Part shown: positions 1 to 64,000 of the stretch, in pieces
Layout of the letters: the number at the start of each line of letters is the position of its first letter
How positions within the stretch are numbered: the first letter of the stretch is position 1
Source of the DNA: Zygnema cylindricum
Taxonomy: Eukaryota > Streptophyta > Zygnematophyceae > Zygnematales > Zygnemataceae
Reading direction: 5' to 3'
Length of the DNA: 64,000 nucleotides
Assembly: GCA_037447655.1 (NCBI GenBank)
Contig: JBBHKE010000330.1
Location: 1-64,000, forward strand
Program-made: the position numbers and the translations under genes
The notes under the pieces: model-generated
What the model was told of the DNA's origin: nothing
Database searches by the model: none
What the model saw: only the letters and a program-made list of their open reading frames with translations

Positions 1-360
1 CTGACAAATCTGCTCTCTGTATTCTGACAATTCTGCTCTCTGTGAATCGAGCAAAATGTGGCAGGATCGTGCAGGATCGTAGTAGGATCGGCCGTACAAA
101 AGTACTGCCGCTTCGTCATACACATAAAATTCCCGCGGACGAAAATATCGCGTCACGCTTCGCGAACCAACATTTCTTCGAGATCGTCCTACGTCCGATT
201 CGTACAATTGAATACCGTACGCACCAAACCGAACCGGCACAAAAGTACAGTACCGAACATAGACGCGAACCGACACATGTATCGAACGAAACAAAAAACC
301 ATAACTGACTCGAACCAAACAAAACATTTGACGGCGCGATTTCGGTCGACGCCGATTCGC
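1..360. other. Non-coding flank, no gene seen
   Basis: No credible gene: the short open frames here lack codon-level similarity to anything else in the window and overlap one another. The stretch contains two imperfect copies of a CTGCTCTCTGT-type motif at its very start and a GTAC pair near 100-115, like those in the Copia LTRs further on, so it could be a badly decayed LTR. That is only a guess. Confidence 0.4.
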
Positions 361-377
361 CCAATATCCTAACAGGA

Positions 378-632
378 TTGGGAGAGGAAAATAAAGAGGA
401 AGAACGAGAGGGAGAGGGAGAGGGAAAAGAGAGGCAGATTGAAAGAAAGGGGAGGAGTAGCAGATTGACAGGAGGAGGAGTAGCAGATTGAGAGGTAGAA
501 GGGAGAGAGAGGGCAATTGAGAGGGAGAGAGAGAAGGAGAAGGAGCGGGAGAAGGAGAGGGAGAGGGGGAAGGAAAGGGAAAGGGAGAGGGAGAGGGGGA
601 GGAAAAGGGAGAGGGAGAGGGAGGTGGAGGGT
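378..632. repeat. GA-rich (GGGAGA)n low-complexity tract
   Basis: About 250 bases of nearly pure purine made of GGGAGA, GAGAGG and GGAAGG units, with a slightly longer repeated unit (AGGAGTAGCAGATTGA, seen twice around 453-490). The 174-codon minus-strand open frame across it is a by-product of the repeat: its product is almost only Ser, Leu, Phe and Pro. Confidence 0.85.
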
Positions 633-639
633 CTGAACA

Positions 640-1960
640 AAAGATTGTGTAACTACTACCTTTGAGGTAGAAATAATTTTGTCTCTTGCTGTCCAAAGAA
701 TTACACTTGTATGGAATTCCAGGAGTAAAAAGAATAGGTCAACTAAGAGTGTATGCCAAATTTAAAGTGGAAAAAAGAGTTAAAAACGTTGGTCCAAATA
801 ACAAAATTGTTTAGGAGCCTAATGTTAACAGTTTGGCCCTTTTTTTCGATGGCTTTGTGGCTTGTTCAAGCCCAAATGGAAAGTAAATGCACATTAGAAT
901 TATGTGTTTATTCAAACTCAAAAAAAAAATTAGCTTTAGATTTGGAATTTGTTTGCCTCCGGAAAACCATAAAGACTTGAATCTACATTATTTCATTCCC
1001 ACATTTATCAATATCTTTTTAATCTAATTCCTTTAAAAAACCTTAATATTTTAGGCACAATTGTTGGATCAAAACCATATCAAATGTAATCTTAATCCTA
1101 TTTTTTTTTTTTTTTAGCGTAATCCTTTCATTCTACATCCTTTTAATGTAATTCCTCCCTCCTCATCCAAATCATGGTTTCGGAAGTTACGACTCGTTAC
1201 TGAAAAGAATTCAAAATTCAATAATAGGAGTTCAAATCACTAGACTCTAAATGCATTCAAAATTCCTAACTCTTTGGTTCAAACATTTATACTCAAATGT
1301 CGGATTTCAAAAGCAGAATTTTAACTTGAAAAAGGAGTGTTTAAATTTTGGACGTACCTTTTCCTTTTCGTTTTGTATTGTACTTTTTGAGGAAGTCAGG
1401 AGGGAAAAGCTATGTGCGTCTCTTTTCGCTTCTAGATTGTATTGTACTGTACTTTGTCAGAAAATGGAAGTGTTGGAGGCTTGATGGATAAAAGGTACAC
1501 CTTGAATCGTTATTAGCGTATAGAAATTATTAGTGTAAAGAAAAAATTAGCGTCATTCACTATAATTTGGTGTCATGAGACGTGGCAGATTATGGTTCAC
1601 GTCCTTAAATAGTGAGATTTATTATATTTAAGGTATCAATGTCAAAATTTTGGGGTGCCGATATAGCGTACATAAGGCTAATAACGATTCACGGTGTACA
1701 GTACACCGGGCATTGTAATTAGAGTAAATTACTGTAATTCGGTCGCTCGAAATTTTGACTCTATCACATGAAATATAGTAAAGTATTCTAATTTTTTCAT
1801 TATTCTATTTAAGGTAAAATTAAATTAGCGTTTTAATTCTATTATATGTTCGTTTTAAATAGTGTGGAGTACCGAAAGTGTTAGACTGTACAAAATTGTA
1901 CTTTATTAAGTTAGAAAGTACAAATAATGTTTAAATATCGGTCTTTATCATGTATCTGCG
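640..1960. other. AT-rich intergenic stretch, no gene seen
   Basis: Contains poly-A and poly-T runs (for example near 925 and 1102) and several short open frames without domains. No LTR, RNA gene or coding similarity to the rest of the window was recognised. Confidence 0.5.
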
Positions 1961-1964
1961 TTAT

Positions 1965-2497
1965 AGTACAGAAAGGTACTACGGCTGATATCCTTTCTGT
2001 ATGGCCTGTGTACGACATGGCCATTGAGTGGACGCGTGTCACCTTTTTACTTGTCTTTGTATCCCCAAGATTTTCGCTTCCAAATGTTATCTCTCCACGT
2101 GGTGCCAGATCATGCCGAGTCTAAAAACCGCCAAAGTGACCATTCGGAGATCTTAACTACCACATGTGCCATTGGATCAAAAACGACTTTTAATGTTAGC
2201 AGTTGAAACAAATGTCCGATTCATTTATTTAGTGAAGGTTCATGTTCGCACTATATATGAACTATTTCTATGTTCCTTTATTCGTATTTCTGTTCATCTG
2301 ATTAAATATCACAACACAGTTTAAATAATATCACACCCTATGTAATTTAACGAACTCATTTGACAAACCGGTTCGAGGTGCCGGCTACGCCTCGCTTTGC
2401 CAATCAGAGGTTTGAGTCTTGCCGGACTCAACCTTTTGTAAAGAGTGACTTATGTCACTCTTTAGTCCTACCTATGGAGCTGAGGCAGCCATGGCTC
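1965..2497 (-). repeat. Copia LTR fragment (class D), left half
   Basis: Shares, in the same order, the landmarks of the class D LTRs at 21602-22602, 48613-49611 and 53968-54964: the GTAC cluster (1968-2013), the tRNA-like box (about 2345-2435) and the GCAGCCATGGCTC box at 2486-2497. The sequence stops at 2497, where Copia-1 is inserted, and resumes at 8650 with the expected continuation (CACCACTATCTCTCTC and onward). Confidence 0.8.
2493..2497. repeat. Target site duplication GGCTC (left) of Copia-1
   Basis: GGCTC directly precedes the TGTTG start of the 5' LTR and recurs at 8650-8654 directly after the AACA end of the 3' LTR. Confidence 0.88.
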
Positions 2498-3466
2498 TGT
2501 TGTTTTGGAAACCTTGAGTCCTCAATATATCTTGCTACTATGCTGCCATGTTGCGCTAAGTCAGACATCGCACCTGGAAATCTTGAGTACTCTATGCTTG
2601 TTGATATGCTGCTATACTGCTATGCTGCGGTGAGCTCACATCGAAGCTGCGTTGCTCTAATATCACAATTGCGTTGACAATCAGCAGTCATAACAGTCAC
2701 AGCAGAGTCAAAGCTGCTATAACAGTCTGCGTATGGAAGGTGATCCGAACATTAGTCAGTTTGTGTGAAAAGAAATTGACGAAGACGTAATTTAGTGAGT
2801 GTGTAACTCCAAATGGAGTACACAGTTTCAGTGCACTTTAGGCACACGTGTCGGTCCTTGAAGATGTCAGTATTGATTATTCCAAAAGAACAAGTACAAT
2901 TTCTTTCGAGGACCAAAGCTACACGTGGAGGTTCAGCTCTGGGGATAAAAGAATACGTGGAAAGCGGATGGATTCCAACGTCATTTCAATGGAGAACTTT
3001 AACCGCGTACTATTTAATTTCTAACGGTTGTCTGATTAGTGTAAATGTATGTGTGCATTCGACGCTGGGATCTTTGTTGATGAAGAGTAGTGTACCATTC
3101 GACCAGGGTAATTGTAGTACGGCGTGATCAGCTGTAGGCTCACTTATATATATAGGACTTAGTTTATTTTAGGAAAGCAGGATTTTTGTGTATAGAAAAC
3201 TGCGAAGTAGTTTTGAGTGTTTTTGAATTGTAAGATCATTGTGATATATTGGCAAAACTTTGTGAAATTTTGCATGTTCATTCCTTCGTGTATATTATAC
3301 ATTGTTGCAAATTTATAGACCTAGTGTGTGTGTGGTTTGATTAGGACTTTATTGTGAAGCTGGACTTTTGTGTGATTTCGTGAGGGTTTCCTCTTTGCAT
3401 ATTTGATTGTCATGGCGCTGGTGCTTCTTCTTTTTCTTCAGTGGAACCAACTGACTCAAATCAACA
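2498..3466 (+). repeat. Copia-1 5' LTR
   Basis: Direct repeat of 7675-8649, starting TGTTGTTTTGG and ending CAAATCAACA. The first ATG of gag (3413) is inside the repeat. A degraded primer-binding site follows directly at 3467-3482 (AGTGACGGGCCCTTCC). It resembles the AGTTATGGGCCCACC sites of the other Copias in the window. Confidence 0.88.
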
Positions 3467-4194
3467 AGTGACGGGCCCTTCCTCACGGATTGCGGTGTTT
3501 AATGGGCAAAGTATCTTTATTGGGCAGATTTGACTAAGTCTTATTTGAAACAAGTGAAATTATATGATGTGATTTCTGGTATCCTTCTGGATACCACATC
3601 CGGAGTTTGGAAAGAAAAATGAAGATGCATTACATGTTTTGATGTTACTTTTGTCAGAAGATCTTAACATGATATATATCAATATCTCTATGACATCTAA
3701 AATATGGACGATTTTGAGTAAATCCTATGTCTTAGCCAGTGAGTAGAATAAGGTTGTAACTGCTGGAAAAATTTGGGAATATAAGTATACTGGGGGTGAC
3801 ATGAACTCATATTGTAATGGCTTGAAGCTTCTATTGTTGGAAAATGCATGTTCCGGGGGGATTTTTCCTCCTTATCATCAAGCAATGATTATAATGAGAG
3901 GGCTTCCTACTGAATAAAGAGGAGCAGCAGAGCAACTAAGAAGGTTAGAGAAGAGTAAATGGATTATAAATGTAGCTCAGGCTTATATCTTAGACAAAGA
4001 GGCAACTCAGATAGCATTAAATGGTGGTCAAATGGTGGTCAATCAGTGGTAGCTTACAATGCACAGATATATAAGGCGATTGGATTTTCAGGAAATAGAA
4101 ACTTTACCCCCAATCCGAATTATAGACAATATGATAGGTGTGTCTATTGCTTTGGTCAAGGTCATGTTTTCCGGCATGTCTGTATGTTTTCCGG
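3413..4194 (+). pseudogene. Copia-1 gag remnant
   Basis: Capsid/nucleocapsid polyprotein segment of Copia-1, read in pieces across several frames. Recognisable UBN2-type gag text lies at about 3600-3990: a segment ending in IMRGLPTE and one reading AEQLRRLEKSKW. Near 4140-4183 is a zinc-knuckle-like CVYCFGQGHVFRHVC, with one residue too many between His and the last Cys. Several in-frame stops make it non-functional. It is cut off by the inverted LTR piece that starts at 4195. Confidence 0.65.
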
Positions 4195-4741
4195 AAATCA
4201 GACAGCCGCTAGAAATTAAATAGTACGTGGTTAAAGTTTGTCAGCTGAAATGACGGTAGACTCCGTCCTCTTTCCACTAATTCTTTTATCAACGAAGCTG
4301 AACCTCCACGTGTAGCTTTGGTCCTTAAATGAAATTGTACTTGTTCTTCTGGAAGAATCAATCTTGACTTCCTCACGAACAGACACGTGTGCCTGAAGTG
4401 CACCGAAACTGTGTACTCCCTTTAGAGTTACATACTCACTAAATTACGTCCTCGTCAATGTATTTTCACACAAACTGACTAATGTTCGGAACACTTTTCT
4501 TGCGCAGACTGCTATAGGTGCTATGATTATTCTCTGATTGTTATGACTGCTGTGAGTGTCAGCGCAACTGTGATATTAGAGTAGCGCAGCTTCGATGTGA
4601 GATCACCGCAGCATAGCAGCATAACAACATATCAACAAGCGTAGAGTACTCAAGATTTCCACCTGCAATGTCACACTTAGCGCATCATGACAACATAGCA
4701 ACAAGATATAGAGAGGACTCAAGGTTTCCAAAACAACAACT
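4195..4741 (-). repeat. Inverted Copia-1 LTR fragment inside Copia-1
   Basis: The reverse complement of this stretch matches the first roughly 540 bases of the Copia-1 LTR (2498-3038). It ends at 4741 with the inverted LTR start (GGTTTCCAAAACAACA) and begins at 4195 at the inverted AATTTCTAGCGGCTGTCTG segment. It separates gag from the integrase region. The outer end is the true LTR terminus and the inner end is a breakpoint, as expected for an aberrant self-insertion or a partial LTR of a second copy. Confidence 0.82.
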
Positions 4742-5690
4742 TGTTATATCGGATCGATGTGGCTAATGAAATTGACTTAGCATACTCCAATGTCATTTCG
4801 GAAAATGTTTTGTGGCATAAGAGGCTCGGTCATGTTCATCATGAAAGGCTTGATAAAATGATAAAACAAAATATGATAGAAGGTGTTAAGTTAGGACAAA
4901 CATATTCTCATGTATGTGATGGATGTGCTTTGGGAAAACTTTATAAGCTGCCACTACCTTAGACAGCAGATAACCGGGCGACGGATTTGCTGCAAATTAT
5001 TCATTCGGATGTGTTAAGACCGTCAAAAGTTCCCTCACTTAGTGGCAACCGGTTTTCGGTCACTTTGACGGATGACTTCACAAGATATAGCAAGGTTTAC
5101 TTTATAAAGGAATAGAGTGAATTGCTCAATTACTTCAAACATTTTCGTGTATGGGCATAAAAGCTTCATGGGAAATCGATCCTTTCCGTTCGGTCTAACA
5201 ACGGTGGAAAACATATTTCTCATGCATTCTCTAAATATTTAAGAGACAATGGCATTTTTTGACAATTTACAGTTCTTTATACTCCGGAACAGAATAGGGT
5301 ATCCGAAAGACTCAACCGAACTCTAACGCAAAGTGCAAAATCTATGTTGCTAGGTAAGGGAATAGATTTCAAATTTTGGGGTGAGGCTTTCTCCTATGCA
5401 TCGTATATTAGGAATAAAATAAAGACTAGAGCAATAAAAGGGAAAACACCATATGAAGTGTGGACCGAAACAAAACTAAATGTTAGTCATTTCCGGGTTT
5501 TTGGAAGTAAATGTTTTATTTTGGATAATCTCCCTATTTCTAAGCTCAGTCTGAAATCGATTCCCGAAAACTTTATGGGATATGATGATGAATCCATGGG
5601 CTATAGAGTATTTAATACGGATAGAAATAATCTTCAGACTACTAAAAATATTCAGGTCAAAGAAGAGAGTTGATCACTAGATGTTGTTGG
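4741..5690 (+). pseudogene. Copia-1 integrase region
   Basis: Zinc-binding pre-integrase domain at 4800-4940 (LWHKRLGHVHHERL followed by C-x2-C in CDGCALGK), then the DDE core: IIHSDV and LTDDFTRYSKVYF (about 4998-5110), the second acidic motif read as RSNNGGK instead of the usual RSDNGGE, and SERLNRTL with the third acidic residue (about 5300-5330). The Asp-to-Asn change and several stops (4959, 5113 and later) show it is dead. It ends with the usual copia stretch on chromosomal context (FWGEAFSYASYIRN to VFGSKCFIL). Confidence 0.8.
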
Positions 5691-6120
5691 TATGACAGAT
5701 TTTGAAAATTATTCCAAAATCGAGGAATATGTTATTTTTGAAAGTATACCTCTCCTTTCACCTAGTCACTCTTTAGACACTTCGGCTGGTCCACGTATGG
5801 AGGAAAATCCTCCTCCTCCTCCGCCTCCTCCTCCGGGGCAACGTACGGATCGAACAATTCTAGCCACAGATTTTCCAGGGGGAAGAAGGCAAAACAGCAG
5901 GCAACAAAATTGCAAAGCTGCTCTATTTTTCTGTCAGCATGCTGGAACCACGTGAAAACTGCAAAACTGCAAAACTGCGAAGCTGTGAGGCTGTTGTGAC
6001 GCTGCGTAGCTGCGAGGGTGCTACGAGATTGCGATGCTGTGGGGCTGCGAGGCTGCTCTATTGTCTACCTGCACGATGGAACTAGTCACAATAAAGGAAG
6101 CCTTTTCAGCTCCAAAAAAG
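5691..6120 (+). pseudogene. Copia-1 integrase-RT linker with GCTG-rich insertion
   Basis: Starts as an ordinary poorly conserved copia linker with a proline run (about 5810-5835), then from about 5950 to 6060 turns into repeats of GC-rich units such as GCGAAGCTG, GCTGTGAGGCTG and GCTGCGAGG. This block is not coding-like. It resembles the TGCTATGCTGC units in the Copia-1 LTR (2600-2720), so it may be a local expansion of LTR-like sequence. Confidence 0.5.
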
Positions 6121-6830
6121 GATTAATGGATCTGCGCAGTCAACGATAAAATGCGATCGATAATCGAGGCTCAAACCTGGGAGCTTGTGGAGCTTCCGCT
6201 GGATCGAAAGGCCATCGGTTGTAATTGCCTCTTTACAGTCAAGTTAAATCCGGATAACTCTATTGAAAGATATAAAGCTAGACTTGTTGCTATATGCTAC
6301 AGTCAGAAGGAGGGAATTGACTATAAAGAGACTTTCTCTGCAGTTGTCCGATTTCCAAGTGTTAGAATTTTGTTGTCTTTAGCGGCCATTGAAAATATGT
6401 AATTACATCAAATGGATGTTAAGGCAGCTTTCTTGCATTAAGATCTAGAGGAAGTAATTTATATGAAGCAACATGAAATGTTTGAAGAAACTGGAAAATA
6501 AAAAATGGTCTATAAATTTTTGGAATCCTTATCGGATCTGAAGCAAGCTCCACGTCAGTGGAATCTGAAACTAGATGAGTTCCTAACGGGTCTAAGATTA
6601 GTTAGGATTAGCTCAGATCACTTTGTTTATGTTATGGAAGGGGATGATGGGATCATTTATGTTGCATTATATGTAGATAATTTGCTGCTGTTAAGTAAGT
6701 CATTAAAAGAGATAAATAAAATAAAGGCAACCTTGAATTCAAGGTATGAGATGAAGGATTTAGGTGAGGAAAAGTATATTATTGGAATTCAAGTAGAAAG
6801 GACAAAGATCGGAGAACAATTCATGTAACG
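6121..6830 (+). pseudogene. Copia-1 reverse transcriptase remnant
   Basis: RVT_2-type reverse transcriptase. Visible in order: [41 protein letters not shown] (6310-6396), HQMDVKAAFLH after a stop, LKQAPRQWNLKLDEFL (6540-6585), and the catalytic box read as YVDNLLLLSK (6670-6700) where active copia enzymes have YVDD. Stops at 6400 and 6438 and the Asp-to-Asn change in the catalytic pair make it inactive. Confidence 0.82.
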
Positions 6831-7650
6831 CAACGGGAAGCGGTAGGAAATGTGCTTGAAAAGTTTGGCATGGCAGTGGCAAAGGGAAGTGCCACTCCCA
6901 TGGAGTTTAAGCAAAAGGTGGAAGGCATTGAGTCCAATAGAGGAGTCATCTTTGATGACATCTTGGATTCAGGGAAGGCAAATTTTATGACCACCATTCC
7001 ATAGCGACAGATTGTTGGGCGCCTCATCTACTTCATGAACTGCACAAGGCCAGACATTGCGGCAGCAGTTGGTGTGTTGAGTCAAGTTTACAGAATTCGA
7101 GAAATCAGATTGGGAAGCGGCAAAGAGGGATCTTCGATACCTTGCAGGAACACGGAATCTCCAACGTGCTCTCAGTGGAGATGAAGTCAAAATTCAGACT
7201 TTGAGCAATGCTAGCTATAAAGACATGCCAAGCTGCCGTTCCACAAGCGGATTCATTTTGAAGGTTGGAAGTGGGACATGCTACTGGAGCAGTAAGCTTC
7301 AAAAAGTAACATCTCAGTCAACAATGGAGTATGAATATATGGCAACGACCTCAGCTGTTAATGAGTTTCTACGGGTGAAGTCTCTCCTTCAAGAGGTTCA
7401 TTTTATGCAATTCGGACCTCAAATAGTGTGGTGTGCCAACCAGGCAGCTATTGCGAGTGCCTCCAACCCGAGTCATCATTTTTAAAGCAAGCACATTGAC
7501 ATCAAGCTGCATTTTGTAAGAGAAGGCGATGAACATAAATTTAAAGCTAAGTTATCTTCCTGATGAGAAGATGGTAGCAGATATGATGACTAAGCCTTTA
7601 CCTGCACCTAAGTTGAAGTTTTGTAGGGAGGAATGTGGACTCACTGGCTG
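6831..7650 (+). pseudogene. Copia-1 RNase H remnant
   Basis: Continues the RT with the typical copia tail: LLGRLIYFMNCTRPDIAAAVGVLS (split over frames near 7010-7080), then DASYKDMPSCRSTSGFIL, SSKLQKVTSQSTMEYEYMA (7260-7345) and CANQAAIASASNPSHHF (7430-7485). The family normally reads CDNQAAI, so a catalytic Asp is lost. The last codons lie just before the polypurine tract. Confidence 0.8.
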
Positions 7651-7674
7651 AGAGAGTCTAAAGGTTTAAGGGAG

Positions 7675-8649
7675 TGTTGTTTTGGAAACCTTGAGTCCTC
7701 TCTATATCTTGCTGCTATGCTGCCATACTGGGCTAAGTCTGACATCGCAGTTGGAAATCTTCAGTACTCTACCATTGTTGGTATACTACTATGGTGCTAT
7801 GCTTGGGTGATTTGACATCGCAGCTGCGCTGCTCTAATATCACGGATGCGCTGACAATCATAGCAGTCATAGCAGTCACAGCAGAGTCATTACAGCTATA
7901 GCAGTCTGCCCAAGAAAGGTGTTCCAAACATGAGTCAGTTTGTGTGAAAAGATATTGACGAGGATGTAATTTAGTGATTCTGTAACTCCAAAGGGAGCCA
8001 CAGTTTCGGTGCACTTCAGGCACATGTGTCGGTCCGTGAGGAAGTCAGGATTGATTCTTTCAAAAGAACAAGTACAGTTTCATTTCAGGACCGAAGCTAC
8101 ACGTGGAGGTTCAGATTCGGTGATAAAATAATACGTGGAAAGCGGACGAAGTCCGCCGTCATTTCAACGGACGAACTTTAACCGCGTACTATTTTATTTC
8201 TAGCGGCTGTCTGATTGGTGTAAATGTCTGTGTGCGTTTGACAGTGGGATCTTTGTTGATGAAGAGTAGTGTACCAATCGACCACTATAATTGTAGTACG
8301 GCGTGATCAGCTGTAGGCTCAATTGTATATATAGGACTTAGATTATTCTAGGAAAGCAGGATTTTTGTGTATGGAAAAATTCGAAGCAACTTTGAGTGTT
8401 TTTTAATTCTAAGATCATTGTGAAATTTTGGCAGAACCTTGTGAAATTTTGCTTGTTGTTTCCTTTGTGTATATTCTATATTGTGGAAAATTTGCAGACC
8501 TAGTGTGTGTGTGGTTTGCTTGGGACTTCATTGTGAAGCTGGTCTTTTGTGGGATTTTGTGAGAGTTTCCTCTTTGCATATTTGATTGTCATGGCAATTG
8601 TTGGTGCTTCTTCTTCTTTTTAAGTGGCACGAACTGCCTCAAATCAACA
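7675..8649 (+). repeat. Copia-1 3' LTR
   Basis: Direct repeat of the 5' LTR with the same ends. It is preceded by the polypurine tract AAGGGAG and followed by the GGCTC target duplication. The two LTRs differ at many positions and in length (969 versus 975), so the insertion is not recent. Confidence 0.88.
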
Positions 8650-8693
8650 GGCTCCACCACTATCTCTCTCTTTCAGTGACTATAACAAGTACG
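8650..8693 (-). repeat. Class D Copia LTR, right remnant beyond Copia-1
   Basis: Continuation of the LTR broken at 2497: the sequence here matches the class D copy at about 22458-22500 (CTCTCTCTCTCCTTCAGTGACTACAACAAGTA). It is cut at about 8693 by the start of a plus-strand LTR. Confidence 0.75.
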
Positions 8694-9200
8694 TGTTGAT
8701 ATTTGAGTATTTTCTAAGTTTGTGTAAGGATAGAAAAAAAAGTTGAGGTAGTCTGCCTCTATCTCCCTTCTCTAAGTCCCCACACTTGTTGTAGTCAATG
8801 AAGGCTGAATAGGGAGCTAGAGTTATGGCCGCTTGAGCTCTCCAGAGAGACAAATGTAGATAATAAAAGGTTTACCAAAATGGTATTTGGCGGACCCAAG
8901 ATTTGATCCTGGTAATTATTGTTTGTCATATCACCCGTAGCTAATAGCATTGTCCGTTAAGTATAGGAGTTTTGCCACGATGTATAAGGTTTCAAATATA
9001 TTTACATAGTTACTTGAAGGTTTGCCATATAACTAGATTACGGTTTATAGGGCATAGAAATAACTGTACCTTAAGTATCGGACGAAAAAAATACTAAGGA
9101 CATTTGTTTCGATAGTTGGTATTAAAAGTCGATTCAATCATACAACCATGGTTAACGCCGGTTTCGCGGAAAGGACAATTTGGTTGTCTGCAGATGTCGG
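8694..9200 (+). repeat. Plus-strand Copia LTR fragment
   Basis: Begins TGTTGATATTTGAGTATTTTC. It carries, in reverse complement, the same landmarks as the minus-strand LTRs: AGGTAGTCTGCCTC, CCCACACTTGTTGTAGTCA, a degraded ATGGCC box (8835) and the inverted tRNA-like box AAGATTTGATCCTGG (8902-8916). The distal half is lost where the next LTR begins at 9201. Confidence 0.7.
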
Positions 9201-10249
9201 TGCAACACTGAGACCTTCATATGTCCTCAAAGTTGGCACTTCACACAATGCGTCTAGGATAACCCTGATCCCTTTGTGTTTCAGCAACAATAACAGACAC
9301 CCTGCCAGACAAAAACTCTGACCACCTCCACCCTCGTCAAGGGAATACTCCTTTGAGTCGATAGCAAAATAAAATTTGTGAATGCTCTCCTGAGCAGTAA
9401 GTTATGTAGGGTCAAAGTTGACAATTTGTACAAAAGCTCTTTGGGAGAGAGGGTCCTATATACCAAAATTTTCTAAGTCTTATCTCTCTCTAAAACTCTA
9501 TCTATTGAAATGCGACACCAATCAGAATAATGTATCGTATAAAAAGGTACAGGTGACGGTGTACTTTCTGTATGGCCATTGTGCGACATGGCCAACAAGT
9601 CGACACATGTCATATTTAGACTTGTTCTTTTAATTCCCGGAGATGCCGTTATCCAATGTTGTCATGCCACGTGTCAGTCGATGTGGCGATGACAGAAAAA
9701 CCGCCAAAATCCTATTCCGCGATCTCGGCATCCTTCGCGGCCTTCCGATCAAAACCGGATTTTAATCGTAGTTATCATAAATTATTGCGCGATATTTGTT
9801 TGGCTGTCGAAACAGAATGCGCGGTATCCTTTTCGTATTCGTACCATAATCCGTACTTTACAAAATTGTATCCATGGATGACGTCTATAACTTTAGTTAA
9901 ATGAATTTGTTTACGCGTAACTTTATATATATTTGTCAAACCCTACATGTCTCAGCACCAATCCTAGACTTCTAGGATAAAGCTAAGAGTTGCCGGCTAG
10001 ATTGGCAGACGTTAGGTACCAAGATCAAATCCTGGGTGTGTCAGGTACCTTTTTAGTGAATCTACTAAAACACCTGCCTGTCTCTCCTTGGATAACATAA
10101 GAAACCATGGCTCTATCTCCCGCTTCAACCTTCAATGAGTGCGACAAGTGTGGGAGCTGAAGAGAGGAGTTAAAGGCAGACTACCTCGGCTTCTTTTCTA
10201 TAATTAGTTAAGACCTAGAAAATACTAAAAATAACCATTAATTTCTACA
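9201..10249 (-). repeat. Copia-2 3' LTR (class A)
   Basis: Reads TGCAACACTGAGACC to ATTTCTACA on the plus strand, 1049 bp, the same length as both Copia-6 LTRs and of the same class. The polypurine tract of the minus-strand element (AAAATAAAGGGAG) abuts it at 10250-10262. Contains a GTAC cluster (about 9530-9590), a CACGTG box (9668-9673) and a tRNA-like box (about 10017-10060). Confidence 0.85.
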
Positions 10250-11242
10250 CTCCCTTTATTTTCTAGTCACCTTTTAATTTCAAACCACACTTCTACTTGC
10301 AAAATATTAGCTTGGGGGAAGGCACAGATTGGTCATCATATCTGCTACCATTTCACTATCTGGTTTATATTATAAACTGATTTTTTGTCTTCTACCTTTT
10401 CCCTAACGAAACTAAGTCTAATGTCCATATGTTTTACTTTAAAATGGTGTTTAGGATTGGCAGTAATGCAATAACTGCCTGATTGTCACAAAATACTTTC
10501 TGAACACCAGTTTTTTGTTTCCAAAATATCTATAAAACTATTTTCATTATGTGATTTTTTCATTTCTAAGTTATACTTTCTACAATCTTTGACGTACTTA
10601 TCATGTCTAACTCCCTTATGTACCTCTTTTCCCTTTACTTCCTTTATACCTCCAAAAGCACATTTTTGCTTTCGTGAAATTTTTGTGTGTTTTTCTCTTT
10701 TCTCCTTTCTACCGATGTGAAGAAGCTCCAAAATATGTTCATCCTCTTTCTCCTCTTCCCCTTCTTCCTTTTCAATTACATAACAACTTCGAAGATTTTC
10801 CAAACAAGTGCATTCCTCCATATAATGATGCAATTCCCTACAAAAGAAGGAAACCCGTTTTTTCAAAACTCCCCTTTCTTTTCCACTCCCTCTCTTTCCT
10901 CCAAAGTTCCGATAAGGTTTACCTTTGTCTTTCTTCCTCTCATCATGCCTGTGCGAGTCACCATCGTTCCTCTCAAAACGCTTCCGCCAATCACCACCAG
11001 CTATCACTCCATTCACCCTGTCACTTCCCCTACGAAGCTCCAAAGTGCTTTCCCTCACAAGAATCATCCCCATGGTAATGCTCCAAGTCCACTAGGAGCA
11101 ATCCATTGCCTGCATACGGCAAACTATGTTTTTGTACTCATTTGGAAGTTTCATGATTAGTGTGTTAATATTTCTCACCTCAAACTCTACATAACCTACA
11201 CTTACAAACTCAACCTATATTGCACCAATATCATTGCAAATC
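10250..11242 (-). pseudogene. Copia-2: RNase H end fused to gag by deletion
   Basis: Reading right to left, gag text runs from VRESTLELRRG (11060) through a degraded zinc knuckle (FFCRELHHYMEEC) to the pol start KQKCAFGGIKE (about 10640). It then passes directly into RNase H text, which normally sits more than 1,000 codons later (CDNQAV, KHMDIRLSFVREKVE). Protease, integrase and RT are therefore deleted. The 195-codon open frame 10486-11073 spans the join. The remaining gag continues beyond gypsy-A at 25035. Confidence 0.8.
11238..11242. repeat. Target site duplication AAATC (left) of gypsy-A
   Basis: AAATC precedes the TGTC terminus at 11243 and recurs right after the other end (25034-25038, sharing the terminal A). 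Joining the flanks restores ATTGCAAATCTCTATCATGC. The related uninterrupted Copia gag at 39654-39683 reads ATTGCAAAACTCTATCATGC, so the empty site is confirmed inside the window. Confidence 0.9.
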
Positions 11243-12415
11243 TGTCAAGCTCGAGTGCTTTTCAGGCACACTTTTATATTACCAAAGATTTCCGTACCCT
11301 TCCGACCCGTACTATTCTCAGATTTTGGAGAAGCCCGCACAACCTGCCGGAAGGATTGAAGTATTTCCTCTACTGAACAAGACGCACTTTGTTTCGTGCC
11401 TAACGGAGGCTGGACGACAAAGTTCTACCGTCTGAAAGATCGCAGTTCCGTCACATAGTACTAGCTTCCACCAGCCCTAGTGGAGGGTACATTGTGGATT
11501 GCCACGTAGACTTCCAGACTGTAATCTAGATTTTGCTGTTAGCTCTCTGTAGCAATTCAGTTCAGATTTAGCTGACCAGTTGTTAATTAATTACATTAAG
11601 TCAAAGCTTGGCACTTCCGTGTCTTTTTAGTACTTTGTCTTAAAAACTGTGGAACAAATAATATCTTCCGGCCGCGGATCTAGCCGTGGTCAAAGGTCCA
11701 ACTTTTTGCCTCAAGAGTAGTACACATTATTTTGTCTTATGTCAGTTTGATTGCCGTTGCTGGTCGCTCATTGGCTAATAGCATAGGTTTGACTTTTGGA
11801 CCTGAGTTTGGACAAACTTTGATGTATAAGGCGCTTGGGGCCAAAGGAGACAGGTTGCTTTTCAGTACTGTCTCCTGTGAAAACCCTCTGAAATTCCAAC
11901 AAACCTTCTTTTGGAGAATCTTTGTGTTGTTTGACTCTATTGCCATCTCTGTTTTGGATTTGTCCATTTTGGGAATCATAGTTCGGGCTGGTGGTTGGCA
12001 CTACCGTCCCTTTGGGCGATTTTTGGATTTTTTTATGCTTGAAATTGAGAAGAGTCTAGTCGGTTCTGAGCTGCGGACACCGAGGGTTGAAGGAGTACCA
12101 TACCTATTTACACTGCCATCAGGAGAGATTTCGCCTTTCTCCCATTGTCATCGTAAATTGCCGGGGTATGTTAAGCTTGCTTCGCCATCTTTTATATCTT
12201 CCATCTTATATTTTATTTCTGTGGTCAAAGTGATATTGTTAAATCTGAAACAGCCATTCCTATTTATTTTTATATGTCCACGTGGTATTGCATTTGTGTC
12301 TTCACTTTTAGTCTCTTTTGCTTTGGCGGGGACTTCCCGGGGTAAAACTGCAATGTCCTAGCATCTAAACAGTGGGTTTTGAGGGAACGAATGCTATAGA
12401 CTTCCTGTGGAATAA
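11243..12415 (+). repeat. Gypsy-A split repeat, first 1173-bp arm
   Basis: Matches 23578-24750 base for base in length, from TGTCAAGCTCGAG to TGTGGAATAA. After 12415 the sequence (GCACAGTACTG) no longer matches the right copy, which continues with the 284-bp block. No clear tRNA 3'-end complement follows, so the primer is unknown. Confidence 0.9.
11732..12361 (+). other. 209-codon hydrophobic open frame inside the repeat arm
   Basis: Begins MSYVSLIAVAGRSLANSIG and has hydrophobic stretches around residues 65-90, 145-175 and 185-205 that could be membrane segments. The same frame is open in the second arm (24067-24696). Of the differences between the copies roughly ten change the amino acid and four do not, so no selection for protein is visible. 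No family recognised. It may be LTR regulatory sequence that is open by chance. Confidence 0.3.
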
Positions 12416-12546
12416 GCACAGTACTGAAAAGCCCACCTGTCTCCTCCGGATTAGAGGGGATAGGAGATTTTGGACTTTAGAAGCTCTCTTGGCGGAAGCG
12501 AGTATTGTTTTCTGTCGTTAATTCCTCTTTCGAGACCTTCGTCATC

Positions 12547-15500
12547 ATGGGGGGGGGTGAAGCTCAAGATAAGAATCTCTCCGGTGCCAGGCCAGAAGAA
12601 CGGGCGAATCGAGAAGCGGTGGTATCAGAAGAAGAGTCATAGGTTCACGAATAATCCGTCTCCTTCACCTCGCCTGCCAACATACAGCGGTTTCTCCAGG
12701 GGATGATGCCTGAGCCTGTTAGGGTTGAAACTCCTCCAAAACCACCCGAACCACAAAATTCGCCCCCATCTCCTCCTAGCCTCACTCCTGAACATTTTCC
12801 CTCCTTGGCGGAGGCCTCCAGAACCTTTGCCGAGGAAAGAAAGGAGTCCAGAGCACAAACTCAAGAAAGAAACCGAGTGTTACCCCGGGGCAGGCCAAAG
12901 AGGCAAGCTCAGCGGGAGCCCCTTTTGAGTCCCCTTCCAGAGGTCAGGCTTCACACCAGATCAAAGATTCCCAGGGCCGAAATTCAGATTGACCCTGCGG
13001 TTTTGACGGATGCCAGCCGCCCTGGTCGAAAGGAAATCCTTGCTCTTCATGATCTTCATGAACTGGAGGTTAAGCAGGAGTTGGTGCAAAGAGTGTCTCG
13101 GTCGGATCGACCTCGGGTGGTTAAACCAGTGGGAGGGGTAGTGGAGATTCTAAGTAGCTCTTCAGAGGGTGGTTCCTCCCAGTCCTTGCGGGAACGGCCC
13201 AGGAGGGCTCCTCTTTCTCGCCCTCCTCCATCTACTTCCCAAGACACTGCAGCCAGCCGACCGTCCCGGGGGCGCCCAGCTTCGAGGTCTCGTAGGGGAG
13301 CAGGTGGCAGCGATAGCGGGGTTCCAGAGCCGGGGAGGGGGAAGAAGTTTGACCACAGGGATAGCAAGGGTAGATTTGCACGTATTCCCAAGGAAGAACC
13401 TTCCCCAACGCCAGTGCCAGTCTCCACCGAGAGATCTACCCCTCCGGCACCCCGGGTCCGCCCTGATGGAGGGTTCTGGCGACCCGAACCCAATGACCCA
13501 GAGGTTCCGGAAACCGAACCAGAAGAGTTGTCCGAGAGATTGTTTCGAGCCAAGCCTACAGATCCAAAAATTCTAGGAGCAGGGATAGCTGATCTGACCG
13601 GAGTAGTGGAAAGGGCTAAGGAACTAGTGGAAATTTTAAAATCTCAGGGCTCGGCTACGGCGGACACTGGACCCGTTACAGTAGATTGGGAAGCGTTGGA
13701 GGAAGAACGGAGAAAGTTGTGGGAGCAGGAATTGAATCTCATCCGAGAAACTAGGCGGAGGTCCAGTGGGATCCTTAGTGGGCGGATCCCTCCAACACCA
13801 GTAGCGGAAACCCCGCCCGGAGCTCCACCCGAGGCTCCTCCTTCGAAGATTAGTCAGGAACCTCCTCTTCAGCGGGAAGAGGGGGCAGACACAAGACCTA
13901 ATATTGGGGGTTTGGGTGCAGATTTACCGTCTGAACTCAAAGCGGCTCCGCGAGAAGAGCCTACTTTTGTTTTGGTGGAGGTTTCTGAAGCTGTTGAGGC
14001 CTTAGTGGAGTTACGACCGGACGAAAGAATTCACATCCCCTTGAGACCGTCTACACCTCCTTCTCCTCCACCCAGACTGTCCCCTGATCCTCCTCCTTTC
14101 CCTCCTCATCCTCCTACTTCCCACTTCCAGGCTCCGGCAGCAAAACCCCAGGACAATCCCATCTCCTCTCCATCTCTTTGCGTTTCTCTTACTGGAGCTG
14201 ACCGTGGGTCCCCAGGTCAGCTGAATTTACCCTATAAGTACGACGTATACTCCCCTCCACACCGGCATTCCCCATCCTCTAGTTCTGGAACTCCTCCCCC
14301 TGAAACCTCCAGAAGAAGGCCTCGGAAACCAACCTCGTTCAGGAGACAGACACCTTCTCCCCAGAACCGGCCTTCATCTCCATCTTCTTTTCCATCCCTA
14401 CCCCAATATCCACCTGCAAACCGACCTCGACTTCACATCCCGTCCATGACGATAGTTCTCCGGGACGAGCTATACTCTAGTGGATATAGAGGGGTTGATA
14501 TAGGGGAGTGGGTCCCTTCTACTTCAGTCGGACATACAGGCCCACAAACGCGGATATCCTCTGCACCAAGAGAGTAATCAAGGAATACCCTTCCTCCTAC
14601 CACATTTCTAGGGACGGGTACTTCCTCTGCTAGAAGAGATTCCACACCTCACAGGGCAACACCTCCTACCGGAGGAGGAGTCGGATCCATTCCCGAGGAA
14701 GAGGACCTAGGAGCCACTTTGCCAGCCCAGTTTGTCAGTCCCACTGGACCTTCCTTGTCTCAGTTCACACATTCAGCAGAGGAGGAAAAGGAAATGGGGG
14801 ACATCCGAATCTTTACAGGAGGTAGCTCTGGGATAGCTTTCTCTGATTTCGAATTGTTGTGGAAATCCTTCACCCAATGTGAAATTAACAAGTACAGGGG
14901 AGGAGCTATTCCTGACGACTTCGAAATAACTCTCTTTCCCATGATGGTCAACTACCTCTCTGGAGGGGCGTTGGCAGATTATAAGGAGCGTCAACCTCTC
15001 TTGATGGCTCCAAGCATCAAAATCTCAGATCCGGCCCTGGATGCAAAAGTTTTACGAGCAGAGGCATATTTTGCTGCCGCAGCTGTGACCCCTGTAACAA
15101 CTACCTTCACCGATGATATGAAGTTGCAGGCCTAAGGGAGGGCCTATGTTAACCAGCTGCAAGCAATTCAGGCAGCTCGGGCTGCAACTCGTATGGTGGT
15201 GAATCCTACCCCTTGCACCACTCTTCTAAACATCTGGAGACTCCTCTACACCGAGAGGAACGAATCAGCCATCAAGGAATTCACGGAATTCCGGTTTTTG
15301 AAGAATGAGACGCCTCAGACACTCTTTAATCGCCTCTCTAGTCTTTGTCACAAAACTAAACTATCTACCATTGACCTTCCCGCAATGGCGACCAAGTATT
15401 TCATTGCTGTCTGTAATTCCTTTGGACCGACACGGCAGACTGCCTTGGATAACTGGATCGCAAGACAAGCCATCCAGGACATAAATCCCTTGGCCAAGGA

Positions 15501-16908
15501 CATATCCCTGGTGGCCATGAAGTTATACGACCACTTCGTTCACAATGAGGCGAGAGAAAAAGCGGTGACCGGCAAGGTAAGAGTGAATTTTGCAGGATTC
15601 ATCGGGGAAACTTCCTTAAGTTGGTAAGAACAAGCGGAACTCCAAGCTTTGCGGAAGCTTAAAGGGAAGCAAGTTGTGGAGAGCGAGCCAGAACCTGCAA
15701 CGGGGGCCGATGATCGGGTGATTCTGTACAATTGCCTAAATTGTCAACAACTTGGACATACATGGAAACGCTGCAGCAGGAAACTCAAACCAGAGCTAGC
15801 CCTCAAGTTGAAAGAATGGGAGGTAGAGCGTTCAGAAAGGAGCCAGAAGCAGCATGAAGAAAGGCTCAAAGCATGGGGGGGGGAGAGAACACCGGTCACA
15901 AAGAACAATTACCGACCCACTCCCCAGAGCGAAACTTCGAAAATGTCCCAGTCCCAACTGCGGCAAATCAAACTGCCAAAGTTTGACGATGCTCAGATCT
16001 CCAACGAGATTCGAAACAAGTATACCACTGAGGGTCACAAATGCGAAGCCTGTGGTTTTATGGGGCACAAGGAGGGACAATGTTTCCGGAAGAACGGGAT
16101 ACCTAAGGAAATGATGCAATTCGCTTTGTTCACGGGAGGAGGAGAGACTGCCGTTAACCCTCTTCCCCTACAACTCCTTTATCCTTGGGAGCGCCCAGTG
16201 CTGCCTACACCAGTGACGCCAAAAACATTAACGACTGCTCTCGCAAGACTTACACCATAGATAATAATCCAACAGCATAGTCAGCAGATGGCTGCCATGG
16301 CTGCAAAATTGGCTGCACTTTGTTTGGGGTCGACTTACCGGCCTTCTCCTCTTACGGCAGCGCAACGACTCCAAAGACAGAAGCAAGAATTATTGCAAAA
16401 GCTAGCGGAGCTTGAGCTTCAAAGCACATCGGGTGTTAATGACGATGATTTGATGGGCTGGGATTTGGAACCCCCAAATGCCCACCATGCAAACAGTTTC
16501 CTGCACGGAGCATGGAATGTTGGAGTGGGAGATGGTCGTAGACAACTCCGCTCCTCAACCTCGGATCAAAGGAGAGACAGGCGCAAAATGGGCCAAAAGG
16601 ACCACAACAGGAAGGCCACCGGGCCTTTGTCTTTCACGCCCAGGGCAGTCATTCTGAACAGTGACATAAGCCTTGGGATCAAGCCCACTCAACCCCCTCC
16701 TCCTCCTCCTCAACCTAAATTGCCTCCCGGTTTCGAAAATTACAAGAAAGAGAAACTGCAGCAGGAGACAAAATCACTGGAAGAGGACAACCAAAGTACA
16801 CAGGATTGGTTTGAGCGGTTTATGGCCGAACGCCCGGACGAAGATGCACCAAAAACTCCACCCGTACCCGATTGCGGTTCTGAAACTGATTGCAACGAAG
16901 AGATATAA
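12547..16908 (+). pseudogene. Gypsy-A gag polyprotein (N-terminal extension, capsid, two zinc knuckles)
   Basis: One continuous frame with stops near 12640, 12655, 14575, 15133, 15625, 16258 and 16906. The first 620 or so codons (12703-14577) are a Pro/Ser/Arg/Glu-rich, probably disordered extension. Capsid-like sequence follows (14790-15620; IFTGGSSGIAFSDFELLWKSF, then ESAIKEFTEFRFLKNETPQTLFNRL). Next are two CCHC knuckles, CLNCQQLGHTWKRC (about 15733-15774) and CEACGFMGHKEGQC (about 16042-16083), and a Gln/Pro-rich spacer to 16908. The knuckles imply packaging of element RNA. The start is uncertain: MGGGEAQ at 12547 follows a G-run, and MMPEP at 12703 opens the longest uninterrupted part. 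Confidence 0.82.
12703..14577 (+). CDS. Gypsy-A gag N-terminal region, 624-codon open part
   Basis: Longest uninterrupted open frame of gypsy-A. The product is dominated by Pro, Ser, Arg and Glu, with runs such as PPSPPSLTPEHFPSL and RPSTPPSPPPRLSPDPPPF. It has no recognised domain, no signal peptide and no membrane segment. It is in the same frame as the rest of gag-pol, so it is best read as an extended gag N-terminus, not a separate gene. A stop (TAA, 14575-14577) separates it from the capsid part. Function unknown; such tails can be spacers or RNA- or chromatin-binding regions. Confidence 0.6.
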   Translation: MMPEPVRVETPPKPPEPQNSPPSPPSLTPEHFPSLAEASRTFAEERKESRAQTQERNRVLPRGRPKRQAQREPLLSPLPEVRLHTRSKIPRAEIQIDPAVLTDASRPGRKEILALHDLHELEVKQELVQRVSRSDRPRVVKPVGGVVEILSSSSEGGSSQSLRERPRRAPLSRPPPSTSQDTAASRPSRGRPASRSRRGAGGSDSGVPEPGRGKKFDHRDSKGRFARIPKEEPSPTPVPVSTERSTPPAPRVRPDGGFWRPEPNDPEVPETEPEELSERLFRAKPTDPKILGAGIADLTGVVERAKELVEILKSQGSATADTGPVTVDWEALEEERRKLWEQELNLIRETRRRSSGILSGRIPPTPVAETPPGAPPEAPPSKISQEPPLQREEGADTRPNIGGLGADLPSELKAAPREEPTFVLVEVSEAVEALVELRPDERIHIPLRPSTPPSPPPRLSPDPPPFPPHPPTSHFQAPAAKPQDNPISSPSLCVSLTGADRGSPGQLNLPYKYDVYSPPHRHSPSSSSGTPPPETSRRRPRKPTSFRRQTPSPQNRPSSPSSFPSLPQYPPANRPRLHIPSMTIVLRDELYSSGYRGVDIGEWVPSTSVGHTGPQTRISSAPRE

Positions 16909-16926
16909 CCCGATGAGGAACAAAAT

Positions 16927-17514
16927 TTGCCGACATCCTCCCCAAAAGCTCCGCTCTATTCCTATAAGCCTGCTAGTATACTGGTCCGGCATTTGATGCC
17001 TTATGCCTTAACCCATGTCAAGACCCTTGCTTCCTCTCATAATCTGCACGAAGAGATCCTCATTCAGGCCCTGGGAGAAGAGATCCATTCTGGAAAAGAC
17101 AAAGTCGACAAGGTGACACCACCCACGGCGGTATACTTGTCTTCAGATCCTAAGACCCCTATGGCGGATAGGGACTACAAAACTTTGTCCATGGCACTCA
17201 TTCTAAACCGAACCGGGAATTTCAAACTGAACGGGTACGGCGGGTATCAGGACGCTGTGGTTGATATCGGAGCGCTTCCTAACCTCATCACTACTTCTGC
17301 ATTGCAGAAAATGCCGGAAGAACTCAGACCCCAGATCTGCCCGAGTAACATCTGCTTGAGCACAGTCAGCAGCGCCAATCAGCCAGTCCATGGAATCATC
17401 AAAGCCATGGACATTGAATTCTCAGATGATGCGGGACAAAAGGTGAAAATTGGACTTCCTTTCTTAGTGGTAGAAGGGAATCAGTTTGAAATTCTGTTGG
17501 GAATGGCAACTTAG
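16927..17514 (+). pseudogene. Gypsy-A aspartic protease region
   Basis: Retropepsin-type segment. The active-site loop reads AVVDIGALPNLIT (about 17257-17295), where family members have D-T/S-G-A, so the Thr/Ser next to the catalytic Asp is Ile here. The hydrophobic-hydrophobic-Gly motif is present as EILLGMAT (about 17488-17511), followed by a TAG. It would cleave the gag-pol polyprotein. The active-site change and stop suggest it is inactive. It is followed by a short spacer (17521-17724) before the methyltransferase. Confidence 0.75.
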
Positions 17515-17772
17515 ACCCGCGTGAATATGAGTTTGAGTGTCTGGAAGGAGCAATGTACAGTTCGAGACCCAGGAAATCCCGAAGGAACCAAAGTTGTGGT
17601 TCCTTTGGATTTATGGAACCGGGGAAAGACAAATGTTCCGGTGTCTGGCTGTTACCCCGTGTATTCTACCACCTCTCCGACGGAGCTGTTTGACAGTTCC
17701 ACGGATATTGCCGAAGACATCTAGTAATTCGCGATTTCCAAGCGGTGGGAAAGAGAATACACAGACAGATTA

Positions 17773-18987
17773 TTGCAAAAGGCGAAACTCCGGCGGGGAG
17801 TGGATCAAACATTCTCGGCCTTACTATTACCGAAAACAAATTCGATGATCCAGTCAGATGTTTTCAAAACCAAGACTGGGAGCGAGGACTTCAATCGACA
17901 AATGGTGTCTTTGACAGTCCCAGACTCCGGACTTCGGATTTTATCTTTATTTTCAGGAATCAGTTCTGATTTGGAGGCAGTTTTAAAGGTAGGGTATCGA
18001 GTGGAGTCATGCACAGCAGTGGAAATTTCACCGGAAGCGCGAGCTGTCAGCAAACACCGCCTACATCAACAGCACCGCTTATATCCTCAACAGCTTCCAG
18101 TGTCTTCCATTTCCAAAGCTCACCGGAGTCTTCCCCAGAATGTGGATAATATAATGGCACCTCATTTAGCTAGTCTGGGAAGAGTAGATCTGGTTGTGGC
18201 GGGATGGCCTTGTCAAGGATACTCCCTAGCAGGACAAGGAAGAGGGTATCAGGACCACGGAAGTGGAACCTTCTATCAGATGATTACATTGATATCGTGG
18301 ATTCAGCAGCTCCAAGACACACCAGTGGGCTACATTCTGGAAAATGTCCACCCGGGGGATGATAAATGAAAGCAGGTTGCAGAAAGTAGGAATCAGGTAA
18401 CCCGTATTCTGGGAGCTCCCTTGGTTTTTAACGCTGCTCAAATGGGATCTCGAGCGCACAGACTCTAGGCATATTGGACAAATATGATCCCTCTTCCAGT
18501 CCTCCGGCAACTGTTGGAGACACAAACCCCCGACCCCCAGATTTCTGTGCAGCTGATACTTGGAAAAGGGAGAATGGCGACAACTGTAACAAAACCGGAT
18601 CGTACACCTTTCTTCCAATGCAATATCCCCGGATTCCCACGTCGAGCACTCCCCACGTTGGTATCTTTTCCTCACAGTCACGCCTACCGGAAAGGAGCAG
18701 CTGAAATGATTTTTGATAGCAAGGAAAGACTTTAGACAGCACCAACAATACCAAAACGAGAACATGCAATGGGATTTCATCCGGAAACCACGGCAGCACC
18801 AGGTATTTCAGACCTACAGCGGTGCAGCCTCATAGGGCAAAGCATGGATTTAAATGCCATTACATGGGTTGTAAAGCATGCTCTTGCCTATTCCAGTCTC
18901 CACGCTCTAGATTCACGCAGAAATTACCTTCAAGCTCCACAGTTACTGTCCATGCAAGCAACTTTGCAGCTTGAGGGGGGGAGATAA
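17773..18987 (+). pseudogene. Gypsy-A DNMT3-like cytosine-C5 DNA methyltransferase domain
   Basis: Transfers a methyl group from S-adenosylmethionine to cytosine C5. Motifs are in the family order: I, RILSLFSGISSDLEAVL (about 17935-17985) for cofactor binding; IV, VVAGWPCQGYSLAGQGRG with the catalytic Cys (18190-18245); VI, YILENV (about 18331-18348); VIII, GAPLVFNAAQMGSRAHRL (about 18412-18465), close to the DNMT3/DRM AAHRARYFWGN motif; X, LQRCSLIGQSMDLNAITWVV (18812-18872). It lies between protease and RT in the pol frame. Stops at 18367, 18466, 18733 and 18985 inactivate it. Gypsy elements with DNMT domains are published for charophytes. Confidence 0.88.
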
Positions 18988-19032
18988 AAGAGAAAAATTC
19001 TACACCCGAGAGTTCCTTCAGCGGGGAGGAAC

Positions 19033-20160
19033 ATGAGCTCAGAAGGAGACAGCTTAGCAGAAGTTGTCAGCAGTAAAGTATTATCCGGAGGAATAGAGGC
19101 AGATCCACAGGTTGGGTTAGAATTCGACATCAACCTCTGGGGAAGACCACCGGAAGCTTGGGCTGCGGTTGAGCCGGGAAAAATGGACTGGACTCTGGGG
19201 GAGCAGCTAGACCCTCAGCAGAAAGAACAACTAACAGAACTCTTAGCTAGAAACACTCAGGTTTTCTCATGGTCCGAAACAGATGTCGGAATCTTCAAAG
19301 GAACCCCCTTTCGGAAAGATTTGATCGACGAAACCGCAACAGTTTGGCAGAAACAATATCCTCTCAACTTCAAAGAGAAAGAGTTTATTACTGCAAAGGT
19401 TCAAACTTTGGTGGACGTAGGGTTGGTTCAGGCAAGTACCGGACTCCATGGGTTTGCTTCCCCCACAGTTCTCCCTCCTAAGAAGGATTCATCCGGGAAA
19501 ACTGTGGACTTCCGAATGACAGGGGAATACCGCATGTTGAACACGATCACCATTCCTGACCAGTACCCCATGCAAACTCCGGAAGAGATATTCGACTCTC
19601 TTGCTGGGGCCACTATTTTCTCCACACTGGACATGAAGAATAGTTTCCACCAGATTGCCATGGAACCAAAACACCGGGAGAGATTGGCATTCTGGGCCGG
19701 ATCCAGACTTTATGAGTGGATTTACATGCCTTTTGGGCTGAAGAATGCACCAGCAAAGTTCTAACGGGCCATGGACGAAGCGCTCCGAGGAATCGATTGC
19801 GCCAGGTGCTACATCGACGATGTGATAATATTTTCCAAGAGCTTTGAAGAACACCTGGAGCATATCTAGATCGTTCTCCGGGCTCTTCAAGCAGCGAACT
19901 TGAAATGTCACCCGGGCAAGGGTATTTTTGGGGTGCAGAAAATCATTTACCTCGGACATGAGGTAACTCCTGGGACATTGTGTCCCCATATGGTGAAGGT
20001 TGCAGCCCTCGACGATCTTCCTCCCCCGCAGGACATTTCGGCCTCGCGCACCTTTCTCGGCCTGGCTAACTACTATCGCAGGTCTATTCCTGAGTTCAGT
20101 AGTCACACCCAGCCCCTCAATAAGCTATTACGGAAAGATCAAGAATGGCAGTGGGCCGAG
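19033..20160 (+). pseudogene. Gypsy-A reverse transcriptase
   Basis: Ty3/gypsy RT. Visible in order: EQLTELLARNTQVFSWSETDVG, ASPTVLPPKKDSSGKTVDFRM (19456-19520), EYRMLNTITIPDQYPMQTPEEI, LDMKNSFHQIAM (19627-19663), YEWIYMPFGLKNAPAKF (19711-19762), the intact catalytic box CYIDDVIIFSKS (19807-19842), and the FLGLANYYRRSIPEF thumb/connection motif (20056-20100). Stops at 19762 (family normally F-Q-R here, so CAA to TAA), 19867 and 20164 disrupt it. Same frame as gag and DNMT. Confidence 0.9.
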
Positions 20161-20937
20161 GAATAGCAGATCGCTTTCCAGTTCTTGAAGGATGCCCTGA
20201 AGCAGCACCCAGTGCTCCGGATGCCTGATCACCAGAGGCCTTTCCTCCTTTACACTGATTAGAGCAGGTTTGGATTGGGAGCTGTTTTCGCTCAAGTTGA
20301 CGACGCAGGTGCCGAGTATGTGGTGGCTTACGCCAGCCGAAGCAATAACCGAGCTGAGGGAAATTATAGCAGTTATCATGGGGAGCTTCTTGCCGCGGTT
20401 TGGGCCATCCAGCATTTCAAACCTTATTTGTACGGGGTCCATTTCACACTAATCACCGATCACCAACCCTTGAAGTGGATTATAAAAAATAGTAAGTTGA
20501 CCGGCAAACTCGCCAGATGGGTTCTTATCCTGCAGGAATATGATTTCAGCATTGTCCACCGGGCAGGGGAAATTCATGGGAATGCCGACAGACTGAGCCG
20601 AAACCCCGATCCTTCTACCCTGGATTCCACCGGGGCTCGGCAGAACGAGGATCCGGAAATCAGTTTGGGACTCATTCGAGCATCCTCAGCCTTCATTTGG
20701 CTTCTTCCATTTGGGGGGGAATTGTCAACTTTTGCAGCAGATGTTGAGGGGCAGGCACCCATGGGAGCCGGACGGAAAGAAATTTGGAATGACTCCGAAG
20801 CTCTCCAATCTATTCAGCAGGGATCCCCTCTTCCCCACTTGGCTGGAATTCAATTATCCCGAGTTTAGACCCGGATGGCGGCGTATGAGTGGGACCGAGG
20901 AGTGCTCCTCCGGAAATAGACAGACGGTACTAGGAGA
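20161..20937 (+). pseudogene. Gypsy-A RNase H and connection to integrase
   Basis: RNase H text FLLYTD (about 20245-20262, first catalytic Asp), a TAG at 20263, GLGAVFAQ, YASRSNNRAEGNYSSYHGEL (about 20332-20390, catalytic Glu), LITDHQPLKWI (20449-20485, Asp) and VHRAGEIHGNADRLSR (about 20554-20600, His/Asp). All catalytic residues remain. Stops at 20263, 20866 and 20917 break the frame. It then leads into the poorly conserved connection before the integrase zinc domain. Confidence 0.85.
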
Positions 20938-21596
20938 GTGGTTCCTCCTCCCTCAGATCGAGAAACTTTGATTACCAATCTCCATAAACAACGTGGACAC
21001 TTCGAACAGAAGCAAACCACTTCCTTGGTTACACGCTCTTACTGGTGGCACGGGTTGCGGGCCCAATTCAACCGAATTCTAGAGACTTGCTCTTCTTGCG
21101 ATCGAGTTAAGGCAGCTTTTGACAAAAAGGGCGGGACTGAGCTCCATTCTCTTCCCATCAGGGGAATGTTTTATCGGTGGTCTTTGGATCTTTTGGGACC
21201 TCTTCCGACCAGCAGACGTGGGAATCGTTTCGTTCTGGTCATGATTGAGCATTTCTCAAAATGGATAGAGCTTGTGGTCCTGCCCCGAAAGGAGTCCAAG
21301 TCCATTTCCGACGCCTTTGTGCAGAGTGTTCTGTCACAGTTTGGGGCGCCAGCAGAGGTTCTGACCGACCAGGGATCGGAATTCGCCGGAGAATTTACCA
21401 ATATTTTGGATAAATGCCTCATCGACCATCGACTTACCAGCCGCGACCACCCCCAAGCCGACGGTTTGGCCGAAAGGTGCGTACAGACAGTGAACTGGTC
21501 ACTACGGAAATATGCAGTTGAAGAGGACTTGGGAGAGTGGGACAGAAGGGTGCCTTGGATTGCCATGGGATACTGATTGAACAGACAGGCTTCTCT
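20938..21596 (+). pseudogene. Gypsy-A DDE integrase, zinc and catalytic domains
   Basis: Inserts element DNA. HHCC zinc domain H-x4-H...C-x2-C from LHKQRGHF to CSSCDRV (20965-21105), core motifs SLDLLGPLPTSRRG (21181-21220, first Asp), LTDQGSEFAGEF (21361-21395, second Asp) and DHPQADGLAERCVQT (about 21445-21492, Glu). The triad is intact. A TGA at 21574 (likely from CGA) and the solo LTR at 21602 interrupt it. The protein continues at 22608, where the frame shift is exactly that expected from the 1006-bp insertion. Confidence 0.88.
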
Positions 21597-22607
21597 TCAC
21601 TTGCAATTCTGTGTCCTCCATTGGACTACAGAATACAGGAAGCCTCTAGATAGTATTTAACTAACCCACTTTAAGCCACGACCACTTCTTCCCTAGAAGG
21701 CAAACTGACAATTTGACTGCACCCCTGTGTAGCGTGGACTCCCTTGAGTCCGTAGCAAAAAGAATCACTGAAAAGGCCAACCATGCGATAAGTTATGAGC
21801 CGGCAAAAATGCCAATTTATACAAAGCTCTCTTAGAGAGAGGTGTCTATCTACCAAAGATATCGTAAGTCCTAAATCCCTCTCACAACCCCTATCTACTA
21901 AAGTACGAACCAATCGTATTACTGTAAAGTACAAAAAGGTACTATGGCCGATGTACTTTCTGTACGGCCAGTGTACGACAAGACTCTTGAGTGGACGCGT
22001 GTCATTTTTCCACTTGTCCGTATTTTCCCCGGAATTCCCGCGACCGGATGTCATCCTTCCACGCGGCGCCACGTCATGCCACGTCCATAAAATCCAAAGT
22101 GACCATTCCGCGATCTCGGCGACGACGTGCTCCGTCGGATTAAATCTCACATTAAATGTCGACCGTTCAAAGTATCTGTTTCATTTGTTTCGTGCGAAAT
22201 GACGTTCGCACTAAACTTTAACAAGTTATATGTTCGTTTCGTTTCATGTTCCAGTTAAATCGTTTCGGTACTATACAACAGTTTATATATGAATGAAACC
22301 CTATAATATCTATCGGACTTCTACGACAGACTCGTTAGAGCTAACGGCTACGCCGCGCTCTACCGGTCGGGGGTTCGAGTCCTACCGGACTCAACCTTTT
22401 TGTTGAGAGTGACTTAAGTCACTCTTTAGTCCTTGCTATGGAGCTGAGGCAGCCATGGCTCCATCGCTCTCTCTCTCCTTCAGTGACTACAACAAGTATG
22501 GGGGAAAGAGAGAAGAGATGGAGGCAGGCGGCCATCATTTCTTATATATATTTCCGCTAATTCATTTTAAACTAGAAAATACAAAAACTACTTATTTCAA
22601 CATCACT
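21597..22607 (-). mobile_element. Solo class D Copia LTR inside gypsy-A integrase
   Basis: LTR of 1001 bp (21602-22602) from TGCAATTCTGTG to ATTTCAACA, flanked on both sides by TCACT (21597-21601 and 22603-22607). With one LTR and no internal part, it is the product of LTR-LTR recombination of a minus-strand class D Copia. It contains a six-fold GTAC cluster (21903-21977), a tRNA-like box with GGTTCGAGTCC (22372-22382) followed by a T-run, and the palindrome AGCCATGGCT (22451-22460). It is younger than gypsy-A. Confidence 0.92.
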
Positions 22608-23084
22608 CCTACAGCCCTTATTTCATTTTATTCGGACGGCATCCCATTCTGCCCGGGGCTGCCTCTGCCCAAGCGGTGGTCCTCCCGGCAATGGATGACA
22701 AGGGAACTGTCGAAAAACTGATCGCCGACCGTGCCAAAATTTTCCACCAGGAGATGCCTCTCGCCATGGGGAATTTACAGGCGGCACAACACCGGGATCA
22801 ATTGTGGTATTCCCAGCGCAGGAGCGGAGATTATGTGCCCTGACAGTGACGATTTATGCCGAGAGACTTTGTTTATCACATGCAACAGAAAAAGGACACG
22901 CTTGACATTTCTGCCGGACCGGTGATCTTGAAAGTGGTGGAAGTTTGAAATAAGGGAGTTCTGACTTTGGAAGGGAATGATGGGCAAAGAATTAAAGAGA
23001 ATCAAATCAATGTGGCCCCTTGTCACCTCCGAGGATTAGAAGACGACCCAACTTTCCACTTGACTTACTTTGCCGATCCTCCTT
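22608..23084 (+). pseudogene. Gypsy-A integrase C-terminal part with GPY/F-like module
   Basis: Continues the integrase beyond the solo LTR: a typical gypsy segment on host-site folding (FGRHPILPG, then LAMGNLQAAQHRDQLWY). Next comes a beta-rich module reading SAGPVILKVVE, a stop, then GVLTLEGNDGQRIKENQINVAP (about 22912-23020), like the GPY/F domain that ends many gypsy integrases. Stops near 22842 and 22947. It is directly followed by the PHD finger in the same frame. Confidence 0.78.
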
Positions 23085-23245
23085 CGTGTTCATCATCTTG
23101 CAACTTGTCATCCCAACAGCAAGACATCTTGGTCTGCCATAAGTGCGGGCAGTGCTGGCATCCAGCTTGTCTTCCCTCCTCATGGGAACCACGCCCTCCA
23201 TCCCCTAGTCCATGGTTCTGCGGGAACTGTGAATTGGGCGGGTAA
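23085..23245 (+). CDS. Gypsy-A C-terminal PHD zinc finger
   Basis: End of the gag-pol frame, stop at 23243-23245. Cysteines and histidine follow C-x3-C-x11-C-x2-C-x4-H-x2-C-x16-C-x2-C (first Cys 23087-23089, last pair WFCGNC at about 23213-23230), with the Trp two residues before the seventh Cys typical of PHD fingers. PHD fingers usually read histone H3 tail states, so this may steer integration or the methyltransferase to chosen chromatin. It occupies the place where chromoviruses carry a chromodomain. The same finger ends gypsy-B. Confidence 0.85.
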
Positions 23246-23274
23246 CTATTTCTTTTTCTTAGTCACGGTTGACT

Positions 23275-23291
23275 AAGAGGGGGGGGGGAAA
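23275..23291 (+). promoter_or_regulatory. Gypsy-A polypurine tract
   Basis: AAGAGGGGGGGGGGAAA-type run directly before the first 284-bp block and 30 bases after the last codon. In LTR retroelements this RNase H-resistant tract primes plus-strand DNA and marks the start of the 3' LTR. The replication-defined LTR therefore starts with the 284-bp block, not with the TGTC terminus. Confidence 0.82.
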
Positions 23292-23575
23292 TTGGGGCAC
23301 CGACCCGATTACCGAGAACCCAACCCCTTTCCCCGGTTTAATGGGGAAAGTAAGAGGGAGGGGAGATCTTTTCGCCTTCCCATGCACTCATCCCTATTCC
23401 CTATCCTTGTGCCTCGCCTATCTGTGCATGCATTCCTGTTGGGAGGGATGGGGTCAGCAGTGGGCATTATCATTATTATGGGAAGCATTCGCATTGGCGG
23501 GTTCTTTGCAAGACGCCGAGACCGGCCATTCCGGGCAGCGGGCCCTTCCCTTGTGTTTCTCTGGCACGCTCGACA
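23292..23575 (+). repeat. Gypsy-A split repeat, first 284-bp arm
   Basis: Direct repeat of 24751-25034, from TTGGGGCACCGACC to CTCGACA. Equal length, about ten differences by eye. It lies between the polypurine tract and the palindromic junction GACAGCTGTC (23572-23581). Confidence 0.9.
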
Positions 23576-23581
23576 GCTGTC
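23572..23581. promoter_or_regulatory. Palindromic arm junction GACAGCTGTC
   Basis: Perfect 10-bp palindrome where the 284-bp arm (ending GACA) meets the 1173-bp arm (starting TGTC), with GC between. The outer ends of gypsy-A are TGTC and GACA, the two halves of this palindrome without the GC. A DDE integrase cut after CA on both strands here would make precisely those ends. Confidence 0.75.
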
Positions 23582-24750
23582 AAACTCGAGTGCTTTTCAG
23601 GCAAACTTCTATATTACCAAAGATTTCCGTACCCTTCCGACCCGTACTATTCTCAGATTTTGGAGAAGCCCGCTCAACCTGCTGGAAGGATTGAAGTATT
23701 TCCTCTACTGAACAAGACGCACTTTGTTTCGTGCCTAACGGATGCTGGACGACAATGTTCTACCGTCTGAAAGATCGCAGTTCCGTCACATAGTACTAGC
23801 TTCCACCAGCCCTAGTGGAGGGTACATTGTGGATTGCCACGTAGACTTTCGGACTGTAATCTAGATTTAATTGTTAGCTGTCTGTAGCAATTCAGTTCAG
23901 ATTCAACTGACCATTGGTTAATTAATTACATTAAGTCAAAGCTTGGCACTTCCGTGTCTTTTTAGTATTTTGTCTTAAAAACTGTGGAAGAAATAATAAC
24001 TTCCGGCCGCGGATCTAGCCGTGGTCAGAGGTCCAACTTTTTGCCCCAAGAGTAGTATACATTATTTTGTCTTATGTCTGTTTGATTGCCGTTGCTGGTC
24101 GCTCATTGGCTAATAGCGTAGGTTTGACTTTTGGACCTGAGTTTGGACAAACTTTGATGTATAAGGCGCTTGGGGCCGAAGGAGACAGGTTGCTTTTCAG
24201 TAGTGTCTCCTGTGAAAACCCTCTGAAATTCCAACAAACCTTCTTTTGGAGAATCTTTGTGTTGTTTGACTCTATTGCCATCTCTGTTTTGGATTTGTCC
24301 ATTTTGGGAATCATAGTTCGGGCTGGTGGTTGGCACTACCGTCCCTTTGGGCGATTTTTGGATTTTTCGATGCTTGAAACTGAGAAGAGTCTAGTCGGTT
24401 CTGAGCTGCGGACACCGAGGGTTGAAGGAGTACCATACCTATTTACACTTCCATCAGAAGAGATTTCGCCTTTCTCCCATTGTCATCGTAAATTGCCGGG
24501 GTATGTTAAGCTTGCTTCGCCATCTTTTATATCTTCCATCTTATATTTTATTTATGTGGTCAAGGTGATATTGTTAAATCTGAAACAACCATTCATATTT
24601 ATTTTTATATGTCCACGTGGTAGTGCATTTGTGTCTTCACTATTAGTCTCTTTTGCTTTGGCGGGGACTTCCCGGGGTAAAACTGCAATTTCCTAGCATC
24701 GAAACAGTGGGTTTTGAGGGAACGAATGCTATAGACTTCTTGTGGAATAA
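23578..24750 (+). repeat. Gypsy-A split repeat, second 1173-bp arm
   Basis: Copy of 11243-12415. It runs directly into the second 284-bp arm at TGTGGAATAA/TTGGGGCACC with no extra base. It includes the second copy of the hydrophobic open frame (24067-24696). Confidence 0.9.
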
Positions 24751-25034
24751 TTGGGGCACCGACCCAATTACCGAGAACCCAACCCCTATTCCGGGCTTAA
24801 TGGGGAAAGTAAGGGGGAGGGGAGATCTTTTCGCCTTCCCATGCACTCATCCCTATTCCCTATCCTTGTGCCTCTCCTATATGTGCATGCATTCCTGTTG
24901 GGAGGGATGGGGTCAGCAGTGGGCATTATCATTATTATGGGAAGCATTCGCATTGGCGCGTTCTTTGCAGGACGCCGAGACCGGCCATTCCGGGCAGCGG
25001 GCCCTTCCCTTGTGTTTCTCTGGCACGCTCGACA
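24751..25034 (+). repeat. Gypsy-A split repeat, second 284-bp arm
   Basis: Copy of 23292-23575 forming the right end of gypsy-A, ending CTCGACA directly before the right target duplication (AATCT flank). Confidence 0.9.
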
Positions 25035-25554
25035 AATCTCTATCATGCTACCGCCTTTAACAACATAGGCCTCTTTTTCCTCTTATACTAATTGCTGCCT
25101 CTGTATAGTTTCACTCTTAAAAATATGAATCACTGTTTCCCAAGTTTCTAAAGACTTGGTTAGGTTTAAAAGAGTGATATCTATGGACTTAAAGACGTAT
25201 CTAAGTATGAGATGTTTTACCATGGTATTTTTATACTCCAATTTTTTACTCTCATTTTCTTCAGTTTTAGTTATAACCTCTACTAGTGGAACTATAGCGG
25301 AGAGTTTAGCTCCCCTAACCATAGGTGTTCCTTTACCCTTCTCCCCTTCTGTTGCATCTAATCTCCAGTTGGTTTCAAGGAAGCCAAGATGAATCTCTAT
25401 AGTGAGTTCCACCAAATCTTGGTGGCAGACACCTCAGTGGTCCTAAAAAATTCCCCATAAGTGCTTTTCGAAAAGCAACCCCTCCATCGTAAACTCCCAA
25501 TAAGTGAAGCCTATTCCATCAAACATAGGCACCCTAGATGGTGTGCCCATAACT
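25035..25554 (-). pseudogene. Copia-2 gag N-terminal part (class C)
   Basis: Resumes the gag interrupted at 11242. The 110-codon frame 25083-25415 reads VRGAKLSAIVPLVEVITKTEENESKKLEYKNTMVKHLILRYVFK on the minus strand. It is closely related to Copia-5 gag (39822-40172) and, more distantly, to the other Copia gags (...EENDTETWDFNNMAAKHFILRHLTQ). The PBS-like GGTGTGCCCATAACT (25540-25554) sits next to the LTR. Stops and frameshifts present. Confidence 0.78.
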
Positions 25555-26173
25555 AGTAACTCTAAGACCTTAATTGGTCCTCAGAGTAGGCAGCTCACAA
25601 GAAGCTTATCTAGATAGTGCTAACTCCAAGTTTATACAAACCCAAATGACTGACACCATGACAGTCAGAACTCCAATATATTAGACTTTCCATGTGCTCA
25701 GATCCACCTCAGAATGCAAAATTACAATAAGAGTTTTTGATAACATTTCCCACTTTGGCTTTCCATTAGAAAGTCAGCAACCCTGGATGGCAAAAATTAT
25801 AACCGACTAAACCCCTGTGTAGCATAGACTCTTTAGAGTTTGGAGCAAAAAAAATCACTGAAAATGGTCAACTGAGTTAATAGTTATAGCTGACTAAAGT
25901 TTGTCTTTTATTCACGATGCACTATGGGAGAGCCGGCTACCTACCAGAAATATTCCAAGTCCTAAAACCCCTCTCTAAGGCCCCTATTACTGAGGTACGG
26001 ACAACTCACACGAATGTACCGTACAAGAAAGTACAAGTGCTAGAGTACTTTCTGTACCGTCCATGTACGACAAAGCTATAATGCGATATTTGTCACATCC
26101 GGATTTGTTGTCTTCTGCTCCAAAGATTTCGTAAACCCGTATGATGTTGCCACATGTCATCCGGAGTGGCGGC
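25555..26173 (-). repeat. Copia-2 5' LTR, truncated (class C)
   Basis: Starts at the PBS border and carries the class C landmarks seen at 40240-40800: CTAGATAGTGC, the CCACTTTGGCTTTCC segment, the CCCCTGTGTAGC segment, the target-like GTACGG...GTACAAGAAAGTAC cluster (25997-26067). It ends at 26173, where a plus-strand LTR begins. The matching 3' LTR (9201-10249) is of class A, so Copia-2 is a mosaic. Confidence 0.75.
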
Positions 26174-27221
26174 TGAAGAAATTAATGGTTATTTTTTGTA
26201 TTTTCTTGTTCTAAATTAATTATAGAAAAGAAGCCGAGGTAGTCTGCCTCTAACTCCTCTCTTCAACTCCCACACTTGTCGCAGTCACAAAAGGTTGAAG
26301 AGGGAGATAAAACCATGGCTGACTGTGCTATCCAGGGAGAGAAATGTTGGTGTTTTAGTCGATTCACTAAAAAGGTACCTGACAGACCCAGGATTTGATC
26401 ATGGTACCTACCGTTTGCCAATATAGCTGGTAACGCTTACCTTTATCTTACAAGTCCAGGATCGGTGCTGAGACATGTAAGTTTTGACAAATTTGTAAAT
26501 TGTTACGCATGAACAAATTCATTTAGCTGAAAATGTAGGCGTCGAGCATAGATACAATTTTGTATAGTACGGATTACGATACGAATACAAAACGGATATT
26601 GCGCATTTTGTTTCAACAACGAAACAAATATTGCACAACGATTTATGATGGCTAAGATTAAAACCTGGTTTTGATCAGACGACAACAAAGGATGTTGAGA
26701 TTGCGGAATAGGATTTTGGCGGTTTTCGGTCACCGCCACATCGATTGTCACGTGTCACGACCCCATTGGATTACGTCATCTTTGGGGATTACACGAACAA
26801 ATCCAGATATGACGTGTGTTGACTAGTAAGCCATGTCGTACAATGGCCATACAGATAGTATACCGCACATTAACCTTTTTGTACAACACAGTATTTTGAT
26901 TGGCGTCGTACATGAATAGATAGAGTTTTAGAGAGAGATTGGACTTATAAAAGTTTGGTTGATAGGACCCTCCCTCCCAAAGAGCTTCTTTAGAAAACCT
27001 CAACTTTGACCCTCTATAACTTACTGCTTAGGGGACTAAAATTAGAGAATATTTTTGCTATAGACTAAAGGAAGTCTTCTGTTCACACGGGTGAAGGTGG
27101 TCAGAGTTTTTGTTTGCCAAGGTGGCAGTTATTCTTGCTGAAACACAAAGGGGTTAGGGTTAACTTAGAGGCTTTGTGGGAGTGGCCTACTCTGAGGTCC
27201 TATGGAGGTCTTAGAGTTGCA
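26174..27221 (+). repeat. Copia-3 5' LTR
   Basis: Plus-strand LTR of 1048 bp, TGAAGAAATTAATGG to AGAGTTGCA, containing the inverted set of LTR landmarks: tRNA-like box (about 26390-26410), hairpin arms (about 26607-26630), CACGTG at 26752, GTAC cluster (26836-26915). It is followed at once by the primer-binding site CGTTATGGGCCCACC (27222-27236). The gag ATG (27202) is inside the LTR. Confidence 0.88.
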
Positions 27222-28050
27222 CGTTATGGGCCCACCCTCTAGGGTACCCATTTTTAATGGAAATGGCTTCATATACTAGGAGAGTATGATGACAGGAGCT
27301 CTATGTGTGAAAATGTTTTGGGGAATAGTGAGTGGACGGGTGTGGCGTCCATCGAGTCTTGGCATCCCTCTTAGGTTTGGAGGAAGCAGATTCACCAAAG
27401 ATGCAGATCCATCTCCAATAGACGAGACAAAGGAAGGGGAGGTGGTGGATAAAAGAAAGGAGAAAGAGACTACTACAACGATAGCAACCGGTTTGGCATT
27501 CATGTCACCTATTGCGATGAACGAGGAGAATGATATCGATACCTGGGACTACAGTAATATGGCCGCAAAGCGCTTCATCCTCCGCCATCTTACTCAAGGG
27601 CTTGTATCTCCTCGTTTGCATGTAGAGAGGGCATCCGATCTTTAGGTGACTCTCATTGAGATAAAGCGAAGTGGTATAATTGAGCAACAGTTGTTGGCTG
27701 ATCAGAAAATTAACGCATATGTATACAAGGGGGGTAAGATGTTGGATTTTTGAAAAGAGCTCGCAACACTTTTCATGGAGCTAGAGAATGCTAGACAGGT
27801 TTAAACTGAAAAGATGAAGGTTACCTGCTTGCTCATGAAGTTACCAGATGAGTTCGAGAACAAAGTTAACTGTGTGCAGGACTTGCCAGACTCAAGGTGG
27901 ATATGGAATTCAGTGGTAGGGATGATTCTCATTCTGGAGAACACAATTGAGATCCAAAGGGGAGGAAATTGTGGGCAAGCCTTGGTAGCAAGGACCGATT
28001 ATAGGAACAACGATTCTAGGAAACCGGTCAGAAATTATGGAAGGGGAGGC
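27202..28050 (+). pseudogene. Copia-3 gag, truncated
   Basis: Capsid polyprotein beginning MEVLELHVMGPPSRVPIFNG and closely matching Copia-6 gag: FWGIVSGR, NMAAKRFILRHLTQGL (27559-27605), LLMKLPDEFENKVN, ENTIEIQRGG, KPVRNYG. Two Trp positions are TAG (about 27277 and 27643), consistent with TGG to TAG. The reading frame breaks off just before the zinc knuckle, at about 28050, where gypsy-B sequence begins; the rest of the element is missing. Confidence 0.85.
27222..27236 (+). promoter_or_regulatory. Copia-3 primer-binding site (initiator tRNA-Met anticodon arm)
   Basis: CGTTATGGGCCCACC directly after the LTR. Fourteen of the 15 bases pair with the anticodon stem-loop of plant initiator tRNA-Met (GGUGGGCCCAUAACC), the half-tRNA priming known from Drosophila copia. 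It is also read as gag codons for V-M-G-P-P. Confidence 0.82.
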
Positions 28051-28253
28051 AAAAATATTGTCGTGCATGTGACAAAGATTATGATAAGCATGCAACACAA
28101 CCAGCTGAAAGATAAATGATAACGAAATAAGCGAGAAAGTCATGAAAATCTCAAAAAATAAGTGAGAATAATTATATACAAGCAGTAAGCAGCAAATAAA
28201 CATACCATAAAAAAAATCAAGGTAGGGTGAGAGAGAAAGCAAGGAGGCTCAAT
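28051..28253 (-). repeat. Gypsy-B partial 3' terminal sequence
   Basis: Non-coding AT-rich sequence following the polypurine tract on the minus strand (starting AATAAATTGAGCCTCC) until the Copia-3 junction. By position it should be the beginning of the 3' LTR. No matching copy was recognised at the right end of gypsy-B, so it is either truncated or, as in gypsy-A, a split-repeat arm whose partner is lost. Confidence 0.5.
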
Positions 28254-28270
28254 TTATTCCCCCCCCCCAG
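28254..28270 (-). promoter_or_regulatory. Gypsy-B polypurine tract
   Basis: A run of ten or so G on the minus strand (C-run at 28260-28269 on the plus strand) followed by AATAAA, a few bases after the last pol codon. This is the same position and composition as in gypsy-A. Confidence 0.75.
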
Positions 28271-28274
28271 CTCT

Positions 28275-28455
28275 TTAGCCTACCAAGGAGCTGGCCAATA
28301 TGAATGGTAACTCCCGGCATTTGTGACAAAACCAATGACCCTCCGGAACCGCAGTTAAAGGAAGAACCAAACACTCCATGTGAAATCCCTAGTTGCAATG
28401 GTCGCATGGAAGCATTGACGTTTCTTTGTCGGCTCGGTTACAAAGTGTGCATTCT
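28275..28455 (-). pseudogene. Gypsy-B C-terminal PHD zinc finger
   Basis: Minus-strand reading gives CTLCNRADKETSMLPCDHCN, a TAG codon, GFHMECLVLP and HWFCHKC. The pattern is C-x2-C-x11-C-x2-C-x4-H-x2-C-x14-C-x2-C, a textbook C4HC3 PHD finger with the conserved Trp before the seventh Cys (first Cys at 28449-28451, last at 28317-28319). It ends the pol frame (stop 28275-28277). Spacing between the second and third Cys is 11 residues in both gypsy elements. One in-frame TAG lies inside the finger. Confidence 0.85.
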
Positions 28456-28559
28456 GTAGCCTCAGTGACAGACATAGGCATAGGGTCAATGTCCTAGGAG
28501 AGATCCGATAAATAACATAGAGCAAAGTTCTTTGAATGCTCCCGAAAGGTGCGCGTATT

Positions 28560-29600
28560 TTCTCTTTGAAGTCCAAGCATGCCATTCGTGCCTACTTCAA
28601 TAAATCGGAGAATATGAGGTGAAACATCTGTGTCCAAGGTATCGAAGGATTAGCAGCTTAAGTAGACATAATCTCCCACTTGGTAAGGCTTCTGCTAGGG
28701 CCGGTATCCGCCACTGTGTGTCGTGGCGAAGCGGAAAGTATCTATGTGCACGACGATCTGCAGGTTGTCAAAAGCCATAGGCATCTCTCGGGCGAAAAGC
28801 AACGCCGGGTTAGTGAGTTTTTTATTAAAAACCCCATCAAACTGTAAGGGAAGCGGAAAGCTTGCGGCTTTCTGGATATTCCTACCCAACAAGGGTTGAC
28901 GCCCAAATAAGACATAGTATGGACTAAAATTTGCAAGACTCGCCTTTACCAACATTCGATACACCATGGCAGTATAGCCAAGTGACTTGTCCCATACTGT
29001 TATATGTTTCTCTAAACAATGCTTGCGTAATGCGCGCTTGATGGTCTGAATTGCACGTTTCGCCAATCCACCAGCTTGTGGATGATCGCGGCTAGTTCGA
29101 CGTTGGTCTATGAGAGCGTCATCTAGCATTTCTTAGAGTTCTCCGCGGAATTCAGTCCCTTGATCTGTGAGGACTTCGGTTGGAGTGCCATATCTCATAA
29201 GGACATGTTCCTTAAAAGCGGTGATGGTGAGCTTAGCAGTTTTGTGTGGTAACGCTATTACTTCAACCCATTTGCAAAAGTTTTCAATTGTGATCATTAT
29301 ATATTGTTTCCCACTCCGGGATATGGGGAAAGGACCAGCCAAATCGCACGACTAGCGTTAAAATAACCCTTTGATGGGTAATGGCTGGAGGGTAGCCTGC
29401 CAGTTGCTAAAAGAGGTACGTAGACGATCACATATTGCACACTTGTGTAATACTGCTGCGACATCAAATTGCATCCCAAACCATCAATAGCGTGCTTGTA
29501 ACAAGCTTAAGGTGCGCTTGGTCCCATAATGACGAAGCTCACAGTGAATTTGTTTAATCAGCGAGAGGCGTTCAGTCGAGCGAGGCACGTGCTTGTGACG
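28560..29600 (-). pseudogene. Gypsy-B DDE integrase and GPY/F-like module
   Basis: Zinc domain IKQIHCELRHYGTKRTLSLLQARY...CAICDRL (about 29560-29430). Core: CDLAGPFPISRSGKQYIMITIENFCKW (from 29345), LTDQGTEFRGEL (about 29170), DHPQAGGLAKRAIQT (about 29090-29046). The third catalytic acid, normally Glu in GLAER, is Lys here (GAA to AAA), and stops lie at about 29356, 29362 and 29130. Then come FGRQPLLG (about 28890) and a GPY/F-like segment with ILRFIEVGTNGMLGLQREN (about 28625-28560) before the PHD finger. Inactive. Confidence 0.85.
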
Positions 29601-30300
29601 AGTGTCCGCTAACAATCGAACTAACAATCCACCAAACGAAAGATAATTTTTAGCTCTTTTCTTTACTCGTTCCTCCTCCTCGGACGTAGTGCTTAGTCGA
29701 AAGGTTTTTGAGGAGAGGAAAAGAATTAGTGCTCCGTCTCGCCGTGGATGTGGGGCAGAACGGGAGTCGGGTAGCAAAGCTAAAGAATATGTGATATAAA
29801 GCCCTGCTGACATAGAAGCTAAGTCGTCATCGAAATTCTGCCGGACTCTATTGTCTGTGGTCCCCGGCAAAGGATTTCGGGAAATGCCGTCTGCATTGAG
29901 GCTTAGTAATCATAGACGGTGAATTATTTCCACATCATATTCTTGTAAAATTAATGCCTATCACGCTAGTTTTTCAAACAGTTTACCGTTCGTCATTAGC
30001 CAATGACAAGGTTGATGGTCAGTTAGAACTGTAAATGGTTTTCCGTTAAGGTAGTGACGAAAGTGTACAATACCCCAAACTGCGACCATACATTCTCCAT
30101 CATAACTAGTGTAATTTAACTCCGCACGATTATTACTTCGGCTTGCGCAAGCGACCACATATTCTTCTTCTGTCAGTTCACGCTGAGTTATGATAGCCGC
30201 AATGCCAGGCTTTCCAAAGTCTGTTTGTATGCAGAAAAGTAATTTGTGATTAGGAGGTCGGAGGATGGGAGCACTAGAGAGGGCATCTTTCAACTTCTGA
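29601..30300 (-). pseudogene. Gypsy-B RNase H and connection
   Basis: LFCIQTDFGKPGIAAI (about 30245-30195, catalytic Asp), YVVACASRSNNRAELNYTSYDGEC (about 30165-30090, Glu), FTVLTDHQPCHWL (about 30035-29998, Asp), then LQEYDVEIIHR and NADGISRNPLPG. The frame closes at 29961 and reopens with a stop or two. The connection continues through ERLSLIKQIH to the integrase zinc domain. Catalytic residues remain. Confidence 0.82.
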
Positions 30301-31519
30301 AAAGTCGAAATCTGATCAGGTCCCCATACAGAGGGGACCTCTTTTTTGAGTAGATCGTTAAATGGTGAAGCGACAGTGCTACAACTAGGGACAAATCTGC
30401 TATAATAATTAGCTAATCCTAGGAAGGCTCGAAGACTCGTGAGATCAACGGGGGTTGGCAGTTTGTTGATAGCCTCAATTTTTGCGTCAAGTGGTGTGAT
30501 CCTCTCGGAGGAAATGAAATGTCCAAGGTAAGGCACAACCCCGGACCCGAAAGTACATTTAGCCGGATGACATTTTAATCCAACCTTTTTTAGTTCAATT
30601 AGGACCCATTTGATATGAGTTGCGTGATCTCCAATTGTGGCCGAGGCGATAATCAAATCGTCAATATAACATCCTGCAAACTTGCAACCACCTAAAACTG
30701 ACTCCATTAATTTTTGAAAAACTGCGGGGGCGTTCTTAAGTCCAAAAGGCATGACCGACCACTCCCAACGACCATCACTACCCCAAAAGGCGGTTTTATG
30801 CCTATCCTTCTCCTCTATTTCAATCTTGTTAAAGCCTTGTCGTAAATCCAGAATAGTGACATATTTAGCGCCTCCTACATGATCAATTATTTCTTCGGCC
30901 AAAGGCATTGGATGTCCATCTTGTATAGATTTAACATTGAGTTCACGGTAATCGTCGCACATCCGACGATCGGTAAAGTTTCCTTCGGCATCTTTTTTCT
31001 TGGGCATGACAATGGATGCTGCAAAAGTAGAATCCAACTGATAAATAAGGCCACCTTTTTCCAATTCAGCGCAGCGTTGGTCCACTACACCGCCAATCGC
31101 TATTAGAGTATATAACGCTAATTCAGTGCCCCTAAATATTGACCCCAAAACCTTAAATAGAATTAATAACCCTATTTAAGTACTTAGACCAGAATGTGCC
31201 ACGTCTCAGGCACTAAATTAATATCAATGACGCTAATTTTTTTTTGACGCTGTACAATCCTTGACTTTAATAGCGATTGGTGGTGTAGTTCCCATTCCAT
31301 TTCAGATAAGCGGTGTTTCGGCTTGAAAATAGGACGAACCTCTTCCAGAACTATAAACATTTTATATGTGGTATCGCGACCAAGATCATTCATAGAGAAA
31401 GCAAAAGAGTCGATATTTCGCAAAATCACTTTGTTTAGTAGATCATGTTCAGATTGAGAGAGATTAGAGCCAAATTTCCATTTAGGAGTTTCCGAACCTT
31501 TAATCGTCATTGCTTCCAT
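30301..31519 (-). pseudogene. Gypsy-B reverse transcriptase
   Basis: N-terminal part WKFGSNLSQSEHDLLNKVILRNIDSFAFSMNDLG (31480-31380) in one frame, then after a frameshift ASIVMPKKKDAEGNFTDRRMCDDYRELN (about 31018-30935), LDLRQGFNKIEI, WSVMPFGLKNAPAVFQ (about 30765-30715), intact catalytic CYIDDLIIASAT (30675-30640), GLKCHPAKCTFG and FLGLANYYSRFVPS (about 30420-30380). The 395-codon open part (29961-31148) covers most of RT and RNase H. Related to but clearly different from gypsy-A RT. Confidence 0.88.
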
Positions 31520-31718
31520 GGCTTGTGCAAAAGCTAGTTGTTCATCTGCGATAAGTGACTGGCCTAATGAATAAACAACCAGTGTTTCCTGTAAGCAGTT
31601 TGTCCAATGGTGCCAGTTGCGAGTAGGAAAAGCTGCGGTCTAGTGAGAAGGTGTTGACATATGAATACAGGGAGCCCATTGGGCAGCAGTATATGCCGGA
31701 ATGGACCATGACATGTGG

Positions 31719-33143
31719 CTAGGGCTTAACAAAATTGTAGATTGTGACATCAAGAGAAGGTTTTATAGGGGATGGAAAGAGGAAAAATTGAGAAGGTGTC
31801 CCTCTAACGGTGACTGGTGATCTTGTATGTATGTGTTTAGAAATTGATGATGCATTCCCTCCCCCAGCTGGTTTAGACGGATGGGTTTGTGCGTAACAAC
31901 CTGATGCAAATCCGAGGCCTAAGACAAAAGAGAGGGATTGAGGGTCCATGACACGACCTAAAAGGATGCAGCGTTGGCGTTCTGTGAGACCATGGGCAGC
32001 CGTATTGTTGGGAAGGAAATGCATAAGGTGCTCCCATTCTGTGGCTGTAGGTTCATCTAGGCCGCCTATGTGAATATTTCAAAGCAAGCTGGGCCCATCA
32101 CCAAAGAAAGCATAAGAGTGTGGATAAGACACTAGAGTGGGGAGAACTTTGAGTGGGTGACTTGAGACGTTGATGTTGTAATTCGGCCGGTGAGCAGGTT
32201 GCACACATGTTTGGACTTTGTGAAAAAGAAGAAGTCCAGTCTGAATATCTGTAAAAGGGGTTCTGGCACAAAGATTTCCTTCTCTAACGCGTCCAATATC
32301 AATCAAGTTGGTCCATTTAGATCAGACCCGATGAGCTAAGGACCCGAGGCGAGCAACATCAATGATAAGAGGAGGACCAATTAATGTTTCTATCCGTTTG
32401 TAATCAGCTAACACTATAGGGCGAGGATCGTTATAGGCTGCCACGTTTTCCAAAATATATCCCAACAATCAATCAAATGATTGTAGAAAATGCATGATAC
32501 GAAGTAATTCAAAGAAAAATTTAGTGCGATGGACAGCTAAGCCAAGACCTTTGCCTGCTCGTGACATTCCTTGACACTCCCAACCGGCAAAGAGAAGGTC
32601 GATTAGTTCCACATCGAGAAGGTTTTGGTTGCCTATCAAACGAATATCTTTAGGTAAGGTTGTATGCATGTGAGCAAAGGCAGATTTAGGGAAAAGGTGT
32701 GGATATTGTCGGTGTAAAATATTACAGTGATGTGTTTGGGCTTTCTAAGCTTAAGGGTCAGTGTCCACTGAGTAGTAGTGCTTGATAAGTAATTTGTTGC
32801 GAAGGCATGAGAGTAGAGAGGTACCTATGCCTGCAAATAGGTATAAAATGACTAGACCATCTAGATGAGGTTTGACTTGAATTGGTTTCCAATTAATGGG
32901 AAGAAAACCGGAAGAATCTACAAAAATAAGATGAAGAGGTGGAACCCGCGATAAAGGAATCTGAAGGGTGTGTTTGTGGATGTGATCAAACTCGCGAGAA
33001 TCAATAATAAAACCTGGATTATCGAAAATTTTAGGCAAAGAAGGACTGTCGGGCAGAATTTCCTCTGCAGAAAGAGAATGAAAAATTTCAAATCCCACCA
33101 AATTTTCGGAATAAGCAAGCACAGATTGGGCTGCGTGAGCCAT
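31719..33143 (-). pseudogene. Gypsy-B DNMT3-like cytosine-C5 methyltransferase domain
   Basis: Same position as in gypsy-A, between protease and RT. Motif I: LVILYLFAGIGTSLLSCL (about 32865-32810). Motif IV: LLFAGWECQGMSRAGKGLG (about 32606-32550), keeping the catalytic Cys but with Glu where Pro is near-invariant. Motif VI: YILENVAAYNDP (about 32463-32428). Motif VIII: LIGPPLIIDVARLGSLAHRV (about 32383-32325), stop, KWTNLIDIGR. Motif X: LTERQRCILLGRVMDPQSLSFVLGLGF (about 31992-31910). The 130-, 66-, 75- and 101-codon open parts share one frame, separated by stops. Inactive copy of the same domain type. Confidence 0.85.
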
Positions 33144-33279
33144 AATGGGTATGGGTTTGCGTGCTGAAATTAGAGGGAGACGTATTTTTTTTTCCGGATA
33201 ATTGGTAGGACAGTAGGTAAAATGTCTTGATCGTACAAATCAACGCCGCCTCCTACTCTGAAAATCATATCTTGCCCCA

Positions 33280-34986
33280 CTAAACACCCGTAATCACGGT
33301 GACCAATGCGTGAGCACGAACTTCTGCAAAATCAGATTCTGTATCATTGTGAAACCGAAAACAAAGTGGATCCTTTGTATTGCCCAAAATTGGTTCGGTT
33401 GTTCCCGTTGAGGTGAGTAAACATGTGGAAGTGGACTGAAATTTATCAGCTGTCAGACCTAGTTTCAGTGCAAAAGATGACCCCAAAATAACTGGTTTCG
33501 CACCAGTGTCCATAAGTGGTAATGACGGAATGACACCATTGATTGAAAATGCACCCTTCCTATTATCTAGAAAACTGATGTGTGGGTCAAGTGAACTACG
33601 CTCGTCGGTAGAGATAGGCCTAAGAGCATAAAGATTACGGTTCATTTGTAAAGCTTGTATTGCTCCAAATGGGATGGATGTGACCGTAGTTTTTTGGTTG
33701 GGTGAATCAAAAATCATAGTAGAAAAAATACATAATCTTTTCTTAACCCTATGGTTGTCCTGAATAGAGCGGTCCAGAATAGTGAGTGCTTCAGCCGTAA
33801 TGGTGGAAGCTGTTTCGGGCAAATTGGTTGCGGTTTCTTTGGAAAATGATAATGTTAGGCGGGTGCTACACTGTTTACCCTCGCGATTGTGATCGACTGT
33901 CCCCTTGTCAAATGTGGTTGCCCGCTTTTGAATGGTTGAATCTCTTAAAACTCGACTAGCTAGCGTGGGAAGGTGGACAATTGTACGAGCCATACCGGTT
34001 AGGTGAGTTGGCGGTTTCATTTGAGCCATAAGGGTTGCAAACTGGTCTTTGATCATAGTGGCCATTTGAGTTTGCATTTCCTCCTTTTCTTTTACTCTCC
34101 AAGACATTTTAGGTGGAGATTTTTTTTTTGGCTCTTTAACTAGTTGGACTACCTTGGCAGATCTAGCGGATATTCCACCATTTCGAATCTGATTTTGATA
34201 TGAAAATTTAGGGTTTTTGATATGACAACGATACACAAAGTGGTCGGTCTGTTTGCAGTGTGTACAAGTCGCTGATTTATCCGGGCACATCCGCGCATCA
34301 TGCCCGGTCTTGCCACATCGGAAACAAATCCGATTGGATGGTTGATTTGGTGGGGTCCCTATGGTTGGGACCCTTGGTGGCTGATTATTTGGCCCTAAGT
34401 TACGAGGATTTGGGGAATTGAAAGGGTTAGTTTCTTTTTGAGGGGCTTTTGGTCGATCGTGGGCCTCCCACCAACAATTCGTCATCTCGTATTCTACGGC
34501 GTATTGAGCTGCCTGGTCGAATGTAAATTTGAGACCGTATGTTTGGGTAAGATGGCTTTGAATAAATTTCTTTGACTGGAAAGGAAACTGTCCCACAAAC
34601 TTCTGGACAGCTTCAACATCTGATATCAAATCGGGCAATGCTTCCCGCAAGGTCTCTATGCGGGCTCGTAGAGCGGGGGCAGTTTCGCTTGTTTTACGCT
34701 CAAAATTCATTAATTCCTTAACTTGGTCAGGATTTTGCATGCGATACTCCTCTTGTAACAAATTAAACATTATGGTGAGAGGGTCTCGTAACGGAATGGT
34801 CATCCCTGGTCGTGTCAGGACGGCGGCTTGGGCAGCAATGGCATATTGGTGGGGAACCTCCACCACAGCTTGGTAAAGAACATTGCCATGCGCATCTAAG
34901 ACCTCGGAAATAGCAGCTTGATACGGAATTTCTGCTTGACCTATTACCCCAGGCGTACCAGCAAAATGTGGAGAATATCCAGTCAT
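33280..34986 (-). CDS. Gypsy-B gag (C-terminal part) and protease
   Basis: Uninterrupted 568-codon frame. Capsid-like text (PGMTIPLRDPLTIMFNLLQEEY, FVGQFPFQSKKFIQSHL) is followed by two zinc knuckles, CFRCGKTGHDARMC and CTHCKQTDHFVYRC (about 34330-34215). Then come a basic spacer and a retropepsin domain with the active-site motif LMDTGAKPVILGSSFALKLGL (about 33520-33455), intact unlike in gypsy-A. It would package RNA and process the polyprotein. It starts with ATGA, overlapping the stop of the upstream gag piece by 4 bases, and lies in a different frame from the rest of pol, so a frameshift (mutational or programmed) is needed on both sides. Confidence 0.82.
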   Translation of the reverse strand: MTGYSPHFAGTPGVIGQAEIPYQAAISEVLDAHGNVLYQAVVEVPHQYAIAAQAAVLTRPGMTIPLRDPLTIMFNLLQEEYRMQNPDQVKELMNFERKTSETAPALRARIETLREALPDLISDVEAVQKFVGQFPFQSKKFIQSHLTQTYGLKFTFDQAAQYAVEYEMTNCWWEAHDRPKAPQKETNPFNSPNPRNLGPNNQPPRVPTIGTPPNQPSNRICFRCGKTGHDARMCPDKSATCTHCKQTDHFVYRCHIKNPKFSYQNQIRNGGISARSAKVVQLVKEPKKKSPPKMSWRVKEKEEMQTQMATMIKDQFATLMAQMKPPTHLTGMARTIVHLPTLASRVLRDSTIQKRATTFDKGTVDHNREGKQCSTRLTLSFSKETATNLPETASTITAEALTILDRSIQDNHRVKKRLCIFSTMIFDSPNQKTTVTSIPFGAIQALQMNRNLYALRPISTDERSSLDPHISFLDNRKGAFSINGVIPSLPLMDTGAKPVILGSSFALKLGLTADKFQSTSTCLLTSTGTTEPILGNTKDPLCFRFHNDTESDFAEVRAHALVTVITGV

Positions 34987-35525
34987 CGCAAGTATGCCAT
35001 CATACTTTCGAGAATATAAGGTAACGGCGGACCCGCGAAAGTAACGCCCAGAAGGGAGAAAGCGACACTCATGTCAAATCTATCTTGATAACTCAAAGCT
35101 AGATCTCGCATTTTAGTGTCGAATAAAATTTGAAAATTAGATAAACTCATGGTATCATTCATTCCGGAAAAGTAGAATTGAAGTTTAACAAGAGTACCCT
35201 CCGATGTGGAGGCCGTCACAAGAGACGAGTCAGTCGAATTCTAAGCCTGAATCGGTGCTAACGGAGACCAAAAAGAAAGAAAATCTGAATCGGGATCCCT
35301 TTCGTTATCAACCTCTTCCACAGATAGCGTGGAAAGAATGGATGACAAAGATGAGACTGTTGTTAAATCTGAACGAGTAGAGGACGCTCTAGATTCAATT
35401 AAAGGACTTAACGTAAAAGGAACCGAATTTGATAAATTCGATTGATTAAAATTTGATGAACGGAAAGTTCCACCACTACGTGTAGATTCGTATGAGTGGT
35501 CAAGATTTTCTGAATCAGTGGGCAT
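34983..35525 (-). pseudogene. Gypsy-B gag N-terminal part
   Basis: Ser/Thr-rich start MPTDSENLDHSYESTRSGG (35525 down), a TAG near 35240, then LVKLQFYFSGMNDTMSLSNFQILFDTKMRDLALSYQDRFDMS, a capsid-like N-terminal domain (35190-35060). The frame ends at 34983, overlapping the next gag frame. Same frame as the DNMT, RT and integrase parts. Confidence 0.72.
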
Positions 35526-35559
35526 AAAAATGAGTGAGATAACAAACTAATCCGCTAAT

Positions 35560-36045
35560 AGATACGCCGTATACGAGATGCAGCAAATGGTAAACCATAC
35601 AACACACGCAGGCAGCAATCTCAAAAAGTCTCTAACAGGGCCACGATGGCCAGATCTAATAAAGAAGTCGTTTTTTTACCGAAACCCCAACCCCGCAAAC
35701 AAGTGGGCAAGGCCAAAGGGCCAGATCTATAAAGGCAAAAAATTGCTGAACAAGCACTCAGAGGTGCAGATCTAAAGCTCCACAGGCAGAAAATAGATCT
35801 ATCCAATGCCACCAACGGCCAGATCTAACAATAATATTCCACGTCAAACAAACAACAAGAAAAACACAAGGCCACTCACGGCCAGATGGCAAGCATGGAA
35901 AGCGAGGACAATGCAAATGCTCAATATAATTAGGTCCAGATAGACCCAATCCACTCATGTCCCCTTTAAACAATCAACAACTATCCTAACACGCGCCTGC
36001 ACCCGCAAGGCATCGCGAAATTACAAACCACTCTTAGCAATATCA
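35560..36045 (-). repeat. Gypsy-B leader with five GGCC-AGATCT hairpin-like repeats
   Basis: Non-coding leader upstream of gag. A short unit, GGCC-N(3-6)-GGCC-AGATCT on the plus strand, recurs at about 35640, 35713, 35765 (degraded), 35808 and 35870. The GGCC pairs can form small hairpins. The right border to Copia-4 integrase is at about 36045. No copy of this leader was recognised at the other end of gypsy-B. Confidence 0.65.
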
Positions 36046-36912
36046 GACAACATACTCTAAGCACTATCATTCAGTGTCCTATTGAATCTTTCGGCAACAC
36101 CATTCTGTTCCGGGTTTTCGGGAACTGTCTTTTGATGATGCACACCATCCTCTCTTAAAAACTCCTTAAACTGATTAGAGGTTTATTCCCATCCATCGTC
36201 ACTTCTTACTCTTTTTATTGAGGTTTCGTGAAGCTTCTCGGCCCATGCTTTATATTGTTTGAAATGCTTCGGAGTTTCTGATTTGTTTTTGAGAAAGTAT
36301 ACTCGGGAGTATCGAGACCAATCATCGGTAATGGTTAGCATAAATCTTTTTCCTCCGGGTGATGGCACTCTTGCCGGTCCCCAAATTTCCTTGTGTACCA
36401 AATCAAGGACTTTTTCTCCTTTATAAGTTGTTTCCTTTGGAAATGGTAGCCTGTGTGTTTTACCCCGAGCACACCCACTGCAATCACTTACATTATCATT
36501 TTCCCCAAAGCGTATCCCTTCAACTACTCCCATCTTTTTCATTCCTTTTAGCATTTCTAGATTCACATGCCCAAGTCTCTTGACACCAGCATCGTAAAGT
36601 TTGAGTTTTTCATTTCTTAAAGCAAGCGTGAACATTCCTTGGATACCTTTCTCAGCAGTGAAGTACACATCTTCCTCAAAGCTAGCTGTAAAAACTCCTT
36701 TTTTGGTGCTAGTTTCAAATCCTTTATCATCTAATACAAATGTAGAGATAAGGTTTTTGTTTAACACGGAAATAAAAAATACATCGGAGAACCTAACTAT
36801 TGAGGTTTTTCCCTCCACTTCAACTTTCAGATCTACCGATCCTACATAAGTAGTGGTAACTACCCTCCCATCCCCATATTCAATCTCTACTATAGGAATT
36901 TTTCTCAGCTAA
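36046..36912 (-). pseudogene. Copia-4 integrase and protease remnant
   Basis: Minus-strand Copia pol, truncated at gypsy-B. Protease end GWIVDSGASMHMC (about 36975-36930). Then VEGKTSIVRFSDVFFISVLNKNLISTFVLDDKGF, the zinc domain with RLGHVNLEMLKGMKKMG and CSGCARGKTHRLPFP (36530-36440), and the DDE core (IWGPARVPSPGGKRFMLTITDDWSRYSRVYFLKNK, RVRSDD). The second acidic motif and beyond carry stops. At 36046 the Copia text (SMLSD) stops. Very similar to Copia-6 and Copia-8. Confidence 0.83.
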
Positions 36913-38118
36913 GTGATTAAACGCTTATCCTTGCACATGTGCATGGAGGCACCTGAATCCACAATCCAACCTCCTTCACCTTTCAGTCCACCGAAAGCAC
37001 ATTTCTGCTTTCGTGGAGTTTCGACTTCTGTCTTTGCCTCCAACTCCTTATCCAAAAGAAGTTCGTCGTCCTCCTCATCGGATTCCTCCTCGAGTACCTG
37101 TGTGACAAGTGCCTTTTTCTTCCCTCGTGGCTGACCCCTGGTCCTTCCCTCCTTTATCTGAAGTTAGGCCAGTTTGGTCCGCCATGTTGTGCCCGGGTTT
37201 CTTGTAAAAATGACAAAGCCCCTTTGGTCCCCTTGTTTTGGACCCATCGGATTGATTTTTCAGGTCTTCCCCTTCATGACTTCTAAGGGGTTTTCGTGAA
37301 TATTTGTTTCTCCAACTTGCTCCAACCGCCAAGGCCTATCAATTCTTAACCCCCCCTCCGGATTTAGATTGTATTTTCTCGGACAAGAATCATACCAACT
37401 ACCGAATTCCATATCCACTTGGAGTCCGACATATTCCTGTACCCGGTTCACAATGTTCTCATACTCATCGGGTAGTTTCATGATTAAGAAGTGTACCTTT
37501 GCGTTCTCGGTTTCTACTTTCCCGGCACACTCTAGCTTCATGAAGAGTATAGCAAGCTCATTGCAAAAATTGAGCATCTTCTCTCCTTTGTGAAAAAATC
37601 ATTGATCCTTCGATCTGCTAGCTTCCGCTCTTGAATAGTACCGCTTCGGTACATCTCTATAAGCCCATCCCACAGATCGGATGCCCTTTCCACCTGCAAA
37701 TGAGGACCTGCAAGTCCTTGTGTGAGATGACGGAGAACAAAATGCTTGGCCGCCATGTTGTTGTAGTCTTAGGTATCGAAGTCATTCTCCTCATTCCTCG
37801 GAATAGGAGACATGAAAGCAAATCCGGTTGCTATAGGTGTGGTTTTCTCTTTTCTTTTCCCTTGTCCATCACGGTGATTTCTCCGTCTTCGGAGTCCTTT
37901 GATGACGGTGGATTTGGTTTCCTACCAAATCTGCTTCCTCCAAACCTTGGAGGAATAGCAGGATCGGATGGGCGTTTTACTCTCCCACTCACTATTTCCC
38001 AAAATCTTTTCTCACACAGGGCTCCCATCATCATACTCTCCCAGTAGATGAACCCAGTCCCATTAAATATGGGCACCCTAGAGGGTGGGCCCATAACCTG
38101 CAACTCTAAGACCTTCAT
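36913..38118 (-). pseudogene. Copia-4 gag
   Basis: Begins MKVLELQVMGPPSRVPIFNGTGFIYWESMMMGALCEKRFW (38118 down), with the start codon inside the LTR. Contains AAKHFVLRHLTQGLAGPHLQVERASDLWDGL (37753-37665), MLNFCNELAILFMKLE, LIMKLPDEYENIVNRVQ (about 37490-37440), a knuckle CHFYKKPGHNMADQT lacking the second and last Cys, and a Glu/Asp-rich linker to the protease. The pieces are in several frames, so it is inactive. Confidence 0.82.
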
Positions 38119-39095
38119 TCATACTCATAGTAGGCAGCTTCCTATAAGCCTGTAGGATAACCTCAGTTTTGTGATCTTAGTCTAAATATTGTTGACACCC
38201 TCACAGAATATAGACTAACCAAAATTCACCCCTTGGAAGAGCTCACTCCCCTGAGTCTGCCTTAAAAAGAATCGTTGAATTTGCTCCCCTGAGCAGTATA
38301 TTATTAATGGTCAAGATGACCTTTTACACAGAAGCGCTTTGGGAAAGAGGCTACTACCTAAATATTTCTAACGCGTGAACCCCTCTCTTATCCCTCTAAT
38401 ACTAAAGTACGGAGCCAATTAATTCAGTGTACAGTACAGAAAGTTACTTGGCCCGTAGTACTTTCTGTATGACCATTGTACGACATGGTTAAGAAGATGA
38501 CGCCTGCCATTTGTGGGTTCGCCATGGTATGTTTCAGAGATGTCGCCATCCAATGTCATGTTGCCACCTGCCACCCGGTGTGGCTGAGACCGCAAACCGC
38601 CAAATCGTGTATTCCGCGATGCTGGCTTCTTCCTCCGTCGTTCGATTGATATTGGCCTTACTTTATACACGTTAAAATACAAGCAGTACATTTAGACGTG
38701 ATGATATCTAACTATATCTATGTGATTGTAGTCCGTTCCTCAGTTAAATGAACTTTCCTATTTGTACATCTTTAAGTAGTTATCATACACTATATACCTC
38801 GACATAAGTTCTAGACTACATGGTAATGACGCTGGTCTATTCAGACGGACGGTAGGTACCAGGATCAAATCATGGGTCTGTTAACCTTTTTGGTAAGTCA
38901 ACAAAGAACTGCCTTCTGACTCTAGGAGAAGCATAGGCAACTATGGCTCTACCTTCTTCTTTAGCCTCTAGTGACTACGACAAGTATGGAGTTAGAGAGA
39001 GAAGTTAGAAGCAGGGTACCTCTGCTTTTTCATCCTCATTTTATATTACTTTAAGAAACCTAAAAAATACATAAGAAATCCTTTTAATTTCAACA
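38099..39095 (-). repeat. Copia-4 5' LTR
   Basis: From TGCAACTCTAAGACC at the PBS border (GGTGGGCCCATAACC, 38084-38098) to TTTCAACA, 997 bp. It has the GTAC cluster (38405-38475), tRNA-like box with AGGATCAAATCATGG (38867-38881) and T-run, and a degraded ATGGCTC box (38944). By length and end sequence it is close to class D. Confidence 0.82.
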
Positions 39096-39630
39096 TGCTT
39101 TCTTTCCGGCCGTCCGATTGACTGCAAATTTCAATCGGAGCCGTCATAAATACTTGCGCGGTATTTGTTTCGTTTAAAGAAACAAATGCGCGGTACTTGT
39201 TTCTTATCTGTACTGTAATCCGTACTTCTTCATAAGTGACTATGTATTCCGTAAGCATTACCGTTAAATGAAAAATCCTACATGGTAACATTTACATAAC
39301 TAACAAACCGTATATCATGAAACTGTAGTCTTAAACTTAACGGATAAGTCTACCGGCTACCGGGTGCTTTACATACGGCAGGTACCAGGATCAAATCCTG
39401 GTTTTGACATCTATCCTTTTAGTAAATAAACTACCTATCGGTAAATCAACTATTTCCCGTAAACCTCTGGATAGCCTAGGTAGCCATGGCTCTAGCTTCC
39501 TCTCCAACTTTTCAATGATTGCGACAAGTGTGAGAGTTGAAGAGAGAAGTTAGAGAGAGACATCCTCGGCTTCTTTCTGTATTTCTATTTAAACCAACAA
39601 AATAATTAAAAAAGACCATCAATTTCAACA
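39096..39630 (-). repeat. Copia-5 3' LTR fragment
   Basis: Inner part of an LTR starting mid-way (CCGGCCGTCCGATTGACTGC), with the hairpin arms ATTTGTTTC/GAAACAAAT (39163-39187), a tRNA-like T-arm CCAGGATCAAATCCTGG (39385-39401), the AGCCATGGCT palindrome (39482-39491) and the end ATTTCAACA at 39630. The outer 500 or so bases are missing. Confidence 0.78.
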
Positions 39631-40239
39631 TCCCTCACTAGGAAGCTCAACATATAATGCATTAATATCATTGCAAAACTCTATCATGCTACTGCCTTTA
39701 TAAACATAGGCCTCTATTTCCTGTTTTACTAACTGCTGCTTCTGTATAGTCTCACTCTTATAAATCTAAATTAGTATTTCCCAAATTTCCGAAGACTTGT
39801 TTAGACTTAAAAGAGTGATACCTATGGACTTAGACACAAATCTAAGTATGAGATGTTTGCTATAGTGTTTTTATATTCCCAAATTTTTCTGTCATTTTTT
39901 TCAGTTTTTGGTTTAGTTATAACTCCCACAAGTGGAACCGTAGCCGAGAGCCTAACTCCCCTAACCATAGGTGTCCTTTTATCCTTCTCCCCTATTTCAC
40001 TTTCCACTGCAATGATTTTTCCTTCACATTCCGTTGCATCTGAACTCAGGTTGGTTTTCTTGGCAGCCCCAGATGATTCTTCAGAGTGAGCTCCTCCAAA
40101 GCCCGCTGGCGAACACCTCACTTGTCCCGAAACAATTCTCCATAAGTGCTTCTCGAAAAGCAATCCCTCCATCGTAGACTCCCAGTAAGTGAAGTCTGTT
40201 CAATCAAACATAGGCACCCTAGATGGTGGGCCCATTACC
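39631..40239 (-). pseudogene. Copia-5 gag remnant (class C), pol deleted
   Basis: Only gag text remains between the two LTR pieces: MEGLLFEKHLWRIVSGQVRCSPAGFGGAHSEE (40172 down) and VRGVRLSATVPLVGVITKPKTEKNDRKIWEYKNTIA, then LRYV- and QQQLV-type text to 39640. All of pol is gone, so this is an internally deleted element. It serves as the empty-site reference for the gypsy-A insertion (39654-39683). PBS-like GGTGGGCCCATTACC at 40225-40239. Confidence 0.78.
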
Positions 40240-41426
40240 TGAAACTCTGTGTGCTCCATTGCCCACACAAATGGAAGATCCAAAAGAAGCTAATCTAGAT
40301 AGTGCCGAATCCAACTTGATATAAACCCAAATGACTAACCCCTTGACAATCACAACCCCATTATAACTTCATCCCTGTGAAATAAAACTTTCTCTGTGCT
40401 CAATTCCACCACAGAATGCAAAGTTAGAATATGAGTTTTGGACACATTCACCCACTTTGAATTTCCCTTAGAAATGGAGCCACCTTGGAAGACAAAATAT
40501 CTGAACGAATACACCCCTGTGTAGGTTGGACTCCCTTGAGTCCGCAGCAAAAAGTATCACAGAAAATGGTCAAGTAAATTGATTGTTATGAATAGTCAAA
40601 GATGACCTTTTGTAGAGGAGCTCTCTCGGAGAGAGGCTACTACCTAATAAATTTTCTAAGTTCTATCTCTCTGTAAAACTCTATTGACTGACGTACGGCA
40701 CCAATCAAATTACTATGTCGTACACAAAAGTACAGGTGCCTGTCTGCTTTTTGTTCGGCCATCGTACGACATGGCCAAAATGTCGACACATGTCATATCC
40801 GGATTTGTTCCTGTAATCTTCGAAGTTGCCGCAATCCAACGTTGAAGCGCCACGTTTCACTTGACGTGGCAATTACCGTAAAACGCCAAAAGGACATTTT
40901 GCGTGATCGCGGTGCCTATCAAGGCTGTCCGATCAAAACCAGATATAATTGTAACCGTTGAAAACATACGCACGGTATTTGTTTCGCATTCAAAACAAAT
41001 GCGCGGTATCAGTTTCATAGAATACATTAAACCGTACTCCGTATTATACAGAACTGTATCTATGCATGAGGTATCTATTTCTCGTTAAACGAACTAGTCT
41101 ACATGTAACAATTTAAGTATTTGTCAAATCTATCATACTCTAGCAATGGCTCTAGATTTATAGGATAGAGCTAATGGCTAGTTTGATAGACGGTAGATAC
41201 CCAAATCAAATCCTAGGTCTATCTAACCTTTTAGGTAACTCTATCAAGATTTGCCTTCTTGCCCTCTTTGGACAGCCTAGGCAGCCATGGATCTATCTTC
41301 TCTTAAGTCTTTAGTGACTGCGACAAGTGTGGGGACTTGAGTGAAAAGTTGGAGGCAACCTGTCACTGTCCCCTATTTGCCTTTTATTTTACAATCTTTA
41401 GACGTAGAAAATACCTTAAATTCAAC
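40240..41426 (-). repeat. Copia-5 5' LTR (class C)
   Basis: TGAAACTCTGTGTG to AATTCAACA, 1187 bp, the same class and nearly the same length as the solo LTR 60450-61641. Contains the GTAC cluster (40692-40770), hairpin (about 40976-41000), tRNA-like box (about 41190-41235) and AGCCATGG box (41283). Confidence 0.83.
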
Positions 41427-41700
41427 AAAAAGATAGTGTACCGAGTACAAGAAATGACTAACAATTTATGGAAGTGAAACACAGTGGTCCTAACGATACT
41501 TGTGCTGGAGAACACAATTGAGATTAGTGTGGGGGAAAGAGAATCCTAGCTCTAGCTACAGGAGGAAACCGATAGGGGAAGGATCATAAGAAACCATTCA
41601 AAAGTGAGAGAGAGATCAATCTAGAGGACCAAGGCCTCCAAAGTGTTATTTTTGGAAAGCTTTAAGTCTTACCAAATTTAGAAGACGGCGGAAAAAAAGA
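41427..41700 (+). pseudogene. Plus-strand Copia gag fragment (class D)
   Basis: Matches Copia-9 gag at about 63765-63985: VYRVQ, WKWNTVV, ILVLENTIEI, and the following basic segment up to a position just before the zinc knuckle. Frames are broken. It is an orphan piece between the Copia-5 LTR and an unassigned 225-base stretch. Confidence 0.7.
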
Positions 41701-41929
41701 TCTTTAGAGACATGCGTCCTCACTTGAAGCACAGTGCAAGTTTTAGAATGGTACCGACACCAATATTAAAACAACGCAACTGTGACGCAGATGGAATAAG
41801 CGCAGCAGCAGCTATTTTTGATGTGGTTCGTACGGACGAACGCAACTTGCCACAAACGGGACAAACGCAACTGCGTATATTTTGGTACAGGACAAGGCAG
41901 TAACTACGCAACTAGACAAAGGCAGCTAC
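41701..41929. other. Unassigned flank of Copia-6 with CGCAACT repeats
   Basis: About 230 bases with CGCAACT repeated near 41774, 41839, 41866 and 41907, ending in the target duplication GCTAC (41925-41929). On the other side of Copia-6 the sequence resumes at 48380 with similar GCTGCTAC units. No gene seen. Confidence 0.45.
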
Positions 41930-42978
41930 TGAAACTCTGAGACCTCCATAAGTCCTCGGAGTAGACAACTTCCAAGAAGCCTCTAGGATAATCCTAACCC
42001 CTTTGTGTTCCAGCAAAAATAACTGCCACCCTGGCAAACAAAAACCCTGACCACCTGCACCTTTGTAAAGGCAAGACTCCTCTGAGTCGGTAGCAAAAAG
42101 AATCTCTGAATTTGCTCCCCTGAGCAGTAAGTTATGGAGGGTCAAAGTTGACCTTTTGTACAGAAGCTCTCTGGGAGAGGGGGTCCTATCTTCTAAATTT
42201 TCTAAGTCCTATCTCTCTCACAGACTCTATCTACTGATGTACGGAACCAATCAGAATTGTGTTCCGTACGTAAAAGTACAGCTGCCGGTGTACTTTATGT
42301 ACGGACATTGTACGACATGGCCAAAATGTCGACACATGTCAAATCCGGATTCGGTGCCATAATCTCCGGAGATTCCACAATCCAACGGAATTTCGCCACG
42401 CGTCATCCGATGTGGCGATGGCCACAAACCGCCGAAATCTTCCTCCGCGATCTCGGCACTAATCTCGGCCGTCCGATTAAATTCGGATTTAATCGTAGCC
42501 GTAATAAATACATGCGTGGTATTTGTTTCACTTACGAAACAAATGCGCGGTATTGATTTTTGTCCGTACCGTAATTCGTACATTATATATTACTGGATCT
42601 ATGTATCCCGTAATTCATTTCAGTTAAATGATTTATCGCATGTATAATCATTTAAATAAATATCAAACTACCTATTACGTAATACTACAGCTAGACTTAA
42701 CGGCTAAGGCTACCGGCTATTTCCTGTCTGCCGGCCGGTAGGTACAAGGATCAATTCCTGCCGCCGGCACATACCTTTTAAATAAATAAATAAACTCTAA
42801 TATAAAATTCCCGTAAACCTCAGGATAGCCAAGGTAGCCATGGCTCTAGCTTCCTCTCCAATTTCTCAGTGACTGCGGCAAGTTTGAGAGTTGGAGAGAG
42901 AAGTTAGAGATAGAGAGCCTCGACTTCTATATTTCTTTTCAGACCTATAAAATACTAATAAAACCATTAGTTTCTACA
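41930..42978 (-). repeat. Copia-6 3' LTR
   Basis: TGAAACTCTGAGACC to TTTCTACA, 1049 bp. The minus-strand polypurine tract (ATATGGGGAG) lies next to it at 42979-42989. It has a GTAC cluster (42239-42315), hairpin ATTTGTTTC/GAAACAAAT (42521-42544), tRNA-like box (about 42690-42785) and AGCCATGGCT (42836-42845). Confidence 0.92.
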
Positions 42979-42991
42979 CTCCCCATATTTT

Positions 42992-43831
42992 CTAGTCAAT
43001 CTTTAATTTCAGACCACACTTCTCCCTGCAAAAAATTAGCTTAGGGGAAGGCACAGGTTTGGTCATCATATCTGCTACCATCTCACTATCTGGTCTGTAC
43101 TCTAAACTGATTATTTTGTTTTCTACTTTCTCTCTAACAAAGCTGAGTGTGATGTCCATGTGTTTGGCTTTAAAATGGTGTTTAGGATTGGCAGAAATAG
43201 CGATTGCTGCCTGATTATCACAAAATATTTTCTGCACACCACTCTTAAGGTGACCAAGCTCACCAAGCAAAGACTTGACCCACATCAATTTTTTTACAGC
43301 AGAGCAAGTGGCCATATACTCAGCCTCCATGGTGGACTGAGTAATAACCTTTTGTTGTTTGCTACTCCAACAGCAAGCCCCATCACCCACATATAATACA
43401 TATCCAGAAGTACATCTCCTCATCGGAGCATCACCATAACTGGCATCACTCCAAGTAGTGATGTCAGTATTCTCCCCACCCAAATGCAACCATAGATCCC
43501 TAGTTCCTATCAAATATCTAAGGACTCTCTTAGCTGCCTCCAAATCTTTTTTAGTGGGAGCATTTAGACTTCTACTCAGCACTCCTACAGCTGCAGCTAA
43601 ATCCGGCCGGGTACAATTCATAAAATAGATTAGACTTCCCACTACTTGCCTGTAAGGAATAGTCTGCATGAACTTCTGTTCATCAGGAGATAATTCCTCG
43701 TCTAAGACTATGACTCCTTCTTCCTCACTCCCCTCATTTCCCTTCTTCAACTCCATTGGAGTTGTACAACTATTAGCTTTATCCATTTGAAATTTTTCAA
43801 GCATGTTCCCTATTGCTTCCTTTTGAGTCAA
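42992..43831 (-). CDS. Copia-6 RNase H domain (end of pol)
   Basis: Last 279 codons of the polyprotein, split from the RT by one TGA at 43847-43849. Relatives have Arg at this place, fitting CGA to TGA. It degrades RNA in RNA-DNA hybrids. Visible: FMNCTRPDLAAAVGVLSRSL (about 43620-43560), TTWSDASYGDAPMRRCTSGY (first catalytic Asp), SKQQKVITQSTMEAEYMA (Glu, about 43360-43310), IFCDNQAAIAISANPKHHFKAKHMDI (Asp, about 43225-43150). It ends ten bases before the polypurine tract. Confidence 0.9.
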   Translation of the reverse strand: MTQKEAIGNMLEKFQMDKANSCTTPMELKKGNEGSEEEGVIVLDEELSPDEQKFMQTIPYRQVVGSLIYFMNCTRPDLAAAVGVLSRSLNAPTKKDLEAAKRVLRYLIGTRDLWLHLGGENTDITTWSDASYGDAPMRRCTSGYVLYVGDGACCWSSKQQKVITQSTMEAEYMATCSAVKKLMWVKSLLGELGHLKSGVQKIFCDNQAAIAISANPKHHFKAKHMDITLSFVREKVENKIISLEYRPDSEMVADMMTKPVPSPKLIFCREKCGLKLKID

Positions 43832-43849
43832 TCTTATAATTTTCCTTTT

Positions 43850-46288
43850 TCAGTCTCTCTTTACTTGAATTCCCAAAATATATCTTGCTTCTCCCATATC
43901 CTTCATTTCAAATCTCCCCTTAAGATCGGTTTTCAGTTTGTTAATTTTTTCCATTGATTTACTTAATACAAGCAAATCATCAACATAAATTGCAATAAAT
44001 ATCAAACCTTCCTCATCTTCGAAAACATAGATTGAGTGATCTGAGCTGATCCGAATATATCCCAGACCGGTAAGAAACTCATCAAGCTTCTTATTCCATT
44101 GTCGAGGTGCCTGTTTCAAACCATAAAGAGATTTAATCAGCCGGCATACCTTACTCTCCTCTCCTTCCTCCACAAAACCTTCGGGTTGTCGCATGAAGAT
44201 CTCCTCTTCCAATTCTCCATGCAAAAAGGCTGTCTTGATGTCCATCTGATGCACTTCCATGTCTTCCGCCGCTGCTAAACTGAGAAGTATGCGGACGGAG
44301 GGAAATCTGACCACCGGGGCAAAGGTTTCTTCGTAGTCAATTCCTTCCTTTTGTGTTAATCCCTTTGCCACTAATCTGGCCTTGTAGCACTCAATTGTGT
44401 TATCTGGGTTCAGTTTTAATTTGAAAACCCACTTACAACCGATTGGTTTTCGGTTAGGTGGACAGTCCACCAGCTCCCAAGTATCGGCTGCCATGATTGA
44501 AGCCATCTCCTCATTGATGGCTGTCTTCCACCGGTTTCTTTCTGGACAAGTCATCGCCTCACCATAAGTTTGAGGTTCATCTTGATGAGATAGTTTAGTT
44601 ACCTTGTTATTAACCTGTTTTTCTTGTAGTCTTTTGCTACTTCTCCTCCCCCCCTCAAAATCTGAGGCCGGAATAGATGGTTCTCGTGGATTCTTTCGAA
44701 CAAACTCGGCTTCTCCCCTATCCCTTGATTCCAAATCAATTTCCACCACGTCTTCCGCTTCGAGTAGAGTTGTTACTGGAGTTTCCACAGCCGAGTCCTT
44801 TTCGGTCTGATTTGTTCCTGCAAGAATGTCATCTTCTCTAAAACCTGGATAGTTAGGAAGCTCAAAGTCATCGGAATTTTCTGACTCAAATCTGATTTTT
44901 ACTGACTTCGTATATTTGAAGGGATCCATAGACTTTCCTTCATCCATAACTACTAGATGCTTTACTAAGATTATATCTTCCCTTTTTAGATCATAAACTC
45001 TATATCCTTTAACATCTTCATCATATCCTAATAAGTATCCCGGTTTTCCTTTAGGATCTAGCTTCCAATTGGACCGATCAATATCTAGACTGAACACTTG
45101 ACTGTTGAAAACCTTTAAGTGAGATATGTCTGGTTTCCGGCCTGTCCATCTCTCATAAGGTGTTTGATCTTTTATAGCTGAAGTAAGAACTCTATTCTTG
45201 AGGTAATTAGCACAGTTAATTGCTTCTGCCCAAAACCTTTTCCCTATCTTTTTATCTGACAACATACTTCTAGCACTATCACTTAGTGTTCTATTTAACC
45301 TTTCAGCTACCCCATTCTGTTCCGGATTTTCTTGAACTGTCTTTTGGTGTTGAACCCCATCTTCCCTCAGAAAATCCTCAAACTGGTTAGAAGTATACTC
45401 TCCACCATTGTCACTCCTTACTCTCTTGATTGGAGTTTCATGGAGTTTTTCGCTCCATGCTTTATATTGTTTAAAACAATCCTCAGCTTTGGACTTGTTT
45501 TTCAAAAAATATACCCGGGAATACCGAGACCAATCATCAGTTATAGTCATCATAAATCTCTTCCCCCCCGGTGAGGGCACTTTAGCCGGTCCCCAAATAT
45601 CTGTGTGTACTAGATCTAGAATTTTTTCTCCCTTATAGGTGGCTGACTTAGGAAAGGGTAATTTGTGTGCATTACCTTGAGCACATCCACTACAATCACT
45701 TATATCATCACTCTCACTGAACTGAATCCCTTCCACCACTCCCATCTTTTTCATCTCTCTTAACTTATCTAGATTCACATGCCCAAGCCTCTTATGCCAC
45801 ATCATAATATCATGAACACCAGCATAATAAAGTTTCTTCTTTTCATTACTTAAGATCAGCCTAAACATCCCATGGCTACCTTTCTCAGCAATGAAATAGA
45901 CATCATCCTCAAAACTAGCAGTAAAGACTCCATCCCTAGTGCTAGTAAAAAAACCCTTATCATCTAATACTGATGTAGAGATAAGATTTTTGTTCAGCTC
46001 CGGAATAAACAATACATCGGAGAATGTTAATATGGATGTCTTTCCTTCTACTAACACTTTTAGATCTAACGATCCTACAAGAGTAGTGGTGACTATCCTC
46101 CCATCCCCGTACTCTATCTCTACGGTGGGAATCTTCCTTATCTTAGTGAACAGGTGTCTATCCTTACACATGTGCATGGAGGCACCTGAATCTACAATCC
46201 AGCCTGCTTCACCTTTCAATCCACTGTAAGCACATTTCTGCCTTTGTGGAATTTCGACCTCATTTTTCGCCTCCAACTCCTCATCCAA
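43850..46288 (-). CDS. Copia-6 pol: protease, integrase, reverse transcriptase
   Basis: Uninterrupted 812 codons. Protease GWIVDSGASMHMC (residues 30-42). Pre-integrase zinc domain with WHKRLGHVNLDKL and CSGCAQG (175-215). Integrase DDE: DIWGPAKVPSPGG, RVRSDNGGEYTSNQFEDFL, NPEQNGVAERLNRTL (235-340). An acidic linker with the usual copia tail GRRSSKRLQEKQVN. RVT_2 RT: YKARLVAKGLTQKEGIDYEETFAPVV (650-680), HQMDIKTAFLHGELEEEIFM, YGLKQAPRQWNKKLDEF, catalytic AIYVDDLLVLSKS (about 770-785). It makes and inserts the element cDNA. Starts as Met only because of the upstream stop; the frame continues from gag. Confidence 0.95.
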   Translation of the reverse strand: MDEELEAKNEVEIPQRQKCAYSGLKGEAGWIVDSGASMHMCKDRHLFTKIRKIPTVEIEYGDGRIVTTTLVGSLDLKVLVEGKTSILTFSDVLFIPELNKNLISTSVLDDKGFFTSTRDGVFTASFEDDVYFIAEKGSHGMFRLILSNEKKKLYYAGVHDIMMWHKRLGHVNLDKLREMKKMGVVEGIQFSESDDISDCSGCAQGNAHKLPFPKSATYKGEKILDLVHTDIWGPAKVPSPGGKRFMMTITDDWSRYSRVYFLKNKSKAEDCFKQYKAWSEKLHETPIKRVRSDNGGEYTSNQFEDFLREDGVQHQKTVQENPEQNGVAERLNRTLSDSARSMLSDKKIGKRFWAEAINCANYLKNRVLTSAIKDQTPYERWTGRKPDISHLKVFNSQVFSLDIDRSNWKLDPKGKPGYLLGYDEDVKGYRVYDLKREDIILVKHLVVMDEGKSMDPFKYTKSVKIRFESENSDDFELPNYPGFREDDILAGTNQTEKDSAVETPVTTLLEAEDVVEIDLESRDRGEAEFVRKNPREPSIPASDFEGGRRSSKRLQEKQVNNKVTKLSHQDEPQTYGEAMTCPERNRWKTAINEEMASIMAADTWELVDCPPNRKPIGCKWVFKLKLNPDNTIECYKARLVAKGLTQKEGIDYEETFAPVVRFPSVRILLSLAAAEDMEVHQMDIKTAFLHGELEEEIFMRQPEGFVEEGEESKVCRLIKSLYGLKQAPRQWNKKLDEFLTGLGYIRISSDHSIYVFEDEEGLIFIAIYVDDLLVLSKSMEKINKLKTDLKGRFEMKDMGEARYILGIQVKRD

Positions 46289-46375
46289 AAGGAGCTCATC
46301 GTCCTCGTCCTCGGATTCAACCTCAAGTACCTGTGTGACAAGGGCCTTTTTCTTTCCTCTCGGGGTACCACCGGT

Positions 46376-47350
46376 CTACCCCTCCTTTAACCGAAGCTCG
46401 GTTAGCTTTGTGCACTCTGCCATATAGTGCCCTGGTTTCTTACAAAAGTGACATAGTCTTTTGGGAGCCCTTGGTTTGAACTCATCGGCCTGTTTTGTCT
46501 GCTCCCTACCCCCATAGTTTCTGACCGGTTTTCGGGAATCCCTGTTCCTCCAATCAGTCGCTGTTGCCAAGGCTTGGCCACTCTTTCCTCCCCTTCGGAT
46601 CTCAATTGTATTCTCTTGAACGAGAATCATCCCTACCACTGAGTTCCATATCCACCTTGAGTTAGGCAAGTCCTGCACACGGTAAACTATGTTCACGAAC
46701 TCATCAGGTAACTTCATCAGTAAACAGTTAACCTTTTCTTTTTCACTTAAATCTTTTCCCGCATTCTGTAGCTCCATGAAGAGTGTAGCAAGCTCATTGC
46801 AAAAATCCAACATATTTCCCCCTTTGTATACATACTCCTTCACTTTCTGATCAGCCAACTGTTGTTGCTGAATCGTACCACTTCGGTACATCTCTATGAG
46901 AGCCGTCCAAAGATCGGATGCTCTTTCTACCTGCAAATGAGGACATGCAAGTCCTTGAGTGAGATGGCGTAGGATGAAGTGTTTTGCCGCCATATTGTTG
47001 AAGTCCCAGGTTTCAGTATCATTCTCCTCATTCCTCGGAATAGGTGACATGAATGTTGAACCAGTTGCTATTGGTGTGGTCGTCTCCTTCTCCTTTCCTT
47101 TGTCCACCACCTCTCCTTCTTTTGTTTCCTCCGTTGAAGGTCGGTCCTCTTTCCTGGTGAATCTGGTTCCTCCAAACCCTGGAGGAATTCCAAGACTTGA
47201 TGGACGCCCCAATCGTCCACTCACTATCCCCCAAAACCTTTTTTCGCATAAAGCACCTATCATCATACTTTCCCAGTATATGAAGCCAGTTCCATTAAAT
47301 ATTGGTACCCTAGAGGGTGGGCCCATAACCTGAAACTCTGAGACCTCCAT
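46376..47350 (-). CDS. Copia-6 gag
   Basis: A 324-codon capsid/nucleocapsid protein. Starts MEVSEFQVMGPPSRVPIFNGTGFIYWESMM: the ATG at 47348-47350 lies 20 bases inside the 5' LTR, and the next codons (V-M-G-P-P) are the primer-binding site. The UBN2-type gag core (NMAAKHFILRHLTQGLACPHLQVERASDLWTALIEMYRSGTIQ) and LLMKLPDEFVNIVYRVQ follow. The zinc knuckle CHFCKKPGHYMAEC (CX2CX4HX4C, about 46462-46421) binds RNA. Ends at TAG 46373-46375. The same frame goes on into pol, so the ancestral product was probably one gag-pol polyprotein. Confidence 0.93.
   Translation of the reverse strand: MEVSEFQVMGPPSRVPIFNGTGFIYWESMMIGALCEKRFWGIVSGRLGRPSSLGIPPGFGGTRFTRKEDRPSTEETKEGEVVDKGKEKETTTPIATGSTFMSPIPRNEENDTETWDFNNMAAKHFILRHLTQGLACPHLQVERASDLWTALIEMYRSGTIQQQQLADQKVKEYVYKGGNMLDFCNELATLFMELQNAGKDLSEKEKVNCLLMKLPDEFVNIVYRVQDLPNSRWIWNSVVGMILVQENTIEIRRGGKSGQALATATDWRNRDSRKPVRNYGGREQTKQADEFKPRAPKRLCHFCKKPGHYMAECTKLTELRLKEG
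47316..47330 (-). promoter_or_regulatory. Copia-6 primer-binding site
   Basis: Minus strand GGTTATGGGCCCACC, directly next to the LTR. All 15 bases are complementary to the anticodon stem-loop of plant initiator tRNA-Met (GGUGGGCCCAUAACC). Animal initiator tRNAs have C instead of the second G, so the match is plant-type. Confidence 0.88.
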
Positions 47351-48379
47351 AAGTCCTCAGAGTAGACAGCTTCTAAGAAGCCTCTAGGATAACTCTGACC
47401 CCTTTTTGTTCCAGCAAAAATAACTGCCACCCTGGCAAACAAAAACCCTGACCACCTGCACCTCTGTAAAGGCAAGACTCCCCTGAGTTGGTAGCAAAAA
47501 GAATCTCTGAATTTGCTCCCCTGAGCAGTAAGTTATGGAGGGTCAAAGTTGACCTTGTGTACAGAAGCTCTCTGGGAGAGGGGGTTCTATCTTCTAAATT
47601 TTCTAAGTCCTATCTCTCTCACAGACTCTATCTAATGATGTACGGAACCAATCAGAATTGAGTTTCGTACGCAAAAGTACAGCTGCCGGTGTACTTTATG
47701 TACGGACATTGTACGACATGGCCAAAATGTCGACACATGTCAAATCCGGATTCGGTGCCATAATCTCCGGAGATTCCACAATCCAACGGAATTTCGCCAC
47801 GCGTCATCCGATGTGGCGATGGCCACAAACCGCCGAAATCTTCCTCCGCGATCTCGGCACTAATCTCGGCCGTCCGATTAAATTCGGATTTAATCGTAGC
47901 CGTAATAAATACATGCGTGGTATTTGTTTCACTTACGAAACAAATGCGCGGTATTGATTTTTGTCCGTACCGTAATTCGTACATTATATATTACTGGATC
48001 TATGTATCCCGTAATTCATTTCAGTTAAATGATTTATCGCACGTATAATCATTTAAATAAATATCAAACTACCTATTACGTAATACTACGGCTAGACTTA
48101 ACGGCTAAGGCTACCGGCTATTTCCTGTCTGCCGGCCGGTAGGTACAAGGATCAATTCCTGCCGCCGGCACATACCTTTTAAATAAATAAATAAACTCTA
48201 ATATAAAATTCCCGTAAACCTCAGGATAGCCAAGGTAGCCATGGCTCTAGCTTCCTCTCCAATTTCTCAGTGACTGCGGCAAGTTTGAGAGTTGGAGAGA
48301 GAAGTTAGAGATAGAGAGCCTCGACTTCTATATTTCTTTTCAGACCTATAAAATACTAATAAAACCATTAGTTTCTACT
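47331..48379 (-). repeat. Copia-6 5' LTR
   Basis: 1049 bp. Its last plus-strand base (T at 48379) differs from the CA end of the other copy. Of about 19 differences from the 3' LTR some 16 are in the first 330 bases, and the remaining 720 bases are almost identical. Confidence 0.92.
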
Positions 48380-48612
48380 GCTACGGCTATTTTTTGTATA
48401 ACGCAGCTGCTACAAAGCTGCAGATATTTGAATGTGATCAAGAATTAGACTGCGCTGCTACGGTTGATATGACTCAAGTCAATGGACGAGATTCATAAGG
48501 GAATAATTAAGTGACTTGCTGACAGATGTTCTGCCATAGCGGGATGGACATACCCTGACAACTGTTACTAAGCCAGGCGACAAGTATTTGAACCATCACC
48601 TGTATAGCATTT
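48380..48612. other. Unassigned flank between Copia-6 and Copia-7
   Basis: Starts with the right GCTAC target duplication of Copia-6 (48380-48384). Has GCTGCTAC and AAGCTGCAG units similar to those in the Copia-1 LTR. No open frame or element recognised. Confidence 0.5.
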
Positions 48613-49611
48613 TGCAATTTTGTGTCCTCCATTTGGACCAGAATTCAAGAAGCCTCTAGGTAGTTTTTAAATAACCCACTTTTAACTATAGCAACTGCTA
48701 CCTAAGCAAATAAATAGATAATGTGGCTGCATCCCTGTGCAGTCTCGACTCCCTTGAGTCCACAACAAAAAGAATCACTGAAAACGCCTATCCAGGCGAT
48801 TAATTATAGAGTGGCAAAAATGTCAATATTTATAGAAGCATGTTGGGAGAGAGGCGGCTACCCCCTCAATTCACTAAGTCCTAAATCCCTCTCATAACCC
48901 CTATCTACTGATGTACGAACCAATTAGAAGACTGTACAGTAAAGAAAGGTACTAGAGCCGATGTACTTTTTGTACGGCCAATGTACGAGAAGGCCATGGA
49001 GTGAACACATGTCTCCTACGGACTCGTCCTCATGCTCCCCGGGATTCCCGCTTCCCAATGATATCTTGCCATGTGTCGTCAGGTCATGTCACGTCCAGAA
49101 ACCACCAAGGCCGCCATTTCGGGATCTCGGCGATGATGCGGGTTGTCCGATCCAAAATGGCTTTTAATGTGCGCCCTTCAAAACAAATGTCTGCTACATT
49201 TGTTTCGTGCGTATAATAAAAACTTAACTAGTTTCTATGTCCGCTAAAAGTAATTCCGATAATCCGATTTATGTCTTAGTTACTGTTTAAATAGCAATCA
49301 CACCCTATGTATTTTAACGGACTTCTACGGCAGACTGGTAAGGGTTGACAGCTACGCCTCGCCCTACTTGTCCGAGGTTCGAGTCCTGCAGGAATCAACT
49401 TTTTTGGTTAAGAGTTACTTAGGTCACTCTTTAGCCCTGCCTTTGGAGTTAAGGCAGCCATGGCTCTGCCGAGCTCTTTCTCCTTCAGTGACTACAACAT
49501 GTATGGGGGCTAGAGAGAGAAGGCGGAGGCAGACTGCATGTGTTTTTCTTTTAGCTAATTCAACTAATTAAGACCTAGAAAATACCTACCCTAAATCTAG
49601 TGATTTCAACA
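48613..49611 (-). repeat. Copia-7 3' LTR (class D)
   Basis: TGCAATTTTGTGTCC to TTTCAACA, followed by the minus-strand polypurine tract AAATAAAGGGAG (49612-49624). GTAC cluster (48912-48985), tRNA-like box with a perfect GGTTCGAGTCC (49376-49386) and T-run at 49400-49405, AGCCATGGCT at 49457-49466. Confidence 0.88.
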
Positions 49612-49669
49612 CTCCCTTTATTTTCTAATCTAATTTTAGTTTCTTTTTTAAACCACATTTTTCTCTACA

Positions 49670-50828
49670 TTACTTTAGTTTGCGAGAGGGCACCGGTTTT
49701 CTCATCATATCAACCACCATTTCCCCATCACCCCTATACACCAGATTCACAATTTTATTTTCTACCTTTTCCCTCACAAAACTTAGCCTTATATCCATAT
49801 TCTTAGCCTTGAAATGATGTTTTGGATTGGCTGCAATTTCAATTCCAGCCTGATTATCACAAAATACTTCATGCACTCCCTTCTTCACATACCCCAGTTC
49901 TTGCAACAAAGACTTAATCCACATCAGCTCTAACAGCAGAACAAGAGGCCATGTACTCAGCCTCCATAGTGGACTGAGCAACCACCTTTTGTTTTGCAGC
50001 TCTACAGCAAGCACCCTCCTTGACATACAATATATACCCAGAAGTACATCTTCTCATGGGCGCATCCCCATAACTGGCATCACTCCAAGTAGTGATGTCA
50101 CTGTGCCCCTCTCCCAAATAGCACCATAAGTCCCTAGTTCCCACCTGGTATCTCATCACTCTCTTAGCTGCCTCCCAGTCTCTCTTCCTTGGATCATTAA
50201 GACTCCTACTTAGAACTCCAATTGCTGTTGCTATGTCTGGTCTAGTACAATTCATAATGTAAATCAAACTTCATACAACCTGTCTGTAAGGAATAGACTT
50301 CATAAACTGTCTTTCTTCTAGACTCATCTGATCATCTAGTATTGTCACTCCTCCTTCTACACTCCCATCACTTACTTTCTTCATGTCCATGTGAGTGGTA
50401 CACCTGTTTTCCTTTTCCATCTGAAATTTCTCAAGCATATTTCTTATAGCTTCTTTTTGAGTAAGTCTGATTATCCTCTTCCCCCTATCTCTTTCCATTT
50501 GAATTCCCAAAACATATTTAGCCTCCCCTAAATCCTTCATGTCAAATCTGCTTCTACGTTCCTTTTTTAACCTATATATCTTTTCTATAGACTTACTTAA
50601 TACCAGCAAATCATCCACATTAATTGCAATAAAAATCACACCATTCTCATCCTCAACCAAATAAATAGAATGGTCAAAACTAATCCAAATATACCCCAGG
50701 CTGGTAAGAAACTCAACTAATTTCTTATTCCATTGTCTAGAAGCCTGTTTTAGTCCATATAATGACTTTATAAGTCTGCAGACTTTACTTTCCTCTCCTT
50801 CTTCTACAAATCCTTCTGGTTGCCGCAT
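49670..50828 (-). pseudogene. Copia-7 RT C-terminal part and RNase H
   Basis: MRQPEGFVEEGEESKVCRLIKSLYGLKQASRQWNKKL (50828-50715), catalytic AINVDDLLVLSKS (about 50625-50590; usually IYVDD), then RNase H text FMNCTRPDIATAIGVLSRSL, WSDASYGDAPMRRCTSGY (about 50085-50035), KVVAQSTMEAEYMA (about 49990-49950) and VFCDNQAGIEIAANPKHHF (about 49870-49815). A stop at 50268 and a frameshift near 49920-49960 break it. Inactive. Confidence 0.86.
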
Positions 50829-52713
50829 GAAAATTTCCTCCTCCAGTCCACCGTTGAGGAAGGCGGTCTTAATATCTAATCTGATGTATTTCCATGTCTT
50901 TCGCTGCTGCTACACTGAGGAGAATCCTTACAGATGGGAATCAAACTACTGGAGCAAAAGTCTCCTCATAATCTATCCCCTCTTTTTGAGTGAACCCCTT
51001 TGCTACTAACCGAGCCTTATATCACTCGATGGTATTATCTGGGTTCAATTTCAGTTTAAATACCCATTTGCAGCCAATAGGTTTTTTGTCTAGTGGACAG
51101 TCTACCAGTTCCCAAGTGTTTGCATCCATGATTAAAGCCATTTCATCATTTATGGCTCTGACCCATCTATCCTTCTCCGGACTGTCTATTGCCTCCGAGT
51201 ATGATTGAGGCTCATCTGGGTGAGAAAGCTTTGTTACCTTGTGAGCAGTTTGTTTTTCTTGAAGTCTTTTGCTGCTTCTCTGTCCTCCCTCAAAGTGTGA
51301 CGCTGGAATGGAGGGAAGTGTTGGATTCCTCCGCATTGTCTTATCAGCTCCACTATCCATGGAAATCGGTTCTGACCCCTTTTCCTCTCTCTCCTCAAAG
51401 TATGTATACATATGAGGAGATTCCGGTACATCTCCACCATCTTTGATCTCCCCTGAATTAGCAATCATGTTTTCACTAGTGTTCTCTCTAGGAAGATCTA
51501 AGTCCTCTTCACTCTCGGACTCAAAACTGATTCTGATTAACTCAGTATATTTGAAGGGATCAAAAGACTTGCCTTCATCCATGACAACTAGATGCTTTAC
51601 TAGAATGATATCTTGTTTAGCTAAGTCATAGACTCTATATCCCTTGACATCCTCATCATATCCCACAAAATATCTCGGTTTCCTTTTAGCATCTAGTTTC
51701 CAGTTTTTCTTATATTTGTCAAGGCTGTAAACTTGACTACCGAATACTTTTAAGTGAGAGACATTCGGTTTCTTTCCAACCCATCTCTCATAAGGGGTCA
51801 TTCCTTTAACAGCTGTGGTGAGGACTGTATTCTTAATGTAGTTAGCACAGTTCATGGCCTCTGCCCAAAATCTTCTTCCTATTTTCTTATCTGCCAACAT
51901 GCTGCACACATTATCTCCCAAAGTTTGGTTTAACCTCTAAGCTACCCCATTCTTTTCAGGATTATTCTGTACAATTTTCTGATACTGAACTCCCTCATCT
52001 CTTAAATAATCCTCAAACTGGTTAGAAGTGTACCCTCCCCCATTATCACTCTTTATTCTCTTAATCGGGGTTCCGTGCAACTTCTCACTCCAGGCTTTGT
52101 ATTCTTTAAAGTATTTTGGTGTTTCAGACTTTGTTTTCAAGAAGTATACTCTGGAATATCTGGACCAATCATCGGTAATTTTCAACATATACCTCTTTCC
52201 CCCAACAGAAGGCACTCTTGCTGGTCCCCAGATATATGTGTGGACCACATCTAGTATTTTCTCACCTCTATATGTGGCAGTTTTGGGAAAGGGAAGTCTG
52301 TGAGCCTTACCTTGGGCACAGCCACTACAGTCATCCATCATCTTTTTGTCCCCAAACTGAATGTTCTCTACTACACCTAGCTTCTTCATTCCCCATAGTC
52401 GATCAAAATGCACTTGTCCCAAACGCTTATGCCAGATCATCAAGCTTGGAACACCACAATAATAAGCACTCTTCTTTTCATTACTCAGGTTAAGTCTAAA
52501 CATTCTTTGGCTACCCTTATCTGCTGTGAAGTACACTTCATCTCCATACTTAGCTGTAAAGACTCCCTTTCTAGTGAAGGTATCAAAATCATTGTCATCT
52601 AATACAGAAGTAGACACAAGATTCTTACTCAATTGAGGAATGTAAAGCACATCTGAGAAGGTGAAAATAGAAGTCTTTCCCTCAACTAAGACTTTCAGAT
52701 CCACCGATCCCAC
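50829..52713 (-). pseudogene. Copia-7 integrase and RT N-terminal part
   Basis: The 258-codon frame 51937-52713 holds the zinc domain (WHKRLGQVHFDRL...CSGCAQGKAHRLPFP) and integrase core up to IKSDNGGGYTSNQFEDYLRDEGVQYQKIVQNNPEKNGVA. After a stop the 299-codon frame 51022-51921 continues with MLADKKIGRRFWAEAMNCANYI, VFGSQVYSLD, the linker and the RT start (DANTWELVDCPLDKKPIGCKWVFKLKLNPDNTIE). The DDE Glu region follows the stop. The middle of the RT (50829-51021) carries stops. Inactive. Confidence 0.87.
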
Positions 52714-53996
52714 TAGATCTGTGGTAACTACTCTCCCATCCCCTTACTCTATTTCCACAGTAGGGATATTTCTCAGCTTAGTGAAGAGGTGCATGTCACG
52801 ACACATATGCATAGATGCACCTGAGTCAATGATCCATCCCTTCTCTGGTGCTTCCCGAATGGCTCCAAGGGCACACTTCTGTTTCCGAAGAACCTCCTTC
52901 TCCTCTATATTTTCGTCAAGAAGAAGCTCCCCATCCTCTTCCTCGGAGGACTCGTCTTCCGAGGTGTCTCCTTTCACTCGTGCGACCACAAGTCCTTTCT
53001 TCTTCCCTCCGAAAAAACCACCTCCACGATTTTCTTGAAGCCTCAGCTCACATAGCTTGATGCAATCAGCTATGAAGTGTCCTGACTTTTTATAGATATG
53101 ACAAAGGCCCTTTGGAGTTCTCGGTTCTCCAGATTGATCCTTTTCCCTTTTGAAGTTGTTTTACAACTTCTTCGTATCCTTCCTCCACCGATCCGTTCTG
53201 GCAGCTAGAGCTTGAACGCTCTTTCCTCCTTTTCGGATCTCAATAGTGTTTTCTTGTACAAGTATCATTCGGACCACGGTGCTCCACTTCTAAGCACTAT
53301 CATCCATTTGTTGCACCCGGTACACTATATTTTCATACTCCTCCGACAACTTCATGATGAGAGTGTTAAATTTCATTTTCATAGTGCCTGTCCATCCGGC
53401 ACTTTCCATCTCCATGTATAGACAAAAGAGAACGGTGCAATAGTCCAACATCTTTCCTCCTTTGAAAGTGTAACTAATTAGCCTTTGCTCAGCCAGCTGG
53501 AGCTCCTGTATGGTACCAGCTCTATAGATCTCCACTAAGTTCATCCACAACTCCTTAGCCTTGAAGATTTGAAGGTGAGAAATCGCCAACGCTTGGGTGA
53601 GGTACCTTAGAATGAAGTGCCTGACATTCATGTTGGTGTACTCCCACATCTGAATGTCGTTTTCCTCGGTCTTCACGGCCACGGATCCGGGTGCCATAGC
53701 AATAGGAGTGAGAGGTGCCTTTCTTTCCTTTCCGTTTTTCGGACTCACAGCTCTCCCCATCATCTGTCTCCTCCGTTGCAGCAGATCGTGCTGCAGAAAA
53801 TCCTCACTCCTCCAAACCCTGGTGAAGTTCCTTGAGATGGACGTTTCACTTCTCCACTAACAATACCCCAGTATCGTTTCTCACATAATGCGCTTGTCAT
53901 CATAGCTTCCCAGTAAATGAACATAGATCCGCTGAATATGGGCTCCCTAGAGGGTGGGCCCATAACTTGCAATTCTGTGTCCTCCATCTGGACCAA
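52714..53996 (-). pseudogene. Copia-7 gag and protease
   Basis: Gag start MEDTELQVMGPPSREPIFSGSMFIYWEAMMTSALCEKRYWGIVSGEV (about 53987-53845, ATG in the LTR), then after a frameshift the 157-codon frame 53290-53763 with NMNVRHFILRYLTQALAISHLQIFKAKELW and LIMKLSEEYENIVYRVQ. A degraded knuckle follows (about 53110-53040). The 81-codon frame 52744-52989 carries the acidic linker and protease GWIIDSGASMHMC (about 52842-52805). Several frameshifts. Confidence 0.84.
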
Positions 53997-54964
53997 AAAT
54001 TGAGGAAGCCTCTAGGTAGTTTTTGACTAACCCTCTTGCAACGAGAGCGAATGCCACCCTAGCAAATAAATAGATAATCTGACTGCACCCCTGTGCAGTC
54101 TAGACTCCCCTGAGTTCACAGCAAAAAGAATCACTGAAAACGCCTAACCAGGAGATTGATTATGGAGTGGCAAAAATGCCAATATTTATACAAGCTTCGA
54201 GGGAGAGAGGCGGCTAACTCCTCAATCCACTAAGTCGTAAACCCTCTCACAACCCCTATCTACTGAGGTACGGAACCAATCAGAAGACTGTATAGTATTG
54301 AAAGGTACTACGGCCGATGTACTTTCTGTACGGCCTGTGTACGACAAAGCAATGGAGTGGACGCCTGTCTCCTCCGGACTTGTCCTTATGCTCCTTGGGA
54401 TTCCTGCTTCCTAATGACATATTGCCACGTGTCGCCATGTCATGTTACATTCGAAAACGGCCAAAGCGCCTATTCTGAGATCTCGACAATGGTGTGAGCC
54501 GTCGGATCCAAATCGGCTTTAGTTCCCAGCCGTTCAAAACAAATGTCCGGTACATTTGATTCATGTGCACTTAATTCCCCGACTGGTTTCATGTATCCTA
54601 TTTGTAATTCTGTTAATCGGATTAGTTGTCTATCTATTGTTTAAATAGTTATCGAACCCTATGTATCCTAACAGACTACTAGGACAGACTGGTAAGGGTT
54701 GACGGCTATGCCTCGCCCTACCCGTCCGAGGCTCGAGCCCCGCCGGACTAAACCTTTTTGGTTGAGAGTGACTTAGGTCACTCTTAAGCCCTACCTATAG
54801 AGCTAAGGCAGCCATGGCTCCAATGCCTCTCTCTCCTTCAGTGACTGCAACAAGTATGGGGGCTAGAGAGAGAAGGTGGAGGGAGGCCGCCTTTGCTTTT
54901 CTTTTGCTTTTTAATTTTAATTAGACCTAGAAAAATACCTCCCCTAAATCTAGTGATTTCAACT
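53968..54964 (-). repeat. Copia-7 5' LTR (class D)
   Basis: TGCAATTCTGTGTCC to GATTTCAACT, adjoining the primer-binding site GGTGGGCCCATAACT (53953-53967). Contains GTAC cluster (54268-54342), CACGTG (54426-54431), tRNA-like box (about 54675-54755, B-box GGCTCGAGCCC) and AGCCATGGCT (54810-54819). Confidence 0.88.
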
Positions 54965-55895
54965 ACATGAGGTGCTAGAGTAGCATGACAGCCGGCTAGG
55001 AGGAGGGTAGTGTCACTTTCGGTGAAGAGGTAGATGAGTTTGGTTCTTGGTGATCCTGATCTTGTCCTTCTTGCTCACTGTCTAGGCCGGAATCGAGAAT
55101 AGGAGGTGTTTGGGGAGCCTTATTCTCCCGGCGTTCGGCCATATATTTTTCATACCAGTCGTGATTGTCCTTTTTCTCTTGTTATAGTGACTCCTTCTCT
55201 CTTTGCTTTTTCTCGTTCCTGTAATTTTCGAAACCGGAAGGTAATTTAGGTTTGGGAGGGAGAGATGGTTGGTGATTGGGTTTGATTCCTAATCCGATGT
55301 CGCTCTTCAGCATTAAATCTTGGGGATTAAATGACAAAGGCCCGATAGCCTTCCGGTTGTGATCCCTCTGACCCATTTTCTGTTGGTCTTGTCTTTGCAT
55401 CGAGGTGGAATTGCGGAGTTGGCGACGACTCTCTCCTACTCAACATTCTAAGCTGCGGACTGGAAGCTTTGGGCATGGTGGGCATTTGGGGATTCCACAT
55501 CCCATCCCAATAAGTCGTCATCGTTGGCACCCTCTGTGCTTTGAAACTCAAGCTCCGCAAACTTCTGTAGCAACACTTGTTTTTGCCTTTGGAGTCGTTG
55601 GGCTGGTGTAAGAGGAGCCGGTCCAGAAGAAGATCCCAGGCGAAGGGTTGCCAACTCGGCAACAATTGCGGCCAACTGCAAGCGTTGTTGCTGTATAATG
55701 ATCTTCGGCGTAAGCTTTGCCGAAGCAGCCGAAACTTGCTCGGGTCTCGCCGGTGTTGGCATAAGTTGGCGCCCCCACGTGTAAAGGAGTTGGAGTGGTA
55801 GAGGGTTAACAATTGTTTCTCCTTCTCTAGTAAACAAAGCAAACTGCATCATTTCCTTCGGTACTCCATTTTTCTAGAAACATTGCCCTTCCTTG
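54965..55895 (-). pseudogene. Fragment of a second gypsy-A family copy (gag)
   Basis: Minus-strand text matches gypsy-A gag from its second zinc knuckle onward: CFxKxGVPKEMMQFALFTREGETIVNPLPLQLLYTW, QRLQRQKQVLLQKFAELEFQST, DDDLLGWDVESPNAHHA, GQRDHNRKAIGPLSFNPQDLMLKSDIGLGIKP, and an ending like the DWFERFMAERP segment of gypsy-A at 16808. At one place where gypsy-A has a stop (16258) this copy reads Lys. It is bounded by the Copia-7 LTR on the left and the Copia-8 LTR on the right; the rest of the gypsy copy is absent. Confidence 0.85.
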
Positions 55896-56931
55896 TGCAA
55901 CTCTGAGACCTCCATAGGACCTCAAAGTAGGCAGCTCACACGAATCTTCTAGGATAACCCTAACCCCTTTGTGTTTTAGCAAGAATAACTGCCACCCGGG
56001 CAGACAAAAAACTCTAACCACCTTCACCCCTATAAAAGCAAGACTCCCCTGAGTCTATAGCAAAAGCAACTCTGAATTTGCTCCCCTAAGCAGTAAGTTA
56101 TGAAGGGTCAAAGTTGACCTTTTGTACAGGAGCTCTCTGGGAGAGAGGGTTTAATCAATCAAATTTTTCTAAGTCCTATCTCTCTCTAAAACTCTATCTA
56201 CTGAAGTACGGCACCAATCATAATAGTGTATCGTACATAAAGGTACATGTGCCGATCCACTTTGTGTACGGCCATTGTACGACATGGCCAACAAGCTGAC
56301 ACATGTCATTTTTGGATTTGTTCCTGGAATCCTCGGAGATGCCGTAATCCAATGTGATTTTGCCACGTGGCGATTGATGTGACGTCGACCGCAAACTGCC
56401 GAAAACTTATTCCGCGATCTCGGCATGCTTCGTGGCCGTTTGATAAAGCCGGATTACAATCGTGGCTTTCATAAATTCTTGCGCAATATTTGTTTCGCCT
56501 TCGAACCAAAATGCGAGGTATCCGTTTCGGATGTGCCGTACGCCGTACATTTTAAACTGTATCTATGTCTAATTGTCCCGTTAAATGAAGATAGCCAACG
56601 TGTGAACATTTATATACCTATCGTACCCTATATCACATATCTCTGGTTTAGACTAGTTGGCTAAAGCTACCGGCTGCAGGCTATTTCGGTGGACGACAGG
56701 TTGCAGGTTCAAATCTTGGGCTTGCCAAGTTTATTTTGGTAAAATATTCTAACCTAATATCTCTCCCCGTCGAGATAGCATGGGCGGCCATGGCTCTATC
56801 TTCCTCTCCAACTTTTAGTGACTGCGACAAGTGTGGGAGCTGGAGAGAGGAGTTAGAGGCAGAATGCCTCTGCTTCTTTTCTGTATTTTCCAAAAACCTA
56901 GAAAATACTAAAATAACCTTTAATTTCTTCA
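55896..56931 (-). repeat. Copia-8 3' LTR (class A)
   Basis: TGCAACTCTGAGACC to AATTTCTTCA, 1036 bp, next to the polypurine tract AATAAGGGGAG. GTAC cluster (56206-56282), CACGTG (56364-56369), tRNA-like box with AGGTTCAAATCTTGG (56706-56720), CCATGGCT box (56789). Confidence 0.88.
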
Positions 56932-56949
56932 CTCCCCTTATTTTCTTTT

Positions 56950-57995
56950 CACTCTTTATTTTAAGACCACACTTCTCCCGACAGAAAATTAGTTTAGGGG
57001 AAGGAACAGGATTGGTCATCATATCTGCTACCATTTCACTATCTGGTTTATACTCCAAACTGATTAATTTGTTTTCTACTTTCTCCCTAACAAAGCTAAG
57101 TTTAATGTCCATGTGTTTAGCTTTAAAGTGATGTTTAGGATTGGCAGAAATGGCAATGGCAGCCTGATTATCACAAAACACCTTTTGGACACCACTCTTA
57201 AGATGACCAAGCTCACCAAGCAAAGACTTGACCCACATTAATTCTTTTTACAGCAGAGCAAAAAGCCATGTACTCATCCTCCATGGTGGACTGAGCAATG
57301 ACCTTTTGCTGTTTGCTGCTCCTGTAGCAAGCCCCATCACCCACATATAATACATATCCAGATGTGCATCTCCTCATAGGAGCATCCCCATAGCTGACAT
57401 CACTCCAAGTGGTGATGTCAGTATTTTTTCCACCCAAATGCAACCATAGATCCCTAGTTCCTATGAGATATCTAAGGACTCTCTTAGCTGCCTACCAAAC
57501 TTTCTTAGTGGGAGCATTCAGACTCCTACTTAGTACTCTTACACCTGCGGCTATGTTCGGACGGGTACAATTCATGAAATATATTAGGCTGCCCACTACT
57601 TGTCTATAAGGGATAGTCTGCATAAATTTTTTCTTTTCCGGGCATACCTCATCATCTAAGATTATAACTCCCTCTTCCTCACTCCCCTCACTGCTCTTCT
57701 TTAAATCCATAGGATTGGTACAACTATTAGCCTTGTCCATTTGGAATTTTTCTAACATGTTTCCAATGGCCTCTTTTTGAGTTAATCTTATTATCTTTCT
57801 ATCTCTGTCCCTTTCTACCTGAATTCCCAAAATATACCTTGCTTCTCCCATATCCTTCATCTTCAACTTATTTATTTTATCCATAGATTTACTTAAAACA
57901 AGCAAATCATTGACATAAATTGCAATACAAATAATTCCTTCCTCATCTTCAAACAAATAAATTGAGTGATCTGAGCTGATCCGAATATATCCCAA
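56950..57995 (-). pseudogene. Copia-8 RT end and RNase H
   Basis: Frame 57492-57995: ISSDHSIYLFEDEEG, catalytic box read AIYVNDLLVLSKS (normally YVDD), and a short in-frame deletion after INKLK, where Copia-6 has TDLKGRFE. RNase H continues as CTRPNIAAGVRVLSRSL, TTWSDVSYGDAPMRRCTSGY (57420-57360), QSTMEDEYMAF, and after a frameshift near 57240 MWVKSLLGELGHLKSGVQKVFCDNQAAIAISANPKHHFKAKHMDI. Inactive because of the Asp-to-Asn change and frameshifts. Confidence 0.86.
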
Positions 57996-60165
57996 ACCTG
58001 TAACAAACTCATCGAGCTTCTTGTTCCATTGCCGGGGCGCCTAATTCAGCCCATACAAAGATTTGATCAATCGGCATACCTTGCTTTCCTCCCCTTGCTC
58101 CACAAATCCTTCAGGCTCTCGCATAAAATTTTCCTCTTCCAACTCTCTATGTAGGAAGGCCGTCTTGATGGCCATCTGATGCACTTCCATGTCTTCTGCT
58201 GCCGCCATACTTAGAAGTATCCGAACCGAATGAAACCTGACGACCGGAGCAAAACTCTCCTCGAGGTCAATTCCCTCTTTCTAGGTAAATCCCTTCGCCA
58301 CTCACTGAGCCTTGTAGCGCTCAATGGTGTTATGCGGGTTGAGTTTCAGCTTAAATACCCACTTACACCCAATAAACTTTCTGTTAGGAGGACAATCCAC
58401 CAATTCCCATGTATCGGCCGCCATAATTGAGGCCATCTCCTCATTAATGGGTGTCTTCCACCGGTTTCTTTCAGGACAAGTCATCGCCTCATTATAAGTT
58501 TGAGGTTCATCGGGGTGATACAGTTTCGTTACCTTATTGTTAACTTGTCTCTTTTGCAGTCTTTTGCTGCTTCTTCTTCCTCCTTCAAACTCAGCTGCCG
58601 GAATAGATGGTTCTCTTGGATTTTTGCGAACAGTTTCTACTTCTCCCCTATCCTTTGATTCCGAGTCGATATCCACCACGTCTTTCGCTTCGGTTGGAGT
58701 TACTACTAGGGGTTCCACATTTGGGTCCTTCTCGATCTGATCCGTACCTGCAAGATCATCATCTTCTAGAAATCTTGGATAGTTAGGAAGCTCAAAGTCA
58801 TCAGAATTTTCTGACTCAAATCTGATTTTGATTGTCTTTGTATGCTTAAAGGGATCTATAGATTTTCCTTCATCCATAACCACTAGATGCTTCACTAGGA
58901 TAATATCCTCTCTTTTGAGATCATAGACTCTATATCCTTTTACATCTTCATCATATCCTAGTAGGTATCCTGGTTTTCCTTTTGGGTCTAACTTCCAGTT
59001 TGACCGATGTGTGTCTAAACTAAACACTTGACTACCGAAGACCTTTAAATGTGAAACTTCTAGTTTTCGGCCTGTCAATCTCTCATAGGGTGTTTGGCCT
59101 TTTACTGCTGAAGTAAGAACTCTATTTTTGAGATAATTTGCACAGTTCATTGCTTCGGCCCAAAACTTCTTTCCTATCTTCTTATCTGACAGCATACTCC
59201 TAGCACTATCACTCAGTGTTCTATTTAATCTTTTAGCTACACTATTCTGCTCAGGATTTTCAGGAACTGTCTTTTGGTGTTGCACTTGATTTTCTCTCAA
59301 AAAATCCTCAAACTGGTTAGAGGTATACTCCCCACCATTGTCACTCCTTACTCTCTTGATTGAGGTTTCATGGAGTTTTTCACTCCATGCTTTATATTGT
59401 TTAAAGCATTTTTGAGCCTCTGAATTATTTTTCAAAAAATACACCCTGGAATACCGTGACCAATCATCAGTGATAGTCATCATAAATCTCTTCCCCCCGG
59501 GTGATGGCACTCTGGCTAGCCCCCAAATATCTGTGTGTACTGAATCTAGAATTTTTTTCTCCTTTATAGGTGGCAGTTTTTGGGAAGGGTAACCTGTGTG
59601 CTTTACCTTGAGCACATCCACTACAATCATTTAGATTCTCACTTTCACCGAATTGAATCCCTTCCACTACTCCCACCTTTTTCATCTCTCTTAACTTGTC
59701 TAGATTCACATGCCTAAGCCTCTTATGCCACAACATTATATCATGAACACCAACATAATAAAGTTTCTTCTTTCCATTGCTTAAAATCATCCTAAACATC
59801 CCTTGGCTACCTTTTTCAGCAGTGAAATAAACTTCCTCCTCAAAACTAGCAGTAAACACTCCTTTCCTAGTGCTAGTATCAAAACCCTTATCATCTAATA
59901 CAGACGTAGAGATGAGGTTTTTGTTCAGCTCCTGAATAAATAACACATCGGAAAATAAAACTATGGGTGTCTTTCCTTCTACTAACACTTTTAGATCTAC
60001 CGATCCTACAAGAGTAGTAGTGACAATCCTCTCATCCCCGAACTCTATCTCTACGGTGGGAATCTTTCTTATCTTAGTGAACAGGTGTTTATCTTTAAAA
60101 ATGTGCATGGATGCACCTAAATCTACAATCTAGCCTGCTTCACCTTTCAATCCACCGAAAGCACA
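57996..60165 (-). pseudogene. Copia-8 protease, integrase and RT N-terminal part
   Basis: The 213-codon frame 59467-60108 begins in the protease tail (MHIFKDKHLFTKIRKIPTVEIEFGD) and holds the zinc domain (MLWHKRLRHVNLDKL, CSGCAQGKAHRLPFP). A frameshift near 59560 leads to the 442-codon frame 58302-59630: integrase DIWGLARVPSPGG, RVRSDNGGEYTSNQFEDFL, NPEQNSVAKRLNRTL (catalytic Glu of VAER changed to Lys), MNCANYLKNRV, linker with GRRSSKRLQKRQVN, and the RT start. The RT section 57996-58300 has stops. Confidence 0.87.
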
Positions 60166-62092
60166 TTTCTACTTTCGTGGAATTTCAACCTCGTTTTTCG
60201 CTTCCAACTCCTCATCCAATAGGAGTTCATCGTCCTTGTCCTCGGATTCCGCCTCATGTACCTGTGTCACAAGGGCCTTTTTCTTTCCTCTGGGGGGTCC
60301 ACCGGTGTGCCCCTCTTTTAAGCGCAACTCAGTTAACTTAGTGCATTCAACCATATAGTGCCCGGGTTTCTTACAAAAATGGCACAATCCTTTGGGAGTC
60401 TTTGGTCCGAACTCCTCGATCTTATTTTTCTGCCCCTCCCCTCGAAAATTGATACTCTGAGACCTCCATTGGCCCTCAGAGTATGCAGATCCAAAAGAAG
60501 CTAATCTAGATAGTGCCGACTCCAAGTTGATATAAACCCAAATGACTGACCCCTTGACAGTCAAAACCCCAATATAAATTCACCCTTGTGAAATAACACT
60601 TTCTGTGTGCTCAGTTCCACCACAGAATGCAAAGTTAGAATATGAGATTTGGACACATTCACCCACTTTGACTTTCCCTTAGAAATACAGCCACCCTGGC
60701 AGACAAAAACTCTGACCGACTACACCCCTGTGTAGCCTGGACTCCCCTGAGTTCACAGCAAAAAGAATCACTGAAAATGGTCAAGTAAATTGATCGTTAT
60801 GGCTGCCCAAAGTTAGCCATTTATACAAGGTGCTCTCTGGGAGAGACAGCTATCTACCCAAAATTTCCTAAGTCCTATTCCCTCTCTAAAACTCTATCTA
60901 CTGAAGTACGGCACCAATCAAATTACTGTGTCGTATAGAAAAGTACAGGTGCCGGTGTACTTTATGTACGGCCATTGTACGACATGGCCAAAATGTCGAC
61001 ACGTGTCATATCCGGATTTGTTCCCGTAATCTCCGGAGTTGCCGCAATCCAATGTAGTGTTACCACGTGTCACTCAATGTGGCGGTGATCGCAAACCGCC
61101 AAAATCGTACGCCGCGATCTCGGCATCCTTCGCGGCCGTCCGATCAATTTTGGATTTCAATCGTGGCCGTCATAAATACCTGCGCGGTATTCTTTCCGGC
61201 GTCAAACAAACTGCGCGGTATTTATTTCGTATACGTACCGTACGTTGTACTTTACACAACTGTTTCTATGCAGTATGCATATAGTTCTAGTTTAATGAAT
61301 TAGTGTAATTGTAACAGTTTAAATAAACATCATACCCGTCAATATGTAATACAATTTAGACTATCTGGATAAGATTACCGGCTACTGCGGTTGTGACACA
61401 TGGCAGGTACCAGGATCAAATCCTTGTTCTGTCTAAACTACTTTTAGAGAAAACCCCCTATAAAACAACTGTCTGTCTCCCTCTATACAGCACAGGCAGC
61501 CATGGCTAACTCCTCCTCCAGTCTTCAGTGACTGCGACAATTGTGGGGACTTGAGGAGGAGTTAGAGGCAGGCTGTCAATATCTACTATTTTGCTTTGTA
61601 TTTTGCAATCTCTAGACCTAGAAAATACTTGAATTCCAACAAAAATTTCCAGCCTGTTTTCTGGAATCATTGTTTCTCCAATCGGTCTCGGCTGCCAAAG
61701 CTTGCCCACTCTTTCCTCCCTTTCGGATCTTAATTGTATTCTCCCGAACGAGAATCATCCCTACCAGTGAATTCCAAATCCACCTTGAGTCCGCCAAGTC
61801 CTCCACACGGTTGACTATGTTCTCGAACTCCTCGGGTAACTTCATCAATAAACAATTAACCTTTTCCTTTTCACTAAATAATTTTCCAGCACTTTCTAGT
61901 TCCATGAAAAGTGTAGCAAGCTCATTGCAAAAATCCAACATCTTCCCCCCTTTGTATAGATACTCCTTAATTTTCTTATCAACCAACTGTTGTTGCTGAA
62001 TCTTACCACTTCGGTACATCTTTATGAGAGACATCCAAAGATCGGATGCCCTCTCTACCTGCAAATGAGGAGATGCAAGCCCTTGAGTAAGA
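60166..62092 (-). pseudogene. Copia-8 gag, interrupted by a solo LTR
   Basis: Left piece 60166-60449: GPKTPKGLCHFCKKPGHYMVECTKLTELRLKEGHTGGPPRGKKKALVTQ, with an intact CCHC knuckle (about 60380-60340) and acidic linker. Right piece 61642-62092: HLTQGLASPHLQVERASDLWMSLIKMYRSGKIQQQQL, MLDFCNELATLFMELESAG, LLMKLPEEFENIVNRVEDLADSRWIWNSLVG, RENTIKIRKGG. Removing the 1197-bp insertion joins them cleanly. The N-terminal 100 or so codons are lost at 62092. Confidence 0.86.
60445..61646 (-). mobile_element. Solo class C Copia LTR in Copia-8 gag
   Basis: LTR 60450-61641 (1192 bp; TGATACTCTGAGACC to AATTCCAACA) flanked by AAAAT at 60445-60449 and 61642-61646. GTAC cluster (60905-60980), CACGTG (61001 and 61064), hairpin-like segment (about 61186-61215), tRNA-like T-arm CCAGGATCAAATCCTTG (about 61409-61425), AGCCATGGCT (61498-61507). 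Confidence 0.92.
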
Positions 62093-63130
62093 TGTTGAAA
62101 TTTATAGATTTCTAGATTATTTTTTTGGTTTAAATATGTTTTTATAAAAGGAAAAGAAAAAGGACGGACAGCCTGCCTCCACCTCCGCTCTCTAGCTCCC
62201 ATACTTGTTGTAGTCACTGAAGGTAAGAGATAGAGGTTGATCCATGGCTGCCTTAGTTCAACAGACAACTATTTTTAGTAGGTTACTAAAAATATACTTG
62301 ACGGACCAAAGATTTGATCCCGGTACCTACGGTTCGTCAAGTTGACCGGTAGCGGTCAGCTTTATCCTAATAGACTATGACCAATGCTAAGTGCTAAGGT
62401 ATGTGATAGATATATATATATTTTGAGTGGATAAAATTCATTTAACTAGAACTGTATACGGCGTATATAGATTCAATTTTATAAAGTACGTCGTACAACG
62501 CTAATTCAAAACGGATACCACGCATTTTATTTCGACATCAGAACAAATGTCGCGCTAGTATTTATTACGGCTAAGATTGCGTTTCGCATAAAATCCAACG
62601 GCGCACATCATCGCCAAAATCCTAGAGTGGTCACTTTGGCGTTTTGTGATGTGGCATGACCAGGAACCACGTGGAGAGATGACATTCGGTCATAGGAATT
62701 CCGAGGAACGTATGGACGAGTGATAAGCGGACACGCGTCCACTTAATAGCCTTGTCGTACATAGGCCGTACAAAAGGTACATCGGCAGTAGTACTTTTGT
62801 GTACGATACAGTAATCTCATTGGACCGTACTTCAATAGATAGGAGTTATTAGAGAGAATCAGGACTTAGAAAATTTTGGTAGGTGATCACCTCTCCCTTT
62901 GAGAGTTTGTACAAATTGGCATTTTTACTGCCTCATAACTTATCGACTGGTTGGCCGTTTTTAGTGATTCTTTTTGCTACGGACTCACGGGAGTCTACAC
63001 TGCACAGGGGTGCAGTCAAATTGTCAGTTTGCCTTCTTGGGCAGAATTGGTCGTGGCTTAAAGTGGGTTAGTTAAATACTATCTAGAGGCTTCCTGTATT
63101 CTGTAGTCCGATGGAGGACACAGAATTGAA
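62093..63130 (+). repeat. Copia-9 5' LTR (class D)
   Basis: TGTTGAAATTTATAG to CACAGAATTGAA, 1038 bp. Inverted landmark set: GCAGACTGCCT-like box, CCATACTTGTTGTAGTCACTGAAGG, CCATGGCTGCC (62241), tRNA-like box, GTAC cluster (62755-62830). Followed by the primer-binding site GATTATGGGCCCACC (63131-63145). Confidence 0.87.
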
Positions 63131-64000
63131 GATTATGGGCCCACCCTCTAGGGTGCCCACCTTCAATGGATCTGTGTTCATCTATTGGGAAGCCATGATG
63201 ATGGGAGCTTTGTGTGAAAAACGATACTGAGGTATCGTCAGTGGACAAGTGAAATGTCCACCTTCGGGAACTCCACCAGGATTTGGGGGAGTAAGGTTTT
63301 CTGCAATAACAGCTGCCTCAGCGGAGGAGGCAGATGATGGGGACAGCACTGTGTCCGAAAAGGAGAAAGGGAAAGAGACACCCGTCACTCATATTGCCAC
63401 AGTATCGGGAGCGGCGACCGAAAAGACCGTGGAGAACAATACTCAAATGTGGGAGGATGTAAACATGGCTGCCAAGAACTTCATTATGAGGCACCTCACT
63501 CAAGGTTTGGCCACTCCTCATCTTCACATTTACAAGGCCGAGGAGTTGTGGGAGAGTTTAGTGGAGATTTATAGAGCTGGAACTATTCAGTAGCTCCAAT
63601 TCGCTGAGCAAAAGCTATTGAGTTACACTTACAAAGGAGAAAAAGATGTTACATTACTGTAATGATCTTTCTCCTTTGTATATGGAAATGGAAAGTGCCG
63701 GGTGGACAAGTACAATGAAAATGAAAGTTAACACCCTTATCATGAAATTACCAGATGAGTTCGAAAACATAGTGTACCGAGTACAGGGATTGCCTGATAG
63801 TTCATGGAAATGGAACACAGTAGTCATGATGATACTTGTGCAGGAAAACACAATGGAGATTAGGAGAGGAGGAAAGAGCATTCAAGCTCTAGCAGCAAGA
63901 GGGGACCGATGGGGGAAGGACCCGAAGAAACCTTATAGAGGGGAAAAAGATCATTCTAGAGGACAGAGGCCCCCAAAGGGTCTTTGTCATTATTGCAAAA
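63111..64000 (+). pseudogene. Copia-9 gag, partial
   Basis: Starts MEDTELKIMGPPSRVPTFNGSVFIYWEAMMMGALCEKRY with the ATG in the LTR. A TGA at 63228 stands where relatives have Trp (RYWGIVSG), fitting TGG to TGA. The 114-codon frame 63249-63593 follows (NMAAKNFIMRHLTQGLATPHLHIYKAEELWESLVEIYRAGTIQ), then a TAG, LLSYTYKGEK, LIMKLPDEFENIVYRVQGLPDSSWKWNTVV, QENTMEIRRGG and the start of the zinc knuckle (LCHYCK) at the window edge. Closest to Copia-7 gag. Confidence 0.86.

Follow-up and report, generated by a model that had tools for sequence, protein, structure and literature searches.

A Ty3/gypsy-type family of Zygnema cylindricum with rotated repeats: split direct arms, a palindrome within the LTR and variable seams

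Anatomy of the element in the window

The window, a stretch of 64,000 nucleotides from Zygnema cylindricum, contains a retrotransposon copy that belongs to Ty3/gypsy by its proteins, with a gypsy-type reverse transcriptase and RNase H and a DDE integrase downstream of both. Its features are as follows (strand is given where applicable).

11239..11242, strand not applicable: left target-site duplication AATC (flank comparison)
11243..12415, plus: arm A1, beginning with TGTC at the putative integrase-made end; 3.5% from A2
11845..11871, plus: A 603-629, a possible self-primer with complementarity to the primer-binding side
12418..12445, plus: primer-binding side, adjoining A1; partner of the possible self-primer
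12655..17514, plus: single frame interrupted by TAA and TAG stops, with a gag-like part (by position), a cysteine-rich part and a protease-like part
16909-17514, plus: weak aspartyl-protease match (PF13650, E=0.028, missing the cut-off)
17728..18369, plus: C5 DNA methyltransferase piece, DNMT3-like (PF00145, E=4.9e-9)
18988..19764, plus: reverse transcriptase piece (PF00078, E=2.1e-9)
20263..20868, plus: RNase H piece (PF17917, E=4.3e-31)
20920..21576, plus: DDE integrase, zinc-binding domain and core (rve, E=6.5e-12; Integrase_H2C2, E=4.8e-13)
23275..23291, plus: polypurine tract AAGAGGGGGGGGGGAAA, adjoining B1
23292..23575, plus: arm B1, the 5' part of U3, with terminal GACA
23572..23581, strand not applicable: palindrome GACA-GC-TGTC at the B1/A2 join, putative internal integrase site
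23578..24750, plus: arm A2, second copy of A
24750..24751, plus: A2/B2 seam, apparently a cDNA-end join without extra bases (arm and seam comparison)
24751..25034, plus: arm B2, with terminal GACA at the putative integrase-made end
25035..25038, strand not applicable: right target-site duplication AATC (flank comparison)

The layout A1-internal-B1-GC-A2-B2 given in an earlier note on this DNA proved exact, as did the seam TGTGGAATAA/TTGGGGCACC, and the lengths of the arms, 1173 bp for both A and 284 bp for both B, were borne out. Ungapped comparison within the window copy yielded 41 differing positions over 1173 bp between A1 and A2 and 10 over 284 bp between B1 and B2, which corresponds to 3.5% for each pair and agrees with the similar divergence (about 3-4%) that had been estimated by eye. 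The earlier note's dating of all four arms to a single event finds support for the A pair of the window copy: A1 and A2 are sisters (99/97), in a tree that fell short of full bootstrap convergence. A target-site duplication is present as claimed, but its length of 5 bp (AAATC) required correction: because B terminates in GACA and A opens with TGTC, the duplication is AATC, 4 bp, and the fifth base is the element's own terminal A. The related empty site was recovered as TTGCAAAACTCTATC within 39620-39720, with 1 mismatch to the duplication.

The methyltransferase piece is located between the protease-like part and the reverse transcriptase, in a frame that is broken in the window copy, and its closest solved structure is DNMT3C (1e-5), followed by DNMT3A. 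For the integrase, the best solved structure is that of Ty3 (1.3e-16), with PFV integrase at 3.9e-14, and three acidic residues, which we take to be catalytic, align with those of both. Protein searches returned 14 reverse transcriptase relatives and no methyltransferase relative. Arm A probably comprises the 3' part of U3 followed by R and U5, and the RNA 5' end is likely to be close to 11845..11871 in A1. The LTR-end sequences of the family are ...AATAAGCA (ending) and AAATTGGGG (starting), and the inner palindrome is GACAGCTGTC.

Arm order, duplications and seams across the family

The family is larger than the sample, for which the best-scoring copies in the host genome were taken. The 5'-end sample consisted of 21 copies, that of the window counted, in which the primer side follows A, and 19 of 20 further fetched copies, while L095, from which no arm was recovered, was left out. 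A stood at the start of all 40 usable 5' ends, and B upstream of A was found in none of these 40. Among the 3' ends, taken from the best 40 of 883 first-look places, 23 continue through B-GC-A, 13 end at GACA (12 of them read directly) and 4 are ambiguous; the 13 represent a sister form, A-internal-B. The internal region precedes B-GC-A in 21 of the 23 listed junctions (C1214 and C152 included), and the sole B-GC-A-primer side junction belongs to C1864, a compound copy with two unlike seams and unmatched flanks. The palindrome GACA-GC-TGTC is perfect in 18 of 19 rows, or 16 of 17 different copies, and solo A-seam-B copies as well as a dimer (C1614) are also present. As to whether the window copy reflects one accident or a standing life cycle, the 21 internal-B-GC-A junctions and the 40 of 40 5' ends starting with A settle the question for the latter. 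Plain copies of the order B-A...B-A, flanked outside B by target duplications, were not encountered in the best-scoring samples. The rotated layout is a family trait.

In the tree of A arms, A1 and A2 are well-supported sisters in four of the seven copies having both. The A arms of C1856 are mutually nearest, yet not resolved as a pair, those of C902 do not resolve as a pair either, and in C1214 they fall on different branches, 6.2% apart, though its duplication matches.

Flanks matched at exactly 4 bp in 18 of 33 pairings (full copies 8/15, A-internal-B 5/9, solo or dimer 5/9) and at exactly 3, 5 or 6 bp in 0 of 33, while shuffled flank pairing gave a mean of 0.75 and a maximum of 4 of 33. 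However, just 0 or 1 of the 4 flank bases agree in 8 of the 33 pairings, which counts against the explanation favored below.

The 35 seams with near-intact arms comprise 25 distinct strings. While 21 of them (the window's empty seam counted) consist of an exact primer-side prefix plus a polypurine suffix, in which the 3' end of the polypurine tract recurs, the other 14 deviate from this make-up and likewise weigh against that explanation. For non-empty untrimmed seam strings, 20 of 29 fit prefix plus suffix, compared to a mean of 0.71 and a maximum of 5 after shuffling. Furthermore, unlike seams occur in the sister copies L021/L026 and L011/L029 and, with weaker tree support, L016/L017. Given this variability and the primer-side/polypurine make-up, the seam looks like an end-joined cDNA junction that arises anew at each insertion. 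Large deletions were found at the seams of L053, L073 and C1614 and may be of later origin.

Candidate routes from cDNA to integrated copy

Judging from the sequences, we consider it likely that the decayed element in the window belongs to a large Ty3/gypsy-type family whose cDNA is integrated in rotated order. Reverse transcription would produce an LTR ordered B-GC-A, with the plus strand initiating at the polypurine tract adjoining B and the minus strand primed adjoining A, perhaps by fold-back of the RNA's own 5' segment. Integrase would bypass the LTR ends and use the GACA-GC-TGTC palindrome within the LTR, where a cut after CA on both strands would simultaneously produce both ends of the element, TGTC where A starts and GACA where B stops. 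These ends would be inserted with a 4-bp target duplication, and the free cDNA ends (A-GCAC... and ...AAA-B) would be end-joined into the A|B seam, whichever of cutting and joining comes first. If the left palindrome alone were cut, A-internal-B-A-seam-B would result, while cutting of both palindromes, or opening of a one-LTR circle, would give A-internal-B. Several of these steps had been anticipated in the earlier note and are well supported: a B-A LTR from reverse transcription with the polypurine tract adjoining B, the joining of cDNA ends at the A|B seam (by the seam make-up) and insertion ends that match the internal palindrome.

That note further envisaged a free two-LTR circle, in which the linear cDNA is end-joined closed before integrase opens one internal palindrome and inserts. 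The seams indeed resemble two-LTR circle junctions, and the integrases of PFV and HIV-1 cleave palindromic circle junctions in vitro, but two equal palindromes in a circle should yield the mirror form A-B-A-internal-B in half of the cases, whereas the right palindrome is uncut in 21 of 23 junctions and the clean mirror form, A-seam-B-A-internal-B, is absent among the 23 listed. This strains the plain circle model, which must assume that, of the two palindromes, the one at 284 bp from the seam is favored over that at 1173 bp; end joining and palindromic ends stand, while the free closed circle is a possibility against which we lean on balance. In retroviral strand synthesis, the left LTR is double-stranded earlier than the right, for which reason integrase might cut a linear cDNA at its left palindrome first, with the B fragment retained in the complex and joined to the right cDNA end by break repair, before or after insertion. 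Such an order would account for the uncut right palindrome in full copies and for A-internal-B (both cut) as the sole other clean long form seen, and the seams with large deletions (L053, L073, C1614) are like break repair if the deletions date from joining. However, the B fragment must be kept in place, and the order of strand synthesis is carried over from general retroviral knowledge. Cutting of the left palindrome first fits the data at least as well as a free circle, and we regard it as falling only slightly short of an even chance.

The A-internal-B copies could also be secondary, if B1 x B2 recombination removed A2 and one B from full copies. While recombination apparently occurs, given the solo A-seam-B copies and the C1614 dimer, the A-internal-B copies are not older than full copies by A1 nearest-neighbor distance (8 full versus 7, Mann-Whitney p=0.86, a weak test), and we deem this origin nearly as probable as its opposite. 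A PAT/DIRS-type life cycle, with repeats copied from RNA and a circle inserted by a tyrosine recombinase, would explain the repeat layout, which matches that of PAT elements with their split direct repeats in the available text of PMC3266345, but it is contradicted by the DDE integrase, the 4-bp duplications and the seam differences between sister copies, and is very improbable. A tyrosine recombinase (PF00589) was not detected at E<=0.1 in 20 internal frames of at least 120 codons of the decayed window copy. A single accidental circle insertion or a misassembly, for which nothing speaks apart from the window copy itself, is ruled out by the other copies of the rotated layout, which recurs at >20 loci with unlike flanks, duplications and seams, and its probability is negligible.

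Relation to known elements

The family is standard Ty3/gypsy by proteins and non-standard by repeat order, as there are no whole LTRs at both ends and integration appears to use ends internal to the B-A LTR. The view in the earlier note that gypsy elements have plain LTRs has a published exception, KnitGypsy-Dnmt3 of Klebsormidium nitens, for which a DIRS-like repeat order is mentioned in one line (PMC5890265, Fig. 4c legend). Compared by domains and layout alone, it resembles the window family in combining gypsy domains and a Dnmt3-type methyltransferase in pol with DIRS-like repeats. The available text of PMC5890265 yielded no description of seams, the element's target duplications, a palindrome, A-internal-B forms, priming or a mechanism for KnitGypsy-Dnmt3, and the terms "circular" and "target site" have 0 occurrences in the main text as available. 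The layout is already on record, while no published precedent for the seams, duplications, sister form and mechanism was found in the literature searched.

According to the available text of PMC3266345, PAT, kangaroo and TOC elements, which belong to the tyrosine-recombinase order DIRS, carry split direct repeats. The window family shares these and the arrangement A-internal-B-A-B, as described for DIRS-type repeats in PMC5890265. It differs, however, in its DDE integrase and 4-bp duplications; the model proposed for the sister group of DIRS1-like elements involves a circular intermediate without target duplication (PMC3266345). The accessible parts of PMC1180852 and PMC1905944 describe cleavage of the palindromic LTR-LTR junction by PFV and HIV-1 integrases, for PFV after CA with 2-nt 5' overhangs (PMC1180852). 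A cut after CA on both strands is what we propose for the window family, where CA-GC-TG would yield the same overhang. In contrast to PFV and HIV-1, whose palindrome is the junction of LTR ends, that of the window family lies within each LTR, and its cDNA-end junction sits elsewhere, at the seam.

This natural family appears to require joined cDNA ends for a re-copyable copy, as only the full form retains A2, which would provide the 3' repeat for strand transfer. Productive use of a joined two-LTR junction by integrase has reportedly been argued over since the 1980s (Panganiban and Temin). The foamy virus and HIV-1 work reopened the debate (PMC1180852, PMC1905944). The joined-then-recut route long debated for retroviruses would be recorded here in dozens of copies, and because dozens of seams store the products of joining, the order of cutting, the end-joining pathway and priming can be tested by sequence and in vitro. 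Furthermore, a DIRS/PAT layout does not entail a tyrosine recombinase, and elements of this kind can therefore be misfiled if repeat layout is the sole basis of annotation. A broader reading, in which the integrase site has moved from the LTR ends, end joining is obligatory, the DIRS/PAT layout is convergent and the methyltransferase is tied to lifestyle, seems to us evenly balanced. If true, an ordinary DDE integrase would now act at a circle-junction-like palindrome within the LTR, every productive insertion would need joining of both cDNA ends, and the DIRS/PAT layout would have been reached convergently without a tyrosine recombinase, while the methyltransferase of DIRS1-like elements, SymbioDIRS, KnitGypsy and the window family may track an end-joined or circular lifestyle and not recombinase type.

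Lastly, self-primer and primer-binding side are complementary at 26 of 28 positions in the window copy and 31 of 31 in L005, and the longest exact match is 15 nt, compared to a mean of 7.7 and a maximum of 12 in 500 shuffles. While this suggests self-priming, half of the candidate self-primer is missing from L045 and L056 (2 of 21 copies), and that these two separate insertions moved nonetheless counts against self-priming being required. Tf1/sushi gypsy elements prime themselves with the 5' segment of their RNA, which pairs with the primer-binding site adjoining the LTR. In the window family, a comparable pairing would involve the putative 5' region of the RNA, and the complementary stretch is up to 31 nt long, compared to 11 nt in Tf1.

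Rotated repeat layout of the element and its family

The window element carries two pairs of repeats in the order A1-internal-B1-GC-A2-B2, and the arm coordinates, lengths, order and seam (the join of A2 and B2) put forward in the earlier note were all confirmed in the sequence.

11243-25034, plus strand: whole element
11243-12415 and 23578-24750, plus strand: arms A1 and A2, 1173 bp each, 41 differences between the two
23292-23575 and 24751-25034, plus strand: arms B1 and B2, 284 bp each, 10 differences between the two
24750/24751: seam, TGTGGAATAA/TTGGGGCACC, no added bases
17728-18369, plus strand: piece of a C5 DNA methyltransferase, nearest to DNMT3, between the protease-like part and the reverse transcriptase (RT)

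The outer ends, TGTC...GACA, are flanked on both sides by the 4-bp duplication AATC, correcting the 5-bp AAATC proposed previously; the related empty site described with it is present, uninterrupted, near 39.65 kb. RT and RNase H are gypsy-type, and in a sequence alignment the DDE integrase matches Ty3 and PFV integrase across the catalytic residues, while the match to an aspartyl-type protease is weak. Stop codons interrupt the coding region, which marks a decayed copy, and its 20 internal frames of at least 120 codons gave no match to the tyrosine recombinase of PAT/DIRS-type elements, on which basis a tyrosine-recombinase element was rejected. A protein search with the RT piece matched 14 proteins; the methyltransferase piece found no relative in the protein search, nor did the RT piece in IMG/VR, and a scan of the window for tRNA genes and Rfam families gave no match.

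The DNMT3-like piece recalls that of KnitGypsy-Dnmt3, for which one sentence of a figure legend describes the layout with gypsy domains and Dnmt3 (PMC5890265); the words "circular" and "target site" are absent from the main text of that paper. Within the open-licence literature searched, this was the only report of the layout with gypsy domains, and no mechanism for such an element was found. For DIRS1-like elements, passages of PMC3266345 describe a model with a circular intermediate and a methyltransferase domain of unknown function. That methyltransferases recur among elements whose repeats are end-joined is a lead rather than a result. The anatomy was foreshadowed by one published legend, and the evidence on mechanism is new.

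The host-genome search for arm order proposed in the earlier note was run on the assembly, which comprises 2689 contigs and 352.8 Mb. For the start of arm A, 872 first-look candidates were obtained, with the best 40 per query scored; the family searches had 487-883 first-look places, of which the best 40 were scored each time, so that all counts describe a sample of best-scoring copies. At the 5' end, 21 copies (window copy included) showed A followed by the primer side, i.e., the sequence beyond A1, and 19 of 20 further copies fetched were usable as well. In this best-scoring sample, A adjoins the flank in all 40 usable 5' ends and B lies upstream in none, the opposite of the B-A...B-A order that would have spoken against the layout; plain B-A or A-B LTR copies are absent among them. 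The count comprises 37 usable of 38 fetched from 40 listed places, plus three from another search, and leaves out C628 and C57 (not retrieved) as well as L095 (no arm). L003, L044, L052, and L055 were excluded for a broken A1 without primer side, and in none of them does B lie upstream of the broken A1.

A 3'-end query that covered part of the internal region, B and the next 17 bases showed that, among the 40 best ends, 23 continue into GC-TGTC (full form) and 13 end at GACA (sister form, A-int-B), with 4 unclear. Within these 40, full and A-int-B ends of at least 92% identity stand at 15 to 12. Of the 13 A-int-B ends, 12 were read directly, and these pass into flank. Furthermore, 21 of the 23 B-GC-A junctions covered by a junction query have the internal region upstream, the two others belonging to an A-seam-B dimer (C1614) and a compound copy (C1864). 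In those copies of a second, about 84% identical subfamily that were read, both the layout and the seams are of this kind. The identical order at more than 20 other loci rules out an accident or misassembly, and of the two alternatives raised earlier, it favors a standing life cycle over a single accident. The family is large, and the rotated layout is a standing feature of it.

Insertion ends and seams

Exact 4-bp flank matches were found for 8 of 15 full, 5 of 9 A-int-B, and 5 of 9 solo (A-seam-B) or dimer copies, compared to a mean of 0.75 and a maximum of 4 of 33 after shuffling the flank pairing. Seven more pairings match at 3 of 4 bases and eight at 0 or 1 of 4. None of the 33 matched at 3, 5 or 6 bp, and a 5-bp target duplication was rejected on this basis. 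The 33 are the pairings that could be assembled; they do not include L003/L035, where ACTT stands on either side, or the compound C1864 and L031, an irregular solo.

B meets A in the palindrome GACA-GC-TGTC (GACAGCTGTC junction) in 18 of 19 rows. Two of the rows are repeats, so that 16 of 17 separate copies have it; the altered C1864 junction is outside the count. Cutting after CA on both strands would yield both insertion ends, with GC lost as a 2-nt overhang. We infer that the family integrase cuts this internal palindrome; HIV-1 integrase, according to PMC1905944, also cleaves its own junction.

The 35 seams with near-intact arms comprise 25 distinct strings. Of these seams, 21, including the empty one of the window, consist of a prefix taken from beyond A1 (GCACA... 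or GTACA...) and a suffix of the polypurine tract next to B1 (...GGGAAA), and 14 are not an exact prefix plus suffix. When the empty seam and five A-side-trimmed rows are left out, 20 of the 29 remaining strings fit, against 0.71 on average and 5 at most with shuffled letters. Further seams are missing as many as 545 bases of A or 231 of B, or keep 10 polypurine-tract bases (L073, L053, L023); the large deletions could be of later origin. The seam table, nine of whose 35 entries were made by hand, is without L006, L013, and L008 (repeats of L012, L002, and L059, respectively), eight seams with larger deletions or trimming (L002, L022, L023, L028, L038, L053, L059, L073), L103, L105, and the second seam of C1864 (L127).

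In the A-arm tree, the sister copies L021/L026 and L011/L029 have different seams, as do the less well supported sisters L016/L017. L019 (C908) and L024 (C1156) have one seam and one right flank in common, in one case as a solo copy and in the other with the internal side; they probably represent a single insertion in two states, as alleles or through a duplication, and were counted twice. Since sisters differ in seam, while the seam-sharing pair also shares its right flank, an inherited seam was rejected. Seams seem to arise anew at each insertion by the joining of slightly uneven cDNA ends, which would read ...AATAAGCAC and AAATTGGGG....

Priming and descent of the arms

Positions 603-629 of A are complementary to the sequence directly beyond A1 (26/28 in the window, 31/31 in L005), the longest exact match being 15 nt, where 500 shuffles gave 7.7 on average and 12 at most. 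This complementarity suggests an RNA start near A 600 with self-priming, as in Tf1, whose RNA primes its own reverse transcription; the first copied bases would then lie at the A-end plus GC(ACA), where most seams begin. Two of 21 copies, C712 (L045) and C2165 (L056), lack the same stretch of A and, with it, half of the proposed self-primer. They are sisters in the tree with different flanks, and represent separate insertions of a subfamily that moved without this half. This loss counts against self-priming of the element RNA, which is no more than possible.

The tree holds 44 of 46 A arms, with bootstrap values not fully settled. Among the seven copies represented by both arms, A1 and A2 are well-supported sisters in four (C254, 99/97; C1741, 98/96; C1485, 100/95; C1569, 100/99). 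In C1856, the arms are nearest each other with the fork open, and the C902 pair is not resolved. The arms of C1214 (L058, L034) lie on different branches, 6.2% apart, yet its 4-bp duplication matches; a template switch between co-packaged RNAs is a possible source. The arms are mostly as expected from one round of reverse transcription, and for the window copy, the sister relation of A1 and A2 (99/97) supports, as regards A, the previous claim that its arms date from one event.

Order of cutting and joining

Two routes from cDNA to the full form appear about equally probable. A free two-LTR circle may close before integrase opens it, as the earlier note proposed, and the make-up of the seams agrees with this; however, with two equal palindromes in a free circle, the mirror form A-seam-B-A-int-B would be expected as often as the full form, and no clean mirror was found among the 23 B-GC-A junctions covered, which strains the closed circle. 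Alternatively, integrase may cut the left palindrome of the cDNA first, with joining before or after insertion, yielding full and A-int-B forms and no mirror. Retroviral synthesis finishes the left LTR ahead of the right, and this order could explain a first cut at the left palindrome. A-int-B copies may also stem from one-LTR circles or from later recombination between B arms, although the latter sits less well with A-int-B copies not being older than full ones (8 full versus 7, p=0.86, a weak test).

The C1864 compound (202573 to about 224797) reads A-s1-B-GC-A-int-B-GC-A-s2-B, with a copia-like stretch inside the internal region and a B-GC-A-primer junction. It is not a clean mirror, since its 3' half contains another seam that differs from the first, one of its palindromes is altered and its flanks do not match (TCCC versus CGCC); it could be a recombined mirror or the product of two crossovers. 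The C1614 dimer (23.0-25.5 kb, L059), A-seam-B-GC-A-seam-B, contains one deleted seam twice within a matching ATAT duplication, and a crossover between the solo and full states of one insertion would fit. On the minus strand of C2403 (42758-46136), three B arms follow in a row, perhaps another A-seam-B multimer.

In the window, inverted repeat arms at 10001-10249 and 26174-26422 (88% complementary over 249 bp, 15.9 kb apart) bracket the element, and a 60-bp direct repeat, 82% alike, lies just past the integrase piece (21715-21774) and in the right flank (25805-25864). Judged by eye from translations, several copia-like elements, one with an 841-codon open frame, lie on the minus strand at 42992-47356, 50271-53856, and 56681-62268. 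A separate gypsy-like element occupies 29961-35073, minus strand.
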